A stretch of DNA of 64,000 bases from positions 992,001 through 1,056,000 of the forward strand of contig NZ_CP007129.1 of assembly GCF_000522985.1 (NCBI RefSeq). Reading direction: 5' to 3'. The notes beneath the pieces are model-generated. The model was given only the letters and a program-made list of their open reading frames with translations. It ran no database searches and was not told the DNA's origin. Both the position numbers and the translations under genes were made by a program. Below are positions 1-64,000 of this stretch, piece by piece (positions within the stretch are counted from its first letter, which is position 1; every line of letters begins with the position of its first letter). The DNA comes from Gemmatirosa kalamazoonensis. Lineage in GTDB: Bacteria > Gemmatimonadota > Gemmatimonadetes > Gemmatimonadales > Gemmatimonadaceae.

Positions 1-1
1 G

Positions 2-457
2 ATCCTCGGCAAGCTGCTGCCGTACCTCGTCATCGGCCTCGTCGACGTGCTCGTGGCGCTCGCCGTCGGCGTGTACGGCTTCGGCGTGCCGTTCCGCGGC
101 AGCGTGCCGCTGTTCCTCCTCGCGTCGACGATCTTCCTGCTCGGCGTGCTGGGGCTCGGGATCATGCTGTCGTGCAAGCTGCGCACGCAGCTGCTCGCGA
201 CGCAGGCGGCGATCTTCGCCACGTACATGCCGGCGCTGCTGCTCTCCGGCTTCATGTTCACGATCGACAACATGCCCGCGCCGCTCCGGCTCGCGTCGCG
301 CGTGGTCGCCGCGCGCTACTTCGTCGAGCTGACGCGCGGGATCTTCCTCAAGGCCAGCGGCGTCGACGTGCTCTGGCCCTCCCTCGTCGGCCTCGCGCTG
401 TACGCGGCGGCCACCATCGCCCTGAGCGTGCGATCGTTCAGGAAGGAGCTCGCATGA
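2..457 (+). CDS. ABC-2 type transporter permease, C-terminal part (5' end outside window)
   Basis: Inner-membrane permease of an ABC-2 exporter of the YbhS/YhhJ kind, which together with a partner permease and a cytoplasmic ATPase expels drugs or other hydrophobic substrates. The reading frame is open from base 2, so the N-terminal half lies outside the window. Four hydrophobic segments are visible, followed by the typical tail with 'LLSGFMF' and 'ARYFVELTRGIFLKASG', the conserved end of this family. The stop overlaps the ATG of the next permease (ATGA), indicating translational coupling in an operon whose ATPase and membrane-fusion genes would lie upstream. The assignment rests on the permease tail and on the homologous partner that follows. 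Confidence 0.85.
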   Translation: MLGKLLPYLVIGLVDVLVALAVGVYGFGVPFRGSVPLFLLASTIFLLGVLGLGIMLSCKLRTQLLATQAAIFATYMPALLLSGFMFTIDNMPAPLRLASRVVAARYFVELTRGIFLKASGVDVLWPSLVGLALYAAATIALSVRSFRKELA

Positions 458-1583
458 CGCACGCCTCGACACGCTTCTCCTGGGTGCGCCTGTGGCACAT
501 GGTGCGCAAGGAGCTGAAGCAGATGGTCCGCGACCCGAAGGCGCGGCCGATCCTGTTCGTCGTGCCGGTCGTGCAGATGATCCTGCTCGGCTACGCGGCG
601 ACGACCGACGTGCGGAGCATCCGCTTCGTCGTCGCGGACCACGATCGCACGACGGAATCGCGCGCCCTCGTCGACGCGTACCGCACGAGCGGCTACTTCG
701 ATGTGGTGGTGCGCACCGAGCGCGCGGTCGAGCTGTCCGCGGCGCTCGAGCGCGGCGTGGCGACGGTGGGGCTCACCGTTCCGCCGGGCTTCGCGCGCGA
801 CCTGCGCGGCGGCCGCGCGCCGGCGGTGCAGGTGGTCGTCGACGGCTCCGATGCGAGCCTCGCCACGGTCGCGCAGTCGTACGCCACGCAGGTCGCGCTG
901 CAGTTCGGCGCGCGCGCCGTGCGGGGACCTGCGGCGGCACCGGTGGAGCTGCGCGCGCGCGCGCGTGGTACAACCCCGGCCTGGAGAGCCGCTACTTCAA
1001 CGTGCCCGCGGTGATGGGTGTGCTGTTGATGCTGATCTGCCTCCTACTCACGTCGCTCGCCGTCGTGCGCGAGCGCGAGATCGGCACGCTCGACCAGCTC
1101 CTCGTCAGCCCGATCACGCCGACGGAGCTGATCATCGGCAAGACGATCCCCGTGCTCGGCGTCGGCGTGCTCCACCTGCTCATCGCGATCGGCATCGCGC
1201 TGTTCCACTTCGGGGTGCCGCTGCGCGGCTCGTTCGCGGCGCTGTTCCTCGCCACGGTGCTGTACGTGCTCGCGGGACTCGCGCTCGGGCTGCTCATCTC
1301 GACGGTGTCGCGCACGCAGCAGGAAGCGTTCATGCTGCTGATCCTCTTCTTCCTGCCGGCGGTGGTGCTCTCCGGCTTCCTGTCGCCGATCGACACCATG
1401 CCGGCGGCGTTCCGCTGGCTCACGGTCGTGAACCCGCTGCGCTGGTTCCTCGAGATCGTGCGCGGCGTGTTCCTGAAGGGGCTCGGCGTGCGCGAGCTGT
1501 GGGTGCACTACGCGACGCTCGCGACGATGGCGAGCGGGATGCTGTGGCTCGCGATGCGGAGGTTCGCGCGGGCGATCGCGTGA
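454..1583 (+). pseudogene. ABC-2 type transporter permease (YbhR-like), frameshifted
   Basis: Second permease of the pair. Translation starts at ATG 454, overlapping the upstream stop. Frame 1 gives a convincing N-terminus ('MVRKELKQMVRDPKARP', a TM helix and a periplasmic domain) up to about base 951. The family sequence then continues in frame 3 from about base 960 ('WYNPGLESRYFNVP', five TM segments, 'NPLRWFLEIVRGVFLKG'). The switch falls inside an alternating GC run at 951-965. Removing one GC unit restores a single 375-residue protein of normal length for the family. The cause may be a sequencing or assembly error, a genuine inactivation, or slippage-based phase variation; these cannot be separated here. 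The domain assignment is firm, the functional state is not. Confidence 0.8.
951..965. repeat. (GC)7G dinucleotide run at a frameshift point
   Basis: An uninterrupted alternating GC tract of 15 bases lies exactly where the two halves of the ABC-2 permease change reading frame. A gain or loss of one unit switches the downstream frame. Confidence 0.8.
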
Positions 1584-1594
1584 AGCACGACATT

Positions 1595-1677
1595 GAACCG
1601 CAGAGGACGCAGAGGGCCGCAGAGGAGAACCAATTGGTGTTGGTCTCCTCTGCGGCCCTCTGCGTCCTCTGCGGTTC
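1595..1677. repeat. Inverted repeat, family F1 (CGCAGAGG words), copy 1
   Basis: Arms of 33 bases at 1595-1627 and 1645-1677 are perfect reverse complements around a loop of about 17 bases. Each arm is made of variants of one short word (CGCAGAGGA, CGCAGAGGG, CCGCAGAGG) and starts with GAACC. The element lies just after the permease stop and before the GxxExxY gene. Related copies are at 2181-2264 and 9969-10044. It could work as an RNA hairpin or terminator, but no T-tract follows. Confidence 0.9.
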
Positions 1678-1791
1678 AGACTGACAGCGACGGTCCTCAC
1701 CTGGCGCGAGACGCTCGTGTGACGCGCGCGTGACGCGGGGGTGGAACGTGCGCGTCGGTGTTGCTGTTCCCCGCGAGCCACGGAGGATGCG

Positions 1792-2168
1792 ATGCACCCG
1801 AACGAAGTCAGCGGGCAGATCGTGGACGCCGCGATGAAGGTCCATTCGGCGCTCGGCCCGGGTCTCCTGGAGAGCGCCTACGAAGCGTGCCTCGCGCACG
1901 AGCTGCGGAAGCGAGGCCTTCCGTCCTCGTGCAGCATCCGCTGCCGGTGATCTACGACGGCATCCGCATCGACGTCGGCTATCGCGTCGACATGTTCGTC
2001 GAGGACACCGTGGTCGTCGACCTCAAAGCCGTCGCCAAGACCGCCCCTGTGCACGAGGCACAGCTGCTCACCTATCTGAAGCTGAGCGACCGGCACGTCG
2101 GGCTGCTCATCAACTTCCACGTGCTGCACTTGCGCGACGGGATCACGCGGCTCGTCAACGAGCTGTAA
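1792..2168 (+). pseudogene. GxxExxY family protein, frameshifted
   Basis: GxxExxY proteins (PD-(D/E)XK-nuclease-like, about 125 residues, function unknown). The start is ATG 1792, preceded by GGAGGATGCG. Frame 1 gives 'NEVSGQIVDAAMKVHSALGPG' in part and 'GLLESAYE', the signature that names the family. The remainder ('DVGYRVDMFVED', 'VVVDLKAV', 'HEAQLLTYLKL', 'VGLLINFHV') is in frame 3. The switch lies between about 1918 and 1930, so one base is missing or two are extra. The gene lies between two copies of the F1 inverted repeat (1595-1677 and 2181-2264), an arrangement treated in the findings. Either the gene is dead or the sequence has an indel error. Confidence 0.8.
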
Positions 2169-2180
2169 GACTCTTTGATC

Positions 2181-2264
2181 GAACCGCAGAGGACGCAGAG
2201 GGCCGCAGAGGAACGCCAACGAGAGAGTTGGTTTCCTCTGCGTCCTCTGCGTCCTCTGCGGTTC
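2181..2264. repeat. Inverted repeat, family F1, copy 2
   Basis: The left arm 2181-2212 is identical to the first 32 bases of copy 1. The right arm 2234-2264 has the same words with a short indel and substitution in the middle. It begins 12 bases after the GxxExxY stop. The rest of the 2169-2482 gap shows no gene; it has short repeats of GCGACATTCCGCGAC at about 2285-2310. Confidence 0.9.
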
Positions 2265-2482
2265 AGTGTTGCTCGCGCCATTCCGCGACGTCGCGACATT
2301 CCGCGACCGCGACGCGACGGCAACCCCCGGCTCGTGTTCGAGCACGACACACCAAGCCGTTGTCACGCATCGCCTTACGCGCGCAATGCACGCGCCCTCG
2401 CGAATGGTCCTCGCGTTGCCTTTCCCAGCGAGCGGTCGGACGCGCACCCGCGCCGAGTCGAACCGGACTTCCCTCCCCGCTC

Positions 2483-3856
2483 ATGTCCATCCACGCTACC
2501 TCCCGCCACTTCCGTCGCGTCGCACCCGTCGCGGCGTTGATCGCTTCGCTGTCTCCCACCCGCGCGCGCGCGCAGGAGCCGTCGGCGGGGCATCTCACGC
2601 TCGGCGGCGCGGCGCGTCTCGCGGCGCTGCGCAGCGCGGCGAGCGCCGGTGCCGCGGCGCGCTCGGCGCAGGCCGACGCGCGCACGTCGCAGCGCCGCGC
2701 CGAGCTGCTGCCGACGCTGTCGACGAGCGCGCAGCTCGGCGCGCGCACGACGAACTCCGCGTCGCTCGGCATCGACTTCCCGACATCGGCCGGTAACGCG
2801 CCCGCGTTCGATCCGCGCGGTGAGCTGATCGGACCGGTGCACGACATGGATCTCCGCGCACGCATCGCGCAGCGCGTCGTCGACGTGCCGGCCATGCTGC
2901 GTTGGCGCGCGGCCGCCGCCGATGCCGACGCCGCACGCCGCACCGTCGCCGCCACCGCCGACCAGGCCGCGGAGCGCGGCGCCGCGGCGTACGTCGAGGT
3001 GCAGCGCGCCGAGGCCCGCATCGCCGCGCACCTCGCGGACTCCGCGCTCGCCGCGGAGCTGCTCGACATGGCGCGGCAGCAGCTCGCCGCCGGCGTCGCC
3101 GTGTCGCTCGACGTCACGCGCGCCGAGTCGCAGCTCGCCGATGCGCGCGCGCGGCTCATCACGACGCGCGGCCAGCACGAGCGCGCGCTGCTCACGCTGC
3201 GGCGCGAGCTGGCGCTCGACGCCAGCGCCCCGTTAGGCATCGCCGACACCCTCGCGGCGCCGCCGGTCGTCGAGCCCGCGCGGAGCGGCGACGACGCCGT
3301 GCGCGAGGCGCTCGCCGCGCGTGCCGACGTGCGGGCCGCCGTCGCGTCGCAGGACGGGGCGCACCTCCAGGCGCGCGCCGCGCTCGCCGAGCACCTTCCC
3401 ACCGTGCAGCTGTTCGCCGACCACGGCGCGACCGGCCGCGGCACCGATCGGCTGCTCGGCACCTACGCGTACGGCGTGCAGGTCTCGCTCCCGTTGTTCG
3501 ACGGGCTGCGCGCCGAGTCGCGCGCGGCCGAGGAGCGCGCGCGCGAGCGCGAGGCCGAGACGCAGCTTCAGGACGCGCGGCGCCAGGTCGAGACCGAGGT
3601 GCGCGGCGCGCTCGTCGACATCGCCACCGCGCGCGAGGCCGTCGCCGCCGCCGACGTGCGGCTCCGACTCGCCGAGCAGGAGGTGGCGCAGGCGCGGGAA
3701 CGGTTCCGCGCGGGCGTCAGCGGCAACGCCGACGTCATCTCGGCTTCGATGTCGCTCGACGGCGCGCGCGATCTCGTGATCGATGCTCGCGCCGCGTACC
3801 AGCGCGCGCGCGTCGCGCTCGCCGCTGCACGCGGCGACGCCGCGACGCTGCCCTGA
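2483..3856 (+). CDS. TolC family outer-membrane efflux protein
   Basis: Outer-membrane channel component of a tripartite efflux or type I secretion system. The 457-residue product begins with a signal peptide (residues 1-31, ending 'SPTRARAQ') and has two long Ala/Arg/Glu-rich coiled-coil regions with heptad character (about 110-200 and 330-440), matching the duplicated OEP repeat of TolC. 'GVAVSLDVTRAESQLADARA' and 'FRAGVSGNADVISASMSLDGARD' are the paired family motifs. ATG 2483 was chosen because it opens the signal peptide; longer upstream translation is repeat-derived. Proximity to the ABC-2 permeases at 0-1.6 kb suggests they form one exporter with an adaptor encoded off the left edge. 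A Leu is encoded by TTA within the GTTAGGC word at 3232. Confidence 0.85.
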   Translation: MSIHATSRHFRRVAPVAALIASLSPTRARAQEPSAGHLTLGGAARLAALRSAASAGAAARSAQADARTSQRRAELLPTLSTSAQLGARTTNSASLGIDFPTSAGNAPAFDPRGELIGPVHDMDLRARIAQRVVDVPAMLRWRAAAADADAARRTVAATADQAAERGAAAYVEVQRAEARIAAHLADSALAAELLDMARQQLAAGVAVSLDVTRAESQLADARARLITTRGQHERALLTLRRELALDASAPLGIADTLAAPPVVEPARSGDDAVREALAARADVRAAVASQDGAHLQARAALAEHLPTVQLFADHGATGRGTDRLLGTYAYGVQVSLPLFDGLRAESRAAEERAREREAETQLQDARRQVETEVRGALVDIATAREAVAAADVRLRLAEQEVAQARERFRAGVSGNADVISASMSLDGARDLVIDARAAYQRARVALAAARGDAATLP

Positions 3857-3890
3857 TTCCGACACACCGCCTAACGAGAGGGATACTCCG

Positions 3891-4142
3891 ATGATGCTCC
3901 CCACCGCCCTGCTCGAGCGCCTCGACCGCCTGGTCGTGCGCCGCACGCTCCACGCAATCGACCGCGGCACGCGGCCCGTCGAGCGCACCATCGAGTCGAT
4001 CGACTTCCTCGCCACCGCGGGCGCCGAGGCGCTCGTGATGCACCTGCCGCACGCGGAGCTGATGCGCGCCGCGGAGGCCGACCTCCACTCCTCACTCGCG
4101 TGGCTCGCGGAGCGCGCCATCATCCCATGTCCGCTCACCTGA
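3891..4142 (+). CDS. Small conserved-looking protein of unknown function
   Basis: The 83-residue product has no signal peptide and no family I recognise. It starts at ATG 3891 with a purine-rich AACGAGAGGGAT upstream, is predicted largely alpha-helical, and has an amphipathic N-terminus rich in Leu/Arg. It follows the tolC-like gene by 34 bases and its last 16 bases overlap the start of the next gene, so it belongs to the same transcription unit. Codon use matches the neighbours, which supports a real gene. Its role is unknown. Confidence 0.6.
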   Translation: MMLPTALLERLDRLVVRRTLHAIDRGTRPVERTIESIDFLATAGAEALVMHLPHAELMRAAEADLHSSLAWLAERAIIPCPLT

Positions 4143-4867
4143 TCGCGGGCGCGCTCGTCGCGCTGCTCCGGGCCCCCGCGCTGCCGGCGCTGCCCGCGGA
4201 CGCGGCGCCCGTGCCGTTCGTCGTCGGCGAGGAGCTGACGTACCGGGCGTCGTTCGGCGGCATCCGCGCCGGCACCGCGCGCATGCGCGTCGAGGGCGTC
4301 GACACCGTGCGCGGCAAGCTCGCGTACCACCTCGTGTTCACGCTCGACGGCGGCATCCCGTTCTTCCGCGTGCACGATCGCTACGACAGCTGGGTCGACG
4401 TGCGCACGCTCTCGTCGCTCCGCTACCGCAAGGTCGTGTCCGAGGGCCGCTACAAGCGCTCGACGACGTACGAGATCTACCCCGAGCTGGCGCGCTACCG
4501 GCAGGACGACGACTCGCTGCGCGCGAGCGTCTCCGAGCCGCTCGACGACGGCTCGTTCATCTACGCCGTGCGCGTCGCCGGCGTGCGCGTCGGCGAGACG
4601 CGGCGCGACGAGCGCTACTTCCTCCCCGATCGCAACCCGGTGGTGCTGACCGGGCTGCGCCAGGACACCGTCACCGTGGACGCCGGCACGTTCCCCGCCG
4701 TCGTCGTGCGCCCATCCATCCGCACGAACGGGATCTTCTCCGAGCAGGGTGATGCGCAGGTCTGGTTCAGCGACGACGCGCGCCGCTACCCGGTGCTCGT
4801 GAAGACCAGGTTCTCGAAGTTCTCCGTGACGCTGACGCTCCAGTCGGCGACCGACCGCTCCGCCTAA
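4127..4867 (+). CDS. DUF3108-like exported protein
   Basis: Predicted exported beta-rich protein of 246 residues. It begins with a short signal-like segment ('LIAGALVALLRAPALPALPA'), and the body has the DUF3108 pattern: 'FVVGEELTYRASFGGIRAGTARM', then 'YDSWVDVRTLSSLRYRK', then a C-terminal strand set with 'AQVWFSDDARRYPVLVKTRF' (quoted piecewise). DUF3108 proteins are periplasmic or outer-membrane associated with unknown function. ATG 4127 overlaps the preceding small gene; a start at 4100 would lengthen the N-terminus without improving the signal. The stop TAA lies inside a GCCTAAC word at 4862. Confidence 0.75.
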   Translation: MSAHLIAGALVALLRAPALPALPADAAPVPFVVGEELTYRASFGGIRAGTARMRVEGVDTVRGKLAYHLVFTLDGGIPFFRVHDRYDSWVDVRTLSSLRYRKVVSEGRYKRSTTYEIYPELARYRQDDDSLRASVSEPLDDGSFIYAVRVAGVRVGETRRDERYFLPDRNPVVLTGLRQDTVTVDAGTFPAVVVRPSIRTNGIFSEQGDAQVWFSDDARRYPVLVKTRFSKFSVTLTLQSATDRSA

Positions 4868-4871
4868 CCGC

Positions 4872-6914
4872 GTGTCTCCCGTGTCCATTCCCCGTGTCGT
4901 CATCATCGGCGGCGGCTTCGCCGGCAGTGCGTGCGCGAAGGCGCTGCGCGAGCGGCTGCCGTCCGACGCCTGCGAGATCGTTCTGTTCGACCGCGAGAAC
5001 CACATGGTGTTCCACCCACTGCTGCCGGAGGTGATCGGCGCGTCGCTCGCCGCCGACGCGGTGGCGACGCCGCTCCGGCAGATGCTCCCCGGCGTGCGCT
5101 GTCGCACCGAGGAAGTCGTCGACGTCGATCTCGACGGGCGCGCCGTGATCTACACCGCGCACGACGGCGCGACGGGGCGCATGCCGTTCGACCACGTCGT
5201 CATCGCCTGCGGTCGGCGCGTGAGCCTCGGCATCATCCCCGGCATGTCCGACCACGCGTTCCCGCTGAAGACCGTGGGCGACGCGACCGCGCTGCGCAGC
5301 CACGTCATGCAGCAGCTCGAGCGCGCCGACGCGTGCGACGACGAGGCGCGGCGCCGCTGGTACCTCACGTTCCTCGTCGTCGGCGGAGGGTTCAGCGGCG
5401 TGGAAGCCGCCGGCGAGATCAACGACCTGGTGCGGTCCAGCATCCGGTTCTTCCCCGGCATCCGCGACGAGGACGTGCGCGTCACGCTCGTGCACGCGCG
5501 CGACGAGATCCTCCCCGAGGTGAGCCCGCCGCTGCGTGCGTTCGCCGCGAAGCGCATGCGCGAGGCCGGCATCGAGCTCCTGCTGAACGCCGCCGTCGCC
5601 GCCGCGACGCCCGAGGGCGTGTGGCTCGCCGAGGGACACGCGCTGCGCGGCGGCACCGTCGTGTGCACCGTCGGCACGAGCGCGGCGTCGTTCGTCGAGC
5701 GCATCGACGCGCCGAAGGACCGCGGCGTGCTGCTCACCGATGCCGACATGCGGCTCCAGGGTCATGACCACGCGTGGGCGCTCGGCGACTGCGCGCGCGT
5801 CGTCAACGCGCTCGACGGCAAGCCCTCGCCGCCGACGGCGCAGTTCGCGCTGCGGCAGGGGCGGCGACTCGGCGAGAACATCGCGCAGGCGCTGCGCGGC
5901 CGCCCCACGGCGCCGTTCGCGTTCAAGCCGCTGGGCCAGCTCTGCTCCATCGGGGGCCACACCGCGGTCGCCGAGGTGTTCGGCGTGCGCATCGGCGGCA
6001 CGCTCGCGTGGCTGCTGTGGCGCTGCGTGTACGCGGCGAAGCTCGCGACGTGGTCCAAGCGCGTGCGCGTGGCGATCGACTGGCTGCTCCAGGCCGTCTT
6101 CCCGCGCGACCTCGTGCATCTCAAGACGACGACCACGCAGCGCGTCTCGCGCGCTTGCTACCAGCCGGGCGAGTTCGTCTTCCGCCGCGGCGACCCGGCG
6201 ACCGACTTCTACGTCATCGAGCGCGGCGAGGTGGAGATCCTCGACGGCGACGTGGTGCGCGCGACGCTCGGCCCGGGCGACTTCTTCGGCGAGATGGCGC
6301 TGCTCGAGTCGCGGCCGCGCGGCGCCTCCGTCCGCGCGCGCACCGTGTTGGAGCTCGACGTCGTCGGCCGCGACGTCTTCACGCGCATGTCGAGCGCGCT
6401 CGGACCGCTGCGCGACCTCGTCGCCGACGCGGTGCGGCGGCGGCGCATCGACGTGTGGAACCGACTGCCGGCGGCGCACGCCGCGCTCGCCGCCGTCCCG
6501 CTGTCGACGTTCGTCGAGCCGCGCGATGCCGCGCCGCTGCGCCCGCACGACACGCTCGCCGACGCGATCCGTCGCTTCGCCGACGCGCGCGCGGAGCTGT
6601 GCACCGTCCTCGACGAGCAGGAGCACCTCGTGGGCGTCGTGCGCCGTCCCGACCTGCTGCGCGCCGTCGAGCGGCTCGTCGCGATGCCGGGCACCGCGCC
6701 CGCCGATGTACCCGTGCGCGACTTCATGGCCGCCGAGCCGGTGACCGTCGCGCGCGACGCGTCGCCGCTCGCGCTCGCGACGACGCTGCGCGAGCACGCG
6801 CTCACGTCGGTGCCCGTCGTCACGAGCCGCGAGGCGCCGCGCGTCGAGGGACTCGTGCGCGCGGAGTCGCTGTTCGCGTGGCTGCTCGACCACGCGCCGG
6901 CGCCCGCCCGTTAG
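4872..6914 (+). CDS. Type II NADH dehydrogenase fused to cNMP-binding and twin CBS domains
   Basis: Flavoprotein of 680 residues, predicted to oxidise NADH and reduce quinone at the membrane surface. Residues 1-410 are a complete NDH-2 core: FAD Rossmann motif GGGFAG (13-18), NAD Rossmann GGGFSGVE (171-178), the FAD-contact motif ALGDC (303-307) and a hydrophobic C-terminal membrane anchor (about 375-410). Residues 425-520 form a cyclic-nucleotide-binding fold with the phosphate-binding cassette 'FGEMALLESRPRGASV'. Residues 545-675 form two CBS motifs. Translation appears to start at GTG 4872, four bases after the previous stop. The regulatory tail suggests that cAMP/cGMP and adenine nucleotides tune respiratory NADH oxidation; that is inference. 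The stop TAG lies in a GTTAGGC word. Confidence 0.85.
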   Translation: MSPVSIPRVVIIGGGFAGSACAKALRERLPSDACEIVLFDRENHMVFHPLLPEVIGASLAADAVATPLRQMLPGVRCRTEEVVDVDLDGRAVIYTAHDGATGRMPFDHVVIACGRRVSLGIIPGMSDHAFPLKTVGDATALRSHVMQQLERADACDDEARRRWYLTFLVVGGGFSGVEAAGEINDLVRSSIRFFPGIRDEDVRVTLVHARDEILPEVSPPLRAFAAKRMREAGIELLLNAAVAAATPEGVWLAEGHALRGGTVVCTVGTSAASFVERIDAPKDRGVLLTDADMRLQGHDHAWALGDCARVVNALDGKPSPPTAQFALRQGRRLGENIAQALRGRPTAPFAFKPLGQLCSIGGHTAVAEVFGVRIGGTLAWLLWRCVYAAKLATWSKRVRVAIDWLLQAVFPRDLVHLKTTTTQRVSRACYQPGEFVFRRGDPATDFYVIERGEVEILDGDVVRATLGPGDFFGEMALLESRPRGASVRARTVLELDVVGRDVFTRMSSALGPLRDLVADAVRRRRIDVWNRLPAAHAALAAVPLSTFVEPRDAAPLRPHDTLADAIRRFADARAELCTVLDEQEHLVGVVRRPDLLRAVERLVAMPGTAPADVPVRDFMAAEPVTVARDASPLALATTLREHALTSVPVVTSREAPRVEGLVRAESLFAWLLDHAPAPAR

Positions 6915-6921
6915 GCGCCGG

Positions 6922-8838
6922 TCACGGCCACCAGCGCACCCGCACGCCGGGCGGGAACGCGGTCGCCACGCCGGGCGTCACGCCGCGTCCCGACACGCTC
7001 AGCTCGCGCAGCCTCGGCAGCCGCGCGAGCGCCGCGACGCCCGCGTCGGTGAGCCCGTGGCACGTGTCGAACGTGACGCGCTCGAGCGAGTCCATGCCGG
7101 AGAGCAGCGCCGGCGTGCGGTCGGTGATCGTGGTGTAGCTGTTGAAGTAGTACGTCAGGTTCGGCAGCCGCGCGACGTGCTCCGTCGCCGCGTCCGTCGT
7201 GTCGCGGCAGTACATGAGAACGAGCGACTCCAGCCGCTCGCACCGCGCGACGTGCCGGTACCCGGCATCCGGCACGTCCATCGGCATGAGCTCGCGCAGC
7301 GCGGGGAAGTCGGGGAGCGCCGCGACGCCGGCATCGTCGACGTTGAGGCAGCTCACCGACAGCCCGCGCAGCGACGGGATGTTCGCGAGCGCCGCGAAGC
7401 CGCGCCGCCGCAGGTTGTGGCAGCGGCGCCCCCAGATGTACTCGATCGAACGCGACGCGCTCAGTGCGACGAAGCCGTCGTCCCCCGCGCTCGTGTCCTG
7501 CACGCCGAGGAAGCGCAGCCGCGGCATCGCGGCGATCGCCGGCATCCAGTCGTCCTTCGCGTCGACGCCGAGCCATCCGAGGTTCGGCAGATCCACGAGC
7601 GGGTCCATCGCCGCCGCCGTGATGGCGAGCCGCGCGTCGTCGACGTTGAGCCCGAACAGCCCGTCGAGCCCGCGCAGCCGGCCCATCCCCGCGTCGGTGA
7701 ACGGGCCGCGGAGCGCGAGGTGGTTCGGCGACGAGTCGTAGCTCACGAGCGCGAGCCGCACCTCGCCGCCGAGCCACGTCTTGAACGCCGGGATCTCGTG
7801 CAGCACCGGGATCCCCGCATCGGTCACCAGCTCGCCCGTCCGGAGCGTGCGCAGCGCGTCCATGCCGGCGAGCGCATGCAGCGCGCCGTCGCCGGTGCGC
7901 GTTCCGCCGAGGTTCACCTCGCGCAGCGCGCGGCAGTGCGCGAGCTGCGCCGCGCCGGCATCGGTGACGCGCGTCCACGCGAACGAGATCGACTCCAGCG
8001 CCGGCAGATCGCGCAGCACCGGCAGGCCGCGGTCGGTGACCGCCGTGCCCGAGAGATCGAGGTGCGTCAGACCCGGCAGCCGCGCGAGGTGGCGAACCCC
8101 CTCGTCGGTGAGCGCCTGCGAGCCGCCGAGTGCTAACGACGTCAGGCCTGGGATCCGGGCGACGTGGGCGAGCACCTCGTCGGTCATCTGCCCCTCCGCC
8201 ACGAGCCGCGCCTCCGGGTGCTCGGCCAGTGCGCGCAGCACCGTGTCCCACTCGCGCGCGACGGCGAGCGTCGCTGGGTCCTCGCCGTCGCCGCGCACCA
8301 CGCGCACGGGCCGCGTGGCGACGAGCGTCTGCGGCGACACCGTCGACGCGAACGCCGCGAGCTGCGCCCAGCTCGTGAAGCCGTGCTCTCGCGCCACGAG
8401 CCAGCGCGCGTCGTCGACCGTGATCTCCACGTCGCCGTCGGGCTCCGACGGACGCTTGCCGAGGTCGAGCTGCACGTAGCGGCGCATCGCCGGCCACGCG
8501 CGCCGGTGCCACGTGTGGCGGTAGAGCCGCTCCATCGCCTCGGGCGTGCCCGTGCGGTACGCGTCGAGCAGCGCGTCGGCCGCCGCCTCGTACTGCGCGA
8601 GCGGGCGTGCCGCCTCCATCGCTGCCTCCGACGACGCCTTCAGCGCGGTCCAGCCGTCGAAGCCCCGCTCGCGCGCCAGCGCGTGCTGCACGTCGCGGAG
8701 TGATGGGGACGCCGGTGCGTTAGGCACCGCGCGGTCGAGTCGGGCGCGCGCTTCGGGGTCGGCTCGGCGGAGCGCGGTGAGCCAGCGCTTCGCTTCCTTG
8801 CGGAGGCTCTCGAGGCCGCGGCGGGGCTGGTCGGACAT
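6922..8838 (-). CDS. Leucine-rich-repeat protein with ankyrin-type N-terminal leader
   Basis: Protein of 638 residues with no signal peptide. The N-terminal 140 residues carry the 'LRKEAKRWLTALR ... DVQHALARERGFDGWTALK' segment, which commonly precedes ankyrin or LRR repeats in soil bacteria, and a second degenerate copy ('AREHGFTSWAQLAAF'). From about residue 210 onward there are roughly 15 LRRs of the RNI/F-box type with the recurring pattern 'LTDAGV..LA.LP.L..L.L..' . I chose ATG 8838 because GGAGGAAGG sits seven bases upstream; an ATG at 8853 lies within that ribosome site. The role is probably protein-protein interaction; no enzymatic motif is seen. Confidence 0.8.
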   Translation of the reverse strand: MSDQPRRGLESLRKEAKRWLTALRRADPEARARLDRAVPNAPASPSLRDVQHALARERGFDGWTALKASSEAAMEAARPLAQYEAAADALLDAYRTGTPEAMERLYRHTWHRRAWPAMRRYVQLDLGKRPSEPDGDVEITVDDARWLVAREHGFTSWAQLAAFASTVSPQTLVATRPVRVVRGDGEDPATLAVAREWDTVLRALAEHPEARLVAEGQMTDEVLAHVARIPGLTSLALGGSQALTDEGVRHLARLPGLTHLDLSGTAVTDRGLPVLRDLPALESISFAWTRVTDAGAAQLAHCRALREVNLGGTRTGDGALHALAGMDALRTLRTGELVTDAGIPVLHEIPAFKTWLGGEVRLALVSYDSSPNHLALRGPFTDAGMGRLRGLDGLFGLNVDDARLAITAAAMDPLVDLPNLGWLGVDAKDDWMPAIAAMPRLRFLGVQDTSAGDDGFVALSASRSIEYIWGRRCHNLRRRGFAALANIPSLRGLSVSCLNVDDAGVAALPDFPALRELMPMDVPDAGYRHVARCERLESLVLMYCRDTTDAATEHVARLPNLTYYFNSYTTITDRTPALLSGMDSLERVTFDTCHGLTDAGVAALARLPRLRELSVSGRGVTPGVATAFPPGVRVRWWP

Positions 8839-9000
8839 GACACCTTCCTCCATGTCGCCCGGAGTCCGCTGAGCACGGGCAGGAAGAAGGGTGTGGCGGC
8901 GTGCCGTACCCGACTCGAGTGGGTGGGAGGATTCCCTTGCCGCGGACAGGAGGCGCCCCAGCGCGCGCTGCCCACACGCTGGCGCGCGTCGCGGCCGGCG

Positions 9001-9918
9001 TCAAGCCGCCCCCTCCTCGAGCAGCTTCACCAGCGCGTGCAGCGTCGCGTTCACCGGCGTCGGCACGCCTAACGCCGCGCCACGCGCCGCGACGTGGCCG
9101 TTGAGCGCGTCGATCTCGGTGCGCTTCCCGCGCGCCACGTCCTGCGCCGTCGACGACGTCGCGTCGGGCATGCCGTCGGCGAGGCGCAGCGCAGCATCCA
9201 CCAGGTCGACGTCGGGGAGCCGCACGCCGTCCGCCTGCGCGACCGCGACGAGCTCGGTCACCGCCGCGCGCATCACCGCGCGCGTCCCCTCGTACGCCGT
9301 GATGCGCGCGTAGCGGGCACGGGTCAGCGCCGAGATCGCGTTGTACGCGCAGTTCATCGCCAGCTTCGCCCACAGCTCGCCGATCACGTTGTCCGACACG
9401 CGGCACGGCACGTCGGCGCGCGCGAACAGCGCCGCGAGGTCGCGCGCGCGTGGCGACTCGCCGATCACGAGATCGCCGCGGCCGGTGTGGCGAACGCGTC
9501 CCGGCCCCGTCATCGCGGCGGCGACGTACACGACCACCGGCAGCGCCGCGATCCCCGCAGCGGCGCGCATGCGGTCCACGTTGTCCACGCCGTTCTGCAG
9601 ACTGAGCACGACCGCGCCGTCGCGGAGGTGCCGGGCGAGCGCGCGCGCCGCGTCCTCGGTGTCGCTCGTCTTCACGCACACCAGCACCACGTCGCACGCG
9701 CCGAGCACCGCGACGTCGTCGGTCGCCGCGGCGACGCGCACGCGCTCCGGCACGCCGCCGCGCTCCAGCATCAGCCCCTCGGCGGCGATGACGTCGACGT
9801 GCGCCGGACGGCCGACGAGCACCACGGGCGCGCCCGCGCGCGCGAGCATGCCGCCGTAGTAGCACCCCACCGCGCCGGCGCCGAGCACGCCGACGCGCGG
9901 CCACGGGTCGTCAGGCAT
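9001..9918 (-). CDS. panE: 2-dehydropantoate 2-reductase
   Basis: NADPH-dependent reduction of ketopantoate to pantoate in the pantothenate/CoA pathway, cytosolic. The 305-residue length is normal. The Rossmann motif GAGAVGCYYGG is near residue 13, 'VCVKTSDTE' near 82 and 'SLQNGVDN' near 105. The catalytic Lys lies in 'ELWAKLAMNCAYN', and the C-terminal signature is 'STAQDVARGKRTEIDALNG'. The protein ends with 'LVKLLEEGAA'. No other pantothenate genes are nearby. PanE-like proteins sometimes act on other 2-keto acids, so the substrate is inferred from the motifs. Confidence 0.88.
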   Translation of the reverse strand: MPDDPWPRVGVLGAGAVGCYYGGMLARAGAPVVLVGRPAHVDVIAAEGLMLERGGVPERVRVAAATDDVAVLGACDVVLVCVKTSDTEDAARALARHLRDGAVVLSLQNGVDNVDRMRAAAGIAALPVVVYVAAAMTGPGRVRHTGRGDLVIGESPRARDLAALFARADVPCRVSDNVIGELWAKLAMNCAYNAISALTRARYARITAYEGTRAVMRAAVTELVAVAQADGVRLPDVDLVDAALRLADGMPDATSSTAQDVARGKRTEIDALNGHVAARGAALGVPTPVNATLHALVKLLEEGAA

Positions 9919-9968
9919 AGCACTCGATGTGCGTTCGGGTCTCGGAGATTCTGCTGCGCTGTCTTGTC

Positions 9969-10044
9969 GAACCGCAGAGGACGCAGAGGGCCGCAGAGGA
10001 CTGCAATTGTTGTCCTCTGCGGCCCTCTGCGTCCTCTGCGGTTC
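9969..10044. repeat. Inverted repeat, family F1, copy 3
   Basis: Perfect 32-base arms at 9969-10000 and 10013-10044 with a 12-base loop, the same sequence as copy 1. It lies between panE and the serine hydrolase gene, both on the minus strand. Confidence 0.92.
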
Positions 10045-10073
10045 AATCGTCCATCACCGCGGAGAACACCGAG

Positions 10074-11459
10074 TCACCCGACCGGCGCGATCTGGTACTG
10101 CTCGAGCTTCCCGTCCGGCGTCTCGAACGTCCACACGCGGAGCACGCGGCCCGGGAACGTCGCGCGGTACGAGCGCAGCGTCATGCCGCCGCGCAGCGAC
10201 TGTCCGGTCTGCACGAACGCCGTCGGCGTGCCTAACGGCGCGAGCCCGGCCGCGAAGTCGGCCAGCGCCTGGGCGCTGAAGTACGCGTTCGCGTCCGGCG
10301 TGAACAGCGAGCGGTCGATCGTCCCCTTCTGCAGTCCGGCGAAGATCGCCCGTGCCCGCTCGGCGCGCCCCTGCGTCAGCGCGTCCTCGGTCGTGAACAG
10401 GAGCGACGCCACGCCCTGCGCGATCGTGCCGGCGGCCGACGTCGCGTCCTGGTTCGTGAGCACGACCACCGCCGCGCTGTCGTCGGGGAAGACGATGTTC
10501 TGCGCGACGAACCCCGCGACCTCGCCGCCGTGCGAGATCGCGCGGTGTCCCGCGGTCGTGCCGACGTCGACGCCGAGGCCGTAGCCCGAGCTCACGCCGC
10601 TCGCGAGCAGCACGTCGCGCTCGAGCTCCCGGTACGACTCGGGGCGCAGCAGCCGCTGCTCGATCACCGAGCGGTCCCACGCCGCGAGGTCGCGCGCCGT
10701 CATCGCCAGCTCGCCGGCGCCCCACATCCAGCCCGCGCCCGTCGGGATCGCGGGACGCAGCGGGCCGAGCCCGTACCGGAGATACCCCTGCGGCTCGACC
10801 GCCGACGGGCCGCGCGTGTCGAAGTCCACGGCGGCGATGCCTAACGGATCGAGAAGGCGCGTCTTCACGAACTGCCAGAACGGGACGCCGCTCGCCTTCT
10901 CCACCGCGAGCGCGGCGATCACGAAGTTCGTGTTGCTGTACTGCCACCGCGTCCCCGGCTCGAAGTCGAGCGGGCGCTTCGCCCACCGCGCAAGGATCGC
11001 GTCGGCCGAGACCGGCCGCTGCATCTCCGGCGGCACGTAGTCCTGCGGCCAGAAGTCCTGATAGCCCGACGTGTGCGACAGGAGCTGGCGGATCGTCACG
11101 TCGCGGCCGCGCGTGAGCCCGGGCACCCACCGCTCCACCGGGTCGTCGAGCCGGAGCTTCCCCTCCTCCTGCAGCAGCAGCACGGCGGCGGCCGTGAACT
11201 GCTTGCTGATCGACCCGATCCCGTAGCGCATCGCCGGCGTGGCGGGCGTCCGCGGGTCGAGCCGCGCGAGCCCGTACGCCTGCGCGTACACGATGCTGTC
11301 GTGCCGCACCACGGCGACCGAGGCACTGGGCACGCCCGTCGCCGCGAGCACGCGCGTCGCGATGGAGTCGACGCGCGCCGGGAGCGGGTCCGCGTGCTGC
11401 GCGCCGAGCGCACCCGGCAGCACGACGAGGAGAGCCGTTAGGCGGGAGAGTCTGTGCAT
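10074..11459 (-). CDS. Serine hydrolase, beta-lactamase/penicillin-binding class C family, exported
   Basis: Exported hydrolase of the class C beta-lactamase/esterase superfamily, 461 residues. It opens with a signal peptide ('LTALLVVLPGALGAQ'). The active-site tetrad S-x-x-K is in 'GIGSISKQFTAA', the Y-x-N motif in 'WQYSNTNF', and the third motif is 'SHGGEVAGF' (HGG in place of KTG). A C-terminal domain of about 110 residues is typical of peptidase/esterase members rather than true beta-lactamases. I chose ATG 11459 because the upstream extension is repeat-derived sequence that would bury the signal peptide. The physiological substrate (peptidoglycan peptide, ester or amide) cannot be read from sequence. 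Confidence 0.82.
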   Translation of the reverse strand: MHRLSRLTALLVVLPGALGAQHADPLPARVDSIATRVLAATGVPSASVAVVRHDSIVYAQAYGLARLDPRTPATPAMRYGIGSISKQFTAAAVLLLQEEGKLRLDDPVERWVPGLTRGRDVTIRQLLSHTSGYQDFWPQDYVPPEMQRPVSADAILARWAKRPLDFEPGTRWQYSNTNFVIAALAVEKASGVPFWQFVKTRLLDPLGIAAVDFDTRGPSAVEPQGYLRYGLGPLRPAIPTGAGWMWGAGELAMTARDLAAWDRSVIEQRLLRPESYRELERDVLLASGVSSGYGLGVDVGTTAGHRAISHGGEVAGFVAQNIVFPDDSAAVVVLTNQDATSAAGTIAQGVASLLFTTEDALTQGRAERARAIFAGLQKGTIDRSLFTPDANAYFSAQALADFAAGLAPLGTPTAFVQTGQSLRGGMTLRSYRATFPGRVLRVWTFETPDGKLEQYQIAPVG

Positions 11460-11523
11460 CTGTCCGACAGGATGAACGAGGATGGGCCGTGACGATGGAC
11501 AGGATGCTCGTGCCATTCTTTCA

Positions 11524-11616
11524 GACAGGATGAACAGGAGGGACAGGATGAGAACCAACAACAACGGCAGTGCTCTTGTCGTTGGTTTTCATCCTGTCCC
11601 TCCTGTTCATCCTGTC
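11524..11616. repeat. Inverted repeat, family F2 (GACAGGATGAACAGGA words), copy 1
   Basis: Arms of 28 bases at 11524-11551 and 11589-11616 are perfect reverse complements; extra pairing continues inward through GAACCAAC/GTTGG. A partial, degenerate copy of the same words precedes it at about 11462-11510. The same family recurs at 52498-52584. It lies between the serine hydrolase and cupin genes. Confidence 0.9.
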
Positions 11617-11648
11617 GAAACGAGGAGCAGAAGGTCCCGTCCATCCTG

Positions 11649-12086
11649 TCACCGCGCGGGACGCCGCGCGCTCGGGAAGTCGACGATGTGCTCCCACTCG
11701 CTCGCGTCGGAGCGCGCGACCACGGCCACCACCGGCTCCGTGTCGCTGAGGTTCAGCACCTCGTGCGGCACACCCGGCTCGATGAAGATGAAGTCGCCGG
11801 CCGAGTTCTCCACCGCGTGCTCGAGCGACGGGCCGTACTCGTGCCGCACGCGTCCCTGCAGGATGTAGAGCATCACCTCGAAGTCCACGTGGATGTGCGC
11901 GTACGCCACGCCGCCCGGCGGGATCGTCGCCACGTTCATCGAGAGCCGCGACGCGTTCACGTTCTTCGCCGACAGCCCGGTCTTGTACCGGATGCCGTTC
12001 CACCCGCGCGTCGTCTCGCTCGCGCGCAGCACGGCGATGCCGTGCACGCCCTCGATCGCCGCGGCCAGATCCGTCCGTTCCGTCAT
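11649..12086 (-). CDS. Cupin domain protein
   Basis: Single-domain cupin of 145 residues. Cupin motif 1 appears as 'HIHVDFEVMLYILQGRV' (two His and a Glu as metal ligands), and motif 2 as 'GDFIFIEPGVPHEVLN' with the third His. Such proteins are usually small metal-dependent enzymes or effector-binding modules. It starts at ATG 12086 with no signal peptide, so it is cytosolic. The gene is bounded by the F2 repeat on one side and the Pro-rich T6SS-linked gene on the other; no functional link is evident. Substrate unknown. Confidence 0.85.
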   Translation of the reverse strand: MTERTDLAAAIEGVHGIAVLRASETTRGWNGIRYKTGLSAKNVNASRLSMNVATIPPGGVAYAHIHVDFEVMLYILQGRVRHEYGPSLEHAVENSAGDFIFIEPGVPHEVLNLSDTEPVVAVVARSDASEWEHIVDFPSARRPAR

Positions 12087-12112
12087 GATCGTCGCTCCCG
12101 CTGTGGACCGGC

Positions 12113-13987
12113 CTACGGCTTCGGGGCCGGTGCGCTCGGCACCGTCGGCGCGGCGGGCGCCTTCGGCGCCGGCACGTTGGGCACGCCGCCCGGGAGCTCG
12201 CCCTTCGTCGCCTCCGGCGGCTTCGGGCGCAGCACGAAGTAGAGCACCACCGCCAGCGTCGCGAGCAGCACGAGGTTGAGCAGGATGATGAGCGCCAGCG
12301 GCACCGAGCGCTTCGGCGGCGGCGGCGCGGGGCGCGCCGGCGCCGAGGCCTTCGGCGGCGGGGGCGGCGGCGTCATCGACTGCCGGATCATCTGCGTGTA
12401 CGGGCTCGACCCCGCCCCGCCGCCCGGCGCGTGCGCCGGCGTCGGGCCCGCGCCGAACGACGGCGGCGGCAGCGGCGGCAGCGGCGGCAGGTCCGCGAAC
12501 CCGCCGCCCGCCGGCGCCCCGCCGCCGAACGGCGGGAATCCACCGTTCGGCGTGCTCGGCACGTTGGGCACCTGTGGCGGCGCGGCGCCCGGCGGCGGGA
12601 ACGGCGACGCGAACGGCGACGGCCCGGAGCTGCCCGGCCCGACCGACGGCGGCGCGCTCTGGAACGGGTTCATCGGCGCGCCCGACGCGTCGAAGCCCAC
12701 CGGCACCTGTGGCGGGGGTGGCGGCGCCGCGGTCAACGGAGGCAGCGGCGGGAGCGGGGGCAGCGACGACGGCGCCGGCATGGCGGACCCGGGCGGCGTC
12801 GACGGCATCGCGCTCGGCGCAGCGGCCAGGTCGAACGGGTTCGGCGGCGTCGCCGGCTCCGGCGGCGGCACGAACGGCGACGACGGCGCCGGTCCCGCGG
12901 GCGTCGACAGCGCCCCGAACACCTTCGTGAACTCGCCCGGCACGAGCGTCGGCGGCCCCGACGCGGGCGGCCCCGACGCGGGCGGCGCCGACGCCGGCGC
13001 CGGAGGCGGGGGTGGCGCCGGTGCGGGTGCCGATGGCGTCTCCGTCGGCATCGACGCCGCGCCGAACAGCCGCGTGAACTCCCCCGGCGTCTTCGCCGGC
13101 GGCGGTGCCGCGGGCGACGCCGGGCGTGGCGGCGCGGGCATCGGCGACGCATCGGCGACCGACAGCTCCGCGGTCGTCGTGATCGACGGCGGCGGCGCGG
13201 CGGGCGGCGGCGGCGCGAGCGGCGCGGCGGCCGCGGGCGCCGCGGAGGTCCCCTGCTGGAACATGCGCGTGAACTCGCCTGGCTCGCGCGCCGGCGCGGC
13301 CGGCGCGGCGGGCGCCGGCGCCCCGGGCGCGGCCGTCGGAGCGTTAGGCGCCGCGGCGCTGGGCGGTGCGTTAGGCGCGGCGTTAGGCGCGGCGTTAGGC
13401 GCGGCGTTAGGCGCGGCGTTAGGCGTTGCGTTAGGCGCCGCCTCCGGCTCGGCGTCGGGCACCATGCGCGCTTCCGAGCGGAACTTCCCGGCGGTCACGA
13501 TGAGCCGCGTCGGCTCGTTCGGCCCCGCCACCTCGCCCATCCCGCCGACGTCGAACGCCACCGTCGACGTGTGGGCTGCCCCGGGCGCGCCCGCCGCGCG
13601 TGGCGCGGGCGGCGTGGGCGGCGCGGGTGCCGGCGGAGGCGGCGGTGCCGGTCGCTCGGGCGCGGGCGGCGGCGCCGCAGCGGCCGCCTCGGCGCCTCGC
13701 GCCGCGAGCCACTTCGGGAACGACGTCATCCCCGGCAGGAAGTCGGTCACCACCGCGTACCCCGCGGGGAGGATCGCCGTCTCCAGGATCCGCGTCTGGT
13801 CCGGCTGCGACAGCCGGGCCATCTGCGCGCGCAGCCGCTCCACGTCGTCCGGGCCGGCGTCGTCCAGCAGGTGGACCATCACCACCCGGCCGGTCGTGGT
13901 CTCCTGCGCGTTGTGGGTGCGCACCCCGTCGTCCACGGCGACGCACTTGAGGAGGCGGTACCGCGAGTGGAAGTCGTCGCTGGTCAT
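12113..13987 (-). CDS. Pro/Ala-rich 'PGEFTRMF' repeat membrane protein, T6SS-linked
   Basis: Protein of 624 residues in three parts. Residues 1-130 resemble the N-lobe of a kinase-like domain ('YRLLKCVAVDDGVRTHNAQE', 'VVMVHLLDDAG', 'YAVVTDFLPGMTSFPKWL') but lack catalytic residues. Residues 130-550 are low-complexity Pro/Ala/Gly and contain three copies of a short motif: PGEFTRMF, PGEFTRLF and PGEFTKVF. A single TM helix ('LALIILLNLVLLATLAVVLYFVL' in part) lies near residue 570. It is transcribed divergently from tssK. The regular GEFT(R/K) spacing suggests docking sites, possibly phosphorylated by the kinase at 22-24 kb; that is inference. Starting at ATG 13987 retains the ordered N-terminal domain. 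Confidence 0.7.
   Translation of the reverse strand: MTSDDFHSRYRLLKCVAVDDGVRTHNAQETTTGRVVMVHLLDDAGPDDVERLRAQMARLSQPDQTRILETAILPAGYAVVTDFLPGMTSFPKWLAARGAEAAAAAPPPAPERPAPPPPPAPAPPTPPAPRAAGAPGAAHTSTVAFDVGGMGEVAGPNEPTRLIVTAGKFRSEARMVPDAEPEAAPNATPNAAPNAAPNAAPNAAPNAPPSAAAPNAPTAAPGAPAPAAPAAPAREPGEFTRMFQQGTSAAPAAAAPLAPPPPAAPPPSITTTAELSVADASPMPAPPRPASPAAPPPAKTPGEFTRLFGAASMPTETPSAPAPAPPPPPAPASAPPASGPPASGPPTLVPGEFTKVFGALSTPAGPAPSSPFVPPPEPATPPNPFDLAAAPSAMPSTPPGSAMPAPSSLPPLPPLPPLTAAPPPPPQVPVGFDASGAPMNPFQSAPPSVGPGSSGPSPFASPFPPPGAAPPQVPNVPSTPNGGFPPFGGGAPAGGGFADLPPLPPLPPPSFGAGPTPAHAPGGGAGSSPYTQMIRQSMTPPPPPPKASAPARPAPPPPKRSVPLALIILLNLVLLATLAVVLYFVLRPKPPEATKGELPGGVPNVPAPKAPAAPTVPSAPAPKP
13343..13436. repeat. 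Tandem cluster of seven GTTAGGC words (12-bp unit)
   Basis: Starts at 13343, 13370, 13382, 13394, 13406, 13418 and 13430. The last six are spaced exactly 12 bases. On the minus strand they encode repeated Ala-Pro-Asn-Ala in the low-complexity part of the PGEFTRMF protein. Confidence 0.95.
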
Positions 13988-14122
13988 CGGCGGGCGGCGG
14001 GGTCGGCGCGTCGCCCGCTCGCGAGTCAGGTTGCGCAGGCGGCGGCGACGGACGTCTATTGTTCACCGCGTGTCGTGCGGACGCAATCGCGCCCCACCCG
14101 CCCCGGCTCCGCTCCCTCTCGC

Positions 14123-15544
14123 ATGCGCTCACCGTCGCGCCCTCCCACCCGGGTCGTCTGGGAGGAGGGGATGTTCCTCGCGCCGCAGCACTTCCAGGCC
14201 CAGCGCCGCCATTTCGAGGAAGGGCTCGCCCTCGCCCTCGACACGCTGTTCGCGTTCGCGCACGGCGTGAGCGCCGCCGCGCTCGATGCCGACGCCCTCG
14301 CGAACGGCACCCTCGCGCTGGACCACGCGCGTGGCGTCCTCCCCGACGGCACCCCGTTCCTCATCCCCGAGGCGGACCCCGCGCCGCCTCCCGAGCCGCT
14401 CGCCGAACGCTTCTCGCCGACGCGCGACGCGCACGTCGTCCATCTCGCGATCCCGGCGTGGCGCGGCGACGGCGCGAACGTCACCGACCCGTCGGCCGGG
14501 CCGGACTTCGACGCCCCGCCGAACGGCCACGACGCGCGCTACGTCGCCGTCGCCGCGCCGGTGCGCGACGAGACGACCGGGCTCGACTCCGCCCCCGTGC
14601 GCTTCGCCGCGAAGAACCTCCGCCTGCTGCTCGACGAGGAGCTCGCCCCCGACGACGTCTCGCTCCCGCTCGCGCGCGTGCGCCGCGACGGCGCCGGCCG
14701 CTTCGTGCTCGACCCCGACTTCGTGCCGCCGTGTCTCCAGATCGGCGCCAGCGAGCGGCTCCTCGGGCTCCTGCGCGGCGTCGTCGGCATGCTCGAGGCG
14801 AAGGGCGCCACGCTCGCCGCGACGCTCGCCGCGACGACCGCGACGGCCGCCCCCGCGCCTAACGCCACCGGGGGCCCCGCGGCGTACGTCGGCAACGAGA
14901 TCGCGACGCGGTGGCTGCTGCACGCCGTGCGGTCGGCGGAGGCGCCGCTGCGGCACCTCCTCGCCACGCGGCGCGCGCACCCCGAGCAGCTCTGGTTCGA
15001 GCTGTCCCGCCTCGCCGGCGCGCTGTGCACGTTCTCGCTCACCACCGAGCCGCGCGACCTGCCGCTCTACACGCACGACGACCTCGGCGCCTGCTTCGGC
15101 GCGCTCGAGCGCCACCTGCGCGAGCACCTCGACGTCGTCGTCGCGGCGCGCGCCGTCGTCGTGCCGCTCACGCGTCGCACCGACGTGCTGTACGTCGGCA
15201 CCATCTCCGACCCGCGCTGCTACGAGCCCGGCGCGCGCTGGTTCCTCGGCGTCCGCTCGTCGGTCGGCGCGGCGGAGACGATCGCGCGCGTGCCGCAGCT
15301 CACGAAGGTGTGCGCGAGCAAGTTCGTCCTCGAGCTCGTGCGCCGCGCGTTCCCCGGCCTCACCGTCGACCACGTCCCCGCGCCTCCGCCGGGCCTCGCC
15401 CCGCGCGGTGAGCTCGCGTACTTCGAGATCACCCTCGGCGGCCCCTGCGCGCAGGGCCTGCGCGACTCGCACGAGATGGGCGTCTACGTCCCGGCCGGGC
15501 TGCCCGACGCGGTGCTCGAGGTCGCGGTCCTGACGCCGAACTGA
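14123..15544 (+). CDS. tssK: Type VI secretion system baseplate subunit TssK
   Basis: TssK connects the T6SS baseplate to the TssJLM membrane complex. The 473-residue product begins with the family hallmark 'VVWEEGMFLAPQHFQAQ' within 30 residues of the start. It has the conserved middle ('LAPDDVSLPLARVRRDGAG', 'PPCLQIGASERL') and the C-terminal receptor-binding domain ('YEPGARWFLGVRSSVG', 'YFEIT'). ATG 14123 is the closest in-frame start before the hallmark. tssL and tssM follow on the same strand after a 600-bp interruption holding an S23 gene on the opposite strand. tssB, tssC, hcp, vgrG and tssEFG are not in the window. Confidence 0.92.
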   Translation: MRSPSRPPTRVVWEEGMFLAPQHFQAQRRHFEEGLALALDTLFAFAHGVSAAALDADALANGTLALDHARGVLPDGTPFLIPEADPAPPPEPLAERFSPTRDAHVVHLAIPAWRGDGANVTDPSAGPDFDAPPNGHDARYVAVAAPVRDETTGLDSAPVRFAAKNLRLLLDEELAPDDVSLPLARVRRDGAGRFVLDPDFVPPCLQIGASERLLGLLRGVVGMLEAKGATLAATLAATTATAAPAPNATGGPAAYVGNEIATRWLLHAVRSAEAPLRHLLATRRAHPEQLWFELSRLAGALCTFSLTTEPRDLPLYTHDDLGACFGALERHLREHLDVVVAARAVVVPLTRRTDVLYVGTISDPRCYEPGARWFLGVRSSVGAAETIARVPQLTKVCASKFVLELVRRAFPGLTVDHVPAPPPGLAPRGELAYFEITLGGPCAQGLRDSHEMGVYVPAGLPDAVLEVAVLTPN

Positions 15545-15545
15545 C

Positions 15546-15580
15546 AGGGCAGGAGGGCAGGAGGGCAGGAGGGCAGGAGC
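15546..15580. repeat. Tandem repeat, family F3 (AGGGCAGG), left copy
   Basis: Four tandem copies of the 8-base word AGGGCAGG plus AGC, starting two bases after the tssK stop and running directly into the stop codon of the S23 gene on the other strand. The sequence complements the right arm of the F3 element at 16056-16090. Confidence 0.92.
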
Positions 15581-15942
15581 TATTCGCGCAGCTTGACGAG
15601 CATCGCGCCGAGCATCCGGCGAATCTGGTCGGCGCAGTCGCGGGCGTCGGCGAGTTGGGGCGGCTGAGCGTAGCGCAGCATCTCGCACGCGTCGACGAGC
15701 GTCTCGACCTCGGCCAGCGACCCGCGCGCCATCGACAGGTGATTCAGGTACTCGGCGCGGTGGATGCGCGAGTGTCCCTCCGCGATGTTCGACGGCACCG
15801 ACACCGCCGCCCGCCGCAGCTGCGCCGCCACCCCGAACCGCTCCTCGCCCGGCAGCCGCCGCGCGACGTCGTACGAGTGCTTCAGCAACTCCATCGCGCG
15901 CTGCCACACGACGAGCTCGCGGTGGTGCGTCAGTCTGCTCAT
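15580..15942 (-). CDS. Four-helix bundle protein (S23/IVP family)
   Basis: Protein of 120 residues of the family first known from ORFs in 23S rRNA intervening sequences (related to DGR accessory protein Avd). Diagnostic motifs are 'HHRELVVWQRAMELLKHSY' near the start, 'FGVAAQLRRAAVSVPSNIAEG' in the middle (quoted in part), and 'EYLNHLSMARGSLAEVETLV' before a final helix. It is predicted to form a homopentameric nucleic-acid-binding helical bundle. It starts at ATG 15942 and ends at TAG 15580, which abuts the F3 repeat. It lies antisense between tssK and tssL and seems unrelated to secretion. No reverse transcriptase or rRNA sequence is nearby. Confidence 0.9.
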   Translation of the reverse strand: MSRLTHHRELVVWQRAMELLKHSYDVARRLPGEERFGVAAQLRRAAVSVPSNIAEGHSRIHRAEYLNHLSMARGSLAEVETLVDACEMLRYAQPPQLADARDCADQIRRMLGAMLVKLRE

Positions 15943-16010
15943 TCATGCTCCCGTGGGTGACGCCGTACCCTGGCGCCCCACCGTCACGCGACCGTCACGC
16001 CCGAGGAGCG

Positions 16011-16090
16011 AGGGCAGAAGGGCAGGAGCGCAGGAGCGCAGAAGATCTTCGGATTCTCCCGCCCTCCCACCCTCCTGCCCTCCTGCCCTC
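16011..16090. repeat. Inverted repeat, family F3, right copy
   Basis: Purine arm 16011-16044 (variants of AGGGCAGGAG and GCGCAGGAG) and pyrimidine arm 16056-16090 (CCTGCCCTCCTGCCCTC) form an imperfect hairpin. It lies upstream of the S23 start and before tssL. Confidence 0.85.
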
Positions 16091-16144
16091 TCTGTTCGCT
16101 CTGTCCCGTTCCCTGCGCCCGCACTACCTTGGGCGCCTGCTCAG

Positions 16145-16933
16145 ATGTTCTCCGTCGTCCCCGCCGTGGCTTCACCGATGACGAGTTCCGTCCCTCCCGC
16201 CGTTCCCGCCCCGGTCCTCCCTGCCGTCGGCACCGGGCGCCTCGCGCTCGCGCTCCAGGAAGCGCTCACCGCCGTCGCGCGCCTCCGCGCCGACCGCCAG
16301 CCCGTCACTGACGCTGCCGGCTTTCGCGCCCACATGCTCCACCTCCTCGGCCGCGCCGAGGCGGAGGCGCGGAGCGCGGGCTACGAGGCGGCCGACGTGC
16401 GCATGGCCGTCTTCGCCGTCGTCGCCCTGCTCGACGAGTCGGCGCTGAACGCCCGCCAGCCCGCGCTCGCCGACTGGGCGCGCCGCCCGCTGCAGGAGGA
16501 GCTGTTCGGCGTCCACATGGCCGGCGAGTGGATCTTCCAGAACGTCGAGCAGCTGCTCGCCCGCCCCGACACGCCGGCCCTCGCCGACCTGCTCGAGATC
16601 CACCAGCTCGTCTTCCTCCTCGGCTTCAAGGGCCGCTACGGCGCCGCCGACCCCGCCGCGCTCCACGCGTACACGTCGCGCGTCGCCGACCGCGTGGGAC
16701 GGCTGCGCGGCGTCCCCGGCGACCTCGCGCCGTCGTGGCGCCCCGGCGCCGATGCGGTCCTCGGCCGCGATCGCTGGATCCGACCGCTCGCCCTCGGCGT
16801 CGCCGCGAGCCTGCTGCTCGCCGTCGCGCTGTGGGGCGTCGGTGCCGTGTCGCTGCGCGGCGACACCGCGGAGCTCCGATCGTTGGGCGGCCCCATCTCC
16901 GCCACCGCCCCCGCCAGCGCGCCCACTCGTTAG
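16145..16933 (+). CDS. tssL: Type VI secretion system protein TssL (DotU/IcmH family), short form
   Basis: Inner-membrane component of the TssJLM complex. The 262-residue product has the cytoplasmic DotU domain with 'ALLDESALNARQPALADWAR', 'RPLQEELFGVHMAGEWIFQNVEQL' (quoted piecewise) and 'EIHQLVFLLGFKGRYG'. One TM helix follows near residues 218-240 and a short periplasmic tail; there is no OmpA-type peptidoglycan-binding extension. ATG 16145 was chosen; ATG 16178 is equally possible because neither has a clear ribosome site. The stop TAG lies inside GTTAGGC, 30 bases before tssM, so the two genes are co-transcribed. Confidence 0.88.
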   Translation: MFSVVPAVASPMTSSVPPAVPAPVLPAVGTGRLALALQEALTAVARLRADRQPVTDAAGFRAHMLHLLGRAEAEARSAGYEAADVRMAVFAVVALLDESALNARQPALADWARRPLQEELFGVHMAGEWIFQNVEQLLARPDTPALADLLEIHQLVFLLGFKGRYGAADPAALHAYTSRVADRVGRLRGVPGDLAPSWRPGADAVLGRDRWIRPLALGVAASLLLAVALWGVGAVSLRGDTAELRSLGGPISATAPASAPTR

Positions 16934-16963
16934 GCACCCTCCCGAGTCCCGGCAGCAGTCCCA

Positions 16964-19900
16964 ATGGCCCGCAGCAACTCCACGCGCTGGATCGCCGCGC
17001 TCGTCGCGCTCGTCGTCTTCATCGTCCTCGCCTGGCTCCTCGGCCGGATGATGACGCTCACCGACAGCGAGCGGCTGACGCTCCGCATCGTCCTCGTCGT
17101 CCTCGGCGTCGTCACCGCCGCGGCGCTCGCCTGGTTCCTCCGACCACAGACGCCGGCGGCGCCGAAGAAGGAGAAGGATGACGAGCTGGTCGCCGTCGAC
17201 GCCGCGCGCGCCCGCATGCCGCGCGGCGCGTTCGACGCGAAGCCGCTCGTCCTCGTCGTCGGCACCGAGGGCAACTGCAAGACGACCGTCGTCACGCGCG
17301 CGGAGCTCGACCCGGAGCTGCTCGCCGGCGAGTCGCTCGGTGGCGACGCGCCCCCCGCACCGACCACGGCGGCCAACCTCTGGCTCGTGAAGGACGCCGT
17401 GCTCGCCGAGGCGGGCGGGCCGGTGTTCTCCGACGAGGGACGCTGGAAGGGATTCGTGCGCGCGCTGCGCCCGCCGCGCCTCCGCGCCGCGTTAGGCAGG
17501 GGCGCGCCCCCGCCGCGCAGCGCGGTCGTGTGCGTGAGCTGCGACCTGTTCTACTCCGGGGGTGCCGGCGAGCAGCTCGACGCGCTCGCCGCCCTCGGCC
17601 GCCAGCGCCTCGCCGACGCCGCGCGCGAGCTCGGCGTCGCGCTCCCCGTCTACGTGCTGTTCACGAAGGCCGACCGCATCCCGCACTTCGAGGAGTGGTC
17701 GGCGCCGTTCACGCGCGACGAGGTCCGCCCGCCGTTAGGCGCCGCGCTGCCGCTCGCCGGCGACGGAGCCGACGCCGCCGGCGCCTACGCCGAGCGCCTC
17801 GTGCCGCGCGTGGAGGCGGCGTTCGCGGAGATCGTCGGCTCGCTCGCCGGCCGTCGGCTCGACCTCCTCGGCCGCGAGACCGTCCCCGAGCGCCGACTCG
17901 GTGCGTACGAGGTGCCGCGCGAGATCGGCAAGCTCGCCCCCGCGGCGACGCGCTTCCTCGTGGAGCTCTGCCGCCCGCTGCAGCTCGGCGTCAGCCCGAA
18001 GCTGCGCGGCTTCTACTTCGTCGGCGTGCGCCCCGTCGTCGTCACCGATGCCGGCGCCGCGGCGCCCGTCGCCGCAGCCGCGCCGGCGGCCGGTGCCGCG
18101 GGCGGGCGCGCCACCGTCGCGTTCGCGCGCCCGAACATCGGTGGTGCGCTGGGCGCCGTCCCCGGCGCGTACACGCCGGCGACGACCCGACGCGTGCCGC
18201 AGTGGACGTTCCTCGACCGCTTCTTCCCCGACGTCGTCTTCGGCGATCCGGTGCCGGCGGTGCTCGCCGGCGGCGGCACGCGCGTCGCCGGCCTGCGCCG
18301 CACGCTGCTCGGCGCGGGCATCGGGGTCGGCCTCGTGCTGTCGTTGGGCGTGCTCGTGTCGTGGCTCGGCAACCGCAGCCTCGCGCGGCGCACCATCGCC
18401 GCGGCGCGCGCCGTCGAGGCGCTGCCGGTCGTCTCCGCGCCGGCCGGCACCATCGTGCTCCCCGCTCCCGAGGCGCTGCGCCGGCTCGACGACCTGCGCG
18501 TGGTGCTCGACGAGATCCGCGGCTACGAGACGACCCACGTGCCGCTGCACCTCCGCTGGGGCCTGTGGCGCGGCGACGCGCTGTTCGACCGCGGGCGTCA
18601 GGTGTGGGTCACCGGCTATCGCCGCCAGCTCCACGACGTCGCGTGGGCCGCGCTCGTCGACTCGCTCCGTGCGCTGCCCAGCACGCCGCGCCCGGCCGAG
18701 GAGTACGGGCGCGATTACGGCTGGCTGAAGGCGTACCTCGAGCTGACGAACGAGAACAAGCGCGCCACCTCCGTCGACCTCGCGCCCGTGCTGCTGTCCT
18801 CGTGGCAGCGCGGCCAGCAGACCGACGCCGACATCACCGCGCTCGCGCGTCGCCAGTTCGAGTTCTTCTCCGGCGAGGTCGCGCGCGACAATCCGCTGCC
18901 GCAGGCCGCGGACGCGGAGCTCGTCAAGGAGCTGCGCGCGTTCCTCAGCGGCTTCCAGGGCGAGCAGCGCATCTACCAGTTCATGCTCGCCGAGGCGAAC
19001 AAGGCGGCGAAGCCCGCGCGGCTCGTCGACGTCGCGCCGAACGCGGCGGGCGTCGTGAGCGCGCCGGAGGTGCCGGGCGCGTTCACCGCCGCGGGGTGGA
19101 AGGCGATGCAGGACGCCTTCCGCAACTCGGACCGCTTCTTCCAGGGCGAGCGGTGGGTCGTCGGCGACGTCGGCGCGGTGCCGGACCAGGACCGCGCGCG
19201 CCTCGTCGCCGATCTGCGCACGAAGTATCACGCCGACTACGCGCAGCAGTGGCGCAACTACCTCGGCGCGGTGTCGGTCACGCGCCCGAGCTCCGCGGCC
19301 GACGCGGTGACGCGGCTCAACACGTTGGGCGGCGGCCAGTCGCCGCTGCTCGGCGCGCTCGCGCTCGCGGCGCGCAACACCGGCGCGCGCGTCACCGACT
19401 CCGCGCTCGCCGCCGGCTTCCAGCCGGTGCACGCGATCACGCCGCCCGACACGCTCGACAAGTTCGTCACCGATGGGAACAAGCCGTACTCCGACGGGCT
19501 GATCGCGTTGGGCACCTCGGTCGACGCGGTGGCGAAGGCCGCACCGGTGACCGATACGGCGAGCGCCGACGTGAAGCGGCAGGCCGCCACCCAGGCGCTT
19601 CAGAAGGCCAGCGACGCGAAGACCGCGGCGCTCCAGCTGGCCGCGAAGTTCAACGCCGATCCCGCCGCGGCGCAGATCGCGCCCCCGGTGCGCGCGCTGC
19701 TCACCGCGCCCATCGACGCCACCGACGCGCTGCTGCGCGGCGTCTCCACGCTCCGCTTCACCGCCGCCGCGCCGCCGAAGAAGCCGGCCGCCGCGCCGGC
19801 GGGCCCGCCGGTCGGCGGCGGCGCGTCCAACGCGGCCGACCTCGCGAAGAAGATCAACGACCGCGCCGCGCTGCTCTGCCAGCAGCTCTCGCCGGTGCTC

Positions 19901-20536
19901 GCGAAGTTCCCGTTCAACTCCGAGGCGACCACCGAGGCGACGACGAAGGAGGTTACCGAGATGTTCGCGCCCGGCGCCGGCGCGCTGTGGGTGTTCCAGC
20001 AGGAGCGCCTCGGCGGGCTGCTCGAGAAGCAGGGCGACAAGTGGGCGCCCGTGCCTAACGACCAGCAGATCGCGCTGTCGCAGGGCTTCGTGGACTTCTT
20101 CAACCGCGCGGCGCGCGTCTCGGCCGGGCTGTTCGCGGGTGGCGCGGACCCGAAGGTCGTCGTACGCGTGCACGCCATCTCCACCCCCGACGCGCCGCAG
20201 ATCTGGTTCCGTCAGGGGGCGCAGGAAGCGCGCTTCGTGAAGAACACCGCGCCCGCGCAGTTCGTCTGGCCGTCGGCCACCGGCCGCGACGCGGCGATCA
20301 CCGCGACGGTCGTGCGCGCGCGCCGCCCCGACACCAAGAAGACCGTCGCCCGCGCCGCCGGCGACTGGGCGCTGTTCCGCCTCGTCGCGCAGGCCACGAA
20401 GTCCGAGGGCGCGCACGCCGAGTGGAACGACAAGGACGTCGGCACCATCGCCGTCGACTTCGAGTACGAGAGCGGCATTCCCGTGCTCGGCCGGAATGCG
20501 CTCGGCATGGCGTGCGTCGCCCAGGTGACGAAGTAG
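16964..20536 (+). CDS. tssM: Type VI secretion system membrane subunit TssM (IcmF family)
   Basis: Large core protein of the T6SS membrane complex, 1190 residues. TM helices are near residues 8-28, 40-60 and 446-468. The cytoplasmic NTPase-like domain between them has 'VLVVGTEGNCKTT' (97-108) where a Walker A is expected and 'YVLFTKADRIPHFEEW' as the G4/Walker-B-side motif. Asn-Cys replaces the usual x-Gly before Lys, so nucleotide binding is doubtful. The periplasmic region ends with the IcmF/TssM C-terminal beta domain ('QIWFRQGAQEARFV', 'GDWALFRLVAQA'). It follows tssL in one operon. Two internal Leu codons are TTA within GTTAGGC. Confidence 0.9.
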   Translation: MARSNSTRWIAALVALVVFIVLAWLLGRMMTLTDSERLTLRIVLVVLGVVTAAALAWFLRPQTPAAPKKEKDDELVAVDAARARMPRGAFDAKPLVLVVGTEGNCKTTVVTRAELDPELLAGESLGGDAPPAPTTAANLWLVKDAVLAEAGGPVFSDEGRWKGFVRALRPPRLRAALGRGAPPPRSAVVCVSCDLFYSGGAGEQLDALAALGRQRLADAARELGVALPVYVLFTKADRIPHFEEWSAPFTRDEVRPPLGAALPLAGDGADAAGAYAERLVPRVEAAFAEIVGSLAGRRLDLLGRETVPERRLGAYEVPREIGKLAPAATRFLVELCRPLQLGVSPKLRGFYFVGVRPVVVTDAGAAAPVAAAAPAAGAAGGRATVAFARPNIGGALGAVPGAYTPATTRRVPQWTFLDRFFPDVVFGDPVPAVLAGGGTRVAGLRRTLLGAGIGVGLVLSLGVLVSWLGNRSLARRTIAAARAVEALPVVSAPAGTIVLPAPEALRRLDDLRVVLDEIRGYETTHVPLHLRWGLWRGDALFDRGRQVWVTGYRRQLHDVAWAALVDSLRALPSTPRPAEEYGRDYGWLKAYLELTNENKRATSVDLAPVLLSSWQRGQQTDADITALARRQFEFFSGEVARDNPLPQAADAELVKELRAFLSGFQGEQRIYQFMLAEANKAAKPARLVDVAPNAAGVVSAPEVPGAFTAAGWKAMQDAFRNSDRFFQGERWVVGDVGAVPDQDRARLVADLRTKYHADYAQQWRNYLGAVSVTRPSSAADAVTRLNTLGGGQSPLLGALALAARNTGARVTDSALAAGFQPVHAITPPDTLDKFVTDGNKPYSDGLIALGTSVDAVAKAAPVTDTASADVKRQAATQALQKASDAKTAALQLAAKFNADPAAAQIAPPVRALLTAPIDATDALLRGVSTLRFTAAAPPKKPAAAPAGPPVGGGASNAADLAKKINDRAALLCQQLSPVLAKFPFNSEATTEATTKEVTEMFAPGAGALWVFQQERLGGLLEKQGDKWAPVPNDQQIALSQGFVDFFNRAARVSAGLFAGGADPKVVVRVHAISTPDAPQIWFRQGAQEARFVKNTAPAQFVWPSATGRDAAITATVVRARRPDTKKTVARAAGDWALFRLVAQATKSEGAHAEWNDKDVGTIAVDFEYESGIPVLGRNALGMACVAQVTK

Positions 20537-22119
20537 GCTCGCCCGGCCCGACGGAGCGCGACGCGGCGACCGCCCGCTGGGGGGTGGTCGCCGCCGTCGT
20601 CTTCCTGCTCCTGCTGCACGCCGCGCTCGCGTGGCGGCTGCGCACGCTGTCGCTCGTCCCGACCCCGGACGCGGCGACGTATCTCGCGGTGAGCCGCTCG
20701 GTGCGCGCGCTCGGCTACCGGTCGGTGTATCAGTTGGGCGCGCCGCGGCACGTGCTCTACCCGCCCGGGTGGCCGACCGTGCTCGCCCTCCTCTCGCTCG
20801 TCGCCGGCGAGCGGCTCGACGTCGTCGTCGCGCTCGAGGTCGCGCTCTCCACCGCGACGCTCGCGCTGCTGTTCGACGTCGTGCGGCGCGCGTGGTCGCC
20901 GACCGTCGCGCTGCTCGTGCTCGCGGCATGCGCGGTGAACCCGCTGCTGCTCGAGTACGCGGGCGTCGCGCTGAGCGAGGTGCCGTTCATGTTCCTCACG
21001 ACGCTGTGCGTGTGGGCGGCGCAGCGCGCGCGCGCGCAGCCGCGCTACGCGCCCCTCGCCGGCGCCGCCGCGGTCGCGGCGATGCTCGTGCGCAGCGCGG
21101 GCGTCGCCGTCGTCGCCGCGCTCGTCGTGCTCTGGCTCGTCGAGCGGCGCCGGCGCGCGGCGATCGGGCTCGTCGCGGTGGGCGGCGCGTGCGCGACGCT
21201 GTGGGTCGCGTGGGTGCTGAGTGCGCCGGCCCCCGCGCGCCAGGCGAGCTACGCGGCCGATCTGCAGCGCGGCTACGCGCGACCCGCCGGCGTCGCGGCG
21301 GTCGCGGCCCCGTCGTTGCCGGCGCGCGTGCTCGCCCGCGTGCCGCGCAACGCTGCCGACTACGCGCGCCAGCTGCCTGACGCGCTCGCGTTTCCGCGAC
21401 GCGTCAATGGCTGGACGCGCCACGTCCCGGTCCAGCTGCTCGTCCTGGCGCTCGCCGTCGCCGCGCTCGCGGCGTTGTTCCGCCGGTGGGCCGCCGCGGC
21501 GCTCGTCGTCGCGTGCTACGCGGCGGTGCTGCTGGTGTGGCCGTGGGCGCTGCCGCGCTTCCTCGTGCCGGCGCTTCCGTTAGGCATGGTGGCGTTCGTC
21601 GGCGGCGCGTGGGCGCTCGGTGCACGCCTCGGACGGTGGCGGTGGATTCCCGCTGCCGCGGCCGCGGCGCTCGTCGTCGTCACGGCCGCGCGCGCCGACG
21701 CCCGCGCCGTGCGCGCGTCCGCGGCGTGCGACCGCGCCCAGCCGCTCGGCGCGCCGGCATGCCACACGCCGCTCACGTTCGCGGTGCTCGGCGCGCTGCG
21801 CTGGGTCGCCGACAGCACGCCGCGCGACGCGGTCGTCGGCGCGCGCTCGGGCGCGCTTGTGAGCTGGTACGCGCACCGGCGCACGGTCCCGCTCCGCGAC
21901 GCGGTCGCCGCGGCGGACGACGCGCCGGCGTACGTGGTCGTCTGGCGGCGCGGCGGCGCGCGGCGCCCCGTGCTCGACGACGCCACGCCGGCGACGTGCG
22001 CGCGCCTCGGGCTCGCGCGCGCGTGGGGGAGCGACGTGCAGCTGTTCCGCGTGCTGCCTAACGGTGTCGCCGCCTCCGACTCCGCGGCGTGCCGGCTGCT
22101 CCCCGGCCCCGGCGAGTAG
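20512..22119 (+). CDS. Polytopic membrane protein, GT39/ArnT-like glycosyltransferase fold
   Basis: Integral membrane protein of about 535 residues with ten or so TM helices and an N-terminal periplasmic-loop motif 'PTPDAATYLAVSRSV'. That motif resembles the acidic D/E-x-x-x-Y site of GT-C glycosyltransferases that use polyprenyl-phosphate sugars. The C-terminal 120 residues are a soluble domain ('SWYAHRRTVPLRDAV', 'AYVVVWRRGG'). The likely start is GTG 20512, overlapping the tssM stop by 25 bases, because no in-frame ATG lies closer; GTG 20584 would truncate the first helix. It appears to be the last gene of the tss operon by position only. Donor and acceptor are unknown. Confidence 0.65.
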   Translation: MRRPGDEVGSPGPTERDAATARWGVVAAVVFLLLLHAALAWRLRTLSLVPTPDAATYLAVSRSVRALGYRSVYQLGAPRHVLYPPGWPTVLALLSLVAGERLDVVVALEVALSTATLALLFDVVRRAWSPTVALLVLAACAVNPLLLEYAGVALSEVPFMFLTTLCVWAAQRARAQPRYAPLAGAAAVAAMLVRSAGVAVVAALVVLWLVERRRRAAIGLVAVGGACATLWVAWVLSAPAPARQASYAADLQRGYARPAGVAAVAAPSLPARVLARVPRNAADYARQLPDALAFPRRVNGWTRHVPVQLLVLALAVAALAALFRRWAAAALVVACYAAVLLVWPWALPRFLVPALPLGMVAFVGGAWALGARLGRWRWIPAAAAAALVVVTAARADARAVRASAACDRAQPLGAPACHTPLTFAVLGALRWVADSTPRDAVVGARSGALVSWYAHRRTVPLRDAVAAADDAPAYVVVWRRGGARRPVLDDATPATCARLGLARAWGSDVQLFRVLPNGVAASDSAACRLLPGPGE

Positions 22120-22131
22120 CGCTCGGCGCGC

Positions 22132-23958
22132 TCAGCCGCCGCACTGCTGCTGCAGCGGCCCCTCCTCGCGCACCGAGATCGCCCGACGCTGCTGCGGCGA
22201 GCGCGCGAGCCGCTTCGCCTGGCGGATCGCGTCGCACGCGCCGCGCATGTCGTCGGTCAGCACGAGCGCGTCGGAGAGCTTGATGCTCGCCCACGTGCTG
22301 TCGTCGGCGGTCGTGAGGCTCGTCATCAGACCGCGAATCACCGGCACCGCCTGACGCGCCGCGCGCTCCGCCTGGTCCGCGCCGATCCCCTGCGTGAGGT
22401 CGTACGACTGCGCGATGCTGTCGATCGCCAGCCGCGCCGCGGAGTTCTGTGCGCTGCGTACCGGCGCGCGCTCGGGGACCGGGGCGGGATCGGCGCCGCG
22501 CGGCGGCCGCTGGCCCGCATCGGGGCGCGGCGCGTCGGGGCGCGGCGCGACGCTGTCGTGCTTCACGACCGCCACGGGCGTGGCGTCGACCTTCGGCGGC
22601 GTCGAGTCGTGCCGCGCCGAGTCGGCCTTCACGACCGGGGCCGAGTCGGACTTCGTCGCCGACGAGTCCACCACCGCGGTGGCCGGCTTGTGCATGAGCA
22701 TCACCCCCGCCGCGGTGCCGCCCAGCAGCGCGACGGCGAGTACGCCGCCGACGATCAGCCCGCGTCGCCTCGAGTCGCTCGCCGTCGTGGGCGTCGGCGT
22801 GGGCGGCGTGTACGCCGGCGCGGCCGACGTGCCTAACGCCCCGGCCGGCGGCGCGTAGCTGCCGACGGCGGGCGCCACGCCGGCGAGCGTCGCCGCCGAG
22901 ACGTCGGCGCCGTTAGGCACCGTGGGCGTCGGCACCGCCTCCGTCGCCCATCCCGGGCGCGGCGCGCGCCCGCCCGCTTCCTCCTCCTGCCACGCCTCGA
23001 TCGCCGCGCCCAACGCGCGCGCGAACGCGCCGGCGCTCGCCGGACGGTCCGCCGGGTCGCGCGACAGCGCCTGGTCGAGCACCGACTGCACCTGGCGCGG
23101 CCACCGCACCGACGGGCGCACCGCCGTCAGCGGCCGCGGCGGCGTCACGAGCCGCGCCGCCATGCCGTGGTCCGGCGTGTTCGTCGCGAACGGCAGCTCC
23201 GCCGTGAGACACTGGTACGCCACCAGCGCCAGCGCGTAGATGTCGCTCCGCGCGTCGAGCGAGCCGCCCAGCAGCTGCTCCGGGCTCATGAACTCCGGCG
23301 TGCCCACCACGAAGCCCGTCTTCGTCAACGCCGTCCCACCGGACTCGCCGAACGCCTTCGCGATCCCGAAGTCGACGACCTTCACGCGCTCCTCGACGGT
23401 GCCGTCGCCGTCGGTGTCGCCGTCGGCGATCACCATCACGTTGTCCGGCTTGAGGTCGCGGTGCACGATCCCCATCCGGTGTGCCGCGTCGAGCCCCTCG
23501 GCGATCTGCCGCGTCACGGCCGCGGCGCGGGCCGGCGCCATCGGGCCGCCCTCGGTCAGGATCTTCTTCAGCGTCTGCCCCGGCACGTACTCCATGGCCA
23601 GGTACACCACGCCGTTGTCCGTCTCGCCGAAGTCGTAGACGCGCGCCACACGGTCGTGGTCGATGCGGCTCGCGTTCGCCGCCTCGCGGTTGAACCGCGC
23701 CACCGCCGACGCGTCCTGCAGCATCTCCTTGCGCAGCACCTTGATCGCCGCCTGCTGCGGCAGCCGCACGTGCCGCGCGAGGTATACCGTCCCCATCCCC
23801 CCCTCGCCGAGGACGTCCGTCACGAGGTAGCGGTCCGCGATCACGCTCCCGACGAGGTCCTCGCGCAGGTCGGCGGAGCGCAGCGTCGTGCCGTCGGCGG
23901 GGCAGAACACGAGCGCGTCGGCGTACGTGACGCCGCAGACGGAGCAGATCTTCGACAT
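22132..23958 (-). CDS. Membrane Ser/Thr protein kinase with N-terminal zinc ribbon (PknB-like)
   Basis: Hanks-type kinase of 608 residues. Residues 4-20 form a zinc ribbon (C-x2-C ... C). The kinase domain covers 44-330: P-loop GEGGMG (51-56), VAIK-type Lys 73, catalytic HRDLKPDN (Asp 168), DFG at 196-198 and 'GTPEFMSPEQ'. A Pro/Thr/Ala linker leads to one TM helix (about 395-420) and a periplasmic Asp/Ser/Lys-rich and helical tail ending 'GPLQQQCGG'. All catalytic residues are present. Convergent with the operon ending at 22119. T6SSs are often switched on by Hanks kinases (PpkA-type), so it may act on the T6SS or on the PGEFTRMF protein; this is inference from position. Confidence 0.9.
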   Translation of the reverse strand: MSKICSVCGVTYADALVFCPADGTTLRSADLREDLVGSVIADRYLVTDVLGEGGMGTVYLARHVRLPQQAAIKVLRKEMLQDASAVARFNREAANASRIDHDRVARVYDFGETDNGVVYLAMEYVPGQTLKKILTEGGPMAPARAAAVTRQIAEGLDAAHRMGIVHRDLKPDNVMVIADGDTDGDGTVEERVKVVDFGIAKAFGESGGTALTKTGFVVGTPEFMSPEQLLGGSLDARSDIYALALVAYQCLTAELPFATNTPDHGMAARLVTPPRPLTAVRPSVRWPRQVQSVLDQALSRDPADRPASAGAFARALGAAIEAWQEEEAGGRAPRPGWATEAVPTPTVPNGADVSAATLAGVAPAVGSYAPPAGALGTSAAPAYTPPTPTPTTASDSRRRGLIVGGVLAVALLGGTAAGVMLMHKPATAVVDSSATKSDSAPVVKADSARHDSTPPKVDATPVAVVKHDSVAPRPDAPRPDAGQRPPRGADPAPVPERAPVRSAQNSAARLAIDSIAQSYDLTQGIGADQAERAARQAVPVIRGLMTSLTTADDSTWASIKLSDALVLTDDMRGACDAIRQAKRLARSPQQRRAISVREEGPLQQQCGG

Positions 23959-24116
23959 GTGCGGAGGGGCGGCTCGACGGGGGACGACGGCAGCGGGACG
24001 ACGGGATCGGATGCGTGCGGCGTTCGCGTACGGTACGGCGGGATCGCTATTGACGCGATCGCGCGAGCGGCACGAGGTTGTGGGTGCCGTCCGCTTCCTT
24101 CCTCGAGAGGTTTCGC

Positions 24117-24911
24117 ATGTCCTTCCGTACCGCCGTGCGCGACGCGCGCCTCGCGGCCATGTCCGTGGCCACGCTCACCCTCGCCGCGTCCGCAGGCGCC
24201 CAGCAGCCGGTCGTCAAGGATGTCGGGGCGAGCGACGCCCGCCCGACCGTGGCCGTGCTCTACTTCACGAATGGCGCGCTGTTGTCGAACGCGGACTACG
24301 CCCCGCTGAGCAAGGGCATGGCGGAGATGCTCATCACCGAGCTCTCCCGGAACCCCGGCGTCCGTGTCGTCGAGCGCGACCGGCTCCAGCAGCTGCTGGC
24401 CGAGCAGAATCTGGGGAGCGGCGACCGGGTGGACAAGGAGACCGCGGTCAGGCTCGGGAAGATCCTCGGCGCGCACCATCTCCTCATGGGGTCGTTCGTC
24501 ATCGACCCGAAGCAGAACATGCGCATCGACGTCCGCTCCGTGAACACCGAGACGTCGCAGGTCGAGTACGTCGAGTCGATCGACGGCAAGGCCGAGCGCA
24601 TGCTCTCGATGGTCGGGGAGCTCGGCGAGAAGGTGAATGCGGGGCTCAAGCTGCCCGCGATCCCGGTGCGCGTCCCCGGCACGTCAGGATCGAACGCCGG
24701 CATCGCGTCCAACGTCGCGCGCGTCACCTCGAAGGTCGACCAGCTCCGCGCCGCGATGATGATGAGCAACGCGCTCGAGCAGCAGGACCGCGGCAACGTC
24801 CAGGGCGCCATCGCGCTGTACAAGCAGGCGATCGACACCTACCCGGACTTCGAGCGCGCGAAGGTCCTCCTCGCCTCGCTCGAGAACGGCCAGAAGCGCC
24901 AGACGCCCTGA
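24117..24911 (+). CDS. CsgG/FlgO-like exported protein with C-terminal TPR
   Basis: Protein of 264 residues with a signal peptide (cleavage near 'ASAGAQQ'). The fold matches the CsgG/TolB-N/FlgO group: 'TVAVLYFTNG', 'LSKGMAEMLITELSRNPGVRVVERDRLQQLLAEQ' (quoted piecewise) and 'LGKILGAHHLLMGSFVID'. A TPR-like helix pair near the C-terminus is seen in 'QQDRGNVQGAIALYKQAIDTYP'. ATG 24117 has GAGAGG six bases upstream. It is transcribed divergently from the zinc-ribbon kinase and convergently with the InlB-repeat operon, which begins with a second CsgG-like gene, so the two may serve one envelope structure. Confidence 0.8.
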   Translation: MSFRTAVRDARLAAMSVATLTLAASAGAQQPVVKDVGASDARPTVAVLYFTNGALLSNADYAPLSKGMAEMLITELSRNPGVRVVERDRLQQLLAEQNLGSGDRVDKETAVRLGKILGAHHLLMGSFVIDPKQNMRIDVRSVNTETSQVEYVESIDGKAERMLSMVGELGEKVNAGLKLPAIPVRVPGTSGSNAGIASNVARVTSKVDQLRAAMMMSNALEQQDRGNVQGAIALYKQAIDTYPDFERAKVLLASLENGQKRQTP

Positions 24912-24932
24912 GCGTCCGGCGCCTCGTCTCGG

Positions 24933-27900
24933 TCACCGCTTCCGGAACTGCGCGGTGACCGAGGTCGCCTGGCTCATCGTCACGGTGCACGTCAGCGCGC
25001 TCCCCGTGCACGCGCCCGACCAGTTGAACGAGGTGGTCGTCGGCCCCGGCACCGCGGTGAGCGTCACGACCGTCCCCACGGGATAGTCCGCCGGCGGGCA
25101 CGCGCCGCCGCCCGCCGCGCAGTTGATCCCCGCCGGCGACGACGTCACCGTGCCGCTCCCCTGGACGCCGACCATCGTCAGCGTGAGCGTCGTGGTGAAC
25201 GTCGCCGTCACGCTCTGCGGGGCGCCCATCGACAGCGTGCACGTCGGAGCCGTTCCGCTCGACGCGCACGCGCCGCCCCAACCGGCGAACGTCGCCCCCG
25301 CCGGCCCGGTCACCGTCAGCGTGACCTGCGTGCCGATCGGGAAGCTCGCACCGCACGCCCCCGGGCAGTTGATGCCATTCGGGCCCGTCACCGTCACGCC
25401 AGCGCCGAACACGTTCAACGACAGCCCGACGTTCCCGCCGCCGGTGCTCGTGAACGTCGCCGTGACGCTCTTCGCGGCGTCCATGGTGACGACGCATGCA
25501 CCGGTGCCCGAGCACGCGCCCGACCAGCCGGTGAACGTGCTGCCGCTCCCGGGGGTTGCCGTGAGCGTCACGCTCGTGGCGGGCGCGAAGCTGGCGGTGC
25601 ACGCCCCCGGGCAGTCGATGCCGCTCGGCGACGAGCCGACCGCGCCCGAGCCGGTGCCGGCGAAGCTCACGTCGAGCGTGAGCGGCTGCACCACGATGCT
25701 GAACAGCGCGGTGACGCTCTTCGGCCCGTCCATCGTGATCGTGCACGTCGGCGACGTGCCGCTCCCCACGCACGCGCCGTCCCACCCGCCGAAGGTCACG
25801 TTCTGCCCGCCCGGGAGCGCCGTCAGCGTCACGACCGTGCCCGGCGCGTAGCTCGACGTGCACGAGCCGGGGCAGTCGATGCTGCCCGGCGACGACGACA
25901 CCGCGCCGGTGCCCGTGCCCGCGATCGTGACGCCGAGCGGGAACGTCGTCACGATGCGGCTGAAGCTCGCCGTCACGCTCTTCACCGCGTCCATCGTCAC
26001 CGCGCACGTGGGCGCCGTGCCGCTGCACGCGCCGCCCCACCCGCCGAACGTGCTCCCCTGGCTCGCCGCCGCGGTGAGCGTCACGACCGTGCCGGCGCCG
26101 AGGGTCGTCGAGCACGTGCCGGGGCACGAGATGCCGACCGGGCTCGTCACCGTGCCGTCTCCCGTCCCGCCGGTGCTCACCGACAGCGCGAACGTCGGCA
26201 CCGTCGGCAGCGTGAACTGCACCGACACCGACGTCCCCGCGGTCAACGTCACCGTGCAGTTCTGGCCGGTGGTGCCGGCGCACGCGCCGCCCCATCCGCC
26301 GAACGTGCTCCCCGCGCTGGGCGTCGCCGTCAGCACGACGGTCGTGCCCGACGGGAAGGAGCCCGAGCACGAGCTCCCGGCGATGCCGATGCCGCACACG
26401 ATGCCCGCGGGGCGCGACGTCACCGTTCCCGCTCCCGTCGTGCCGAGCGCGGCGCGGATCGTCACGCCGAGCGGCGTCGGGGCGAACGACGCCGTCACCA
26501 CCGCGTCGGCGAGCGGGGCGATCGTGCACGTCGGGCCGGTGGCGGTGCAGCCGTTCCACGCGATGAAGTCGCTGCCCGCCGCCGGCGTCGCGGTGAGCGC
26601 CACGTCGTCGCCCGCCGGCACCGAGATGGTGCACGTCGTGACGTCGGGGCTCGTCGGGCTCACCGGGCCGGTCAGCGCGCACGCGGGGGCGCCGTTCGCG
26701 GTCACGGTCCCCGCGCCGCCCGTCGCCGCGCGCTGCAGGTTCAGCGTCAGCGTCACCACGCGCTGCGTGAACACCGCGCCGACGGCGCTGATCTGGTTCA
26801 CGTTCACGCGGCACGCGCCCGTTCCGCTGCACAGCCCCGTCCAGCCCGCGAAGATGCTCGTCGGGTTCGCCGTCGCGGTGAGCGTCACGATCGTGCCGAA
26901 CGGCACCGTGGCGCCGCACGCGCCGGCCGGCGGCACGCCGCGCGCGAGCGTGCACGTCGCGACGGGCGTCGAGCTGCCCGGCGTCGCGAGCGCGATCGTG
27001 CCGCCCCCGTTGCCCGTGAGCAGGATCGACACGCCGAGCGGCGCCGAGAAGTCCGCGCCGACGACCGCGTCGACGTCGAGCCCCACGTCGCAGATCGGCT
27101 CCGACGTCCCCTCGCACACCCCCGTCCATCCGACGAACGCGTCGGGCGCGGTGGCGACCGCCGTGAGCCGGATCTTCGTGCCTTCCACGTACGACGCGCC
27201 GCACGCGTCGCCCGTCTTGCACTCGATGCCTAACGGCGCGCTCTTCACGATGCCCGCCCCGGTGCCGCGCACGCCGACGGCGAGCTTGCGCACCGCCGCG
27301 AACTGCACCGACACGGCGCGCGGCGTCGACGCGTCGAGCACGCACGTCGTCGCGGCGCCCACCGAGGCACACGCGTCGCCCCAGCCGGCGAACTGCGTCG
27401 TCCCGGCGTCCGGCGTCGCGGTGAGCGTCACCTGCGCGTCGCCCGGGAACGTGAACGCGCATCCGCCCTGCCCTTCCTGTCCGCTCGGCGCCGGCTGCGC
27501 CTGTCCGTTCAGCACGCGGCAGTCGATCCCCGCCGGCGACGAGCGCACCGTTCCCGAGCCGTGCCCACCGCCCACCGTCACCGCGAACGGCGACGGCCGC
27601 GGCGCGACCGCGAGATCGAGCCCGCCGCTCGCCGCGCCGAACGACGCCGTGACGCGCGCGCGCCCCGCCGTCAGCGCCGTCACCATGCCCGTCGCCGGGT
27701 CGACGCGCGCCACGGAAGGCGCGTCGCTCTGCCAAGTGACCGTGCGACCCGTCACCGTCTGCCCCGTCGTCGACACGATCGCTGCGTTCAGCGCGAGTGT
27801 GTTCCCGAGCTCCAACCGCAGCCGCGTCCCCGCCGGCGGCGCCGCGCCGTCGGCCGGCGTCACCGTCACGGTGGCGACCTCGAACAGCTGCACCGGATCG

Positions 27901-28358
27901 GGCACCGTCGACGTCGCCCCCGCCTGCAGGCGGAGCGGCCCCACCGTCTGCGCGTCGACTTCGCGGTCGTCGGCGAGCAGCGTGAGGTTCAGCGTCACGA
28001 CGCACGCCGACCCGGCGCTCTCGCGCTGCGGGTCGGCGAGGCACGGCGCGAGGTCGATCGAGAGCGGCACCTGCTGCGTCGCGACGTCGCCGAGCGAGAG
28101 CGTCTGCGGCCCGCCTAACGTCACGCTCGTGCCGTCGGCGCGCCGATAGGTCGCCTGCACGCGCAGCCGCACCACCGCCGCGCTCCCGCGCGCGAACGAC
28201 GGCAGCTGCGCGGTGAGCCCGATCCGCGCCGGTGTCTGCGCGTCGGGATCCCGGCGCCCGGGGCTCAGCGCGTCGTCCAGCCGCCCGCAGCCGACGGCGA
28301 GGACGGCCGACAGCGCGGCGAGCGCGGTCCGCACGGTGAAAGCGTTAGGCACGCGCAT
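24933..28358 (-). CDS. Giant lipoprotein with ten InlB-type (Listeria-Bacteroides-like) repeats
   Basis: Lipoprotein of 1141 residues. It has a signal peptide with lipobox ('VLAVGC'), a domain of about 170 residues, a BIG2-like Ig domain ('VTWQSDAPSVARVDPATGMV'), then ten repeats of 70-80 residues. The repeat consensus is G-x-G-x-V-x-S-x-P-x-G-I-x-C ... V-T-L-T-A ... F-x-G-W-x-G-A-C-x-G ... C-x-V-x-M ... S-V-T-A-x-F, as in divergent InlB B-repeats. Each repeat carries two Cys pairs, suggesting disulfides. The last repeat ends four residues before the stop, with no sorting signal. Its ATG overlaps the upstream stop (TGATG). It is probably a cell-surface fibre or adhesin. Confidence 0.82.
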   Translation of the reverse strand: MRVPNAFTVRTALAALSAVLAVGCGRLDDALSPGRRDPDAQTPARIGLTAQLPSFARGSAAVVRLRVQATYRRADGTSVTLGGPQTLSLGDVATQQVPLSIDLAPCLADPQRESAGSACVVTLNLTLLADDREVDAQTVGPLRLQAGATSTVPDPVQLFEVATVTVTPADGAAPPAGTRLRLELGNTLALNAAIVSTTGQTVTGRTVTWQSDAPSVARVDPATGMVTALTAGRARVTASFGAASGGLDLAVAPRPSPFAVTVGGGHGSGTVRSSPAGIDCRVLNGQAQPAPSGQEGQGGCAFTFPGDAQVTLTATPDAGTTQFAGWGDACASVGAATTCVLDASTPRAVSVQFAAVRKLAVGVRGTGAGIVKSAPLGIECKTGDACGASYVEGTKIRLTAVATAPDAFVGWTGVCEGTSEPICDVGLDVDAVVGADFSAPLGVSILLTGNGGGTIALATPGSSTPVATCTLARGVPPAGACGATVPFGTIVTLTATANPTSIFAGWTGLCSGTGACRVNVNQISAVGAVFTQRVVTLTLNLQRAATGGAGTVTANGAPACALTGPVSPTSPDVTTCTISVPAGDDVALTATPAAGSDFIAWNGCTATGPTCTIAPLADAVVTASFAPTPLGVTIRAALGTTGAGTVTSRPAGIVCGIGIAGSSCSGSFPSGTTVVLTATPSAGSTFGGWGGACAGTTGQNCTVTLTAGTSVSVQFTLPTVPTFALSVSTGGTGDGTVTSPVGISCPGTCSTTLGAGTVVTLTAAASQGSTFGGWGGACSGTAPTCAVTMDAVKSVTASFSRIVTTFPLGVTIAGTGTGAVSSSPGSIDCPGSCTSSYAPGTVVTLTALPGGQNVTFGGWDGACVGSGTSPTCTITMDGPKSVTALFSIVVQPLTLDVSFAGTGSGAVGSSPSGIDCPGACTASFAPATSVTLTATPGSGSTFTGWSGACSGTGACVVTMDAAKSVTATFTSTGGGNVGLSLNVFGAGVTVTGPNGINCPGACGASFPIGTQVTLTVTGPAGATFAGWGGACASSGTAPTCTLSMGAPQSVTATFTTTLTLTMVGVQGSGTVTSSPAGINCAAGGGACPPADYPVGTVVTLTAVPGPTTTSFNWSGACTGSALTCTVTMSQATSVTAQFRKR

Positions 28359-29614
28359 CAGAAGCGGGAGAGGATCGTGAGGCCGAGCGAGCCGCCGGCC
28401 ACCGTGGCCGAGCCGCCCGGGCGGTCCGCTGCCGCGGAGCGCACGTGCCCGGTCTGCACGCGCGCGAACGGTTGCACCGTCACGCCGCCGATGCGGCGCG
28501 CGACGCCGGCCGTGAGCCCCGCGCCCGTCGTCGACGCCGTGAGCAGCGCGTCGTCGAACCCGAGACCGCTCTGGTAGCGGCCGTCGACCGCGAGCAGCAC
28601 GTCGGTGCGCGCCGTCACCGGGATCGACGTGCGCACACCGCCGTCGAGGTACTCGCCGCTCGAGCCGCTCACCGACACGCCGTCGCGCGCGAAGCTCGAG
28701 CGCCACCGGCTCGACACCCACAGCACCGCCTCGCGCACGCGCGGCGCCGCGAGGTGCAGCTGCGCGTCCGCGCTGATCACGGGGCCGAGGCGCACGCGCG
28801 CCGCCGACGGGGTGGTCGGCACGGGCTGCCCGGACGTCGGCGCGACGACGCCCGCGCGCAGCCGGTCGGACCCGAAGAAGTCGCCCGCCACGCTGAGGCT
28901 GAGCCGCTCGCGCCCGACGAGACCGTCGGCGCCGATCGAGACGCGCGTCACGCCGCCCGGCCGGAAGTCCGCCCCCTCCGCGCCGACGGCGAGCGAGCGG
29001 ATCGGCTGATAGCTGTCGTGCAGCTCGTACGACAGGCCGCCGGCGATCGCCCAGCGGCCGGCGCGCCGCGCGGAGAGCACGCCCACCGTGCCGCTCGCCC
29101 CCGCGCCGACCGGCGGCGCGCTGAGGCCGAGCGCCGGCGCGGCGAGCACGCGCACCGCCGTGAGCTGCTCGGCGTCGAGCTTCGCGCGGCCGGTCGGCGC
29201 GTTCGCGCCTAACGTGACGATGAGCGCGTCACCCGCCACGCGGCCGGTCGCGCGCAGGCGCACGTCGCTCGTCCCGGCGAGCGTCGCCGTGCGGCTGCCC
29301 GGCTTGCGCGGGTCGGCCGGGTCGAACGTCACCGTGCCGTACGCGTACACCGACGTCACATCCACCGTCCACGCGCTGCCGAGCGGCACGGCGAGCGTGA
29401 CCGGCACCGTGAGCTGGTAGGCGCGGCGCACGCGCAGCGAGTCCTCACCCCCGAACGCGCCCTGGAACAGCCCGCCCCCGCCGAACGTCATCGCCTCCGC
29501 GGTGACCCCGGCGCCGAACGCGCGGAGCCCCACGAGCCGGTCCTGCGCCCGGGCAGACGAGGCGGCCGCGCCGAGCAGCGCGACGGTGCCGAACGAGAAG
29601 CGGCGCGCGCTCAT
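28358..29614 (-). CDS. Predicted outer-membrane beta-barrel protein
   Basis: Protein of 418 residues with a signal peptide ('TVALLGAAASSARAQ') and a body of short alternating strands ending in Phe ('GGSLGLTILSRF'), the classic C-terminal barrel signature recognised by BamA. The sequence resembles transporter/'putative outer membrane' beta-barrels without a named family. It is the middle gene of three: its start overlaps the stop of the CsgG-like gene (ATGA) and its stop overlaps the start of the InlB-repeat lipoprotein. The context suggests a pore or anchor for the giant lipoprotein. Gene boundaries are firm; function is inferred. Confidence 0.7.
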   Translation of the reverse strand: MSARRFSFGTVALLGAAASSARAQDRLVGLRAFGAGVTAEAMTFGGGGLFQGAFGGEDSLRVRRAYQLTVPVTLAVPLGSAWTVDVTSVYAYGTVTFDPADPRKPGSRTATLAGTSDVRLRATGRVAGDALIVTLGANAPTGRAKLDAEQLTAVRVLAAPALGLSAPPVGAGASGTVGVLSARRAGRWAIAGGLSYELHDSYQPIRSLAVGAEGADFRPGGVTRVSIGADGLVGRERLSLSVAGDFFGSDRLRAGVVAPTSGQPVPTTPSAARVRLGPVISADAQLHLAAPRVREAVLWVSSRWRSSFARDGVSVSGSSGEYLDGGVRTSIPVTARTDVLLAVDGRYQSGLGFDDALLTASTTGAGLTAGVARRIGGVTVQPFARVQTGHVRSAAADRPGGSATVAGGSLGLTILSRF

Positions 29615-30609
29615 GGGCGGTTCACCGTGATCACCACCGTCGCGGTTGACGTGGCGAACGTCGGGTCCGTGGTGCGCGACGTCGCGCCCGTGGTCGCCGT
29701 GGTGATGAAGTCGAGCGGGCGGTTCAGTCGGTCGATCGTCACCCCGATCGCCGCGTCGACCGCGCGGATCCCCGGCACGAGCACCGGGCTCGCGACTCCC
29801 GACTCCGAGACGCGGCGCACCTCGCCCGCGCGCACGCGTGCGTCCGTGAACCCGGGCGCCTCGCGCGCCGCGCGCCGGAACTCCGACTCCGCGCCGCGCA
29901 GGTCGCCGAGGTACTGCAGCCGCACGCCGCGTCCATAGGAGAGCAGCGCGGTCAGGTTCGCCGTCGGACGCGATTCCACCGCCGCGCGCTCGTCCGGCGC
30001 CAGCGTGATGCCGAGCGCGTCGAACAGTCGGAGCGCGAGCGCCTTCTCCGCCTCCAGCACGTCCGTGAGCTGCGCCGTCGCGTCCACCGCGTCGGCGAGC
30101 GTCCCCTGCGCGACGTCCGCGAGCTGCACGCCGAGCCGCAGGTCGCGTCCCGCCGGCAGCGCCGTGAGGCGTCCCATGACCAGCCGCCGCGCCTGGATCA
30201 GCCGCCCGACCCGCGGCGCCGACGACGAGTCGACCCGGCCGGCCGAGACGAGATCGAGCTCGCGCAGCACGTCGCCGAGCCGCGCCCGCTCCACCACCGT
30301 CACGCGCCGGCTGCGCGCGAGATCCGTCGTCAGGAGATCGGCGAGCGCGAACGCGAGCGGCGACAGCGTTCCGCCAGGCGACGAGTCGGTGAGCGCGAAC
30401 GGCGGAACGCCGATCGTGCGCGCGCCCGCGCGTCCCGCGGACGAGTCCACCGCGACGGCGCCGGTGGCGGGGTCGATGACCGGCGCGCGCGTCGGCACCG
30501 GGGGTCCGGCGGGCGGCGAGCCGGCGCCGGAAGCACACGCGCCCGAGAGCAGCGTGGCGATCGCGCACACCAGACGGCGGCGCGGGGGGAAAACGCTCAG
30601 GAGCGGCAT
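29611..30609 (-). CDS. CsgG-like lipoprotein
   Basis: Lipoprotein of 332 residues with signal sequence and lipobox 'LLSGAC'. The CsgG-type core is seen in 'RTIGVPPFALTD', 'ALADLLTTDLARSRRVTVVER', 'LGDVLRELDLVSAGRVD' and 'RLIQARRLVMGRLTALPAG' (pieces). A TPR-like stretch ('GDLRGAESEFRRAAREAPGF') and a C-terminal Thr-rich tail follow. CsgG forms an outer-membrane secretion channel for curli; homologues often assemble in operons with surface proteins, as here. I chose ATG 30609 because the extra ten residues of the longer form precede the signal peptide. First gene of a three-gene operon with overlapping start/stop codons. Confidence 0.72.
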   Translation of the reverse strand: MPLLSVFPPRRRLVCAIATLLSGACASGAGSPPAGPPVPTRAPVIDPATGAVAVDSSAGRAGARTIGVPPFALTDSSPGGTLSPLAFALADLLTTDLARSRRVTVVERARLGDVLRELDLVSAGRVDSSSAPRVGRLIQARRLVMGRLTALPAGRDLRLGVQLADVAQGTLADAVDATAQLTDVLEAEKALALRLFDALGITLAPDERAAVESRPTANLTALLSYGRGVRLQYLGDLRGAESEFRRAAREAPGFTDARVRAGEVRRVSESGVASPVLVPGIRAVDAAIGVTIDRLNRPLDFITTATTGATSRTTDPTFATSTATVVITVNRP

Positions 30610-30746
30610 CTTGCGGGGGCGGCCGCGGCAGCACGCCACGGCGGGGGGGACGCCGCGACGGCGGCGAGGCAGCGCGAAGATGGGGTTCGAACGAGTCGAC
30701 CGTCAAGCAAAACCGCTGCTGCGTCTTCCCCCCTGCCGTGCTCGGT

Positions 30747-31673
30747 TCAGGGCCCGACGACGAGCCGGGGTCGACCGTCCGGACCCACCTCGAGCCGGGC
30801 CGCGACGCCGGCGCCGATCTCGAACGACGCCCCCGGCGCGACCGTGAGCGTCGCCCCGCCGATCACGACCTGCACCCCGTCGTCCGTCGATCGGGCGGCG
30901 GGCGGCGTGGTGATGTCGCTCGCATGCCGCGCGTCTGTCGGTACACGCACCGGCTCGGGTGCCGGCTCGGGCAACGTCTCGCCGACCCACTGCCGCCCCA
31001 GCGCGCGCGGCGTGAGCCGGTAGCGCGCCGTCGTTCCCACGTCGCCGTCGGCCGTCAGCAGGTCCGCGGCGACGAGCCGGCGGAGCGCTATCCGCACCTG
31101 CTTCTGCTGATAGCCGGTGCGCGACACCAGGTCGCGCCGCGGCACCGCGGCGATGCCGTCGAGCGGCACGATCAGCTCCGCGAGCGTGCGCATGACGAGC
31201 AGCGCGGCCGGCTCCGCGCCACACCGCGCGACGACCGTCTCCCACGCCACGCCGAGCGCCGCCGGGTGCTCGGCGAACACCTCGGCCGCGAGGCGAGCCA
31301 CGCGAACGCTCCGGCGGCCGCGCGTCTCCTCGTGCACCGACGCCACCCCGGCGTCGACGAGCGCCTGCAGGACGAGACGCTGGCGCGCTGCGTCGCCGGC
31401 GCCCTTCGGCAGCGCGACCGCGTCGAGTGGCACCGCGATCTCCCACGGCTCGTCGCGGCCGTATCGTTCGTCCGCCGCGAGGGCCGCGAACCAGCACACC
31501 AGCCACGCCCGCGCCCACCGCGCCGTCTCCGCGGGGAGCGGCCCGTCGAGGCGCGCCGCCACCAGTCGATCGTCGAGGAGCAACGGCTCCCGTCGGATCG
31601 CCCGCAGCGCGGGACGGGCGCGCTCCGCGCTCACCTCAGACCTCGCGACCCAGGAGAGGGAGCACCACCGCAC
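30747..31673 (-). CDS. Unknown protein with winged-helix-like domain, replicon-associated
   Basis: Protein of up to 308 residues with no named family. A region near residues 175-235 reads as a winged helix: 'RRDLVSRTGYQQKQVRIALRRL' (in part) followed by 'LVAADLLTADGD' and 'ARYRLTPRAL'. The C-terminal 60 residues form a small beta domain ending 'PDGRPRLVVGP'. GTG 31634, with GAGG upstream, may be the true start and would remove 13 residues. It is divergent from rep across the candidate origin region, so a role in replication control or transcription on this replicon is plausible but unproven. Confidence 0.6.
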   Translation of the reverse strand: MRWCSLSWVARSEVSAERARPALRAIRREPLLLDDRLVAARLDGPLPAETARWARAWLVCWFAALAADERYGRDEPWEIAVPLDAVALPKGAGDAARQRLVLQALVDAGVASVHEETRGRRSVRVARLAAEVFAEHPAALGVAWETVVARCGAEPAALLVMRTLAELIVPLDGIAAVPRRDLVSRTGYQQKQVRIALRRLVAADLLTADGDVGTTARYRLTPRALGRQWVGETLPEPAPEPVRVPTDARHASDITTPPAARSTDDGVQVVIGGATLTVAPGASFEIGAGVAARLEVGPDGRPRLVVGP

Positions 31674-31737
31674 ACGGCTCCGCCGCTCGCCGGACAGAGC
31701 ACGCGGCGACCACGATCACGGAGCCGAAAAGACGGCG

Positions 31738-31747
31738 AGGGAGCGCC
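31738..31747 (-). repeat. Iteron-like decamer, copy 1 (inverted)
   Basis: AGGGAGCGCC followed by AGCACACAC; this is the near reverse complement of the block at 31999-32016. Confidence 0.5.
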
Positions 31748-32006
31748 AGCACACACGCGGCGAACCTAACGCCGCCCGACAGGGCCCGGCAAGGACGATT
31801 CCCCGACCCGACGTCGACCGAAGCGTGTATCCATCGCATTCACAGGGAGTTGCACGACTTCGACCGGCGCTGGACCGGGGGCGCCGCGAGGAGACTGGGA
31901 TCGACCGCGGTGCCGGCACCGGTGTCCTCGACGACTGCACTCAGGGCACATCCGGGGCCTCGACACGGCGATACCGCTGGCTTGGGCGGACCGCACCATG
32001 TGTGTT

Positions 32007-32016
32007 GGCGCTCCCT
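32007..32016 (+). repeat. Iteron-like decamer, copy 2
   Basis: GGCGCTCCCT preceded by TGTGTGTT. Confidence 0.5.
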
Positions 32017-32112
32017 CGGTGGGGCGACGGCTTCGGTGTCCGGACGACGCCCCCTGCGTGCGCGCGGGGCGCGTCGGCGCATGTGCACGGCGTGTAGGCG
32101 GTCGTGTGCGGG

Positions 32113-32122
32113 GGCGCTCCCT
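32113..32122 (+). repeat. Iteron-like decamer, copy 3
   Basis: GGCGCTCCCT preceded by GTCGTGTGCGGG. Confidence 0.5.
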
Positions 32123-32406
32123 GGAGACGCTCCCGCGGTGTGGAGAAGCGCCGGATCTTCCCGTGCGACAACGGGTTGGACCGATGGACGCGCGGGCGGC
32201 ACCGGCGCCCGCCTTGGTAGGGTGATGGGTTGGTGGTCGTGTGATTCTCTCTCAGAACCATCTCCCACCCGTTGCATCGGCTTCGTGGCCGTCGAGGACA
32301 CCGGTATCCTGCGGCGGAGGCCAGGAGAGGGCCCCGCTTGTAGTGCCCCGGCACCGCCCCTACGTTCGCGTGTCCGCAGATCCGACGTACCTCGCCGCTC
32401 GGGGGC

Positions 32407-34110
32407 ATGGCGCAGTCATCTTCTCTGGTTCGGCGGTCCGACGACCGGCTCCTGCTCGCGCAGCAGGGCGTGTCGACGCTACCGAGCCCGATCGCGCTCC
32501 AGCTGTTGGACATCCCGTTCGTGCTCCCGGTGCAGAAGCAGCCGCCGCGCGAGAACGGGCGGCTGCCGGAAGGGATGTGGCGGCTGGAGTACGAGCTGAT
32601 CGGGGCGGATCGGACGCGATACCGCGTCCGCGTGACGGGCGACCCCGAGCTCGGCCTCCCGTTCGGGCGCGACGCCGACGTGCTGCTCGCGCTGTTCCGG
32701 CTGCTGGACGAGGAGCGCGACGTCCACGATCTCGCCACCGGCACGTTCCGGCAGCCGAGCTTCCAGATGATCTGCCGCGCGCTCGGACTCGGCGCCACGG
32801 GACCGCTCGTGCGCCGCATCCGCGACGCGCTCCGCCGACTTTCCCACGTCCGGATCGAGAGCCGCGTGCTCGTCGACCGCGCCGAGGCGGCGGCGCGGCT
32901 GCTCGCGCAGGACGGGAGCGCCACCCCCGCCGCGCCGACGGCGAGCACCGTCCGCCGCCACGAGGTGGAGGAGACCCGCTGGCTGCTGGAGTACCGCACC
33001 GAGGAGCGCACCGTGGAGTCGCGCGGCGACGCGCCGATCGACGACGTCACCGACGGCAGCGGGGAGCGCGTCGAGCGCACGCTCTGGATTCACGAGCTGC
33101 GACTGAACCCGTTCTGGGTCGGTCAGGCGATCTCGGGATGGGCCGGCTGGATCGACGTCGAGCGGCATGCGGACCTGAAGAGCATCACCGCGCGGCGGCT
33201 CTACCAGCTCTGCGCCGCGCACGCCGCCCGGCACGTGCGCATCCCGTGGGCGCTCCCCGAGCACGACCTGCGCACCGCGTGCATGCTCACGCTCGACGGG
33301 AAGAAGCCGACCCGCGTGCGGCAGATGCTGAGCGAGGCCGCCGCGGAGCTCGTCGAGGCCGGCGTCCTCGCCGACCACGCGTGGCGCGGCGCGCCCCGCC
33401 GCGGCCCGATGACGCTCGAGCTGACCCCGGGGCCGCTGCTCCAGCTCAGCGGCCTGCTACGCGGCATCGGTCTCACCGACCCGCCCGACGTCCGCGTGCA
33501 GTACGCCCTGCTCCGCGCGTTCGGCGTCACCGCGCCACGGGCCCGCGCGCTGATCGCCGAGAAGCCGGGGCAGGTGGCGGAGGTGCTGCTGCGCGCCTGT
33601 CACCTGCGCGCGACGGACCCCGGCGCCGTGTCGAAGTCGTGGGCGGGGTGGATCATCCACCACGTCGAGCACGACACCAGCTTCGCCGGCGAGGTCGCGT
33701 TCCATGAATGGCGCCGCACCGCGCTCGCCCGGCTCGACGGGCAGACGGATGCCCGCCCGGCCGCCCCGTCCGCGGGGCCCTCCGCGCGTGAGCGGGCCGT
33801 ATCGGTGAGCGGGCCCGCGCCGGCTCCCGCGCCCACACCAGTCGCGCGTCCGGCGGCCGATCCCGACGCGGACGCGAGGTGGCAGCGTGTGCTGGCCGTG
33901 GTGCGGCCGCAGCTCTCGATGCTCGACTACTTCGGGGTGGAGGACGCCGTCGCCGTGGGCGGCGACGAGGGCACGCTCGTGCTCGCGGTCACGAACGACA
34001 TCGCGGCGCGTGCCCTCCACCGTGCGCTCCCCCGGCTGACGACGGTACTCGGCGCCCACGATGGCGGGCCGACGGAGATCCGCGTCGTTCTCTCGACCCC
34101 AGCGGCCTGA
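32407..34110 (+). CDS. Putative replication initiator with C-terminal DnaA domain-I-like module
   Basis: Protein of 567 residues. Residues 20-430 match the layout of plasmid replication initiators that carry winged helices: 'GLPFGRDADVLLALFRLL', 'SFQMICRALGLGATGPLVRRI', 'LWIHELRLNPFW', 'SITARRLYQLCAAHA' and 'LLEAG'-type helices near 330. A Pro/Ala linker follows (about 440-485). Residues 490-567 ('RWQRVLAVVRPQLSMLDYF', 'GDEGTLVLAVTNDIAARAL', then a final strand) resemble the DnaA N-terminal domain that contacts the replicative helicase. It starts at ATG 32407. Neighbours parA, parB and upstream repeats support a replication role. The family assignment is by pattern, not by search. Confidence 0.7.
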   Translation: MAQSSSLVRRSDDRLLLAQQGVSTLPSPIALQLLDIPFVLPVQKQPPRENGRLPEGMWRLEYELIGADRTRYRVRVTGDPELGLPFGRDADVLLALFRLLDEERDVHDLATGTFRQPSFQMICRALGLGATGPLVRRIRDALRRLSHVRIESRVLVDRAEAAARLLAQDGSATPAAPTASTVRRHEVEETRWLLEYRTEERTVESRGDAPIDDVTDGSGERVERTLWIHELRLNPFWVGQAISGWAGWIDVERHADLKSITARRLYQLCAAHAARHVRIPWALPEHDLRTACMLTLDGKKPTRVRQMLSEAAAELVEAGVLADHAWRGAPRRGPMTLELTPGPLLQLSGLLRGIGLTDPPDVRVQYALLRAFGVTAPRARALIAEKPGQVAEVLLRACHLRATDPGAVSKSWAGWIIHHVEHDTSFAGEVAFHEWRRTALARLDGQTDARPAAPSAGPSARERAVSVSGPAPAPAPTPVARPAADPDADARWQRVLAVVRPQLSMLDYFGVEDAVAVGGDEGTLVLAVTNDIAARALHRALPRLTTVLGAHDGGPTEIRVVLSTPAA

Positions 34111-34137
34111 CGGCCCCGTGTGGCCTCTGCTGGCCCG

Positions 34138-35406
34138 TTAGTGACGCCCGAGTGCCCCTAGCCTGGCGTTGACGCGGGTGAGCTGCGTCTCCAGGTGGGT
34201 CCGGAGCAGCTCGGCGTCGCCGGCGGCCAGCGTTTCGACCGGAGCGTTCACCTCGATGAGGAAGCCGCCGCCGCGCCGCGGGCGCAGCACGCAGACCGGG
34301 CGGTCGTGCACGGCGCCGGCCGGCGCGTCGTCGAGGCCGAGCAGGCGCCGTAGCGCGGTCAGGCGCCGCGCGTCGTCGGCCTCGCTCGCGAGCCGCTCCA
34401 GGTCGCGGTAGGCCGCCCGGGCGAGCCGCTCCTCCACCGGCGCGGGGTCGCCACCCCCGGCGCGCGCCAGCAGCTCGGGAGAGAGCGACCGTCGGATGCG
34501 GAGCAGCATGTTCACCTTGCCGTGGCTCCAGCCCATGACCGCGCCGAGCGTCCGCACGTTGTCGCGGTACCCGTCGGCCCGGCGCCGCTCCTGGACCTCG
34601 GTGACGAGGGCCGCCTCCTGCCAGGTCGTGAAGTTCTCGCGGTGGAGGTTCCCCCGCAGCACCGTGGCCGCCGCGGCCGCGTTCGACATCGGTCCGCGAT
34701 CGATGCCCGGTACGGTGTCCAGGCCCGCCAGCCGGGCGGCAGCGAGCCGCCGGTGTCCCGACAGACACTCGAGCCTGCCGTCACCGAGCGGCCGGACCTC
34801 GACGGGCACTCGGAGCCCGTGCTCCGCCACGTCGTAGGCGAGCTCGGCCAACCGGGCCGCCTCGGCCGTGAGGCGCATGAAGAGCGGTGCGCCATCGGGA
34901 CTCACGAGCGCGTCGAGGGATCCGGCCCGCGCGACCGCCTCGCGGACGCTCGTGACGGCGGCGGCGGACGGACGGCCCTTTGGCTGGAACGGCGAAGGGT
35001 GGATCGCATCGAGCGGCATCTCGCGCACCTCGAGGCGCGATGCCTCGGCGGCCGCAGAGGCCGCGGACGAGGTGGGGGGGGCGGCGGGCGCCTCGTCCGC
35101 GGAGGCGCGCGGTGCGCGGGCACGCTTCGGCGCGGGCGGCTCGCTGCCGGCGACATCGGCGGCTGCGGGCGCCACATTCGCTTCCACGGTGGTCGTCTCG
35201 CCGGCCGGGCTCCGGCTCGGAGCGCCCGCCGCCGGAGCGGCCTCCGTCGGGTCCTCGGCCGCCGGGCCTTCGATCGCGTCCATGGTGTGCGGGTCGGGCA
35301 GCTGCTCCGTCGCGAGCGCCTGGGTCGCGGACATCAGCAGCTCGGCTCGGCTCGGCTTCACCTTCCCGGTCGCCGGCGCGGTGCCCTTGTTCGGTCGGAG
35401 GGCCAT
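34138..35406 (-). CDS. parB: ParB-like partition protein
   Basis: Centromere-binding protein of 422 residues. After a disordered Ala/Pro-rich N-terminus (1-130), the ParB/Srx domain has 'LDAIHPSPFQPKGRPSA' (in part) and 'LECLSGHRRLAAARLAGLDTVP', the conserved GHRR CTP-binding motif. A helix-turn-helix follows ('NVRTLGAVMGWSHGKVNMLLRIRR' in part). ATG 35406 lies two bases after the parA stop, so the pair is an operon. The stop faces the rep stop across 27 bases. Targets are probably the GTCCAACGTTGGAC palindromes beyond parA. Confidence 0.85.
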   Translation of the reverse strand: MALRPNKGTAPATGKVKPSRAELLMSATQALATEQLPDPHTMDAIEGPAAEDPTEAAPAAGAPSRSPAGETTTVEANVAPAAADVAGSEPPAPKRARAPRASADEAPAAPPTSSAASAAAEASRLEVREMPLDAIHPSPFQPKGRPSAAAVTSVREAVARAGSLDALVSPDGAPLFMRLTAEAARLAELAYDVAEHGLRVPVEVRPLGDGRLECLSGHRRLAAARLAGLDTVPGIDRGPMSNAAAAATVLRGNLHRENFTTWQEAALVTEVQERRRADGYRDNVRTLGAVMGWSHGKVNMLLRIRRSLSPELLARAGGGDPAPVEERLARAAYRDLERLASEADDARRLTALRRLLGLDDAPAGAVHDRPVCVLRPRRGGGFLIEVNAPVETLAAGDAELLRTHLETQLTRVNARLGALGRH

Positions 35407-35408
35407 GG

Positions 35409-36122
35409 TCAGCGCTCTGCGGTGGCGGGAACGGCGCTCCCGAACAGCTCCTCGACGAGCGCGAAGATCGCTTTCGCGGCCTTCGACCGCTTGGCATACA
35501 TCGTCACCGGCTGTCCGGCGACCACGCACTCGGCCGCCTTCCCATCGAGCGGCACGACGACGTCGGAGACGTGCCCCTCGTGCTGCTGGCGCATGGTGAG
35601 GAGCATGGTGTTGTTCAGGAGGACGCTGCGGTGGATCGTCGGGACGAGGACGTACGGCAGCCCGCGGCGCGACACGTACGCGACGAGCTCGTTGAGCGAC
35701 TGGAACGAGCCCGGGTCGGTCTTGATGGCGCCGAGGAGCATGACGTCCGGGCGGGCGAAGACGACGCGGTGCGCGGCGTCGGTGAGCGCCGGGGCCATGT
35801 CGAGGACGAGGACGCGGTCGTCCCGGCCGTCGAGCGCGCGCTCCAGGTGGCGGGCGAGCTGCTGGTCGGTGGCGTGGGCGAGCGTCCGGCCGCCGCGGTA
35901 GAACGGCAGGCCGTGGGTGTCGACGGGTGGGTCGTTGAGCGGGTCGGCGGCGGGCGGGAGCTTCGCGTAGCCGGTGAGGCCGGCCTGGGGGTCGAGGTCG
36001 ACGAGGGCGACGTCGGCGGCGGGGTCGAGTCGGCGGAGGGCGTCGGCGACGGCGAACGCGAGGGTGGTCTTACCGGTACCGCCGCGGCCGGCGGCGACGG
36101 CCAATATTCTGATCTGCGACAT
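35409..36122 (-). CDS. parA: ParA-like partition ATPase
   Basis: Walker-type ATPase of 237 residues that segregates replicon copies with ParB. The deviant Walker A reads 'GRGGTGKTT' near residue 11; the signature first Lys of the KGGxGKT form is Arg here. 'VALVDLDPQAGLTGYA' carries the Walker A' Asp, and 'VLVLDMAPALTDAAHRVV' is the Walker B segment. No N-terminal HTH is present, so it is a short ParA (type Ib-like). It starts at ATG 36122; upstream translation is not conserved. A small AT-richer patch at 36172-36200 upstream may hold its promoter. Confidence 0.85.
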   Translation of the reverse strand: MSQIRILAVAAGRGGTGKTTLAFAVADALRRLDPAADVALVDLDPQAGLTGYAKLPPAADPLNDPPVDTHGLPFYRGGRTLAHATDQQLARHLERALDGRDDRVLVLDMAPALTDAAHRVVFARPDVMLLGAIKTDPGSFQSLNELVAYVSRRGLPYVLVPTIHRSVLLNNTMLLTMRQQHEGHVSDVVVPLDGKAAECVVAGQPVTMYAKRSKAAKAIFALVEELFGSAVPATAER

Positions 36123-36415
36123 TACGGGGCCGAGTCGTCGGCGGTGTTGCGGGTCGTGGTGGGATCGACGCCGCTGAAGTTCGAAACTAAAAAGGTGCAG
36201 AACGCGCTGCCAAGCGTCGCCGCGGCCGGAAACCTCCGCTCGGCTCGGAAGCCCGTCTCGGCGTCGCGCGTCGATCTGGCCCGGCCGCTCCGAAGCATGC
36301 CACACACCGTCTCACGAACGTCACACAGCAACGACCCGTACCGCGCGGTCGCCCTCGCTCCGGATCGCACCGTCACTCGGCGGCGGCATGCGCCGGCGCT
36401 GCGTCCCGTGACGGT

Positions 36416-36429
36416 GTCCAACGTTGGAC
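36416..36429. promoter_or_regulatory. Candidate parS site 1
   Basis: Perfect 14-base palindrome GTCCAACGTTGGAC, 294 bases upstream of parA. Confidence 0.6.
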
Positions 36430-36531
36430 GGTACCGGCTCGAGCGTCGCACCGCCGGATTGATCGCACGATGATGCTGCGGCGCGGCAGGAAGGCAATCC
36501 GGTCCCCCGTTCATCGTCCGCCGGGCCGGTT

Positions 36532-36545
36532 GTCCAACGTTGGAC
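36532..36545. promoter_or_regulatory. Candidate parS site 2
   Basis: A second perfect copy of GTCCAACGTTGGAC, 116 bases from site 1. Confidence 0.6.
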
Positions 36546-37066
36546 GAGCGCGATCGACTGCCAGGGGCATGCAGTCCCAGGACCGGTGGTCGGCGTCGCC
36601 GGGTGGTCCACGTCGGGCCCGCCCACGACCGCTTGCAAGGTGTCGAGCGCCTGGCCCGCAGCGCTCGGTCGGCCGTCCAGCGCGATCTCGGGACGGTCCG
36701 GACGGGTCCGGACGGTCCAGGCTCAATGGTGGCGCGCCGGTGCCTCGCGCACCGCGGCACCGTCCGGACGCCATCGTGACCGGTCGCGTGGCGGAAGTGC
36801 GGGGCGCCGAAGCGAAGCGGCTGGCCCGGGCGACCCCCCCCATGGCGCATCGCCGTGGGTCCATGGCGCGTGGGCCAGCGGCGTCCGCGCGTGTCCGCCA
36901 GCGCCTGTCCGCCAGCGTACGGCGTGCGCGCGGTGGCTCGCACTCGGATTGGGGGGAAGGACTCACCACGAAGCGCTCGCCGACGTGGCGAGTCATTGCT
37001 GCGTGTTTCGTCCTGGCCGGAGAGCGGCCCACGACTGCGACCGCACGTGCGAGCCCGGCGCCGCCA

Positions 37067-37078
37067 TCCAACGTTGGA
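37067..37078. promoter_or_regulatory. Candidate parS site 3
   Basis: 12-base palindrome TCCAACGTTGGA; the outer pair is A/C instead of G/C. I saw no further copy in the window. Confidence 0.55.
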
Positions 37079-37361
37079 CAGCCCACGAGCGTCTGACGGC
37101 CGGACGCCGCGGTGCGCGCTGTGATTCACTCCTGGGCCGCGCGTCGCTGGCGCGCCCTCGTGCGCGGCAAGAAAAACCGCCGGCACCGCGACGGCACGAG
37201 GGCGCCGGGCGCCTCGAGGGGTGGGAGGCGTTACACGCGCCGCGGACCGCGCCGCGACGATGCATCGCCTTGTGCCACCGGCACTTGCGTGGCTCGCCAA
37301 CCGGTCGGTGCTGCTTACCCGGTAAAGCGAGCGGCACCTGGTGCGTTCCGACGGAGCGCGC

Positions 37362-37859
37362 TCAGAGAAACCGGTGCATCACGTACAGGTCCACGTATCC
37401 GTGCACCGCGTGCCGGAAGCCCGCCGGAATGGTGCCCACCACGACGAAGCCGAGCCGGCGCCAGAGCGCGACGGCGCGGTCGTTCGTGCTCACGACGGCG
37501 TTGAACTGCATCGCGCGGAAGCCCGCCGATCGCGCCGCGTCGAGCGAGTGCACGCCCATCGCCCAGCCGATCCCGCGGCCGAACGCGCCCGGCCGCACCA
37601 TGTAGCCGGCGTTCGCTACGTGGGCGCCAAGGCCGGGCTGGTTCGGCTTCAGGACGTAGGTGCCGACCACGTCGGCGCCGTCCACCGCGACGAACGTCGA
37701 CACGCCGGGGCCCATCCACAGCCGACGCGCGTCCGCCTCCGAGCTGTCGGGCGCGTAGGTGTACGTGTCGCCGCGCGACACGACCGCGTGGAAGATCGAC
37801 CAGATCGCCGGCCAGTCCCCGTCCGTCGCTGGACGAATCAGAATTCCGGCGTCCGACAT
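37362..37859 (-). CDS. GNAT family N-acetyltransferase
   Basis: Protein of 165 residues with the GNAT fold: motif A/B 'YMVRPGAFGRGIGWAMGVHSL', in which R-G-I-G contacts acetyl-CoA (quoted as one segment), and the C-terminal 'NDRAVALWRRLGFVVVGTIPAGF'-type motif. The substrate is probably a small molecule or protein amine; pattern-wise it resembles the PhiO/Pat-like L-amino-acid or phosphinothricin-type acetyltransferases, but this is weak. It starts at ATG 37859 with no signal peptide. It lies at the right edge of the replicon module. Confidence 0.85.
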   Translation of the reverse strand: MSDAGILIRPATDGDWPAIWSIFHAVVSRGDTYTYAPDSSEADARRLWMGPGVSTFVAVDGADVVGTYVLKPNQPGLGAHVANAGYMVRPGAFGRGIGWAMGVHSLDAARSAGFRAMQFNAVVSTNDRAVALWRRLGFVVVGTIPAGFRHAVHGYVDLYVMHRFL

Positions 37860-37911
37860 GGCGCGAACCTCCCGACGGAGCAGCCAGACCGATTCGCGAT
37901 CCAGAGATCGG

Positions 37912-39126
37912 TCAGTCGCGCAGGTCCGCCTCGAGCGCGTCCGCGACCGAGTCGTCGGCGAGCGACGCGAGCGATGCGAACGATGCAGCCACGGGCGCGC
38001 TGGCCGACGCGCTCACCGTCAGGCGCGGCCGCGACACGGTGAGCCGCCCGACACGGGACGACGCGCCGGCCACCGCGACCGAGCCCACCGCGGGCGAGGC
38101 GCTCTCCTGTCGCGCCGCGAGCAGGGTCGCCGCCTCGCGGCTCGCCTCGGCCAGCTTCCGCTCCAGGATCGCGAGCACCGCGAGCGCGTGCTGCTCGGAC
38201 GGCCCAGTGACCGAGACGGTCGGCTTCAGCTGCGACGCGGCGAGCGACCGCTGCAGCGACCGGATCCCCTGGCCGACGGGTACGCGCTCGGCGTCGCGCG
38301 CAGCGGCCGAGCGCGCGGCGCGCTGCTGCACGCTCCGCTGCACCCCGGCGAGATAGCGCAGGTGCGCCTCCGCGAAGCCGATCGGGTCGCGCGCGAACCA
38401 CGCCGCGTCCCACCCCCAGGCGACGCCGATCGCGCGCCCGGCGCCCGTCGCGTGCGCGACGCGGCCCGTGCCGTCGCGCCGGCCCTTCCGGTTCTTCCGG
38501 CCGTCCAGATTGTGGCTCGAGAACCCGCCGAGCGCGGTGCGGAGCTGATGCCGGATGCCGACGACGTCGGCATCCTCGCGCACGATGCGTTGCGCGAGCT
38601 TCCACGTGATGCGCGGCGACCGGAGGGCGGCGATCTCGCTCGGCTCCATGCCGGCGATGGCGCGGCCGAGGCGCAGCGCGATGCTCACGTACCCCTGGCT
38701 CTTCCGACGCTTGCGCGCGATGCGCGCGGCCGAGAGGCCCTCGTCGGCGAGCGCGACGTAATCGAGCGCCCGATCCACGATGTGCGTGCGCCGGCCGTCG
38801 CGCTTCGGCGGTTCGGCGAGATCGTCGTCACACGCCGCCAGGGTGACCGGCGGCAGCACGGAAGACGCGGGCGCGGACACGGCGGAAGGAGAGAAGTGCG
38901 TGGACGTTCGGGACGGCAGCGGGAGGGAGGCTGCCGCGTGGTCTCGTGCGACACAGGAAACACGTCGCAACGCGACCCAAAACGCAATACCCGATCGACG
39001 GCCGCCGGGTCGAATGACGCGGCGGACGAACCGTTGGGTGCTATGCGCCCCTACGGGTCCGTCCGCCGTCCGAATCGACTGTCGTCGTTCCGCAGCAGGG
39101 ACGACGATGTGTGGCGGACGTAACAC
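37912..39126 (-). CDS. ParB/KorB-like HTH DNA-binding protein, replicon-associated
   Basis: Open frame of 404 codons. The convincing part begins near residue 105: 'HIVDRALDYVALADEGLSAARIARKRRKSQGYVSIALRL' (in part) is a helix-turn-helix like that in ParB/KorB proteins, followed by 'WKLAQRIVREDADVVGIRHQL'. A Ser/Ala-rich C-terminus follows. The first 80-100 codons look unlike protein, and a GTG near 38880 is a plausible true start, though without a good ribosome site. It may regulate plasmid genes or assist partition. There is no GHRR (CTPase) motif, so it is not a full ParB. Confidence 0.55.
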   Translation of the reverse strand: MLRPPHIVVPAAERRQSIRTADGPVGAHSTQRFVRRVIRPGGRRSGIAFWVALRRVSCVARDHAAASLPLPSRTSTHFSPSAVSAPASSVLPPVTLAACDDDLAEPPKRDGRRTHIVDRALDYVALADEGLSAARIARKRRKSQGYVSIALRLGRAIAGMEPSEIAALRSPRITWKLAQRIVREDADVVGIRHQLRTALGGFSSHNLDGRKNRKGRRDGTGRVAHATGAGRAIGVAWGWDAAWFARDPIGFAEAHLRYLAGVQRSVQQRAARSAAARDAERVPVGQGIRSLQRSLAASQLKPTVSVTGPSEQHALAVLAILERKLAEASREAATLLAARQESASPAVGSVAVAGASSRVGRLTVSRPRLTVSASASAPVAASFASLASLADDSVADALEADLRD

Positions 39127-39145
39127 ACCGTCGAGATCGCGCCCG

Positions 39146-40066
39146 TCAGGCCGATGAAACGATGGCCTCGATCTCGCGCCGCTCGTCGTCGCTGAGCCGC
39201 CAGCCGGCGGCGGCCGCGTTCGCGCGCACCTGCTCGGGACGCGTGGCGCCGGCGATCACGGATGCGACGGTCGGGTGCGTGAGCAGCCACGACACCGCGA
39301 GCTCGAGGAGCGAGTGGCCGCGCGACTCGGCGAACGCGATCAGCCGCTCGACGACGTCGAGGTTGTGGGGGCTCAGCAGGTCGGCGTAGCGGCCGCCGCT
39401 CAGCCGCGTGCCCTGCGGCACGTCGCGCCCGCGGCGGTACTTGCCCGTCAGCAGGCCGTTCGCGAGCGGATAGTACGGCAGGAACGCCACGCCGAGCTCG
39501 GCGCAGGCGTCGAGCACCTCCTGCTCGGGCTCGCGGTGGAACAGGCTGTACTCGTTCTGCACGCTCACGAAGCGCACTCCAGCCTGCGCCGCCGCGCGCT
39601 CGGCGTCGCGGAGCTGCTCGGCCGAGAAGTTGGAGCAGCCGATCTCGCGCACGGCGCCGGCGTCGACGAGCTCGCGCAGCGCGCCGAGCGTCTCGTCGAT
39701 CGGCACCGACGGGTCGGGCTGGTGCATCTGATAGAGGTCGATGCGCAGGACGCCGAGCCGGCGGAGGCTGGCCACGGCGGCGCGGCGGACGGTCTCGGGG
39801 CGGCCGCCGGCGAGGGGGCCGGCGCTCTTGTGGCCGAACTTCGTGGCGATCACGGCGCGGTCCCGACGGCCGCGGAGCGCGCGGCCGAGGAACGTCTCGC
39901 TGTCGCCCTTCGCGTAGATGTCCGCGGTGTCGAAGAACGTCACGCCGGCGTCGAGCGCGGCGTCGACGACGGCGCGCGTGCCCGCCTCGTCGACCTTGTT
40001 GCCGAAGTTGTTGCAGCCGACGCCGACGATCGAGACGTCGAGCGAGCCGATGCGGCGGGTATCCAT
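39146..40066 (-). CDS. Aldo/keto reductase
   Basis: NADPH-dependent oxidoreductase with a TIM barrel, 306 residues from ATG 40066 (a GTG at 40078 would add four). The catalytic tetrad is visible: Asp and Tyr in 'FFDTADIYAKGDSE', Lys in 'VIATKFGHKS' and His in 'LYQMHQPD'. The cofactor-binding tail is 'ASVIAGATRPEQV'. It resembles the YghZ/Tas subgroup. It flanks a degraded SDR copy and is related at family level to the reductase at 51.4-52.5 kb. Physiological substrate unknown. Confidence 0.87.
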   Translation of the reverse strand: MDTRRIGSLDVSIVGVGCNNFGNKVDEAGTRAVVDAALDAGVTFFDTADIYAKGDSETFLGRALRGRRDRAVIATKFGHKSAGPLAGGRPETVRRAAVASLRRLGVLRIDLYQMHQPDPSVPIDETLGALRELVDAGAVREIGCSNFSAEQLRDAERAAAQAGVRFVSVQNEYSLFHREPEQEVLDACAELGVAFLPYYPLANGLLTGKYRRGRDVPQGTRLSGGRYADLLSPHNLDVVERLIAFAESRGHSLLELAVSWLLTHPTVASVIAGATRPEQVRANAAAAGWRLSDDERREIEAIVSSA

Positions 40067-40078
40067 GTCGTTAGGCAC

Positions 40079-40232
40079 TCACGCGATGAGGACCGACTGC
40101 GCTCCGTCGATGAAGACTTCCGTGCCGGTGACGTGGCGCGACGCGTCGCCGGCGAGGAACAGCATGAGCTCCGCGACGTCGTCGGCGGAGCCCTTCCGGC
40201 CATCGGTGAGCGGGATCTCGCCGGCCGGGGCT
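40079..40232 (-). pseudogene. SDR family oxidoreductase, C-terminal remnant
   Basis: The minus strand encodes about 50 residues ('PAGEIPLTDGRKGSADDVAE', 'LMLFLAGDASRHVTGTEVFI', then 'DGAQSVLIA' and a stop). These are nearly identical to the last 50 residues of the intact SDR at 41141-41935. The Rossmann and catalytic parts are missing, so this is a truncated duplicate. The sequence up to about 40524 is otherwise without a recognisable gene. Confidence 0.85.
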
Positions 40233-40524
40233 CGGCGCGTTCTTCACGTGCATGCACGTCGCGAGCTCCTGGATGTACGTCCACGCGGCCGGCTCTGGCA
40301 CAGTATGTCACAGCCCCTCCTAGGTCCCTAGCACGCTTGGCATGGCGGCTCGCCCACGCCCGCGCGTCTGGCTGACGGTCCGCCGCTCAATCGGCGACCT
40401 GCCGAGTCGTCCGGCGCACGGCACGCGCCGCGGACGCCACCGCCGCGGACGCCGCCGCCGTGGGCGTCATGTACGTCGCGCCGATCGCCTGGTCCGCGTA
40501 GAGGGCCACGTCGGCGCGTGCGAG

Positions 40525-40647
40525 AGTGTCGTCGAGCGCTTCGGCCAGCGACTGCCTGGGGTCGATCTCGGTCCCGTGCTCGCGAAGCCGTTCACGCCCG
40601 AGCGCCTGCTCGGCGCGATGCGGGCGTCGTTCGCCGGCGCGGCCTGA
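40525..40647 (+). pseudogene. Response-regulator receiver domain, C-terminal fragment
   Basis: About 40 residues ending in a stop. 'PVLAKPFTPERLLGAMRASF' has the Lys-Pro-Phe motif and final helix of a REC domain. The Asp pocket and the rest of the domain are absent, so this is probably a remnant of a deleted response regulator or hybrid kinase. Confidence 0.55.
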
Positions 40648-40683
40648 CACGGCCGCGCGCCGCAGTTTGCGTCGCACGAGTCC

Positions 40684-41013
40684 TCAGCGGCCAAGCCGGC
40701 CGACCAGCCAGCCGATGGCCGCCCCCCCGACCGCCCCGAGGACGAGGATGGGCGCGTACGCCTTGGTGATCACCGCGTCGGCCGCGCTCAGCAGCACGCC
40801 GACGGCGAGGCCGATTCCCCAGGCTGGGAGGCGCAGTGCATCGACCTGCGGCGCCCCGACGACGGCGCCGATGACGACGCCGATGGCGAGGCGGTTGAGG
40901 AACGCGCCGAGCAGGGCCGCCCGCTTGTCGGGGAACTGGAGGCGGACCATCGAGGCGGCGGAGAGCGCCCCGTAGACGAGGCCGGCCAGCAGGCCGAGCG
41001 AGAGGCGGGACAT
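40684..41013 (-). CDS. Small integral membrane protein
   Basis: Protein of 109 residues with three to four hydrophobic helices rich in Gly/Ala ('LGLLAGLVYGALSAASMV', 'LAIGVVIGAVVGAPQ', 'WGIGLAVGVLLSAADAVI', 'ILVLGAVGGAAIGWLVGRLG'), resembling glycine-zipper membrane proteins. It starts at ATG 41013 and has no named domain. A stand-alone gene between degraded fragments and an SDR gene; role unknown. Confidence 0.65.
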   Translation of the reverse strand: MSRLSLGLLAGLVYGALSAASMVRLQFPDKRAALLGAFLNRLAIGVVIGAVVGAPQVDALRLPAWGIGLAVGVLLSAADAVITKAYAPILVLGAVGGAAIGWLVGRLGR

Positions 41014-41140
41014 GACGGGGGAGGCGGTGGGGAGGCCGTATCGTTCATCGACCGGCCGGAGGCCACAAGACCCACTCAACCACCGAACGTCCGCGCACGT
41101 TCCACGGGCACACGGCCCGGGAGACGTCGCGGCTCACCGC

Positions 41141-41935
41141 TCAACCGCGCAGCAGCGACTGCGCCCCGTCGATGAACACCTCGGTGCCGGTGATGTGTCG
41201 CGACGCGTCGGACGCGAGGAAGAGCATGAGCTCCGCGACGTCCTCCGACGACCCCTTTCGACCGTCGGTGAGCGGGATCTCCCCGGCCGGGAACTCCACC
41301 GGCTCCTGCGCCGATTCGAGGTCGCGCTTCTCGGTGCTCTCCTCGATCTCGGTGGTGATCCCGCCCGGGCAGACGACGTTCACGCGGATGCGGTGCTTCG
41401 CCAGCTCGAGCGCGAGCATCTTCCCGAGAGCGACCTGACCGGCCTTCGATGTCGAGTACGCCGTCGCGCCGGTGTTGCTGAAGACGCGCGTGCCGTTGAT
41501 CGACGCGGTGACGATGACGGAGCCGCCGCCGGCGCGCTTGAGGTGCGGCACGGCGTACTTGATGGTGAGGAACGTGCCGAGGAGGTTGATGCGCAGCGTG
41601 GACTCGAACTCCTCGGGCGCGAGCTCGTCGATCGGCGCCCACACGCCGTTCACGCCCGCGTTCGCGACGACGACATCGAGCCGTCCCCACGCGGCCACGG
41701 TGTCGTCGATCGCGCGCCGCACCGCGTCGGCGTCGGCGACATCGGCGGGCGCGACCCGGGCCTCGCCGCCGGCGTCGCGTATGCGCTTCGCGACCGTCTC
41801 CAACTCGTCGGCGGAGCGGCTCACGAGCGCGACGCGCGCACCGGCCCGCGCGAGACGGCGCGCGGTCGCCTCGCCGATGCCAGAGCTGGCGCCGGTCACC
41901 AGGGCAACGCGATCCAGTAGAGAGGTGTCAGGCAT
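41141..41935 (-). CDS. Short-chain dehydrogenase/reductase
   Basis: Classical SDR of 264 residues. It has the cofactor motif TGASSGIG (14-21), 'DVADADAV', 'VANAGVNG', catalytic Ser in 'IVTASINGTR' and Tyr-x-x-x-Lys in 'AYSTSKAG', and a C-terminal 'GTEVFIDGAQSLLRG'. It is presumably an NAD(P)H-dependent alcohol/ketone oxidoreductase. A C-terminal fragment of a sister copy lies at 40079-40232, implying a past tandem duplication. Starts at ATG 41935. Confidence 0.9.
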   Translation of the reverse strand: MPDTSLLDRVALVTGASSGIGEATARRLARAGARVALVSRSADELETVAKRIRDAGGEARVAPADVADADAVRRAIDDTVAAWGRLDVVVANAGVNGVWAPIDELAPEEFESTLRINLLGTFLTIKYAVPHLKRAGGGSVIVTASINGTRVFSNTGATAYSTSKAGQVALGKMLALELAKHRIRVNVVCPGGITTEIEESTEKRDLESAQEPVEFPAGEIPLTDGRKGSSEDVAELMLFLASDASRHITGTEVFIDGAQSLLRG

Positions 41936-41975
41936 GAGTCGCTAGGCGGGTTCAGGGGCGTTGTTGCACGACGCG

Positions 41976-42112
41976 GGCGATGCGGCGCGGTCGATGAAGC
42001 GCGATGCTGCGCTCGCGGCGTCTCACTGCGCCGTACTGCGCCGTACTGCGCCGTTCAGCGGTGTGAGCGTCGTTCGCGCCCCATCGCGCCGTATCGGCAG
42101 CGCAGTACCGCC
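41976..42112. repeat. Imperfect inverted repeat, family F6 (GCGATGAAGCGC/GCAGTACCGC words), copy 1
   Basis: The segment shares about 80% identity by eye with the reverse-oriented parts of 47231-47364, including the exact 15-mer CAGCGCAGTACCGCC (42098-42112). It contains a triple tandem of ACTGCGCCGT at 42025-42054. It fills the gap between the SDR and rtcB genes. Confidence 0.75.
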
Positions 42113-42131
42113 CGCGCCGTAGCAGTTTCAT

Positions 42132-43376
42132 TCAGTCCTTGTATGGGTCGAACTCGTCCGGCCCGGCCATGACGACGACGAGCGGGCGGAGGCGGTGCAG
42201 CACCTCGATCGTGCCCTCCTGCGCGGCGAGCACCTCGGGAAGACGGCGGTAGACCTGCGGGCTCTCGTCGAGCCCACCGCCGCGGAGGATGACGCCCTTC
42301 GCGCGGAGCCACGCGTGCATCTCGTCGGGCGACACGCGGCCGGGCGTGATGACGCGGCCGGTGCGACGCTCGCGCTTGCCCGCGGCGGCGGTGCGCGACA
42401 TGACGCGGCCGGCGCCGTGCACGGTGGAGTAGAGCGCCGCGCGCTGCGACTCGGCGACGTCGCCGACGGCGCCCAACGTCCCCTGCACGATCACGGCATC
42501 GTCGCCCATGGAGCCGCCGACGAAGCCCTTCTGGCCCGGGAACGCCGGGGTGGCGCCCTTGCGGATGACGACGAGGTCCTCGCCGTCGTGTCGTTCCATC
42601 CAGCCGAAGTTGTGGTGGTTGTGCACGAGCTCCACCTCGCCGGCGCCTAACAGTCGCACGACCTTGCGCGCGACCCACTCGCGACCGGCGTATGCGTAGC
42701 GCCCCGCGAGGTTCATGAGGTGCCAGTAGTCGTGGCCTAACGGAGACCTCAGCTCGAGCAGCACCTCGCGCTCGGGAGCGCGCTCGCCCCATTTCTTTCC
42801 CTGGCCCATGGCGATGAAGCTCGTCGCCACGGTGTAGCCGAAGCCGCGGCTGCCGAAGTGGACGCCGACCCACAACGTCCCCGACTCGTCGGCGAACAGA
42901 TCCACGTAGTGGTTGCCACCGCCGACGGTGCCGAGCTGCTGCCGCGCCTTGTGCTTCAGCGCGCCGCGCTCCTTCGCGGGCACGGCGTCCCACGCGGGGT
43001 CGTCGAACAGCGGGTGATCGATGGGCGCGTCCTCGGCCCGATTCCGGCGGCCCATGCCGAAGTCGACCGACGCGGCGATGGCGTCGGCGACGGTCTCGAG
43101 GTGCGCGTGCACCTCGTCGGGGTCGCCGCCGAGGTCCGCGAGCGTGCGGTCGGTGCGGATGGCGGCGTTGCCGCACCCGATGTCCACGCCGACGCCGACC
43201 ACGGACACCCGCTCGCGGTACGCCGCCACGCCGCCGATCGGCATCACATAACCGACGTGCCCGTCCGCCATGAGCGCGGCCCGATCGGCCCGGCTGGCGA
43301 CATCGGCGATCTGGCGGAGCGTGGTGTCGTCGTGGGTGCCGAACGTCTTGATGGGCGGGGCGTCGGGGTGGGACAC
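42132..43376 (-). CDS. rtcB: RtcB family RNA ligase
   Basis: GTP/Mn-dependent ligase joining 3'-phosphate (or 2',3'-cyclic phosphate) to 5'-OH RNA ends. Motifs: 'DGHVGYVMPIGGVAAY', metal-binding Cys in 'GVDIGCGNAAI', 'GTVGGGNHYVDL', 'HFGSRGFG', 'VHNHHNFG' and the guanylated His in 'STVHGAGRVMSR'. Length about 414 residues from GTG 43376; an ATG at 43502 would add a low-complexity N-terminus that homologues usually lack, so the start is uncertain. No RtcA or archease gene is adjacent. It could repair stress-cleaved tRNA; the role is known for the family only. Confidence 0.88.
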   Translation of the reverse strand: MSHPDAPPIKTFGTHDDTTLRQIADVASRADRAALMADGHVGYVMPIGGVAAYRERVSVVGVGVDIGCGNAAIRTDRTLADLGGDPDEVHAHLETVADAIAASVDFGMGRRNRAEDAPIDHPLFDDPAWDAVPAKERGALKHKARQQLGTVGGGNHYVDLFADESGTLWVGVHFGSRGFGYTVATSFIAMGQGKKWGERAPEREVLLELRSPLGHDYWHLMNLAGRYAYAGREWVARKVVRLLGAGEVELVHNHHNFGWMERHDGEDLVVIRKGATPAFPGQKGFVGGSMGDDAVIVQGTLGAVGDVAESQRAALYSTVHGAGRVMSRTAAAGKRERRTGRVITPGRVSPDEMHAWLRAKGVILRGGGLDESPQVYRRLPEVLAAQEGTIEVLHRLRPLVVVMAGPDEFDPYKD

Positions 43377-43554
43377 GGGGCGGAGTGTCTGAGCGGTGGA
43401 CGGGTCGGAACCGTGGAGTCCCGGCAAACCGCGGTCCCATCCGCGACCGGCGGCGCGACCCACGGCCGGGCCCGTAAACATGCGGATCTTTCCGGCGTCC
43501 ACCGGGTATCACTTCCCACACCGCCGCGCGAGCGGCTCAGCCCCGAAGGACACC

Positions 43555-44121
43555 GTGAAGTCTTCTCTCCGACTCTCCGCGGCGCTCGTCTCGTTGAGCG
43601 CGCTCGCGACGCTGGCCGCCTGCGGGCGGCAGAATCCGATGACGGACGACCTCCAGCACGACCTGGATCAGGCGAGCACGACGAGCGTCCAGCTCGCCCC
43701 GCGCGGCAAGGCGACGGCGGTGGTGTCGGCGATCGAGCTCGGCGAGTCGGCGGCGCCGAAGGCCGAGCTGCCGCAGACGAAGCCGGTGCGCCGGGCGCCG
43801 GAGCGCGCGAAGGCGCCGACCCCGAAGCCGGCTCCGGCCCGGCACGTCGCGGCGGTGTCGCCGACGCCCGCGCCGCAGCCGGTGGCCGAGGCGCCCTCGC
43901 AGGTCGCGGAGGCTCCGGCGCCCGCGCCCGAGCCGGCTCCGGTCGAGACGCCTGCGCCGACCACGTCCGCGCCGCAGCCCGTGCTGACGACGCCGGTGCC
44001 GTCGCCGACGCGCGCCCCGTCGCGCGCCCCGTCGCGCGCGCCGAGCCGTGGGGGGCATGGCGGCGGCTGGTGGAGCACGGCGGACGTGATCCGCAACGCG
44101 CCGTTCCCGGTCAATCCCTGA
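43555..44121 (+). CDS. Pro/Ala-rich lipoprotein, unknown function
   Basis: Lipoprotein of 188 residues. Signal peptide with lipobox 'LATLAAC', a short ordered part ('MTDDLQHDLDQAS'), then a Pro/Ala/Lys-rich stalk with repeats of 'RAPS', and a C-terminal 'GGHGGGWWSTADVIRNAPFP'. It starts at GTG 43555 with GAAGGA eight bases upstream. The stalk could span the periplasm or cell wall. It is divergent from rtcB. No family recognised. Confidence 0.7.
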   Translation: MKSSLRLSAALVSLSALATLAACGRQNPMTDDLQHDLDQASTTSVQLAPRGKATAVVSAIELGESAAPKAELPQTKPVRRAPERAKAPTPKPAPARHVAAVSPTPAPQPVAEAPSQVAEAPAPAPEPAPVETPAPTTSAPQPVLTTPVPSPTRAPSRAPSRAPSRGGHGGGWWSTADVIRNAPFPVNP

Positions 44122-44390
44122 GACGCGGGCCGCTCGGGGCTCGACGGATCGCGCGGGTTCTCGACGACGAGGGCCCGCGCGATTCGTTCGTGGCGCGGGC
44201 GCCTAACGGAACCGTCATGTTGGGACCCCAAGTGACGCCGGTCACGGCCGGCCGTCGCGCGTGGCCCGAGGCTTGGAACGGAAGGACACTGCGGGGCATT
44301 CCGGGAAAGGTAGGGTCCCTGGAGGCGACCACGGTGCCGACGGGGTCAGATCACAACGCGGACGGCCGAGCAAGGTAGGAGCACGATTCC

Positions 44391-44858
44391 ATGTCGACGA
44401 ACAACGGATCGAAGCCGAGCGACGACGACCTGAAGGCGCGCCTGTCGCCGCTCCAGTATCAGGTCACGCAGCAGTGCGGCACGGAGCCGCCGTTCAGCAA
44501 CGCGTACTGGAACAACCACGAGCCGGGCATCTACGTGGATCTCGTGTCGGGGGAGCCGCTGTTCTCCTCGCACGACAAGTTCGACTCGGGCACGGGGTGG
44601 CCGAGCTTCACGCGGCCGCTGGTGCCGGAGAACATCAGCACGCGCACCGACCGCTCGCACTTCATGACGCGGATCGAGGTGCGCTCGGCGCACGGCGACT
44701 CGCACCTCGGCCACGTGTTCGACGACGGGCCGGGGCCGACGGGGCTGCGGTTCTGCATGAACTCCGCGGCGCTGCGCTTCATCCCCGCGAGCCGGCTCGA
44801 GGAAGAGGGCTACGGCGAGTTCCGCACGTTGTTCGAGGGCGAGAAGGCCGAAAAGTAG
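44391..44858 (+). CDS. msrB: Peptide-methionine (R)-S-oxide reductase
   Basis: Repairs methionine-R-sulfoxide in proteins using a catalytic Cys. The 155-residue cytosolic enzyme has '[12 protein letters not shown]', '[20 protein letters not shown]' and catalytic '[12 protein letters not shown]'. The two C-x2-C zinc motifs of many MsrBs are absent: the first is 'SGEPLF' rather than CG-x-PLF, so this is a zinc-free form. It starts at ATG 44391 with AGGAGC upstream. It stands alone; no msrA is in the window. Confidence 0.93.
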
Positions 44859-44942
44859 CGGCTGCCCAACGGCTGACCGCGCAGGGGCGGCGCTCCGAGG
44901 TCGAGATCGACTCCGGAGCGCCGCCCCTCGACGTACCGCCCG

Positions 44943-46094
44943 TTAGGCGCGGCGGCGGCGGACGGCGCCGAGGACGAGCAGGCCGCCGGCGAGGAGTGCG
45001 AGCGACGCGGGCTCGGGGACGGCGCTGGTCGGCGTGATCGGCGTCTCGGGCACTTCTGGGGTGCCCGGTGTCCCGGGTGTCCCGGGTGTCCCGGGTGTCC
45101 CGGGTGTCCCCGGTGTGCCCGGAGTCCCTGGCGTGCCCGGGGTGCCCGGGGTGCCCGGGGTGCCCGGGGTGCCCGGAATGCCTGGAATGCCTGGCGTCCC
45201 CGGGATGCCTGGTGTCCCCGGGATGCCCGGCGTGCCGGGGATGCCCGGCGTGATCGGCGTTCCTGGGATCCCCGGCGTGCCAGGGACGCCAGGAGTGCCC
45301 GGAGTGCCAGGGGTGCCTGGAGTTTCCGGCGTCCCGGGAGTGCCGGGAGTGCCAGGAGTGCCAGGAGTGCCAGGAGTGCCAGGAGTGCCAGGAGTGCCAG
45401 GAGTGCCAGGAGTGCCAGGAGTGCCAGGAGTGCCAGGAGTGCCGGGGGTTCCTGGCGTGCCGGGTGTCCCGGGCGTGCCGGGTGTCTCCGGCGTACCGGG
45501 CGTCTCGGGCGTGCCTGGCGTGCCCGGAGTCCCGGGCGGGCTCGGGATCTCGGGGGTGCCAGGTGTCGTCGGCGTCGTCGGCGTCGTCGTGCCGATCGTG
45601 CCGCCCTCGATGCCACTGCCCTGCGTGCCGTTGCCCAGGACCGCCGCCGCGACGGCGCCGATGAGCAGGCCGCCGAACAGACCGCCGCGTCCGACCGACG
45701 GCGCGGCGAGCAGCGCGGGCGCCGGGATGGTGGGCGTGGGGAGCACCAGCTCGCCGAAGCCGGGCGTGATCATGAGTCCCGGGGCGACGACGGTGACCTC
45801 GCCGCACCGCTCCTTCACGATGCGCAGCGGACCCGGTTGGTCCTTCGCGATGCGCAGCCGCGGATCGCGCGCGGCGAGACGATACGCCTCGAGCTTCGCG
45901 TCGCCACGCGAGGTCGCGACGCGTCGCGGGCGGGCCGTGGCGACGCTCGCCGAGTCGGGACCGTGCGTGAACGGTCGCGCGATCGCGGAGTCTGTGGAGG
46001 TGCGCGGCACCGCGGTACACTGCGCGCGCCCGAGCTCCGGCACGACGGCCAGCGATACGACGCACAACGCGGCCAAGAGCTGCTTCTCGGACAT
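44943..46094 (-). CDS. PEP-CTERM protein with collagen-like Gly-Thr-Pro repeat
   Basis: Exported protein of 383 residues. Signal peptide ('[20 protein letters not shown]'), an N-terminal domain of about 130 residues, a Gly-rich hydrophobic hinge ('[18 protein letters not shown]'), then about 160 residues of Gly-Thr-Pro triplets interrupted by Glu-Thr-Pro or Gly-Ile-Pro. The C-terminal sorting signal is '[19 protein letters not shown]' plus RRRR-A, the PEP-CTERM motif for exosortase. No exosortase gene is in the window. ATG 46094 was chosen because it opens the signal peptide. The stop TAA is within a GCCTAAC word. The Gly-X-Y pattern suggests a triple helix or rod exposed on the cell surface. 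Confidence 0.85.
45060..45540. repeat. 9-bp tandem repeat array encoding the collagen-like region
   Basis: About 50 tandem 9-base units on the plus strand: GTCCCGGGT at 45070-45110, GTGCCCGGG around 45125-45170, GTGCCAGGA about ten times at 45350-45440, each encoding Gly-Thr-Pro on the minus strand. Homogeneous sub-blocks indicate recent slippage expansion. Confidence 0.95.
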
Positions 46095-46275
46095 CTGCTG
46101 CTTCACCCGGGGACACGGACGCTCGCTACGTCCCCGACAGTTACTCAAGTACGGTGCCAGCAGTGGCTGAGCCGCCTGAGTAGTCGAGCTCGTCCGCGCC
46201 GCGGCGACTGGCGCGTGACGTGCGACCCCCGGCAGCACAGACGATCTCCACTCAACGGGCGGGGGCCTAACGATC

Positions 46276-46404
46276 ATGAGCAAGCTCCTACGCGGGCTCG
46301 CCGCGGGCTACGGTGCGAAGAAGCTCGGCGGCGGCTGCTTCAGCACGATCCTCATCTTCATCCTGCTCTGGTGGCTGCTCGGCCACTTCCGGTTGTTCCA
46401 GTGA
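46276..46404 (+). CDS. Small single-pass membrane protein (42 residues)
   Basis: ATG 46276 to TGA 46404. '[20 protein letters not shown]' is followed by a hydrophobic helix '[18 protein letters not shown]' and a short tail. The codon use and the amphipathic-then-hydrophobic plan support a real small protein. It is 17 bases upstream of the methyltransferase gene and probably co-transcribed. No named family. Confidence 0.6.
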
Positions 46405-46421
46405 GCCACCTCATGGAGTGA

Positions 46422-47189
46422 ATGTCGGTGAGCGGATCGGACGTCACGTTCAGCGATCACTTCTCCGGCGTGGCGAGCACCTACGCGGAGTTCCGGCCGT
46501 CGCAGCCGGAGGCGCTCATCCAGTGGGTCGTGGGGCTCGCGCCGCGGCGCGACGTCGCGTGGGACTGCGCGACGGGGAGCGGACAGGCCGCGCGCGCGCT
46601 GGCCGAGCACTTCGCGCGCGTGATCGCGACCGACGCGAGCGACGCGCAGCTCGCGCACGCCGCATCGCACGAGCGCGTGACGTATCGCGTGGCGACGGCG
46701 GAGGCGAGCGGGATCGCCGCGGCCTCGGTGGATCTCGTCACGGTCGCGCAGGCGCTGCACTGGTTCGACCTCGACGCGTTCTATCGCGAGGTGCGCCGCG
46801 TGCGCGCGCCGGGCGGCGCGCTCGCCGTGTGGTCGTACATGTCGCCGCACGTCGACGACCCCGCGCTCGACGCGCTGCTGCAAGAGCACATGTACGGGCG
46901 GCTCGGTCCGTACTGGCCGCCCGAGCGCCGACTGATCGAGGAGGGGTACCGCACGATCGCGTTCCCGTTCGACGAGGTCGCGGCGCCGGCGTTCAACCTC
47001 GTGGCGCGATGGACGCTCGCGCAGCTCGCGGGCTACATGCGGAGCTGGTCGGCGACGGTGCGGTACGTGCGCGCGCACGGTCGCGATCCGATCGCCGACT
47101 TCGAGGCGGAGGCGCGCGCGGCGCTCGCGGACGGCGGCGAGGGAGCGCGCACCGTCACGTGGAGGTACGCGATCCGCGCGGGGTACTGA
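46422..47189 (+). CDS. Class I SAM-dependent methyltransferase
   Basis: Methyltransferase of 255 residues. N-terminal 'SDHFSGVASTYAEFRPSQPE', the SAM-binding motif I 'AWDCATGSGQAARAL', 'VIATDASDAQLAHA', and motif 'ALHWFDLDAFYREVRRVRAPGG' are typical of the trans-aconitate/ubiquinone-type Methyltransf_11 group. It starts at ATG 46422 with GGAG upstream. Soluble; substrate unknown. It follows the 42-residue membrane protein. Confidence 0.85.
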   Translation: MSVSGSDVTFSDHFSGVASTYAEFRPSQPEALIQWVVGLAPRRDVAWDCATGSGQAARALAEHFARVIATDASDAQLAHAASHERVTYRVATAEASGIAAASVDLVTVAQALHWFDLDAFYREVRRVRAPGGALAVWSYMSPHVDDPALDALLQEHMYGRLGPYWPPERRLIEEGYRTIAFPFDEVAAPAFNLVARWTLAQLAGYMRSWSATVRYVRAHGRDPIADFEAEARAALADGGEGARTVTWRYAIRAGY

Positions 47190-47230
47190 GGTGTTAGGCG
47201 CTCGATCCAACCGCGCCGCGCGCGGCGCGG

Positions 47231-47364
47231 GCGGTACGGCGCGGACGATACGGCGCGATGAAGCGCTCGTGACGCCAACGTCGCTCGACTGCGCGGTACG
47301 GCGCCGTTCAGCCATGCGAGCGTCGTTTGCGCTTCATCGCGCTTCACCGTCAGCGCAGTACCGC
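47231..47364. repeat. Imperfect inverted repeat, family F6, copy 2
   Basis: The left half 47231-47277 and right half about 47318-47364 are imperfect reverse complements; the 13-mer CGCGATGAAGCGC (47254-47266) pairs exactly with 47329-47341. The rest of the 47190-47408 gap has a GTTAGGC word (47193) and a GTTGCACCCGGCGCG direct repeat near 47380-47405. Confidence 0.8.
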
Positions 47365-47408
47365 CACCGCCGTGCCCGGCGCGGTTGCACCCGGCGCGGT
47401 TGCACCCG

Positions 47409-47777
47409 TCAGCCCGGAACCCCGAGCCACTCCCTCGCCTCGTCGAGATCGAGGAAGACCCGGAACTCCTCCTCGGCGAGGTCGTTCAGGAGCTCGTACA
47501 TGCGTCCGAGGCCGAACGCGGCCTGGCTGCCGACGACGATCGCCTGGCGCGTGCCGGGAGCGAACGGGTCGCGCGCGCGCAGCGTAGGGAAGATGTCGCG
47601 CGTGACGGCGATCTCGGTGACGCGGGTGAAGTCGTAGAGCTGCCGGAAGCCGGGGTCGAACGCGGGGTCGGCGCGGAGGACGTCCTGGTTGCCGAGCAGC
47701 TCGTCGTTCGTGACGCGTCCCCAGCCGCGGCTGAAGACGGTGCGTCGGTCCGCGTCGATCACGTAGTCGGCCGGCAT
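47409..47777 (-). CDS. Small soluble protein, STAS/SpoIIAA-like fold suspected
   Basis: Protein of 122 residues. The pattern 'ADYVIDADRRTVFSRGWGRVTNDELL' (in part), 'FRQLYDFTRVTEIAVTRD', 'QAIVVGSQAAFGLGRMYELL' and 'EFRVFLDLDEAREWLGV' matches uncharacterised SpoIIAA-like (STAS/SEC14) proteins widespread in soil bacteria. I chose ATG 47777; upstream sequence is low-complexity. It is divergent from the HprK-like gene. The 230-base gap to that gene contains TTGACA at 47875-47880 as a possible -35 box but no convincing -10. Confidence 0.65.
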   Translation of the reverse strand: MPADYVIDADRRTVFSRGWGRVTNDELLGNQDVLRADPAFDPGFRQLYDFTRVTEIAVTRDIFPTLRARDPFAPGTRQAIVVGSQAAFGLGRMYELLNDLAEEEFRVFLDLDEAREWLGVPG

Positions 47778-48008
47778 CGCGAGACGGGAAACCCAGCGGA
47801 TGGACGGCCGGCGCCGGCCGCTCAGCAACATCGGCGGGAGTGGGAGGGGCGGCAAGGCACGGGCGCGGCAGCATTGACAAACGGGCACGAATGCCGGAGC
47901 ATTGCGTCCGAATCCCTGCAGCAGGCGCCGTCATCGTCGCACCTGTCCGAGCTCCCGCCGCGGTGCGCGGCAACCGCGAGCTCCGGGCAAGGCTCTGCGG
48001 GGGGCCAC

Positions 48009-48803
48009 ATGGACGCACCGGGCGCACGGCTCGCGTTCGAGGGTTTCGGCTTCCGCTACGCGATCGACCTCGACGCGCCGACGGAGTTCGCTCAGCTGCG
48101 GCAGCATCTGCTGCCCGGATCCGTCCCGGTGATCGGCGACGAACCCGCCGCTCGCTACGCCATCACGCGTGCGTGCGCGGAGCGCCGGTTCACACTGGCG
48201 TGCGACGGCGAGATCCTGCTCGCCGATTCGGCGCCGCCGGACGTGCTGCACGCGTTCCGGTCGCACGTGCGGCTGCGGATGGCGCTCGCCGCCGGACGCT
48301 GGGCGTTCGTGCACGCGGGGGTCGTCGGGTGGGGCGACCGCGTGGTCGTCGCGGTGGGGCGCAGCTTCAGTGGGAAGACGCGGCTGGTCGCCGCGCTGCT
48401 CCGGTGTGGCGCCACGTACTACTCCGACGAGTACGCGGCGGTCGACGAGCGCGGGCTCGTGCATCCGTTCCCGCAGCCGCTGTCGGTCCGGGCCGATGGC
48501 GAGCGTGTCGGAGCGCTGCGGGATCCCGAGGCGTTAGGCGCGGTCGTAGGGAGCGAGCCCCGACGGACGGCTCTGCTGGTCGACGTCCACCACGAGCCCG
48601 GCGCACGGTGGGACGTACGACCGCTCGCGAGCGTCGATGTGGTGCTGACGATGATCGCGCACACGGTCGCGGCCCAGGCGAGGCCCGGCCACTCGCTCGC
48701 GGTGCTCGCCCGCGCCGCTGCGGGGGCCCGGGGCATCATCGGCGTGCGCGGCGAAGCAGTGGACGCGGCCGAGGCGATCGTTCGCTTGCTGGAGGTCGGG
48801 TGA
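48009..48803 (+). CDS. HprK-related kinase of peptide-modification clusters
   Basis: Protein of 264 residues related to HPr kinase/phosphorylase. A P-loop 'GRSFSGKTRL' (117-126) is preceded by 'FVHAGVVGWGDRVVVAV' and followed by 'YYSDEYAAVDERGLVHPFPQ', the segment with the acidic general-base region. No PTS genes are near, so HPr is unlikely to be its substrate. Homologues of this shape occur in lasso-peptide and other RiPP gene clusters, where they phosphorylate or process precursors. ATG 48009 was chosen. The stop is 20 bases before the PqqD gene, so they are in one operon. Confidence 0.8.
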   Translation: MDAPGARLAFEGFGFRYAIDLDAPTEFAQLRQHLLPGSVPVIGDEPAARYAITRACAERRFTLACDGEILLADSAPPDVLHAFRSHVRLRMALAAGRWAFVHAGVVGWGDRVVVAVGRSFSGKTRLVAALLRCGATYYSDEYAAVDERGLVHPFPQPLSVRADGERVGALRDPEALGAVVGSEPRRTALLVDVHHEPGARWDVRPLASVDVVLTMIAHTVAAQARPGHSLAVLARAAAGARGIIGVRGEAVDAAEAIVRLLEVG

Positions 48804-48823
48804 CCATCAGACGGGAGGACGCC

Positions 48824-49360
48824 ATGATACCGCTCGCGCGAACGCAGGAGCTGCACGTCGAACACGTCGACGCCGGATGCGTGGTGTACGACCTGCGCAC
48901 CGACGCGGTGCACAGCCTCAACGCGGTGACGACGTTCGTGTGGGAGCACTGCACGGGATCGAGCACGGTGGACGCGATCGCGGCCGAGCTGGGGCGCGAG
49001 CTGGAGCGCGAGGACGGCGTGACGGAGCTGCGCGCGCTGGTGTGGCTGGCGATCGCGGAGCTGGAGCGCGCGCAGCTCATGGAGCGCGCCGTGCGCACGC
49101 CGATCGTTAGGCAGGTCGTCGACCCGATCTCGCGCCGCCGCGCGACGATGAAGATGGGGCGCGCGGCGCTGCTGCTGGGCGGCATCCTGCCCGCGGTGAA
49201 GTCGATCGTCGCGCCGACGCCGGCGGCGGCCGACTCGACGGGCGTGGTCACCGGGGCCTGCACGGATCTGCTGCGCGGCTGCGACATCAACACCTGCACC
49301 GGCACGTGCAAGCGGACGTTCGACTCGGCCGGAAACTTCATCGGCTGCGACTGCGTCTGA
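48824..49360 (+). CDS. PqqD-domain protein with internal Tat-like signal and six-cysteine tail
   Basis: Protein of 178 residues in three parts. Residues 1-98 are a PqqD/RRE winged helix: 'VYDLRTDAVHSLNAVTTFVWEH', 'AIAAELGREL', 'LVWLAIAELERAQLME' (in part). Residues 103-137 form an unusual internal signal: [12 protein letters not shown], a hydrophobic stretch 'AALLLGGILPAVKSIVAP' and an Ala-rich cleavage-like site 'PAAADS'. Residues 138-178 hold six Cys (146, 153, 158, 162, 175, 177), including C-D-C at the end. It starts at ATG 48824 behind GGGAGG; GTG 48800 overlapping the hprK-like stop is possible. It could be a recognition domain fused to its own substrate peptide. Confidence 0.78.
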   Translation: MIPLARTQELHVEHVDAGCVVYDLRTDAVHSLNAVTTFVWEHCTGSSTVDAIAAELGRELEREDGVTELRALVWLAIAELERAQLMERAVRTPIVRQVVDPISRRRATMKMGRAALLLGGILPAVKSIVAPTPAAADSTGVVTGACTDLLRGCDINTCTGTCKRTFDSAGNFIGCDCV

Positions 49361-49376
49361 CGCGACCGGAGGCGAC

Positions 49377-50300
49377 ATGCCGGAGCTCTACATCGTCGGC
49401 GCGGTGCTCGCGTACACGGGGCTGATCAAGGCGCTCGACACGCGTCAGGCCGCGAAGCTGGTGGTGTCGCACTTCGCCGTGCCGTGCCACCGGACGCGGC
49501 TCGTCACCGCGCTCGTGATCGGCGTCGAGTGCGCGCTCGGCGCGGCGCTGCTGCTCGGTGTCGTCCCACGAGTGACGATCCCGGCGGCGGCGCTGTTACT
49601 CGTCGGCGCGACCGCGCTGTCGCTGCGCGGTGCGCGCGAAGGACGCACGGAGAGCTGCGGCTGCTACGGCAGCGCGTTCGTGCCGACGTGGGTCAGCATC
49701 GGGCTGAATGCAGGCTACCTGCTGCTACTGGGCTCCGCATGGCGGCGTCTTCCCGCGACCGCGTCCACGCCGCTGTGGGCCGTGGGAATCGCCGCCACCA
49801 TCGGTCTCGCATCGGGGCTGACGGGCTGGATCCGTGACCGTCGGCCCATCGTCGACACGGCGCCGCTGCGCGTGGGGAAGCGCTGGCGGCGCCGGTGGGC
49901 CCCGGAGGCGCCGGTCGCGCTGGAGCACGGCGACTACCTGATCGCGTTCGTCCGTCCGCGGTGCGCGCACTGCGCGACGTGGGTGCCGTTCCTCAACATC
50001 GAACATGCACGCGACGGATCCAGCCGCGTGATCGGCATTATCCCGGGGACCGCCGCGGACGTCGCGCAGTTCGTCGCCGAGCACCACGTCGCGTTCCCGG
50101 TGCTGCACATGAAGCCGCACGTGTTCGACCTGGTGACCGACGTGACGCCGACGGCCGTCGGGGTTCGCGACGGGCGCATCGTGGCGATGTGGCGCGGCGA
50201 TCTTCCGGACTCACTGATCGAACAGGCGCGCACGTACTACACGGAGCTCTTCGACGCGTCGACGCCGACAGTCATGCGGGAGGCCGGCGCGGCGACGTGA
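49377..50300 (+). CDS. MauE/DoxX-like membrane protein fused to thioredoxin-fold domain
   Basis: Protein of 307 residues. Residues 1-155 have four TM helices with 'TESCGCYGSAF' (Cys 94 and 96), as in MauE, which supports disulfide formation during methylamine-dehydrogenase maturation. Residues 165-300 form a thioredoxin-like domain with active site C-A-H-C (196-199) and a cis-Pro-region 'DVTPTAVGVRDGRIVAM'. It follows the Cys-tailed PqqD protein by 16 bases. The likely role is forming or isomerising disulfides in that tail outside the cytoplasm (inference). Confidence 0.82.
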   Translation: MPELYIVGAVLAYTGLIKALDTRQAAKLVVSHFAVPCHRTRLVTALVIGVECALGAALLLGVVPRVTIPAAALLLVGATALSLRGAREGRTESCGCYGSAFVPTWVSIGLNAGYLLLLGSAWRRLPATASTPLWAVGIAATIGLASGLTGWIRDRRPIVDTAPLRVGKRWRRRWAPEAPVALEHGDYLIAFVRPRCAHCATWVPFLNIEHARDGSSRVIGIIPGTAADVAQFVAEHHVAFPVLHMKPHVFDLVTDVTPTAVGVRDGRIVAMWRGDLPDSLIEQARTYYTELFDASTPTVMREAGAAT

Positions 50301-50303
50301 TGC

Positions 50304-51443
50304 CTAACGGGGCGGCGGCATCACGCGACGCCGTGCCAATCGCCAGAGGGGACGAAGCGGCCGAAGCAGGCGGTACGCGGTGGCGACGCCGGCGAAGACC
50401 CACGGCCGCCGCGGCCCGTCGACGTCCAGCCCGGCGCGCACGAGCGCGAGGCTGTACCACGCCCGATCGCGGATCCGCTCGCGCGAGTCCAGCAGGATGC
50501 GCCGCGCTGCGGCACCGACTGGTGCCGCGGCGTCGGCGACGAGCCGGGCGCGCACGTCGCCGGCCAGCCGCCGCGCCGCCGCGTCCCGCTCGATGAGCGA
50601 CGCGATCGATGCCGGAACGGACGCGTCCAGGAGCTCGATCGCGAGCCGCAGTCCGACGTGGACGATGCGCGACGCGCCGAGCGCCGCGGCCCACCGCAGC
50701 ATCGCGTCCCACGCGAGTGATTCGCGGCCGACGAGCTCCGCGACGTCGCACGTCCATCGGAGCTGGGACCAGCAGTGAGCGGTGGCATGCACGCAGACGA
50801 TCGGCAGCAGCTGCTCCGGTGCGAGCGTGTCGACGCGGCCGTCGGCGATGGCGAGTGGGCGGACGTGTGGGAGCAGCTCGTCGGCGTCGAGCGGGAGCCG
50901 GAAGCTCTCGTGCGTGAAGCGGCGGTGAAGATCGACGCCGGGGCCCGGTGGCCGCACGAACGAGTGCTCGTTCTCCAGCCGCAGCCGCGAGCGAAAGCCG
51001 AGCGCGAGCAGCGCGCGCTTCGCCGCGAGATAGTCGGCCTCGCGCACGAGCAGGTCGAGGTCGTTGAACTCGCGCACGCCGACGTCGCCGTACGCGACGG
51101 CCGCCAGCGTCGGCCCCTTGTACGCGATCATCCGGATCCCATCCGCCCGCAGCGCGCCGGCGATCTCGAGGAGCGTCGCGGCCGCGGTCTCGTTCGCGCG
51201 CGCGACGGCGCGCGTGCGGGCGGCGAGCGACCGCAGCACGTCGCGCGGCACGCACGACCGGCAGACGGATCGCAGGCTGCGGCATACGAGCGGCGTGACC
51301 TTGTGCCGGCGCGCGAGCGCGTCGAGCGCCGCCCAATCGATCCCGGCGCGGGCCAGCCGCCGGACGTGCCGGGCGCCCGGTGGGTCGACGCGCGTCCGCG
51401 CGCAGCGGAGCAGCAGCTCGACCTCCGGGCTGGCGCCGGTCAT
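50304..51443 (-). CDS. Nucleotidyltransferase-fold family protein (NTP_transf_5-like)
   Basis: Protein of 379 residues. The core 'GIRMIAYKGPTLAAVAYGD' and 'VREFNDLDLLVREADYLAAKRAL' (in part) gives the G-S/D-x-D nucleotidyltransferase pattern (Asp-Leu-Asp), and 'HRRFTHESF' follows. Proteins like this accompany PqqD and HprK-like genes in peptide-modification clusters. It is convergent with the MauE-thioredoxin gene, with stops three bases apart. It starts at ATG 51443 and its stop TAG is within GCCTAAC. Its reaction is unknown; possibly adenylylation or nucleotide transfer to the peptide. Confidence 0.78.
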   Translation of the reverse strand: MTGASPEVELLLRCARTRVDPPGARHVRRLARAGIDWAALDALARRHKVTPLVCRSLRSVCRSCVPRDVLRSLAARTRAVARANETAAATLLEIAGALRADGIRMIAYKGPTLAAVAYGDVGVREFNDLDLLVREADYLAAKRALLALGFRSRLRLENEHSFVRPPGPGVDLHRRFTHESFRLPLDADELLPHVRPLAIADGRVDTLAPEQLLPIVCVHATAHCWSQLRWTCDVAELVGRESLAWDAMLRWAAALGASRIVHVGLRLAIELLDASVPASIASLIERDAAARRLAGDVRARLVADAAAPVGAAARRILLDSRERIRDRAWYSLALVRAGLDVDGPRRPWVFAGVATAYRLLRPLRPLWRLARRRVMPPPR

Positions 51444-51451
51444 CGCACCGC

Positions 51452-52584
<1,133 letters not shown>

Positions 52585-52592
52585 CAGAAGAG

Positions 52593-55064
52593 TCAGTATC
52601 CGCCGCGCTTCAGCTCGAGCCCCGTCAATCGCCGCGCGCCGGGGTAGGGGACATCCTGTCCCTTGGCCGCGCGCCAGAGGATGCGGTTGAACGTGTCCTC
52701 GTCGGCCTGGTCCTCGAAGTCGAGCGCGAGGTGCGCGCTCGCGCGGGCGTCGGGGCCCATCGCGGTGTTGCGCTCGGTGAGCGGCACGGACGGCGTGAGC
52801 ACGGTGTAGGGGCGCAGGTCCGGCTTGTCGGTCCACACGTCGCGCAGCGGCCGCCCATAGTGGTCGAACTGCGACATCGACGCGAGGCCGAGGATCTCCT
52901 CGATGGTGCGCAGGACGTCGGTCGTGTTCGCCCAGCGGTGGTGCACGCCGGGGCGCGCCCACGGCGAGACGATGAGCAGCGGCGAGCGGTGCGAGTCGAC
53001 GTGGTCGGGGCCGTTCTGCGCGTCGTCCTCGAGCACGAACACCACGGTGCTGCGCCAGAACGGCGTGCGCGACAACGCCTCGATCATGCGGCCGAGCGCG
53101 AGGTCGTTGTCGGCCATGTAGGCGGCCGGCGTGGGGCTGCCGCGGCGGGCGCCGGCGGTGTGATCGTTAGGCAGGCGCACGATCTCGAGCGCGGGCATCT
53201 GCCCCTGGCGCACGAACTCCTGCAGCTCGGCGATCCACAGGTCCGCGCGGCGCTGGTCGGGGATCGTGAGATCGAAGCCGGGGAACGTGGCGTGGGTGTG
53301 GCGGGCGAGGAACGGCTTGTTCCCCTTGTAGCCGCTCGGCATCGGGCCGGCGCGGTCGGCGTCGTCGGGGACGACGAACTCGCCGTAGTTGCGGAACGCG
53401 ATCCCCTTCTTCTCGGCCAGGTTCCACAGGTAGCCGCTCGCCGGCTCGGCGGCGTCGTCGTCGGGGACGCGGTTGCGGTTGGTCCCCTCGTAGTCGTACG
53501 TGCGGCCGCGGCCGGAGTAGTTCGACGGGACGGTCTTCTCGAGATAGTCGGTCGCGTACGCGGCCATGGACCAGTTGTGCCCATCGGGGCTCACCTCGGC
53601 GTTCACGAAGAACCGGTCGTAGATGCCGAAGCGCTCGGCGAGCGCGTGGTGGTTCGGCGACACGGAACGCGGGAAGTAGAGCAGCGACGTGTCACCGTCG
53701 GCCTGGGTCAGATCCCCGAGGACCTGGTCGTACGTGCGGTTCTCCTTCACGACGTAGACGACGTGCTCGATGCGCGGGTAGGAGCGCCGGGACTCGGCAC
53801 TCGGGACTCGGGACTCGTCCCATCCGTTCGCGGCGACGACGCGGGCGGTGAGGCGCGCGAGCTCCGCCGCGTCGCCTAACGGCACGATCTGCACGGTGCC
53901 GCCGATCTGCCGGAGCGTGGTGTTGGCCGGAGAGCCCTGGTGCTCGCGGGAGAGGATCGGCTGCGGGCCGTCGGGGTTCGGCGCGGTGCCACGCCCCTTG
54001 CCGCTGGCGACGAGGAGCGCCTCGCGCGAGGCGAGCACGGCGCACGGGTACCAGCCGGTCGGGATGCGCCCGGCGAGGCGATCGGCGCCGGTGGCGTTAG
54101 GCACGTCGGCCGTGGCCGCGGCGAGGTCGAACACCGCGACGGCGTTCGCGTCGGCCTCGGCGACGTAGAGCCGCGCCCCGTCAGGCGCGAGCGCGAGCGC
54201 GTTAGGCGTGCTCCCCTCGCCGGGGCCCGACGGGGGCGGGTCCTGCAGCGTGGCGACGACGCGCCGCGCACGCGTGTCGACGACGGCCACGCGGTCGGTG
54301 CTGCCGGAGGCGACGAACAGCCGCGTGCCGCGCGCATTGAGGAGCAGCGCCGAGGGGTGGCGCGCCACCGCCAGGCGGCCGGCGTCGCGGAGCCCGCCCG
54401 CGTCGGGCGTGAACACGCTCACCGTGTTGCCGCCCCACGCCGAGACGTAGACCGTACCGTCGGGCGCCGCGGCGACCGCGTACGGATAGCGCTCGGTGGC
54501 GAGACGCTGCGTGACGCGCCCGCTCGCGACGTCCACCACGGCGAGCGAGTCGGCGAGGTTCTCGGCCACGTACAGCGTGCGGCCGTCGGGCGAGACGGCG
54601 ACGCCGGCGGGGTAGCGCGTGCCGTTCGCGCGCGGCGCCTTCGTCGCGAGCACGAGGCTGTCGACGAGCGTCGCGCTTCGATCGGCCCACCGGTAGCGGT
54701 AGACGACGTCGCCGTTGCCGCCGGAGGCGTACAGCGTGCCGCCGTCGGGACTGAACGCGACGCCGACGAACGCCGCCGGCTGGTCGAGCGTCTGCACGAC
54801 GGCGCCGGTCGCGCGGTCGACGACCTGCACGCCCTGCTGCCGCCAGCCGCCGAGCAGGAGGACGACGCGGTCGCCTTCCGGTGTGGGGACCATGCCGAGC
54901 GGCATGGGGCCGACGTCGACGACGGTGCCGGCGGGGTCGAGCCGCGCGCCGGTGGGCAGGCGGCGCGGGCCGGTGTCGACGGTGGCGGTGCTCTCGCGGG
55001 TGCTCGGTCGGCACGCGGCGACGAGGGCGATCGCGCAGAGTATCAGCGGAAGCGGGCGGGGCAT
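52593..55064 (-). CDS. YVTN beta-propeller/phosphoesterase fusion lipoprotein
   Basis: Lipoprotein of 823 residues (lipobox 'ALVAAC'). Residues 40-400 are a seven-bladed YVTN-type propeller ('SPDGRTLYVAENLADSLAVV' and repeats). Residues 430-820 form a phospholipase C-like phosphoesterase: 'VVKENRTYDQVLGDL', 'SVSPNHHALAERFGIYDRFF', 'DDAQNGPDHVDSHRSPL' with metal-binding Asp/His. Between them residues near 418-425 ('DESRVPSAESRR') come from an intruding 30-base CGGGACT repeat (53788-53817). Likely an outer-leaflet or periplasmic phosphohydrolase. It has two TTA/GTTAGGC words and one GCCTAAC. Confidence 0.88.
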   Translation of the reverse strand: MPRPLPLILCAIALVAACRPSTRESTATVDTGPRRLPTGARLDPAGTVVDVGPMPLGMVPTPEGDRVVLLLGGWRQQGVQVVDRATGAVVQTLDQPAAFVGVAFSPDGGTLYASGGNGDVVYRYRWADRSATLVDSLVLATKAPRANGTRYPAGVAVSPDGRTLYVAENLADSLAVVDVASGRVTQRLATERYPYAVAAAPDGTVYVSAWGGNTVSVFTPDAGGLRDAGRLAVARHPSALLLNARGTRLFVASGSTDRVAVVDTRARRVVATLQDPPPSGPGEGSTPNALALAPDGARLYVAEADANAVAVFDLAAATADVPNATGADRLAGRIPTGWYPCAVLASREALLVASGKGRGTAPNPDGPQPILSREHQGSPANTTLRQIGGTVQIVPLGDAAELARLTARVVAANGWDESRVPSAESRRSYPRIEHVVYVVKENRTYDQVLGDLTQADGDTSLLYFPRSVSPNHHALAERFGIYDRFFVNAEVSPDGHNWSMAAYATDYLEKTVPSNYSGRGRTYDYEGTNRNRVPDDDAAEPASGYLWNLAEKKGIAFRNYGEFVVPDDADRAGPMPSGYKGNKPFLARHTHATFPGFDLTIPDQRRADLWIAELQEFVRQGQMPALEIVRLPNDHTAGARRGSPTPAAYMADNDLALGRMIEALSRTPFWRSTVVFVLEDDAQNGPDHVDSHRSPLLIVSPWARPGVHHRWANTTDVLRTIEEILGLASMSQFDHYGRPLRDVWTDKPDLRPYTVLTPSVPLTERNTAMGPDARASAHLALDFEDQADEDTFNRILWRAAKGQDVPYPGARRLTGLELKRGGY
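53788..53817. repeat. Tandem repeat, family F5 (CGGGACT), inside the phosphoesterase gene
   Basis: Three CGGGACT units and one CGGCACT variant, ending in CG, in 30 bases. The reading frame stays open and the insert adds Ser/Arg/Pro-rich residues to an interdomain linker. Confidence 0.75.
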
Positions 55065-55186
55065 CGGGAGTGGGGCGGCGGGTGCCCGTGATACATGCCT
55101 CGGGGGCAGGGTGGAGGCAACGTGGGTGGGAGGAAACGCGACGACGCCGTCGCGCGTAGGGCGACACTCTCTTCCAGGACGACGCC

Positions 55187-57628
55187 ATGGACGTGCTCCG
55201 CGATCTCCGTCTCACCCTGCGTCAGCTCCGTCGCCAGCCGGGCTTCGTCGCGGTGTCGGTGTTCACGCTCGCGCTGGCGATCGCCGTGGGCACGTCGCTG
55301 TTCACCGCCGTGAACGGCTTCTTCTACCGTCCGCTGCCGGTGCCAGGGGGCGCGGAGCTCGTGTCGGTGTTCACGAGCAACTCGGGCGGCGAGGCGCGCG
55401 GGGGAAGCTCGTATCGCGACCTCGCCGACTTCGCGCGTGCGGCCGCTCCCGTCGCGCAGCTGACGAGCGAGGCCCGGCTCGAGGCGGCGGTCGGCAACGG
55501 CGAGAACGTCGCGCTGCTGAGCGGCGCGCTCGTGTCGTCCAACTACTTCGCGACGCTGCGCGTGACGCCGACGCTCGGCCGCTTTCCGGTCGACGCGCGC
55601 GACGACGAGCCGACGATCGTGCTCGGCTACGGTCTGTGGCGACGCGCGTTCGCGTCGGATCCGTCGGCGGTCGGCAGGGCGGTGCGCGTGAACGGCCAGT
55701 TCTTCCGCGTCGCGGCGGTCGCGCCGCGCGAGTTTCTCGGGACGATGCGCGAGTTCGTCGACGAGTTCTGGATCGACGCTCGATTCTCGCGGCTGCTGCT
55801 GCCGGGCGAGGACGTGCTGAACGGGCGCGGCAACCGGCGCTTCCACGTCGTGGCCCGTCTGCACGACGGCGCGTCGTTAGGCGCGCTGCAGGCGCGGCTC
55901 GGCATCGTCGCGGCGCGCCTGTACGCCGAGTACCCGGAGGAGTGGAGCGAGGACCCGGGCCGCGGCCGGCGCGTGACCGCGCAGCGCGAGCGCGACGCGC
56001 GGCTCGCCGGCGTGCCGGGGAGCGATCTGCTGCTCGTCGTCGGCGGTGTGACGGCGATGGGGCTCGGGCTGCTCGCGCTGGCGAGCGCGAACCTCGCGAG
56101 CCTGCAGATGGCGCGCGCCGCCGCGCGCCGCCGCGAGATCGCGACGCGCCTCGCGCTCGGCGCGGGACGTCGGCGCATCGTGCGTCAGCTGCTCACCGAG
56201 ACCGCGGTCGTCGCGATCCCGGGCGGTGTGCTCGGGCTCGCGCTCGCGGCCACGGCGTCGGCGGTCGCGGTGCGCTACCGCCCCGCGGGGCTGCCCAACG
56301 TCGACCTCGCGCTCGACCTCAGGACGCTGCTGTTCGTGACGAGCGGCGTGCTGCTCGCGCTGCTCGTGTTCGGGCTCGTGCCGGCGCTGCAGAGTCTGCG
56401 CGGCGAGGTGCACGCGGACCTGAGGGGTCCCGAGGGCGTCGGCCGGCGCGGCATCCGCGTGGGCGGCATCCGCGGTGGCCTCATCGTCGCGCAGGTCGCG
56501 CTGTCGGTGACGTTCACCGCCGGATCGACGCTGATCGTGCTGGCGCTCGCGCGCTACGCCGGCGGTCGCCGCGTGGAGGCCACGCGCGTGCTCGTCGCGC
56601 CGATCACGCTGCTGCCGGGCGCGGGCGACTCGCTGCGCGCGGCCGCGCTCGTACGTGACATCGTGGCGCAGCTCGACGAGATGCCCGGCATCGAGGCGGC
56701 GAGCGCGGCGCGATACGTCCCGAACATGGGCGAGCGAATGACCGTCCAGGTGACGCAGCAGGCCGCGGATCGCACGAACGCGGCGCGGTCGGTCGACGCG
56801 AACGCGATCCGTCCACGGTACTTCGAGGTGATCGGACTGCGACTGCTGCGCGGCCGCGACTTCGACGCGCGCGACATGAGCGTGGGAGCGGCGCCCGTCG
56901 CGATCGTGAGCAGCGTGCTGGCCGAGCGACTGTGGCCGGGCGCGGATCCGATCGGCCGAGTGCTGCGCATGAACGAGGACGGGCACATGGTCGAGATCAT
57001 CGGCCTGGTCGACGAGCAGCGGTCGGCGACGACCACGAAGCCCGGCGAGGGATTGCTGTACCTGCCGATGACGGGCGGCGAGGGCCGACTCGTGCTGCAC
57101 CTGCGCGTGAGCGGCGGCGGAGCGGCGGAGGCGCTCGCGCCCTCGGTGGCGCGGGCGCTGCGCGCGTACAACGCGGGCGCGGTCGCGTCGGACGTCGAGC
57201 CGCTGGCGGACTACATGAACCGCGCGCTGATCCCGCAGCGCGTCGCGGCACGCGCGTCGGGCGTGCTCGCGCTGCTGCAGCTCGCGCTCGCCGTCACCGG
57301 GTTGTCGGGACTGGTCGCCTACGTGACCGCGCAGCGTCGTCGCGAGATCGGCATCCGCTCGGCGCTCGGCGCCGGACGCCCGAGCATCCTCGCGCTCGTG
57401 CTGCGACAGGGCGTTCGCCTGACGCTGATCGGCGGCGCGATCGGGATGGCGCTCAGCATCGCGGTGGGACAGGTCGTCGCGACGACGCTGCCGGTGAACG
57501 CGGCGATCCAGCTCGTCGCGCCGGCCGCGGCGGCGGCGTGCTTCGCGCTCGTCGCCGTCGCCGCGATGCTGTGGCTCGCGCGGCGCGCGCTCGGCGTCGC
57601 ACCGGCGACGGCGCTGCGCGTGGAATGA
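55187..57628 (+). CDS. MacB/FtsX-type ABC transporter permease (orphan duplicated permease)
   Basis: Membrane protein of 813 residues with the duplicated FtsX/MacB_PCD layout: N-terminal cytoplasmic 'MDVLRDLRLTLRQLRRQPGF', TM1, a large periplasmic domain, three TM helices (about 280-430), then a second periplasmic domain and three TM helices at the C-terminus. 'RRREIATRLALGAGRRRIV' and 'RRREIGIRSALGAGRPSIL' are the twin coupling segments. There is no adjacent ATPase gene. This matches the 'acidobacterial duplicated orphan permease' type. Cargo unknown. Confidence 0.9.
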   Translation: MDVLRDLRLTLRQLRRQPGFVAVSVFTLALAIAVGTSLFTAVNGFFYRPLPVPGGAELVSVFTSNSGGEARGGSSYRDLADFARAAAPVAQLTSEARLEAAVGNGENVALLSGALVSSNYFATLRVTPTLGRFPVDARDDEPTIVLGYGLWRRAFASDPSAVGRAVRVNGQFFRVAAVAPREFLGTMREFVDEFWIDARFSRLLLPGEDVLNGRGNRRFHVVARLHDGASLGALQARLGIVAARLYAEYPEEWSEDPGRGRRVTAQRERDARLAGVPGSDLLLVVGGVTAMGLGLLALASANLASLQMARAAARRREIATRLALGAGRRRIVRQLLTETAVVAIPGGVLGLALAATASAVAVRYRPAGLPNVDLALDLRTLLFVTSGVLLALLVFGLVPALQSLRGEVHADLRGPEGVGRRGIRVGGIRGGLIVAQVALSVTFTAGSTLIVLALARYAGGRRVEATRVLVAPITLLPGAGDSLRAAALVRDIVAQLDEMPGIEAASAARYVPNMGERMTVQVTQQAADRTNAARSVDANAIRPRYFEVIGLRLLRGRDFDARDMSVGAAPVAIVSSVLAERLWPGADPIGRVLRMNEDGHMVEIIGLVDEQRSATTTKPGEGLLYLPMTGGEGRLVLHLRVSGGGAAEALAPSVARALRAYNAGAVASDVEPLADYMNRALIPQRVAARASGVLALLQLALAVTGLSGLVAYVTAQRRREIGIRSALGAGRPSILALVLRQGVRLTLIGGAIGMALSIAVGQVVATTLPVNAAIQLVAPAAAAACFALVAVAAMLWLARRALGVAPATALRVE

Positions 57629-57806
57629 CCTGGGTCGATCGACCCAAGCGCCTCGTGGCGGGGATCACGATCCTGTCCCCGTGTCGCGGCGTCCGATCAC
57701 TCGGGTGATGGAAAGGGGCGCGCGGCCGCGTACGTAGTCACGAGCCCACGCGACGGTTAGGCGGTGTCTTCCGCGCCGCGCCGGGCCGCACCCCGAGGAT
57801 CGACCC

Positions 57807-59828
57807 ATGCAAGCCCTGTCGACGGCGCGCCGGTGGCGCGCACTGACTGCAGTCGCGCTGGCCGCCGCGTCGGTCGCGATCACCGCGTGCGCCGATACCG
57901 TGACGGCGCCGCGCGTCGCGCACGCCCGGCCGGCGCTGGAGCTCTCGAACGACAGCACGCGCAGCGGCGCGCCGTCGCGCGAGTGGACCGTGATGGTGTT
58001 CATGGCGGCGGACAACAGCCTCGCCGTGCAGGGCGTCGGCGACATCGACGAGATGGAAGCCGCCGGCGTGTCGCCGGAGGTGCAGGTCGTGGTGCAGGCG
58101 GAGTTCAACCCGACCGAGTTCGCGCGCGCCGGCTGCGGGCAGCCGAGCTGCGCGCACCTGCCCAACTTCAACACGTTCCGATACGCCATCACCGGCGGCG
58201 CGCGCTCGGTCACGGGCCCCGACGGTCAGGTGACCGACATCGGCGACCGCAACATGACCGATCCGGCGCAGATCGCTGAGTTCGTGCGGTGGGCGAAGGA
58301 CCGCTATCCCGCGAAGCACTACGCGCTCGTGCTGTGGAACCACGGCGGCGGCTACGCGGGGCTGCTCGAGGATCTCACGACCGCGGGCTCGCACCTGATG
58401 TCGATCGGCGAGCTGCCGGCCGCGCTGTCGGGCGTGGGCGCGATCGACGTGCTCGACTTCGACATGTGCCTGATGGCCGGCTACGAGACGCTGACCGAGG
58501 TCGCGCCGTTCGCGCGCTACGTGGTGTTCTCGGAGGAGACGGAGCCCGGCGAGGGCGATCCGTACACCGGCATGCTCACCGCGCTGCGCGCGCATCCGAC
58601 CGCCGACGGGCGCGCGGTGGCGGGGATGTTCGTGGACGAGTGGGCGAAGTTCTACGAGAAGCACCGCGCGTCGACGACGAAGTCGGCGTACGACATGGCG
58701 GGCTTCGCGCAGTTCACGTCGGCGCTCGACGCGGCGGCGGACCGCCTCACCGCGGCCGTGGGCGACGCCGACGGCAACGCCGCGGTGCACAACGCGGCCG
58801 AGCAGGCGCAGCGGTTCGACATCAAGCCGCTCGCCGACATCGGCACGTTCGTGGACGCGCTGCGCGAGCGCGCGGCGGATCCGTCGCTCGCCAGCACGTT
58901 GGGCGCGCTGCGCGAGTCGCTCGCGAGCCCCGCGTTCCTCGTGCGCAACACGGCGCGCAAGGGCTCCGCGTCGAACGCGCGGGACGTGTCGCGCGCGACG
59001 GGGCTGCACGCGCTGCTGCCGAGCGGCGGCACCGACGACGCGCTCCCGGACGGCGGCCCGCTGAGCTTCGCCGAGTACCGCAAGCTGCTGCCCGAGCGTG
59101 CGTGGACGCGGTTCCTCACGGCGTACCTGGAGGGCGGCACGGGCGCGCCGACGACGGCGGCGCTCGACCAGGGCGAGCAGCGGTTCGAGAGCTACGTCGT
59201 CTGGGACACGTCGAGCACGTCGCACGGCGTCGACATCGACATGTGGATCCTGGAGCCCGACGGCGGCCTGTACATCCCGTTCCTCGGCACGGTGTCGCCG
59301 AACGGGCACCTGACGCCGGACTCGTACGACGGCGGCGTGTCGTACGAGGGCTATCTGACGAACCGGTTCGTGCTGCGCGGCCGCTACTACGTGCTCGCGA
59401 ACCTGTACGCGGACCCGGCCGACGTGCGACCGCGCTACGACGTGCAGTACCGGTTCGACCAGCAGCGCGAGTTCTCGTCGCTGTACTCGCCGCGCTTCCC
59501 GCGCCTGTCGCTGCAGCGCTCGTGGCTCGACGACGAGGACCTCACGTTCGAGAAGCTGGAGGCCGGCGCGTACACGGACCTGCAGATCGCGGCGTGGGTC
59601 GACCTCGGCATGGAGAGCAACTCGCTCGCGGCGACCCGCACGTTGAACGCGCCCGACGCGGCGATGCGCGGCGCGTTGCGTGGCGCGGTGCGGCTCACCG
59701 CGCCGCAGCTGCAGACGGTGCGGCGCAACCTGATGGCGCGGAGCGCGATGCGGAACGCGGCGCGGATGCGCTCACCGAACGCCGCGCCGGCACGCGCGCT
59801 GGGGCTGCGGCCACTCGCGGAGCCCTGA
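57807..59828 (+). CDS. Clostripain-related (C11) cysteine peptidase, lipoprotein
   Basis: Secreted lipoprotein of 673 residues (lipobox 'SVAITAC'). The C11 catalytic dyad is intact: His in 'LVLWNHGGGYAG' near residue 178 and Cys in 'DVLDFDMCLMAGYET' near 220. 'EWTVMVFMAADNSL' marks the start of the caspase-like fold. The C-terminal 150 residues form a beta-rich domain. C11 peptidases cleave after Arg/Lys and are typically self-activated; whether self-cleavage occurs here is unknown. Starts at ATG 57807. A repeat hairpin (F4) follows the stop. Confidence 0.9.
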   Translation: MQALSTARRWRALTAVALAAASVAITACADTVTAPRVAHARPALELSNDSTRSGAPSREWTVMVFMAADNSLAVQGVGDIDEMEAAGVSPEVQVVVQAEFNPTEFARAGCGQPSCAHLPNFNTFRYAITGGARSVTGPDGQVTDIGDRNMTDPAQIAEFVRWAKDRYPAKHYALVLWNHGGGYAGLLEDLTTAGSHLMSIGELPAALSGVGAIDVLDFDMCLMAGYETLTEVAPFARYVVFSEETEPGEGDPYTGMLTALRAHPTADGRAVAGMFVDEWAKFYEKHRASTTKSAYDMAGFAQFTSALDAAADRLTAAVGDADGNAAVHNAAEQAQRFDIKPLADIGTFVDALRERAADPSLASTLGALRESLASPAFLVRNTARKGSASNARDVSRATGLHALLPSGGTDDALPDGGPLSFAEYRKLLPERAWTRFLTAYLEGGTGAPTTAALDQGEQRFESYVVWDTSSTSHGVDIDMWILEPDGGLYIPFLGTVSPNGHLTPDSYDGGVSYEGYLTNRFVLRGRYYVLANLYADPADVRPRYDVQYRFDQQREFSSLYSPRFPRLSLQRSWLDDEDLTFEKLEAGAYTDLQIAAWVDLGMESNSLAATRTLNAPDAAMRGALRGAVRLTAPQLQTVRRNLMARSAMRNAARMRSPNAAPARALGLRPLAEP

Positions 59829-59829
59829 C

Positions 59830-59907
59830 GAGCGTGGAGCGTGGAGCGTGGAGCGTGGGGCGGACGTCGCTCCACGCTCCACGCTCCACGTTCCACGCTC
59901 CACGCTC
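59830..59907. repeat. Inverted repeat, family F4 (GGAGCGT words)
   Basis: The left arm 59830-59858 is GAGCGTGG in tandem. The right arm is about 59872-59907 (CCACGCTC in tandem), with a 13-base loop. It sits two bases after the C11 peptidase stop, between convergent genes. Confidence 0.92.
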
Positions 59908-59917
59908 CCCACTCGCT

Positions 59918-61411
59918 TCAGGGAGTGACGCTGCCGAAGTAGACCTCGAGGTTCGTCGGGAGCGCGCCGTAGGTCCGGCCGGGGCCCGTCCACGTCATGC
60001 CCGCGGTCGTCGGGAGCGAGACGATGCCGTCGTAGTCGCCGATGAACGGGCGGATGCCGGCCCCGTCGGGGACGCCGTACTGCGACGGATCCCAGCCCGA
60101 CTTCGTGACGCGCTGCGTCGCCCACGTCGCGCCGCCGTCGCTGCTGGTGAGGTACGTGACGTCGAACAGGGTGTTGCGCGTCCAGCTCCGGTCGTTGGCC
60201 ATGAGGTCGATGCGGCCGGAGCCCGGCTCGATGCTCATCTCGACGTTGATCCGGTCACCGGCGCCGGGCGCGACGACCTGCGGCGCGGTCCACCGCGTGA
60301 GGTCGGACACGCTCGCCGACGTGAGGAGGATCTGCGCGCGGCCGCCGACGATGTCGGTGTAGGCGACGTACAGGCGCCGGCGCGTCGGATCGAACGCGGG
60401 GGCCGGGTACGAGCCGGGTCCGCGGAACTGACTGCCCGAGATGTTGAAGCAGTACGGTGGGAAGAGACACACCGGGTTCTCGAACGTGCCGAAGCGGACC
60501 GGCGCGCTCCACGTCGCGCCGCGGTCGGTGGACTGGCTGACGAACATCGCCGTGCCCTTGCCGCCCTGCACCGAGTTGTCGAACGTGAGATACGCGACGC
60601 CGGTGCGCGGGTCGGTGACGATGCGCTGGTCCTGGTCGCTGCGCACGGAGCCGCTCGTCACCTTCACGGGCGTGGAGAACGACCGTCCGCCGTCGACCGA
60701 CGTCGCGACGTACACGGGCGACCGCGAGCCGTAGCCGTTGAACTGCGCCCACGTGACGTAGATGGTCCCGTCCGTCGCGACGTGGATCGCCTCGTGATCG
60801 GGGAACTGGCCGGTGGATCCGCGCGCGTGGCCGTCGCCGTTGAACGCGCTGACGAGCGTGAGCGGCTGCGCGCCGCCGGTCGTCCACGTGCGGCCGCCGT
60901 CGGTGGAGCGGCTGAGGAGGAGTGCGACGCCGTACGGCGGCGTCCCCTGGTACCCGAAGCACGCGAAGTACGCCGTGCCGTCCGGCCCGAACGCGACCGC
61001 GGGGTCGCCGCCGTAGTCGTAGAGGCCCGTGCCGGCGACGAACGGATCGTTCGTGTACTTCGTGATGCCCGGCACGAACCCGTTAGGCAGCGTGCGCGTC
61101 CAGCTCCGGCCGCCGTCGAACGTCGCGTTCACGCCGCAGCCGTCGTTGTAGTTCCAGTCGTTGTTGCCGGTGATCATGTTCGCCGGATCGAGCGGGTTCA
61201 CGGCGAGCGGCGTCTCGTTCTGCGCCGTGGTGTCGTTCGACACGTCGACGACGAACGAGGGGCCGCCGCCGCCCGCGGCGTAGCTCGGCGCGGCGGGCGC
61301 GCGAGGGACGGAGGGGTCGTCGATGCCGAGCGCGCAGGCACCGAGCGAGACGCAGAGACCGAGGGTGCCGAGCTGCTGGATGCGTCGCGCGAGCGGGGGG
61401 TGCGACGTCAT
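59918..61411 (-). CDS. BNR/Asp-box beta-propeller lipoprotein (sialidase-like fold)
   Basis: Lipoprotein of 497 residues (lipobox 'SLGAC'). At least four Asp-box motifs are visible: 'STDGGRTW', 'SVDGGRSF', 'STDRGATW', 'SSDGGATW', the hallmark of six-bladed sialidase-like propellers. No sialidase catalytic Arg triad or Tyr/Glu pair could be confirmed, so the enzymatic role is open; it may bind glycans or act as another hydrolase. It is convergent with the C11 peptidase gene. Starts at ATG 61411. Confidence 0.85.
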   Translation of the reverse strand: MTSHPPLARRIQQLGTLGLCVSLGACALGIDDPSVPRAPAAPSYAAGGGGPSFVVDVSNDTTAQNETPLAVNPLDPANMITGNNDWNYNDGCGVNATFDGGRSWTRTLPNGFVPGITKYTNDPFVAGTGLYDYGGDPAVAFGPDGTAYFACFGYQGTPPYGVALLLSRSTDGGRTWTTGGAQPLTLVSAFNGDGHARGSTGQFPDHEAIHVATDGTIYVTWAQFNGYGSRSPVYVATSVDGGRSFSTPVKVTSGSVRSDQDQRIVTDPRTGVAYLTFDNSVQGGKGTAMFVSQSTDRGATWSAPVRFGTFENPVCLFPPYCFNISGSQFRGPGSYPAPAFDPTRRRLYVAYTDIVGGRAQILLTSASVSDLTRWTAPQVVAPGAGDRINVEMSIEPGSGRIDLMANDRSWTRNTLFDVTYLTSSDGGATWATQRVTKSGWDPSQYGVPDGAGIRPFIGDYDGIVSLPTTAGMTWTGPGRTYGALPTNLEVYFGSVTP

Positions 61412-61538
61412 GAGGCTTTCTCCGGGAAAGAGGCAGTGGCAGCGACCGGGAGGCGTGCTGACTTACGTCGCGGTGTACGCCGAGGCAAGGCGCGGCGCCG
61501 TGATGGACAGCCGGTACGGCCGCCCGTAGCTTCGCGCG

Positions 61539-63509
61539 ATGGCTCGCCGCGCGCCGCTCATCCCGCTCCTCGTCGCGCTCGCGAGCGCGTGCGGCGCGCG
61601 GGCACCGCGCGAGACGCTCCGGCTGTATCCGCCGGACGCGACGGCGCGGCTCGACCCGAACGGGTTCCTGCTGAACCCGCGGTGGCTCGGCACGGCGCCC
61701 GGCGAGGTGCCTAACATCGAGCAGCGCTGCCGGTTCCGCGTCGCCACGGCGCACCTCGAGCGCCGCACGCCGGTCGTCACGCGCGACGGCTGCCTGTCGG
61801 AGGACGAGCGACGCGTGGTGACGCTGAACGAGGCGGCGCCGACGCTGGTGCTCGGCGCGGTCTGCGTCACTGGCGGCAAGACGGGGAACGTGCGCGGGCA
61901 CGTGAACTGGTTTCCCGTCACGGCGACGGGGCTGCTGCGGTGGGACTCGTACTCGCCGTCGGCGGTGACCGACCAGGACGTGACGCTCCGCTTCCTGACG
62001 CGGGCGCCCAACGCGGTGGCGCACGCGAACGAGCCGTTCGGCGCCGGCGACGACCCGTCGCCCGGCGACACGGCGCGCGCCTACCACATCGAGTTCTACA
62101 ACCGCGAGACGCTCGAGCGGCTCCCCGACGCCGCGCACGGGTTCTGGCGCACGCTGAAGTCGGCGATGCTGTCGCGCGACGCGGCGCGCGCGCTGCTGAA
62201 GGACCGCGTCGCCACCGTCACCGGCGTGTTCGGCGTGGACGGCGTGCACGGCTTCCAGTCGGAGCTGCACCCGGTGTTCGCGATATCGGTGCTCGCTGGC
62301 GTGGAGCGCAGCGCGGACCGCGTGACGGAGCAGTGGGCGGTGATGGTGCGCAACCTCGGCAGCGAGGGCGATTGCAGCAGCGGCACGCTGCCGCTCGTCA
62401 CGTCGCCGCCGACGGACACGGTGCAGGACTTCGTCGTCGACCTCGGCGCGATCGCCGGCGCGGAGCGGCCGGACGTGCGGCTCCGCGACGCGTGGACGTC
62501 GGACGCGCGCTTCGTGCCGCGCGCCGAAGTCGTGGCGGAGGCGAGCGGAGCCTGGCGTGTGTACGTCCACGTCAGGCACCCGCGCCCGCGGCCCGCGGAG
62601 CCGGACTACCTGTTCCTCGGCACGATCGAAGTGGAGCGCGCGGCGCAGCCTAACGAGATGCCGGCGGCGCGGCTCGCGTCGTGGCTGCCGCCCGCGGACG
62701 CGCGGCCGCCGGTGCAGCTCCCATCGACCGGCGCGATGACGCGGCTCGTGGCGCCCGAGGGAGGGCCGCCGCCCGCGGTGCCGCTCGCGGCGACGGCGAT
62801 CACCGGCAGCCCGGGCGCCACCGCGCTCGTGCGGCAGCGCCCCGTGTACCTCGCACCGATCCCCGCGCAGTCGATCGTCGACGACGCGGCGACGCACGCG
62901 CCACCCACGATCGCGCGCGCCGAGCGGACGCCGGGGTGGCCGCTCTTCGACTCGGTGCTCGTGGGCTGCGTCACGGAAGGGCGGCGCGACCCGATGTGTC
63001 GGTCGGGCGAGCGCATCACGTTAGGCGCGACGTACTCGGACGACGGCGGGCTGCGGCCGTTCGCCGCGCTCTACCTGTTCCCGCACCGGCGCGTGTACGA
63101 GCAGGAGAACTCGTTCCTGCAGATGTTCCTTCACGTGCTCGGCTACCGCTTCGACGTGCGGCGCGACCGGTACGTGCCGTTCGTGCGGCGCGACAGCGCG
63201 GTGATCTACGAGGCGCCGCGCGATGGCTGGTCGCTCCGTGCGTCGCCGTTCGTCTCGCCGAACACCGTGCGGCTCGGCGACCACGTGGTGCTGATGCCGT
63301 ACTCCATCGCGAACGTCGGCGTCTCGACGCTCGGCTGGCGGCGCACGCAGCTCGCGGGCGGGCTCGGCGGCGGCCTGCACGCGCAGCTCTGGTACACCGA
63401 CGTGCTCGCGGAGGCGCAGCGGCTGTCGCGCGCGGGGCACTACGGGAGCCAGTGGACGCTGTCGCTCGCCGCGCTCGCGCCGATCCCCGGGCCGTGGGGG
63501 CGCCGGTGA
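61539..63509 (+). CDS. Large lipoprotein of unknown function
   Basis: Lipoprotein of 656 residues (lipobox 'VALASAC'). The sequence is mixed alpha/beta with motifs I do not recognise: 'YHIEFYNRETLERLPDAAHG', 'LGTIEVERAAQP', 'LFDSVLVGCVTEGRRDPMCR' and a C-terminal 'HVVLMPYSIANVGVSTLGWR'. It overlaps the next gene's GTG start by four bases, so the two are co-translated. The partner is a ceramidase, which may hint at lipid handling. Codon use is typical of the window, with GTTAGGC/GCCTAAC words at 61709, 62648 and 63020. Confidence 0.65.
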   Translation: MARRAPLIPLLVALASACGARAPRETLRLYPPDATARLDPNGFLLNPRWLGTAPGEVPNIEQRCRFRVATAHLERRTPVVTRDGCLSEDERRVVTLNEAAPTLVLGAVCVTGGKTGNVRGHVNWFPVTATGLLRWDSYSPSAVTDQDVTLRFLTRAPNAVAHANEPFGAGDDPSPGDTARAYHIEFYNRETLERLPDAAHGFWRTLKSAMLSRDAARALLKDRVATVTGVFGVDGVHGFQSELHPVFAISVLAGVERSADRVTEQWAVMVRNLGSEGDCSSGTLPLVTSPPTDTVQDFVVDLGAIAGAERPDVRLRDAWTSDARFVPRAEVVAEASGAWRVYVHVRHPRPRPAEPDYLFLGTIEVERAAQPNEMPAARLASWLPPADARPPVQLPSTGAMTRLVAPEGGPPPAVPLAATAITGSPGATALVRQRPVYLAPIPAQSIVDDAATHAPPTIARAERTPGWPLFDSVLVGCVTEGRRDPMCRSGERITLGATYSDDGGLRPFAALYLFPHRRVYEQENSFLQMFLHVLGYRFDVRRDRYVPFVRRDSAVIYEAPRDGWSLRASPFVSPNTVRLGDHVVLMPYSIANVGVSTLGWRRTQLAGGLGGGLHAQLWYTDVLAEAQRLSRAGHYGSQWTLSLAALAPIPGPWGRR

Positions 63510-64000
63510 GGCCACGCCGCATCGCGTGGCTCGTCGCGGCATGCGTCGCGTGCATCGCGTCGGCGTGCTCGCATACCACGCCGCTGCTGCGGGCGCTCGC
63601 GCCGCTCGGCTGCGAGCTGTCGGAGACGTGCAACGCGGCGGCGCCGGTGGTGGTGCCGGCGTATCGGTTAGGCACCGCGACGTGGCATCCGGGACGGCTC
63701 GTCGCCGGCGCAGCGCGCGTGGACATCACGCCGCCGGTGGGCTTCCCGACGGGCGGGCACGGGCCGGCGGGCGGCTTCGCGCGCGCGTACTGGACCCGCC
63801 TCCACGCGCGCGCGTTCTTCTTCGCCGATGCCGACGGACGCCCGCTGATCCTGGTGTCGTGCGATCTGTTCGCGGTGCCCGGCGGGCTCGCCGCGGCGGT
63901 GAGCCGCGCGGTCGCCGAGCGATGGGCGGACTCGGGGCTCGTCGTCCCGCCCGAAGCGGTCGTCATCGCGGCGACGCACACGCATCAGGGGCCGGGGAAC
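63506..64000 (+). CDS. Neutral/alkaline ceramidase-like lipoprotein, N-terminal part (3' end outside window)
   Basis: Starts at GTG 63506, overlapping the upstream stop (GTGA). A lipobox-type signal ('CVACIASAC') is followed by the neutral ceramidase start: 'LVAGAARVDITPPVGFPTGG', 'RLHARAFFFADADGRPLILV', 'SCDLFAVPGG' and the zinc-binding 'AATHTHQGPGN' just before the window ends. Neutral ceramidases hydrolyse N-acyl-sphingosines. The catalytic Ser region lies off the window. A TTA codon within GTTAGGC is at 63667. Confidence 0.82.
   Translation, partial: MRPRRIAWLVAACVACIASACSHTTPLLRALAPLGCELSETCNAAAPVVVPAYRLGTATWHPGRLVAGAARVDITPPVGFPTGGHGPAGGFARAYWTRLHARAFFFADADGRPLILVSCDLFAVPGGLAAAVSRAVAERWADSGLVVPPEAVVIAATHTHQGPGN

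Follow-up and report, generated by a model that had tools for sequence, protein, structure and literature searches.

Genes of the S23 family as gene-bearing members of dispersed hairpin repeat families in Gemmatirosa kalamazoonensis and other bacteria

Results

An S23 gene bounded by complementary arrays lies between tssK and tssL

The window, a 64,000-nt stretch, belongs to the 1.1-Mb replicon (C3) of Gemmatirosa kalamazoonensis, whose genome comprises 7.5 Mb with a main replicon of 5,311,527 bp. Pfam scanning of the neighbourhood revealed T6SS genes around a cassette composed of an S23 gene, antisense to both tssK and tssL, and tandem arrays on its two sides (Table 1). In profile searches the S23 product matched PF05635 with 111.6 bits (cut-off 33.8, E = 2.7e-32) and TIGR02436 with 104.7 bits (cut-off 24). 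The left and right arms of the cassette are 88% complementary over 43 nt, with a perfect 19-nt core. The first-pass annotation, made from the sequence of the window, had proposed an S23-type gene bounded by complementary repeats, and both parts of that description hold. The pairing of the arms is beyond chance: the arm score is 28, and a score of 25 was reached by 0.11% of 1800 placements in 800 kb of the same genome.

Table 1. Positions of the cassette parts, the adjoining T6SS genes and selected gene-less hairpins in the window
Feature	Position	Strand	Remarks
Gene-less hairpin, CGCAGAGGA family	1594..1678		no S23 owner found
Gene-less hairpin, CGCAGAGGA family	9969..10044		no S23 owner found
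tssK (T6SS_VasE, PF05936)	14102..15544	+	start codon not fixed
Left arm, G-rich tandem array (AGGGCAGG)x4.25	15546..15579		starts 3 nt past tssK stop; ends at S23 stop
S23 four-helix-bundle gene	15580..15942	-	120 aa; ATG at 15942; stop adjoins left array; PF05635, TIGR02436
S23 5' leader/promoter region (putative, from its position)	15943..16009	-	in loop
Second, degenerate G-rich array (AGGGCAGAAGGGCAGGAGCGCAGG...)	16010..16045		local pairing with right arm possible
Right arm, C-rich CCTGCCCT-type array	16056..16098		complementary to left arm; perfect 19-nt core at 16072-16090
tssL (DotU, PF09850)	16145..16933	+	
tssM (IcmF)	16964..20536	+	
Gene-less hairpin, GCGTGGA family	59830..59907		S23 owner is L002 on the chromosome

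On folding as RNA, each strand gave a minimum-energy structure that contains the long stem (z = -4.6 and -4.9), as expected from the earlier suggestion that the transcript could fold with the ORF in the loop. The second, degenerate array complicates this picture: it can pair locally with the right arm (44 nt, 77%, 9-nt loop), and the long stem thus has a competitor. Selection for pairing of the sense RNA within arms was also considered and is unsupported, G.U wobbles numbering 98 in the sense and 142 in the antisense orientation.

All 12 readable Gemmatimonadaceae T6SS loci have a cassette-free tssK-tssL junction, and a cassette at this position was found only in the present genome. The gene therefore does split a normally contiguous pair, as had been claimed. 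A second gene of the TssK/VasE family (PF05936), about 36% identical to tssK of the window, is located on the same replicon (G000:C3:974169-975461); two PF05936 genes are also present in most Gemmatimonadaceae genomes that have this family.

Most S23 genes have arms of their own unit, and gene-less hairpins of several of these units are dispersed in the genome

Nine S23 genes are present in this genome. Seven are surrounded by clear complementary arms of tandem units, one unit per cassette: AGGGCAGG, GCGTGGA, CGGAACTGCGGTT type, GCGGGACGATC, GATGCGGCGGCGCT, GGGACTC and GTGGCTGC. The arms of the eighth gene (L007) are degenerate, and the ninth, L008, is divergent and without flanking arms. At the latter locus (G000:C2:1502382-1505693) the ORF is flanked by complete hairpins that hold no gene and belong to two other families.

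As a sample of the genome background, forty 20-kb pieces were combined with the window (864 kb in all). This sample contained 92 inverted pairs of about ten repeat families, nearly all of them gene-less and short-looped, and several of these families consist of the same units as the S23 arms. The G-array comes first in 57 of 60 pairs. The AGGGCAGG family is represented by 15 gene-less hairpins with loops of 11-55 nt and by a single gene-holding one, the cassette of the window, with a loop of 490 nt. S23 was the only gene seen in gene-sized loops between tandem arms throughout the 864 kb. We conclude that an S23 gene is the gene-bearing member of a family of hairpin repeats, that each such family has a unit of its own and that the same genome also contains hairpins of this unit without a gene. 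For the families CGCAGAGGA, GGACTGAAGAA, CGCGGAGAA and GACAGGATGA no S23 owner was found in this genome. Further gene-less hairpins of the window lie at 2181-2264, 11524-11616 and 52498-52584; the families represented in the window are CGCAGAGGA, GACAGGATGA and GCGTGGA.

The units are largely private to their genome. Array matches were counted as overlapping pattern hits, so the numbers that follow overstate the number of separate arrays: AGGGCAGG arrays were matched 257 times in this genome and not once in 58 others of the family, GGGACTC arrays gave 398 here and 5 in relatives, and GTGGCTGC arrays gave 120 here and 1 in relatives. Controls with the reversed pattern gave 0 in nearly every genome.

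The pattern extends across phyla

PF05635 was found in 46 of 59 Gemmatimonadaceae genomes, with up to 14 copies. A scan of named genomes yielded 80 S23 loci; many phyla are represented, and two archaeal bins are among the sources. When 21 diverse S23 proteins were aligned, the alignment proved too variable for scanning. An arm score of at least 16 was obtained for 75 of 121 usable loci (62%); with mismatched partners, 0.8% of the pairs reached it. A period of 7 nt fitted the arms best at 41 loci, one of 14 nt at 16 and one of 8 nt at 7. The median cassette is 538 bp long, with the downstream arm beginning a median of 9 nt past the S23 stop. Complementary arms are also found in AT-rich cyanobacteria and in Bacteroidota, and S23 genes without clear arms exist as well (e.g., L008, L050, L076 and L078).

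In 47 named loci the arm words were searched for in the locus' own stretch (up to 20 kb), where they recurred 546 times compared with 12.5 expected from other loci. Recurrence in the own stretch was detected in 24 of the 47 loci; the mean of 2000 permutations was 3.3 and the maximum 9. On cyanobacterial plasmids, all seven extra arrays are located in the record of the matching S23. The S23 copies of these plasmids often split operons (nrdB|nrdA, cas6|cas4). Two such plasmids, from Anabaena sp. 90 (L081) and Pseudanabaena galeata (L085), have the gene in a type I-D CRISPR system, with cas6 on one side and cas4 on the other; the heptamer unit differs between the two.

The observation in the window is thus one case of a general pattern. 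The proposed search for the same gene bounded by other repeat families succeeded both within this genome and in most S23 loci across phyla. The first-pass annotation had further suggested that repeat-bounded S23 cassettes move as units outside rRNA. Cassette-free junctions together with the other repeat families establish the repeat-bounded cassettes outside rRNA, more widely than was guessed; movement is what the comparison of empty and filled sites suggests.

The Xanthomonas S23 gene has GGGAATC arms and interrupts accB|accC

Tandem GGGAATC heptamers arranged in inverted pairs were described in Xanthomonas and left unexplained (PMC4692102). The S23 protein of Xanthomonas has a solved structure (2gsc). 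The prediction that its gene would carry GGGAATC arms was borne out in the species reached, and the cassette was found to separate accB from accC (acc genes named by sequence). The frame of the Xanthomonas S23 gene (L284-L311) extends into the upstream arm, the likely start being a GTG inside the repeat unit.

Among 119 Xanthomonadaceae genomes, 54 have S23, usually in single copy. The median number of GGGAWTC arrays is 32.5 in genomes with S23 and 0 in those without. At least 10 arrays are present in 32 of the 54 genomes with S23 and in 7 of the 65 without it (Fisher p = 1.7e-8); with 2 independent pairs on supported branches, there are too few to establish that this co-occurrence is independent of descent in Xanthomonadaceae. 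Where S23 has arms of another unit, it is that unit which abounds, as predicted: three genomes whose S23 arms consist of GGGACCC/G units have 23, 40 and 55 matches to these units, and at least 10 matches occur in only 2 of 116 others. A match of dispersed arrays to the S23 arms at a single letter (GGGAATC or GGGATTC) was also considered and is unsupported, as 15 match and 8 differ.

The accB|accC site is empty in many relatives, mostly with 10-14 nt between the genes, and holds the S23 cassette in 27 genomes examined. No target-site duplication was visible between empty and filled accB|accC sites, the compared sites being from different species. One genome (G153) has a gene-less GGGACCC hairpin at accB|accC and its own S23 elsewhere. 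In several cassettes (L296-L299, L301 and L303) accB and the arm are separated by a short stretch that repeats the 3' end of accB in inverted orientation, as if copied by fold-back.

The two arms of a cassette vary together. The fifth letter of the unit is variable, yet in 27 of 27 orthologous cassettes it is the same in both arms (A in 8, T in 19); GTG-type units, found in four accB|accC cassettes, are present in both arms of each. The motif at the inner boundary of the S23 cassette recurs in the loops of gene-less hairpins at a frequency above background: of 21 loops, 8 have it on one side (p = 2e-6) and 5 on the other (p = 0.002), p-values that are too favourable because the motif was chosen after the loops had been viewed. 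The Xanthomonadaceae S23 gene evolves under purifying selection (median dN/dS 0.09 in 16 pairs). Since the gene-bearing cassette is conserved at accB|accC over many species, it appears that the gene-less hairpins multiply while the gene copy moves rarely.

Discussion

Repeat families that have stayed unexplained for decades probably have their partner in the S23 gene. REPIN/RAYT systems (PMC3116915) offer the closest comparison: in both cases one protein gene has repeats of its own family on either side, and gene-less hairpins of that family are dispersed in the genome in large numbers. The differences lie in the protein and in the repeat. The RAYT protein is a Y1/HUH tyrosine transposase, whereas S23 is a four-helix bundle without a transposase domain match: Pfam searches with the protein of the window returned only PF05635 and, weakly, PF22296. 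The REP is a single palindrome of about 20 nt, and the S23 repeat a tandem array of 7-9-nt units. Because S23 is not a transposase, membership in the REPIN/RAYT class fails, and the working analogy stands. The PF22296 match (bAvd, the Avd protein of diversity-generating retroelements) points to a related profile; at 25.3 bits, below the cut-off of 40, it does not make the protein of the window a member.

We favour, with some reserve, the reading that one S23 gene and its own dispersed hairpins form a REPIN/RAYT-like pair, in which a protein other than a transposase would spread or maintain the hairpins. The standard cassette of about 540 bp comprises, in this order, a G-rich array, a short leader, the S23 gene (about 120 codons) and the complementary C-rich array. 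According to PMC4990558, which cites Lin 2006, the solved S23 protein forms a ring of five four-helix bundles. Such a ring may recognise the tandem array of its own cassette in the form of single-stranded DNA or RNA, conceivably with one tandem unit per ring subunit, which is a guess. Recognition of the array might then promote or protect the copying of the hairpin by enzymes of host replication or repair. The copy with the gene would work in trans, and the gene-less hairpins would be its short derivatives, as in REPIN/RAYT systems. Several points count against this reading. S23 lacks a known catalytic motif, and movement was not observed. Repeat families without an owner, S23 genes without arms and the seven S23-less Xanthomonadaceae genomes with at least 10 arrays do not fit it, and the same side of the balance includes the possible contribution of descent to the co-occurrence, the single-letter mismatches and the lack of any sign of selection for sense-RNA pairing.

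Alternatively, S23 could be an RNA regulator. The hairpins would then act in transcripts, as 3' ends, processing sites or terminators, and the protein would bind its own stems and control or protect transcripts, including its own mRNA, while the arrays spread by host slippage and recombination. The long stem predicted in RNA is in line with this view, being present on both strands, as are the arms beginning at or near stop codons, the passage of the Xanthomonas S23 frame through the upstream arm with a likely GTG start within it, and the cleavage of rRNA copies of S23 by RNase III (PMC4990558). The arms show no excess of G.U pairs on the sense strand, however, and the inner cassette boundary common to gene-less hairpins suggests shared descent and not independent slippage; private families with well over 100 array matches per genome imply amplification. 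On balance we consider this explanation unlikely.

We give still less credence to the possibility that S23 is a passenger, that is, a selfish gene that survives in hairpins and is inactive on them, the arrays arising by slippage and becoming inverted pairs through template switching in a fold-back. Such switching is known to keep inverted arms alike and would account for their covariation; in several genomes (e.g., L296-L299) the end of accB is repeated next to the arm in inverted orientation, which has the appearance of a product of switching. Left unexplained by a passenger are S23 as the sole gene in gene-sized loops between tandem arms, the match between each S23's own unit and the hairpins of its own genome, and the strong purifying selection on the protein. 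Chance or base composition has the least claim of all. Genomes of Gemmatimonadota are rich in GC and in repeats, the present one has many hairpins (about 92 per 864 kb), and GC-rich intergenic repeats could flank S23 genes by coincidence; yet this is refuted by the mismatched-partner control (0.8% against 62% of loci with arms), by the occurrence of the pattern in AT-rich cyanobacteria and Bacteroidota and by the reversed-pattern controls, empty in nearly every genome, and we regard it as having virtually no chance of being correct.

If the REPIN/RAYT-like reading is right and S23 truly drives repeats, bacteria have a repeat-spreading system without a recognised transposase. A broader proposal, which we put forward tentatively and would rate somewhat short of even, is that S23 proteins are the founders of a non-transposase class of repeat drivers: pentameric rings, each tied to one heptamer array and driving its spread as hairpins, which would be the source of the heptamers in Xanthomonas, cyanobacteria and many phyla, with the rRNA inserts as a side branch. 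The association joins three loose ends, namely an abundant protein family without a known function, the origin of the rRNA intervening sequences (IVS) and the heptamers of cyanobacteria and Xanthomonas. It supplies a candidate protein for each repeat family and makes the mechanism of repeat spread directly testable.

The Xanthomonas GGGAATC heptamers agree with S23 arms in unit, convergent pairing and intergenic placement. The cyanobacterial STRR heptamers and the Nostoc GGGGA(T/C)T family, the latter compared by its published description (PMC4692102), are arrays of a like kind. In the study of the Xanthomonas and Nostoc heptamers (PMC4692102) no connection with mobile elements was found, and S23 goes unmentioned. 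Literature searches of open-access papers returned none on a link between S23 and repeats; the link of S23 to the Xanthomonas heptamers is new here.

The most familiar S23 genes are those inserted in rRNA genes. The cassette of the window also resembles the 23S rRNA IVS of Leptospira and Coxiella, in which an S23 ORF occupies the loop of an inverted repeat (about 430-540 bp). It has terminal inverted repeats around the ORF and a predicted stem. As regards location it differs, lying between tssK and tssL and not within a 23S rRNA gene, and none of the 80 named loci was placed in 23S rRNA by blastn against the rRNA flanks of L088. A further difference is that the S23 arms studied here belong to genome-dispersed families, for which no report was found for any IVS. 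The S23 inserts of 23S rRNA may be like elements that landed in an rRNA gene. In Coxiella the IVS has tandem GACAGAT heptamers ahead of the ORF, more of them in some strains than in others (PMC4990558), and an Azospirillum S23 copy within the 23S rRNA gene, recognised by its flanks, has heptamer-like arms.

Follow-up and report, generated by a model that had tools for sequence, protein, structure and literature searches.

The window, by which we mean the whole stretch of 64,000 nucleotides that was analysed (G000:C3 992001-1056000), holds three genes joined by overlapping start and stop codons, which encode a lipoprotein (D), a predicted outer-membrane barrel (B) and a large repeat-bearing lipoprotein (C), with genes for a second protein of D's family (A) and for a transmembrane Ser/Thr kinase (STK) beside them. 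This arrangement is conserved in relatives. We tentatively favour the reading that D, B and C make up an outer-membrane complex that displays C, that A and STK serve as a sensing arm, and that the unit is autonomous, often sharing its locus with a type VI secretion system (T6SS). The labels A, B, C, D, STK and CN (the N-domain of C) were coined in this analysis. Replicon C3 has 1,106,233 bases and the second replicon, C2, has 5,311,527; a 1,106-kb element and a 5,312-kb chromosome have been described for Gemmatirosa kalamazoonensis KBS708 (PMC3974934). The features of the window are as follows.

14171-15544, plus strand: TssK, second copy (T6SS_VasE, 420 bits; the other copy is at C3:974169-975461)
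16334-16933, plus strand: TssL (DotU, 131.9 bits)
16964-20536, plus strand: TssM (IcmF) of the T6SS membrane complex, adjoining the module (IcmF-related, 199.2 bits; synteny)
20584-22119, plus strand: PMT_2-type membrane glycosyltransferase, between TssM and STK (Pfam PMT_2, 28.1 bits)
22132-23958, minus strand: STK, Ser/Thr kinase, divergent from A (Pkinase, 155.9 bits; adjoins A in conserved loci)
24117-24911, plus strand: A, periplasmic CsgG/TolB-N-like and TPR protein, 264 aa (Pfam CsgG; hairpin check)
24933-28358, minus strand: C, large lipoprotein with CN, Big_2 and ten four-cysteine InlB-like repeats, 1141 aa (Pfam; cysteine map; CN matches in relatives; repeat counts)
28358-29614, minus strand: B, predicted porin-like outer-membrane barrel, 418 aa (AlphaFold and structural matches)
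29611-30609, minus strand: D, lipoprotein of predicted CsgG/TolB-N fold with C-terminal TPR-like helices and no transmembrane hairpins, 332 aa (Pfam CsgG; AlphaFold; fold matches; hairpin check)

The D and B genes overlap at ATGA and the B and C genes at TGATG, all three on the minus strand, which confirms the operon described in the first-pass annotation. The second CsgG-like TPR protein that it had placed next to the operon is likewise found, as A; since the A gene runs towards C from the other strand, with 21 bases between the two, it is not part of the D-B-C operon. The ten-repeat, cysteine-rich lipoprotein is C, which has the lipobox AVGC and in which Pfam detects ten Flg_new_2 (divergent InlB B-repeat) stretches and one Big_2. 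Its 43 cysteines comprise one in the lipobox, two in CN and four in each of the ten repeats. The lipobox of D reads LSGAC, A shows a type-I-like signal and no lipobox, and B ends in Arg-Phe. Lipoboxes were called by pattern and by eye, without a trained predictor; by such pattern matching and inspection, the signals fit placement in the envelope. STK has an N-terminal CxxC, one transmembrane-like stretch and a tail beyond it.

Both D and A exceed the 20.8-bit cut-off for Pfam CsgG (PF03783), with 42.9 and 60.2 bits, respectively, the A match falling into two pieces (profile positions 8-98 and 125-160) that lie just 4 residues apart in the protein. Together with the repeat-rich secreted neighbour C, this could point to CsgG-type nonameric pores that export curli or some other fibre, as the first-pass annotation had suggested. 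We placed the two hairpin sites of CsgG on D and A at what we take to be their positions. The sites span 21-26 and 32-34 residues in D proteins (31 rows aligned) and 22-24 and 33-42 residues in A proteins (10 rows aligned), and no hairpin-sized insertion occurs at either site in any of these rows, the largest departure being that of a single A row, which is 9 residues longer. Residues 62-202 of D (141 residues) align over residues 47-249 of CsgG (203 residues), and in the D model a 5-residue turn links both strands at the TM1 site. Because neither site has a hairpin-sized insertion, a CsgG pore is impossible for D and A, and the CsgG-type pore was rejected on this ground, the first-pass annotation having itself listed missing hairpins as a refuting observation. 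Curli was rejected because curlin repeats and CsgF gave no match in this genome at E≤0.001, the E. coli control being positive. With C carrying its own lipoprotein signal in addition, we regard export of a curli-like or other fibre through CsgG-type nonamers as extremely improbable. The suggestion of a different surface fibre system thus loses its CsgG pore, and what stands of it is a plausible surface structure, given the conserved co-oriented operon and the long repeat lipoprotein; C itself may make another fibre-like structure. In sum, D and A resemble the curli channel in the fold of its periplasmic domain, in PF03783 membership and, for D, in the lipobox, but differ from it in lacking both hairpins, in the missing lipobox of A, in the absence of curlin and CsgF, and in that the barrel is a separate protein.

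AlphaFold, supplied with an alignment of 31 relatives, models D with a mean pLDDT of 74; ten-residue means are at least 84 across residues 61-270 except for 111-140 (57-76). The best structural matches are the N-terminal domain of TolB (Z 13.9), FlgT (12.0), CadC (11.6), PelC (10.2; 113 residues aligned, rmsd 3.2), GNA1162 (10.2) and LpoB (10.0), with CsgG at 9.4. The longest is to the periplasmic domain of CadC, where the 199 aligned residues cover both the alpha/beta and the helical parts. On this model D is of the broad TolB-N/FlgT/CadC/PelC/LpoB fold, which CsgG shares and which does not imply fibre secretion; since CadC is a sensor, D could sense rather than scaffold. D differs from these proteins in being paired with a barrel gene, in being a lipoprotein with TPR-like helices, and in having no TolB propeller after the domain. 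When sequences of solved structures were searched with the D alignment, the matches listed (60 of 201) were mostly TPR proteins, with no CsgG among them, and the A alignment retrieved TPR proteins and CsgG at E 0.05-0.06.

The beta-barrel of the first-pass annotation corresponds to B, for which AlphaFold (mean pLDDT 88.9) predicts a porin-like barrel. We counted 16 long strands by hand from the DSSP line. The model begins with a low-confidence signal-like helix (residues 10-25), has its first strand from residue 32, and places a helix in the third long loop, as porins do. No Pfam family matches B at E≤1, and the alignment of B found nothing at E≤5 among solved-structure sequences. Structurally, B resembles outer-membrane barrels with a wide range of functions, among them CdiB (19.1), FhaC, porins, BamA, CymA and PelB, with CdiB, FhaC and porins scoring higher than PelB (Z 15.2, 266 residues aligned, rmsd 4.6). 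Such generic matches do not discriminate, so the fold does not name the cargo. A comparison that appears apt is with Slam, which assembles surface lipoproteins, since there too TPR and barrel adjoin a lipoprotein gene; D and B differ from Slam in being two separate proteins, in the added CsgG-like fold, and in that B matches no Pfam family at the above threshold, the Slam barrel domain included. PelBC, in which PelC lipoproteins form a ring on a 16-stranded barrel (PMC12141448), also combines a lipoprotein of D's fold class with an outer-membrane barrel of the strand number predicted for B, and has TPR helices in the complex. We consider this likeness to be in kind only, because a TPR scaffold on the barrel protein, one of the defining Pel features, is absent from B; here the TPR is on the lipoprotein D, and a large repeat lipoprotein follows.

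Among 59 genomes, B was matched in 32 (E≤0.001), D in 54 (E≤0.001, many of them weak matches in far longer frames that have only the domain in common), A in 37 (E≤1e-15) and C in 12 (E≤1e-10, several via the repeats only); the 59- and 179-genome counts in this work include this genome. In 31 of 31 gene-called B members, from which the tblastn-only loci L076, L081, L086, L087 and L101 are excluded, D immediately precedes B, in the same orientation and with a gap of -4 to 173 bases, so that the arrangement is not due to chance, and with the unit kept across genera the operon is indeed conserved. We observed two settings. In one, a longer TPR-CsgG protein (~450 aa) and a barrel often lie between genes that we take to be DnaB/RadA-like and yebC-ruvC-ruvA-ruvB. 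In the other, that of the window, a short D and a B of ~400 aa are mostly accompanied by a large CN lipoprotein, A and STK, and in Gemmatirosa-like relatives the unit extends to D-B-C, A and the transmembrane Ser/Thr kinase. Gene calling, for which eight genes of this GC-rich window served as the training set, overlooks genes in genomes of lower GC content; the maps therefore rest on tblastn with proteins of the window and of its own genome. Contigs judged, by length or exact position, to recur under two names were counted once (L120 and L122=G023, L121=G124, L123=G100, L124=G107, L125=G101, L126=G179, L128=G033, L129=G122, L131=G009), and L127, with five genes and no T6SS gene on a 13-kb contig, was excluded from the counts.

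A tblastn search with the window's own CN domain places a CN lipoprotein on most window-like loci; of the loci matched by the CN profile, 18 had themselves gone into building it. The number of repeats ranges from 3 to 12 in uncut C relatives that have them, and no repeats were detected in the CN lipoproteins of L096, L097 and L103. The D-B pairs linked to ruv genes have no CN match beside them, nor do L100 and L102 show one, and in L129 and L189 the CN protein is present without adjoining B, so C cannot be the sole client of D-B. Genome G030 has a CN-type lipoprotein and no match to B or A. STK adjoins A in 13 mapped loci and in the window; A occurs without STK in L102 and L103, and at A loci outside the module an STK match was found in 0 of 20 fetched loci.

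In the window the module is followed by STK, one gene and then TssM, TssL and TssK. The remainder of the T6SS is at 958-976 kb on the same replicon, where family searches identify VgrG, TssG, TssF, TssE, TssA, ImpE, TssC and another TssK, and where we take further genes, by their sequence, to be ClpV, Hcp and TssB. Among 179 genomes of the family, 46 have B (E≤1e-25), 30 have TssK (E≤1e-40; 27 strong) and 22 have both (Fisher test 6e-10, which ignores phylogeny). A published plasmid survey includes a 1,106-kb Gemmatimonadaceae plasmid whose T6SS is of type i4b (PMC9113992). B and TssK share a contig in 12 of the 22, with starts 10.7-23.9 kb apart, and ten of these 12 were mapped (G098 and G114 were left out). 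The order D-B-C, convergent A, STK and then TssM is found in eight of the ten (the window, G015, G021, G094, G095, G101, G107 and G123). STK directly adjoins TssM in seven of the ten; one gene intervenes in the window and in G015, where it encodes another InlB-type lipoprotein. In G008, C lies between A and a rearranged D-B and STK adjoins TssM, and in G122 D-B-A-STK is near VgrG-ClpV-TssG-TssF instead. G027 has ClpV and VgrG on the module's contig, G023 has A, C and STK on the TssK contig, and in all five genomes of genus g21 that have both, B and TssK are on different contigs.

The link between module and T6SS is real but not obligate. TssK occurs without B in 8 of 30 genomes (two with a weak TssK match), and 24 of the 46 B-bearing genomes have no TssK match, an absence that in draft genomes can reflect incompleteness. 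Of the latter, 13 were mapped (12 in the main survey, and G033) and 11 left out. Six of the 12 (G104, G105, G110, G111, G125 and G179) keep all five genes in the order D-B-C-A-STK, for which reason the link cannot be obligate. G103 and G178 have D-B-C on contigs that end before A; G076, G084, G155 and G156, with a more distant B, have D and B alone by tblastn, G084 and G155 showing weak CN-profile matches downstream (E 0.001-0.002); and in G033, D-B and A-STK are split between two contigs. The upstream neighbours of the module in G104 and G105 (a CATNPVTGRRELSL protein and an AMP-ligase-like gene) are, by eye, common to the T6SS-bearing G095 and G107, which suggests that the module stayed in place while, at a single adjoining site, a T6SS was either lost or inserted.

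From these observations, we hypothesize that D, lipid-anchored in the periplasm and of predicted TolB-N/PelC/CsgG fold, would lie beneath the barrel B or encircle it, and that the two would place C, a disulphide-rich rod lipoprotein, at or near the cell surface in a manner PelBC- or Slam-like in kind, without belonging to either system. A, as a soluble periplasmic member of D's family, and the transmembrane STK would form a sensing arm that passes the state of the envelope, or of contact, to the cytoplasm. The unit would be autonomous, sharing a locus with the T6SS in many Gemmatimonadaceae, and may tune T6SS activity. A bolder form, which we consider quite unlikely, makes D-B-C-A-STK an undescribed trans-envelope contact sensor in which rods of C at the surface detect a neighbour and are coupled through D-B to periplasmic A, which in turn switches the kinase, the module also anchoring or licensing a TssJ-less T6SS where one is present. 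We found no literature pairing the InlB B-repeat with type VI secretion.

The module might instead be a dedicated part of the T6SS, with D (or D-B) anchoring in the place of TssJ and A-STK acting as a firing switch like PpkA. A Ser/Thr kinase and envelope proteins beside TssM-TssL-TssK do recall the PpkA/Tag regulatory arm together with TssJLM, and the shared contigs, the adjacency of STK and TssM, and the loci of G027 and G023 all argue for it. So would a missing TssJ (T6SS-SciN, PF12790), for which no match exceeds the cut-off in 59 genomes and none appears at E≤10 in this genome. This evidence is weak, however, since sub-cut-off matches (E≤10) occur in 13 of the 59, the best in G008 (E 0.001). 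Of 14 control genomes, one exceeds the cut-off, and D, A and C have no match to PF12790 at E≤1. In one set of 1096 genomes TssJ and TsmK are both missing in 27.5%, and a TssJ-less T6SS is common (PMC10564176). As the five genes also persist intact in genomes without a TssK match, TssK occurs without B, and the g21 genomes carry the two on different contigs, we lowered our estimate for a dedicated T6SS part and now hold it to be unlikely.

Unlikely too, in our judgement, is that D-B is a general porin joined to an envelope-stress sensor, with C a separate adhesin travelling along; the ruv-linked pairs with no adjoining CN match and the alignment of D with the CadC periplasmic domain over both its parts speak for this, but in the window the stop codon of B overlaps the start codon of C, and most window-like loci have a CN-type lipoprotein adjoining B, both of which speak against it. 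If D formed a lipoprotein ring on the barrel B, the pair could export polysaccharide much as PelBC does; this would be in keeping with the PelC-like fold and the 16 strands predicted by the models and with the PMT_2 glycosyltransferase next door in this genome. That gene has no partner in the clustering of relatives' neighbouring genes, though, and probably lies outside the module; beside window-type pairs only C, A, STK and T6SS genes recur, a weak point as the clustering was made without family annotation. We therefore think such an exporter improbable, and return to the display of C by D-B, with A and STK as sensing arm, as the reading we tentatively prefer.

We stress that the Pfam CsgG label alone does not imply a curli pore. 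In a large phylum of soil bacteria that are hard to grow, two genes of a conserved outer-membrane unit belong to a Pfam family named for curli transport. With natural versions that have and lack a T6SS at apparently one chromosomal site, the five-gene unit offers a test case for three possible roles of lipoprotein-plus-barrel pairs: the display of rods, the sensing of contact, or the replacement of TssJ.

The Gemmatirosa kalamazoonensis module of CsgG-like, barrel and repeat lipoprotein genes adjoins a replication-initiator-like gene and partition genes:

window 32407-36305: replication-initiator-like gene, ParB and ParA

The RPA match of the initiator-like gene (21.7 bits) lies under the RPA cut-off. 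Given these three genes and a switch in the sign of the GC skew at about 32 kb of the window, the 1.1-Mb replicon likely has its replication origin here.

The type VI secretion system (T6SS) of this species has two TssK genes; two genes for proteins without a Pfam match also stand out, one of them in the window:

window 14171-15544 and G000:C3:974169-975461: TssK
window 12113-13987: 624-aa protein, no Pfam match at E<=0.001
L112 64-1080: 338-aa protein adjoining the first TssK, no Pfam match at E<=0.001

At least two TssK matches occur in 26 of the 27 Gemmatimonadaceae genomes with strong TssK hits. The N-terminal part of the 624-aa protein is kept in other T6SS clusters, where it lies between the two TssK genes. 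The T6SS clusters at L114, L162 and L170 each hold a match to the 338-aa protein. We also observed an additional, divergent TssB/TssC pair (loci L159/L160, L163 and L167; 27-33% identity to the G. kalamazoonensis proteins). G019 and G020 carry it next to the usual pair, whereas in G052 it adjoins TssK on a short contig. This second pair possibly marks two sheath types.

A row of consecutive genes resembles a modified-peptide cluster:

window 48800-51443: PqqD-like, MauE-like and NTP_transf_5 genes

Three lipoprotein paralogues stand in tandem at L097 583-6845, close to a second locus, in G015:C3, that joins the lipoprotein-barrel gene pair to the conserved N-domain of the repeat lipoprotein. 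In many Gemmatimonadaceae, a TPR-CsgG and barrel pair sits between what we take to be a DnaB/RadA-like gene and yebC-ruvCAB:

L071, L072, L074, L075, L077, L081, L082, L104 and L107-L110: ruv-linked TPR-CsgG and barrel pair

This ruv-linked pair is perhaps the older form of the lipoprotein-barrel pair.

Follow-up and report, generated by a model that had tools for sequence, protein, structure and literature searches.

Introduction

The Linear Polyphosphorylated Peptide (LPP) systems of Bacillota, described in 2026 and reported as limited to that phylum, combine an HprK-like kinase, an RRE and a nucleotidyltransferase without a cyclase, and LppK transfers phosphate to Ser3 in the core of LppA (PMC13381572). 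The LPP leader, which is conserved up to this Ser and carries a [Y/W]xxP motif, is followed by a hypervariable C-terminus; the RRE is a separate protein, an SpI-like peptidase cuts the leader and an MsbA-like pump exports the product. The phosphorylated lasso peptides paeninodin and pseudomycoidin also have an HprK-like kinase (PadeK, ThcoK, PsmK), together with a PqqD-type B1 protein and a nucleotidyltransferase of the PsmN type; they are phosphorylated on a C-terminal Ser, their systems possess a B2 peptidase and a macrolactam synthetase, and in pseudomycoidin PsmK and then PsmN act on the Ser (PMC9266682). Bufferins, which are MNIO RiPPs, have Cys-rich precursors with an N-terminal Sec signal, and an RRE-type partner acting in trans (the DUF2063 partner) is thought to mask this signal before modification by MNIO chemistry (PMC12452194). 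A kinase/PqqD pair is likewise represented by the HPr-rel-A models TIGR04352 (kinase) and TIGR04353 (PqqD), the latter of which has 74 positions and covers neither a signal nor a Cys tail. SynChlorMet, with the kinase-like ScmC and the PqqD protein ScmD, is a radical SAM cassette.

Results

We analyzed a stretch of 64,000 nucleotides from Gemmatirosa kalamazoonensis (the window), in which a first-pass annotation had proposed a peptide maturation and export cassette of three co-directional genes and one convergent gene. The coordinates of the four genes agreed with that proposal, and the locus contains the following features:

48009-48803, + strand: HprK-like peptide kinase, P0001 (264 aa)
48824-49360, + strand: putative RRE(PqqD)-signal-core precursor, P0002 (178 aa)
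49377-50300, + strand: MauE/DoxX-type membrane domain plus thioredoxin domain (CAHC) (307 aa)
51443 (ATG) to 50304 (stop), - strand: convergent NTP_transf_5 nucleotidyltransferase-like protein (379 aa)
48824-49084, + strand: RRE/PqqD domain of P0002, residues 1-87
49130-49234, + strand: internal Tat-like signal of P0002, residues 103-137 (SRR ... P123 ... APTPAAAD)
49235-49237, + strand: Ser138 of P0002, a conserved Ser/Thr and predicted phosphorylation site at the leader/core junction
49235-49357, + strand: predicted core of P0002, a 41-residue, six-Cys tail, residues 138-178

Gaps within the operon are 20 bp and 16 bp, and 3 bp separate it from the convergent gene. The domain assignments were supported by Pfam for three of the four proteins: P0002 matched PqqD (PF05402, E=1.9e-7; 31.7 bits against 23.4), the MauE-thioredoxin protein, which bears both the CGCYG and the C-A-H-C motif, matched PF07291 (E=3.6e-16), and the NTP_transf_5 protein matched PF14907 (E=2.8e-57). 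P0001, however, had no Pfam match and only a weak one to NCBIfam HprK_rel_A (E=2.1e-7, 30.3 bits against a cut-off of 200), and the match of P0002 to TIGR04353 (23 bits, cut-off 35) was likewise below the curated threshold. A search of P0001 against PDB sequences returned P-loop noise and nothing else. Its motifs HAGVV, GRSFSGKT and SDE are intact, and all relatives compared with HprK_rel_A matched it (8/8, best E=1.5e-17). We gathered the loci of relatives by scanning genome contigs with the kinase alignment A2. The GK[ST] and SD motifs were present in 90/91 of these kinases and the preceding His in 88, and the second catalytic Asp was replaced by Glu in most; the catalytic set (His, Walker-A Lys, Asp, Asp/Glu) is present in P0001 and nearly all relatives.

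P0002 is the sole strong copy within its own genome. As a single-protein query it found no match in the scan of genome contigs, and a plasmid search was equally negative; about 70 full-length homologues, from some ten phyla, nevertheless share its layout. Because the same order of RRE, RR signal, AxA, Ser/Thr and tail recurs in all of them, it is not a product of chance. A profile search recovered the PqqD match in 50/50 homologues, and Foldseek placed the lasso B1 proteins TbiB1 and TfuB1 first and PqqD next (probability 1.00). The homologue L095 aligned to lasso B1 with a VIA Z of 9.1-9.4 and an rmsd of 2.4-2.6 over 84-87 residues. RR is present in every homologue, the columns R104/R105 being invariant in alignment A3, and the features of Tat substrates (twin-arginine motif, hydrophobic stretch, AxA) are found. 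The relaxed Tat consensus is satisfied by 48/63 homologues and a few weakly match TAT_signal models, while the RR region of P0002 itself is atypical (SRRRATMKM) and its signal is modelled with low confidence (pLDDT 52-63). The signal is predicted to be of the Tat rather than the Sec type.

We next compared the two halves of the homologues. The leader (RRE and RR signal) is conserved as far as the Ser/Thr, and the sequence beyond is hypervariable. In tandem cyanobacterial copies, the leaders are 97% and 92% identical and the cores 20% and 23%, so that cores are swapped behind near-identical leaders. The presence of the kinase follows that of the tail. Among 199 Acidobacteriota genomes the kinase was found in 15/15 genomes with the tail, whereas one genome had the kinase only and 183 had neither (p=1e-21). 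In Gemmatimonadota, where kinase presence was scored at E<=1e-50, 13 genomes had both, six the tail only, none the kinase only and 376 neither (p=4e-20). Three of these six (G244, G246, G276) carry a divergent kinase subtype, one (G226) has a broken PqqD-tail gene and a kinase reduced to a fragment, one (G126) has a tail gene that is broken or cut, and in the last (G287) the tail is present and no kinase is detectable. The kinase lies directly upstream of the tail gene on the same strand in 47/54 cases. The PqqD-tail was absent within the fetched stretch in 27/79 kinase loci, and there are genomes with one kinase and three to five tail genes, some on separate contigs.

These patterns bear on whether P0002 is instead a membrane-anchored RRE adaptor, with the RR segment as an uncleaved anchor, the tail as a sensing or docking domain in the periplasm, and a different substrate for the kinase. 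RREs act mostly in trans, an internal signal after a folded domain is unusual, and some tails are short and Cys-free, all of which would fit an adaptor. A sensor or docking domain would not be expected to differ wholly between near-identical tandem copies, however, the kinase family occurs where the tail family does, and no other conserved small precursor gene was found among the recurrent neighbour families (ORFs >=80 aa clustered). We therefore consider an adaptor unlikely. That the tail of P0002 is the product, as the first-pass annotation had it, is well supported by comparison of the sequences, and the homologues contradict the opposite picture, in which a PqqD protein occurs alone, with a tail that does not vary and without these neighbours.

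The junction between leader and core is marked by one residue. A Ser/Thr lies exactly 15 residues C-terminal of an invariant Pro in 64/70 homologues, compared to 2-6/70 for each other distance from 10 to 17, and it is the sole core position kept across both Cys-bearing and Cys-free tails. The same spacing separates P-13 from the phosphorylated Ser3 in LppA. Thr replaces Ser at this site in 11/70 homologues; S3T is not accepted by LppK. Where LPP leaders have [Y/W]xxP, those described here mostly have an aliphatic residue before xxP: most members carry L, V, A or I at P-3, and P0002 carries G. An AlphaFold2 model of L095 contains a strand at P+2 to P+6, compared to P+1 to P+6 for the leader strand in the LppB-LppA crystal, and a small Cys-rich core. 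A lipoprotein reading of the ASC/ATC motif was ruled out, as many members have no Cys beside the Ser/Thr. The conserved Ser/Thr, Ser138 in P0002, is thus the likely target of the kinase, for which the first-pass annotation had named none. Alternatively, the secreted Cys-rich core could be real and the Ser/Thr serve cleavage by signal peptidase, with the kinase and NTP_transf_5 protein modifying another residue or taking part in exopolysaccharide chemistry. Its position next to AxA, the exopolysaccharide-type genes near some loci and the 11 Thr sites are consistent with this idea; against it stand the single strict spacing, identical to that in LppA, and conservation irrespective of Cys, and where the tail family is absent the kinase is absent too. 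We regard a role confined to cleavage as rather improbable.

We also examined the cysteines. Their number is even in 57 and odd in one of 58 Cys-bearing tails (p=2e-16, kinship ignored), and even in all of eight further tails counted manually; 11 tails are Cys-free. The knottin spacing C-C-CC-C-C occurs in 19 homologue tails and in the L095 model, whose core superimposes over 25 residues on cystine-knot peptides of known structure (0.4-0.8 A); the tail of P0002 lacks the CC pattern and is modelled with a C-terminal beta hairpin only (residues 162-177, pLDDT about 80-86). Kinship of the tails to venom-peptide families or structures was rejected, the matches being taken as shared cystine-knot spacing. 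Although metal chelators are known among the secreted, Cys-rich RiPPs that bear signal peptides (PMC12452194), a bufferin-like core whose thiols bind metal instead of forming disulfides is very improbable given the even Cys numbers, the knottin spacing, the cystine-knot match of L095 and the fact that no MNIO-type enzyme was recognised among recurrent neighbour families.

Members of the NTP_transf_5 family are present in 57/91 kinase loci. The MauE-thioredoxin gene is found in 7/91, in two phyla; every one has a Cys tail, but these numbers are too small to be telling. Its homologues adjoin PqqD-tail genes in Gemmatimonadota and Cyanobacteria. Oxidation of the tail by this protein, as first proposed, is partly supported; because the gene is so rarely present it cannot be a general requirement, and we rejected it as an obligatory partner. 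An SpI-like peptidase and an MsbA-like exporter are absent from the cassette and its immediate flanks, and no asparagine-synthetase-like (macrolactam) cyclase lies beside it. By crude signature patterns, an ABC signature, an asparagine-synthetase-like ORF (at L045) and a radical-SAM-like signature were each found near 1/95 loci. A lasso, radical SAM or ABC-export system was rejected on these grounds, in agreement with the earlier observation that neither lasso cyclase nor radical SAM enzyme is encoded at the cassette. This also separates these loci from SynChlorMet, even though 41/50 homologues weakly match the ScmD model.

Discussion

Comparison of the sequences supports a division into leader and core, one conserved Ser/Thr, cysteines in even numbers and co-occurrence with the kinase. 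We conclude that the cassette probably makes a secreted, modified, disulfide-rich mini-protein, with P0002 as its precursor and the RRE and internal Tat-like signal as its leader. In the mechanism that we propose, the RRE would bind its own signal in the cytoplasm, around P123-V125, as an added beta strand, and this binding in cis would both present Ser138 and delay export. The HprK-like kinase would then phosphorylate Ser138, and the NTP_transf_5 protein may extend the phosphate, e.g. with a sugar or nucleotide. The signal would subsequently drive export and be cut near AxA, such that the RRE stays inside and a core of about 41 residues is released outside, where its six Cys would form disulfides, aided in this genome by MauE-thioredoxin. 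More tentatively, and with somewhat less than even confidence, we suggest that this holds across a RiPP family of about ten phyla, in which recognition element, export signal and core form one polypeptide, binding of the signal by the RRE in cis delays export until the Ser/Thr is modified, and the product is a knottin-like mini-protein with a phospho- or sugar-phospho-tag.

P0002-type cassettes would thus represent a variant, not described before, within a peptide natural product class that is already known. The first-pass annotation regarded the arrangement as novel, which is only partly so: a cyclase-free core of kinase, RRE and nucleotidyltransferase is known from LPP (PMC13381572), whereas the RRE in cis, within one 178-aa protein, an internal signal and a core of the disulfide-rich type are new here, and no earlier description of an RRE-precursor fusion was found in the open-access literature. 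RiPP searches seek cyclases or short precursors near an RRE, and such clusters would be missed because the product is hidden in the tail of a protein annotated simply as PqqD. If our reading is correct, disulfide-rich, phosphate-tagged peptides would be added to product-poor phyla such as Acidobacteriota, Gemmatimonadota and Chloroflexota. Furthermore, how signal-bearing RiPP precursors avoid export before modification, a question raised for bufferins (PMC12452194), becomes directly testable, and an RRE that covers its own signal in cis would, if true, be a simple answer to it. As a further likeness to LPP, where polysaccharide genes are often nearby, exopolysaccharide-type genes were observed near some of the loci.

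Organization of the cassette

All four cassette genes were confirmed within the span that the first-pass annotation had given (48009-51443):

48009-48803 (+), HprK-like kinase (P0001), 264 aa
48824-49360 (+), RRE(PqqD)-signal-core precursor (P0002), 178 aa
49377-50300 (+), MauE-thioredoxin protein
50304-51443 (-), NTP_transf_5 protein

The packed layout it had described also held: the first three genes lie on one strand with gaps of 20 and 16 bp, the NTP_transf_5 gene is convergent, and the HMM check it had proposed clearly assigned PqqD, MauE and NTP_transf_5 to their Pfam families. The kinase matched HprK_rel_A weakly (2.1e-7); all eight aligned relatives matched this model (best 1.5e-17), and the His, GK[ST] and SD residues are conserved in nearly all relatives (n=91). 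P0002 was the sole strong match in its own genome (7.5 Mb, four contigs; window on C3). At a distance of about 1.7 kb from the kinase, the minus strand (44946-46283) encodes a protein of collagen-like G-T-P repeats that also carries a PEP-CTERM sorting motif.

PqqD-tail proteins bear the mark of a shared leader with interchangeable cores

A search of the phylum with P0002 returned full-length homologues, and extension with their alignment gave strong matches in 19 of 395 genomes. These proteins could be aligned from their start up to a single Ser/Thr and not past it. The RR pair of the signal was present in all homologues, being invariant in a 50-member alignment, and the conserved Ser/Thr lay exactly 15 residues past an invariant Pro (Px[VI]) in 64/70; each other distance from 10 to 17 had a Ser/Thr in only 2-6 of 70, and in several non-fitting cases the anchor pattern had picked the wrong Pro. 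Tandem copies shared 97% of the leader and 20% of the tail in Okeania, and 92% and 23%, respectively, in Richelia. Such near-identical leaders with divergent tails are the sequence signature of a single leader serving exchangeable cores. One Acidobacteriota genome had five PqqD-tail genes and one kinase, spread over different contigs. In genome G589, contig C5 (1-9000) carries PqqD-tail genes in a tandem of three, with Cys-rich cores that all differ; the sole kinase match of this genome was on another contig.

Among 69 tails, 57 had an even number of Cys (mostly 6 or 8), one an odd number and 11 none, an even-number bias of p=2e-16 against equal odds when relatedness is ignored. Eight further tails, counted manually, were all even, and an additional broken gene (L084) had three Cys. 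Knottin spacing was fitted by 19 tails. The AlphaFold2 model of one homologue, L095, had a small, confident core (pLDDT about 90), and Foldseek superposed 25 residues of this model, at 0.4-0.8 A, on cystine-knot peptides of known structure. The tail of P0002 itself has no CC pattern and was modelled with a hairpin at residues 162-177. Three loci (L037, L079, L080) combined the same leader with Cys-free tails that were Asn/Gln/Gly-rich or very short; thus, the core need not be disulfide-rich.

A proposed maturation route

The RR pair and AxA motif suggest Tat export; TAT models gave weak matches, and actinobacterial Rieske proteins are a precedent for internal Tat signals. MauE-thioredoxin fits a role in disulfide formation, but was found at no more than seven loci, which belong to Gemmatimonadota and Cyanobacteria. 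The RRE was predicted with high confidence, most closely resembling the lasso B1 proteins TbiB1 and TfuB1. In the L095 model a beta strand occupies P+2 to P+6 of the signal, a placement AlphaFold2 may have learned from known complexes. In the LppB-LppA crystal structure, the leader is bound as a strand from P+1 to P+6 (residues -12 to -7), and LppA likewise has 15 residues from P-13 to phosphorylated S3 (PMC13381572). We read the strand and the equal spacing as the RRE gripping, in cis, its own signal sequence, which would serve as the leader.

LppK phosphorylates Ser3 of its core (PMC13381572), and PsmK then PsmN put a phosphate, then a hexose, on a Ser (PMC9266682). By analogy, the kinase would phosphorylate Ser138 of P0002 and NTP_transf_5 would act on that phosphate. 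This core set of modifying enzymes is already known from linear polyphosphorylated peptides (LPP; PMC13381572) and phosphorylated lasso peptides (PMC9266682), as are RiPP precursors with a signal from MNIO RiPPs (PMC12452194). Searchable open-access literature, a scope excluding subscription papers and most preprints, gave no description of an RRE fused to its own precursor, of the internal signal or of the disulfide-rich core. The cassette would work in the manner of LPP; however, the discrete RRE, SpI peptidase and exporter that define LPP were sought here and not found, and we therefore do not file the cassette as LPP.

Kinase and tail genes co-occur across phyla

Scanning reference genomes with the kinase alignment gave 79 loci, of which 52 had a PqqD-family match, nearly all with the complete RRE-signal-tail layout. 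Loci came from Acidobacteriota, Gemmatimonadota, Chloroflexota, Cyanobacteria, Armatimonadota/Abditibacteriota, Planctomycetota, Myxococcales and other former Deltaproteobacteria, Alphaproteobacteria, Calditrichota and Rokubacteria. The PqqD-tail gene directly followed the kinase in 47/54, and 57/91 kinases had an NTP_transf_5 gene nearby.

In 199 Acidobacteriota genomes the tail family was present in 15, all with the kinase, and one genome was kinase-only (p=1e-21); in 395 Gemmatimonadota genomes, with kinase presence scored at E<=1e-50, 13 had both, none the kinase only and six the tail only (p=4e-20). These p values ignore shared ancestry; nevertheless, the pairing recurs across phyla. Three of the six tail-only genomes (G244, G246, G276) had a divergent HprK-like gene, G226 had a broken tail gene and no more than a kinase fragment, the tail gene of G126 was truncated or broken, and a kinase search of tail-bearing G287 detected none.

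In some class-mates of the window organism, an otherwise conserved ribosomal-protein region hosts these genes between rpoC and rpsL/rpsG/fusA/tuf: a kinase and PqqD-tail pair in G240 (L036), and only a broken PqqD-tail gene in G226 (L044). At three Gemmatimonadota loci (L038, L045, L083) a divergent second HprK-like subtype with an SDD motif takes the kinase position, adjoining NTP_transf_5, MauE-thioredoxin and PqqD-tail genes; exopolysaccharide-type genes surround L038 and L045. At L043 (7160-8134 and 8138-9004) the kinase Walker A motif reads GES, not GKS, and the paired tail is Lys-rich and lacks Cys; this kinase is possibly inactive.
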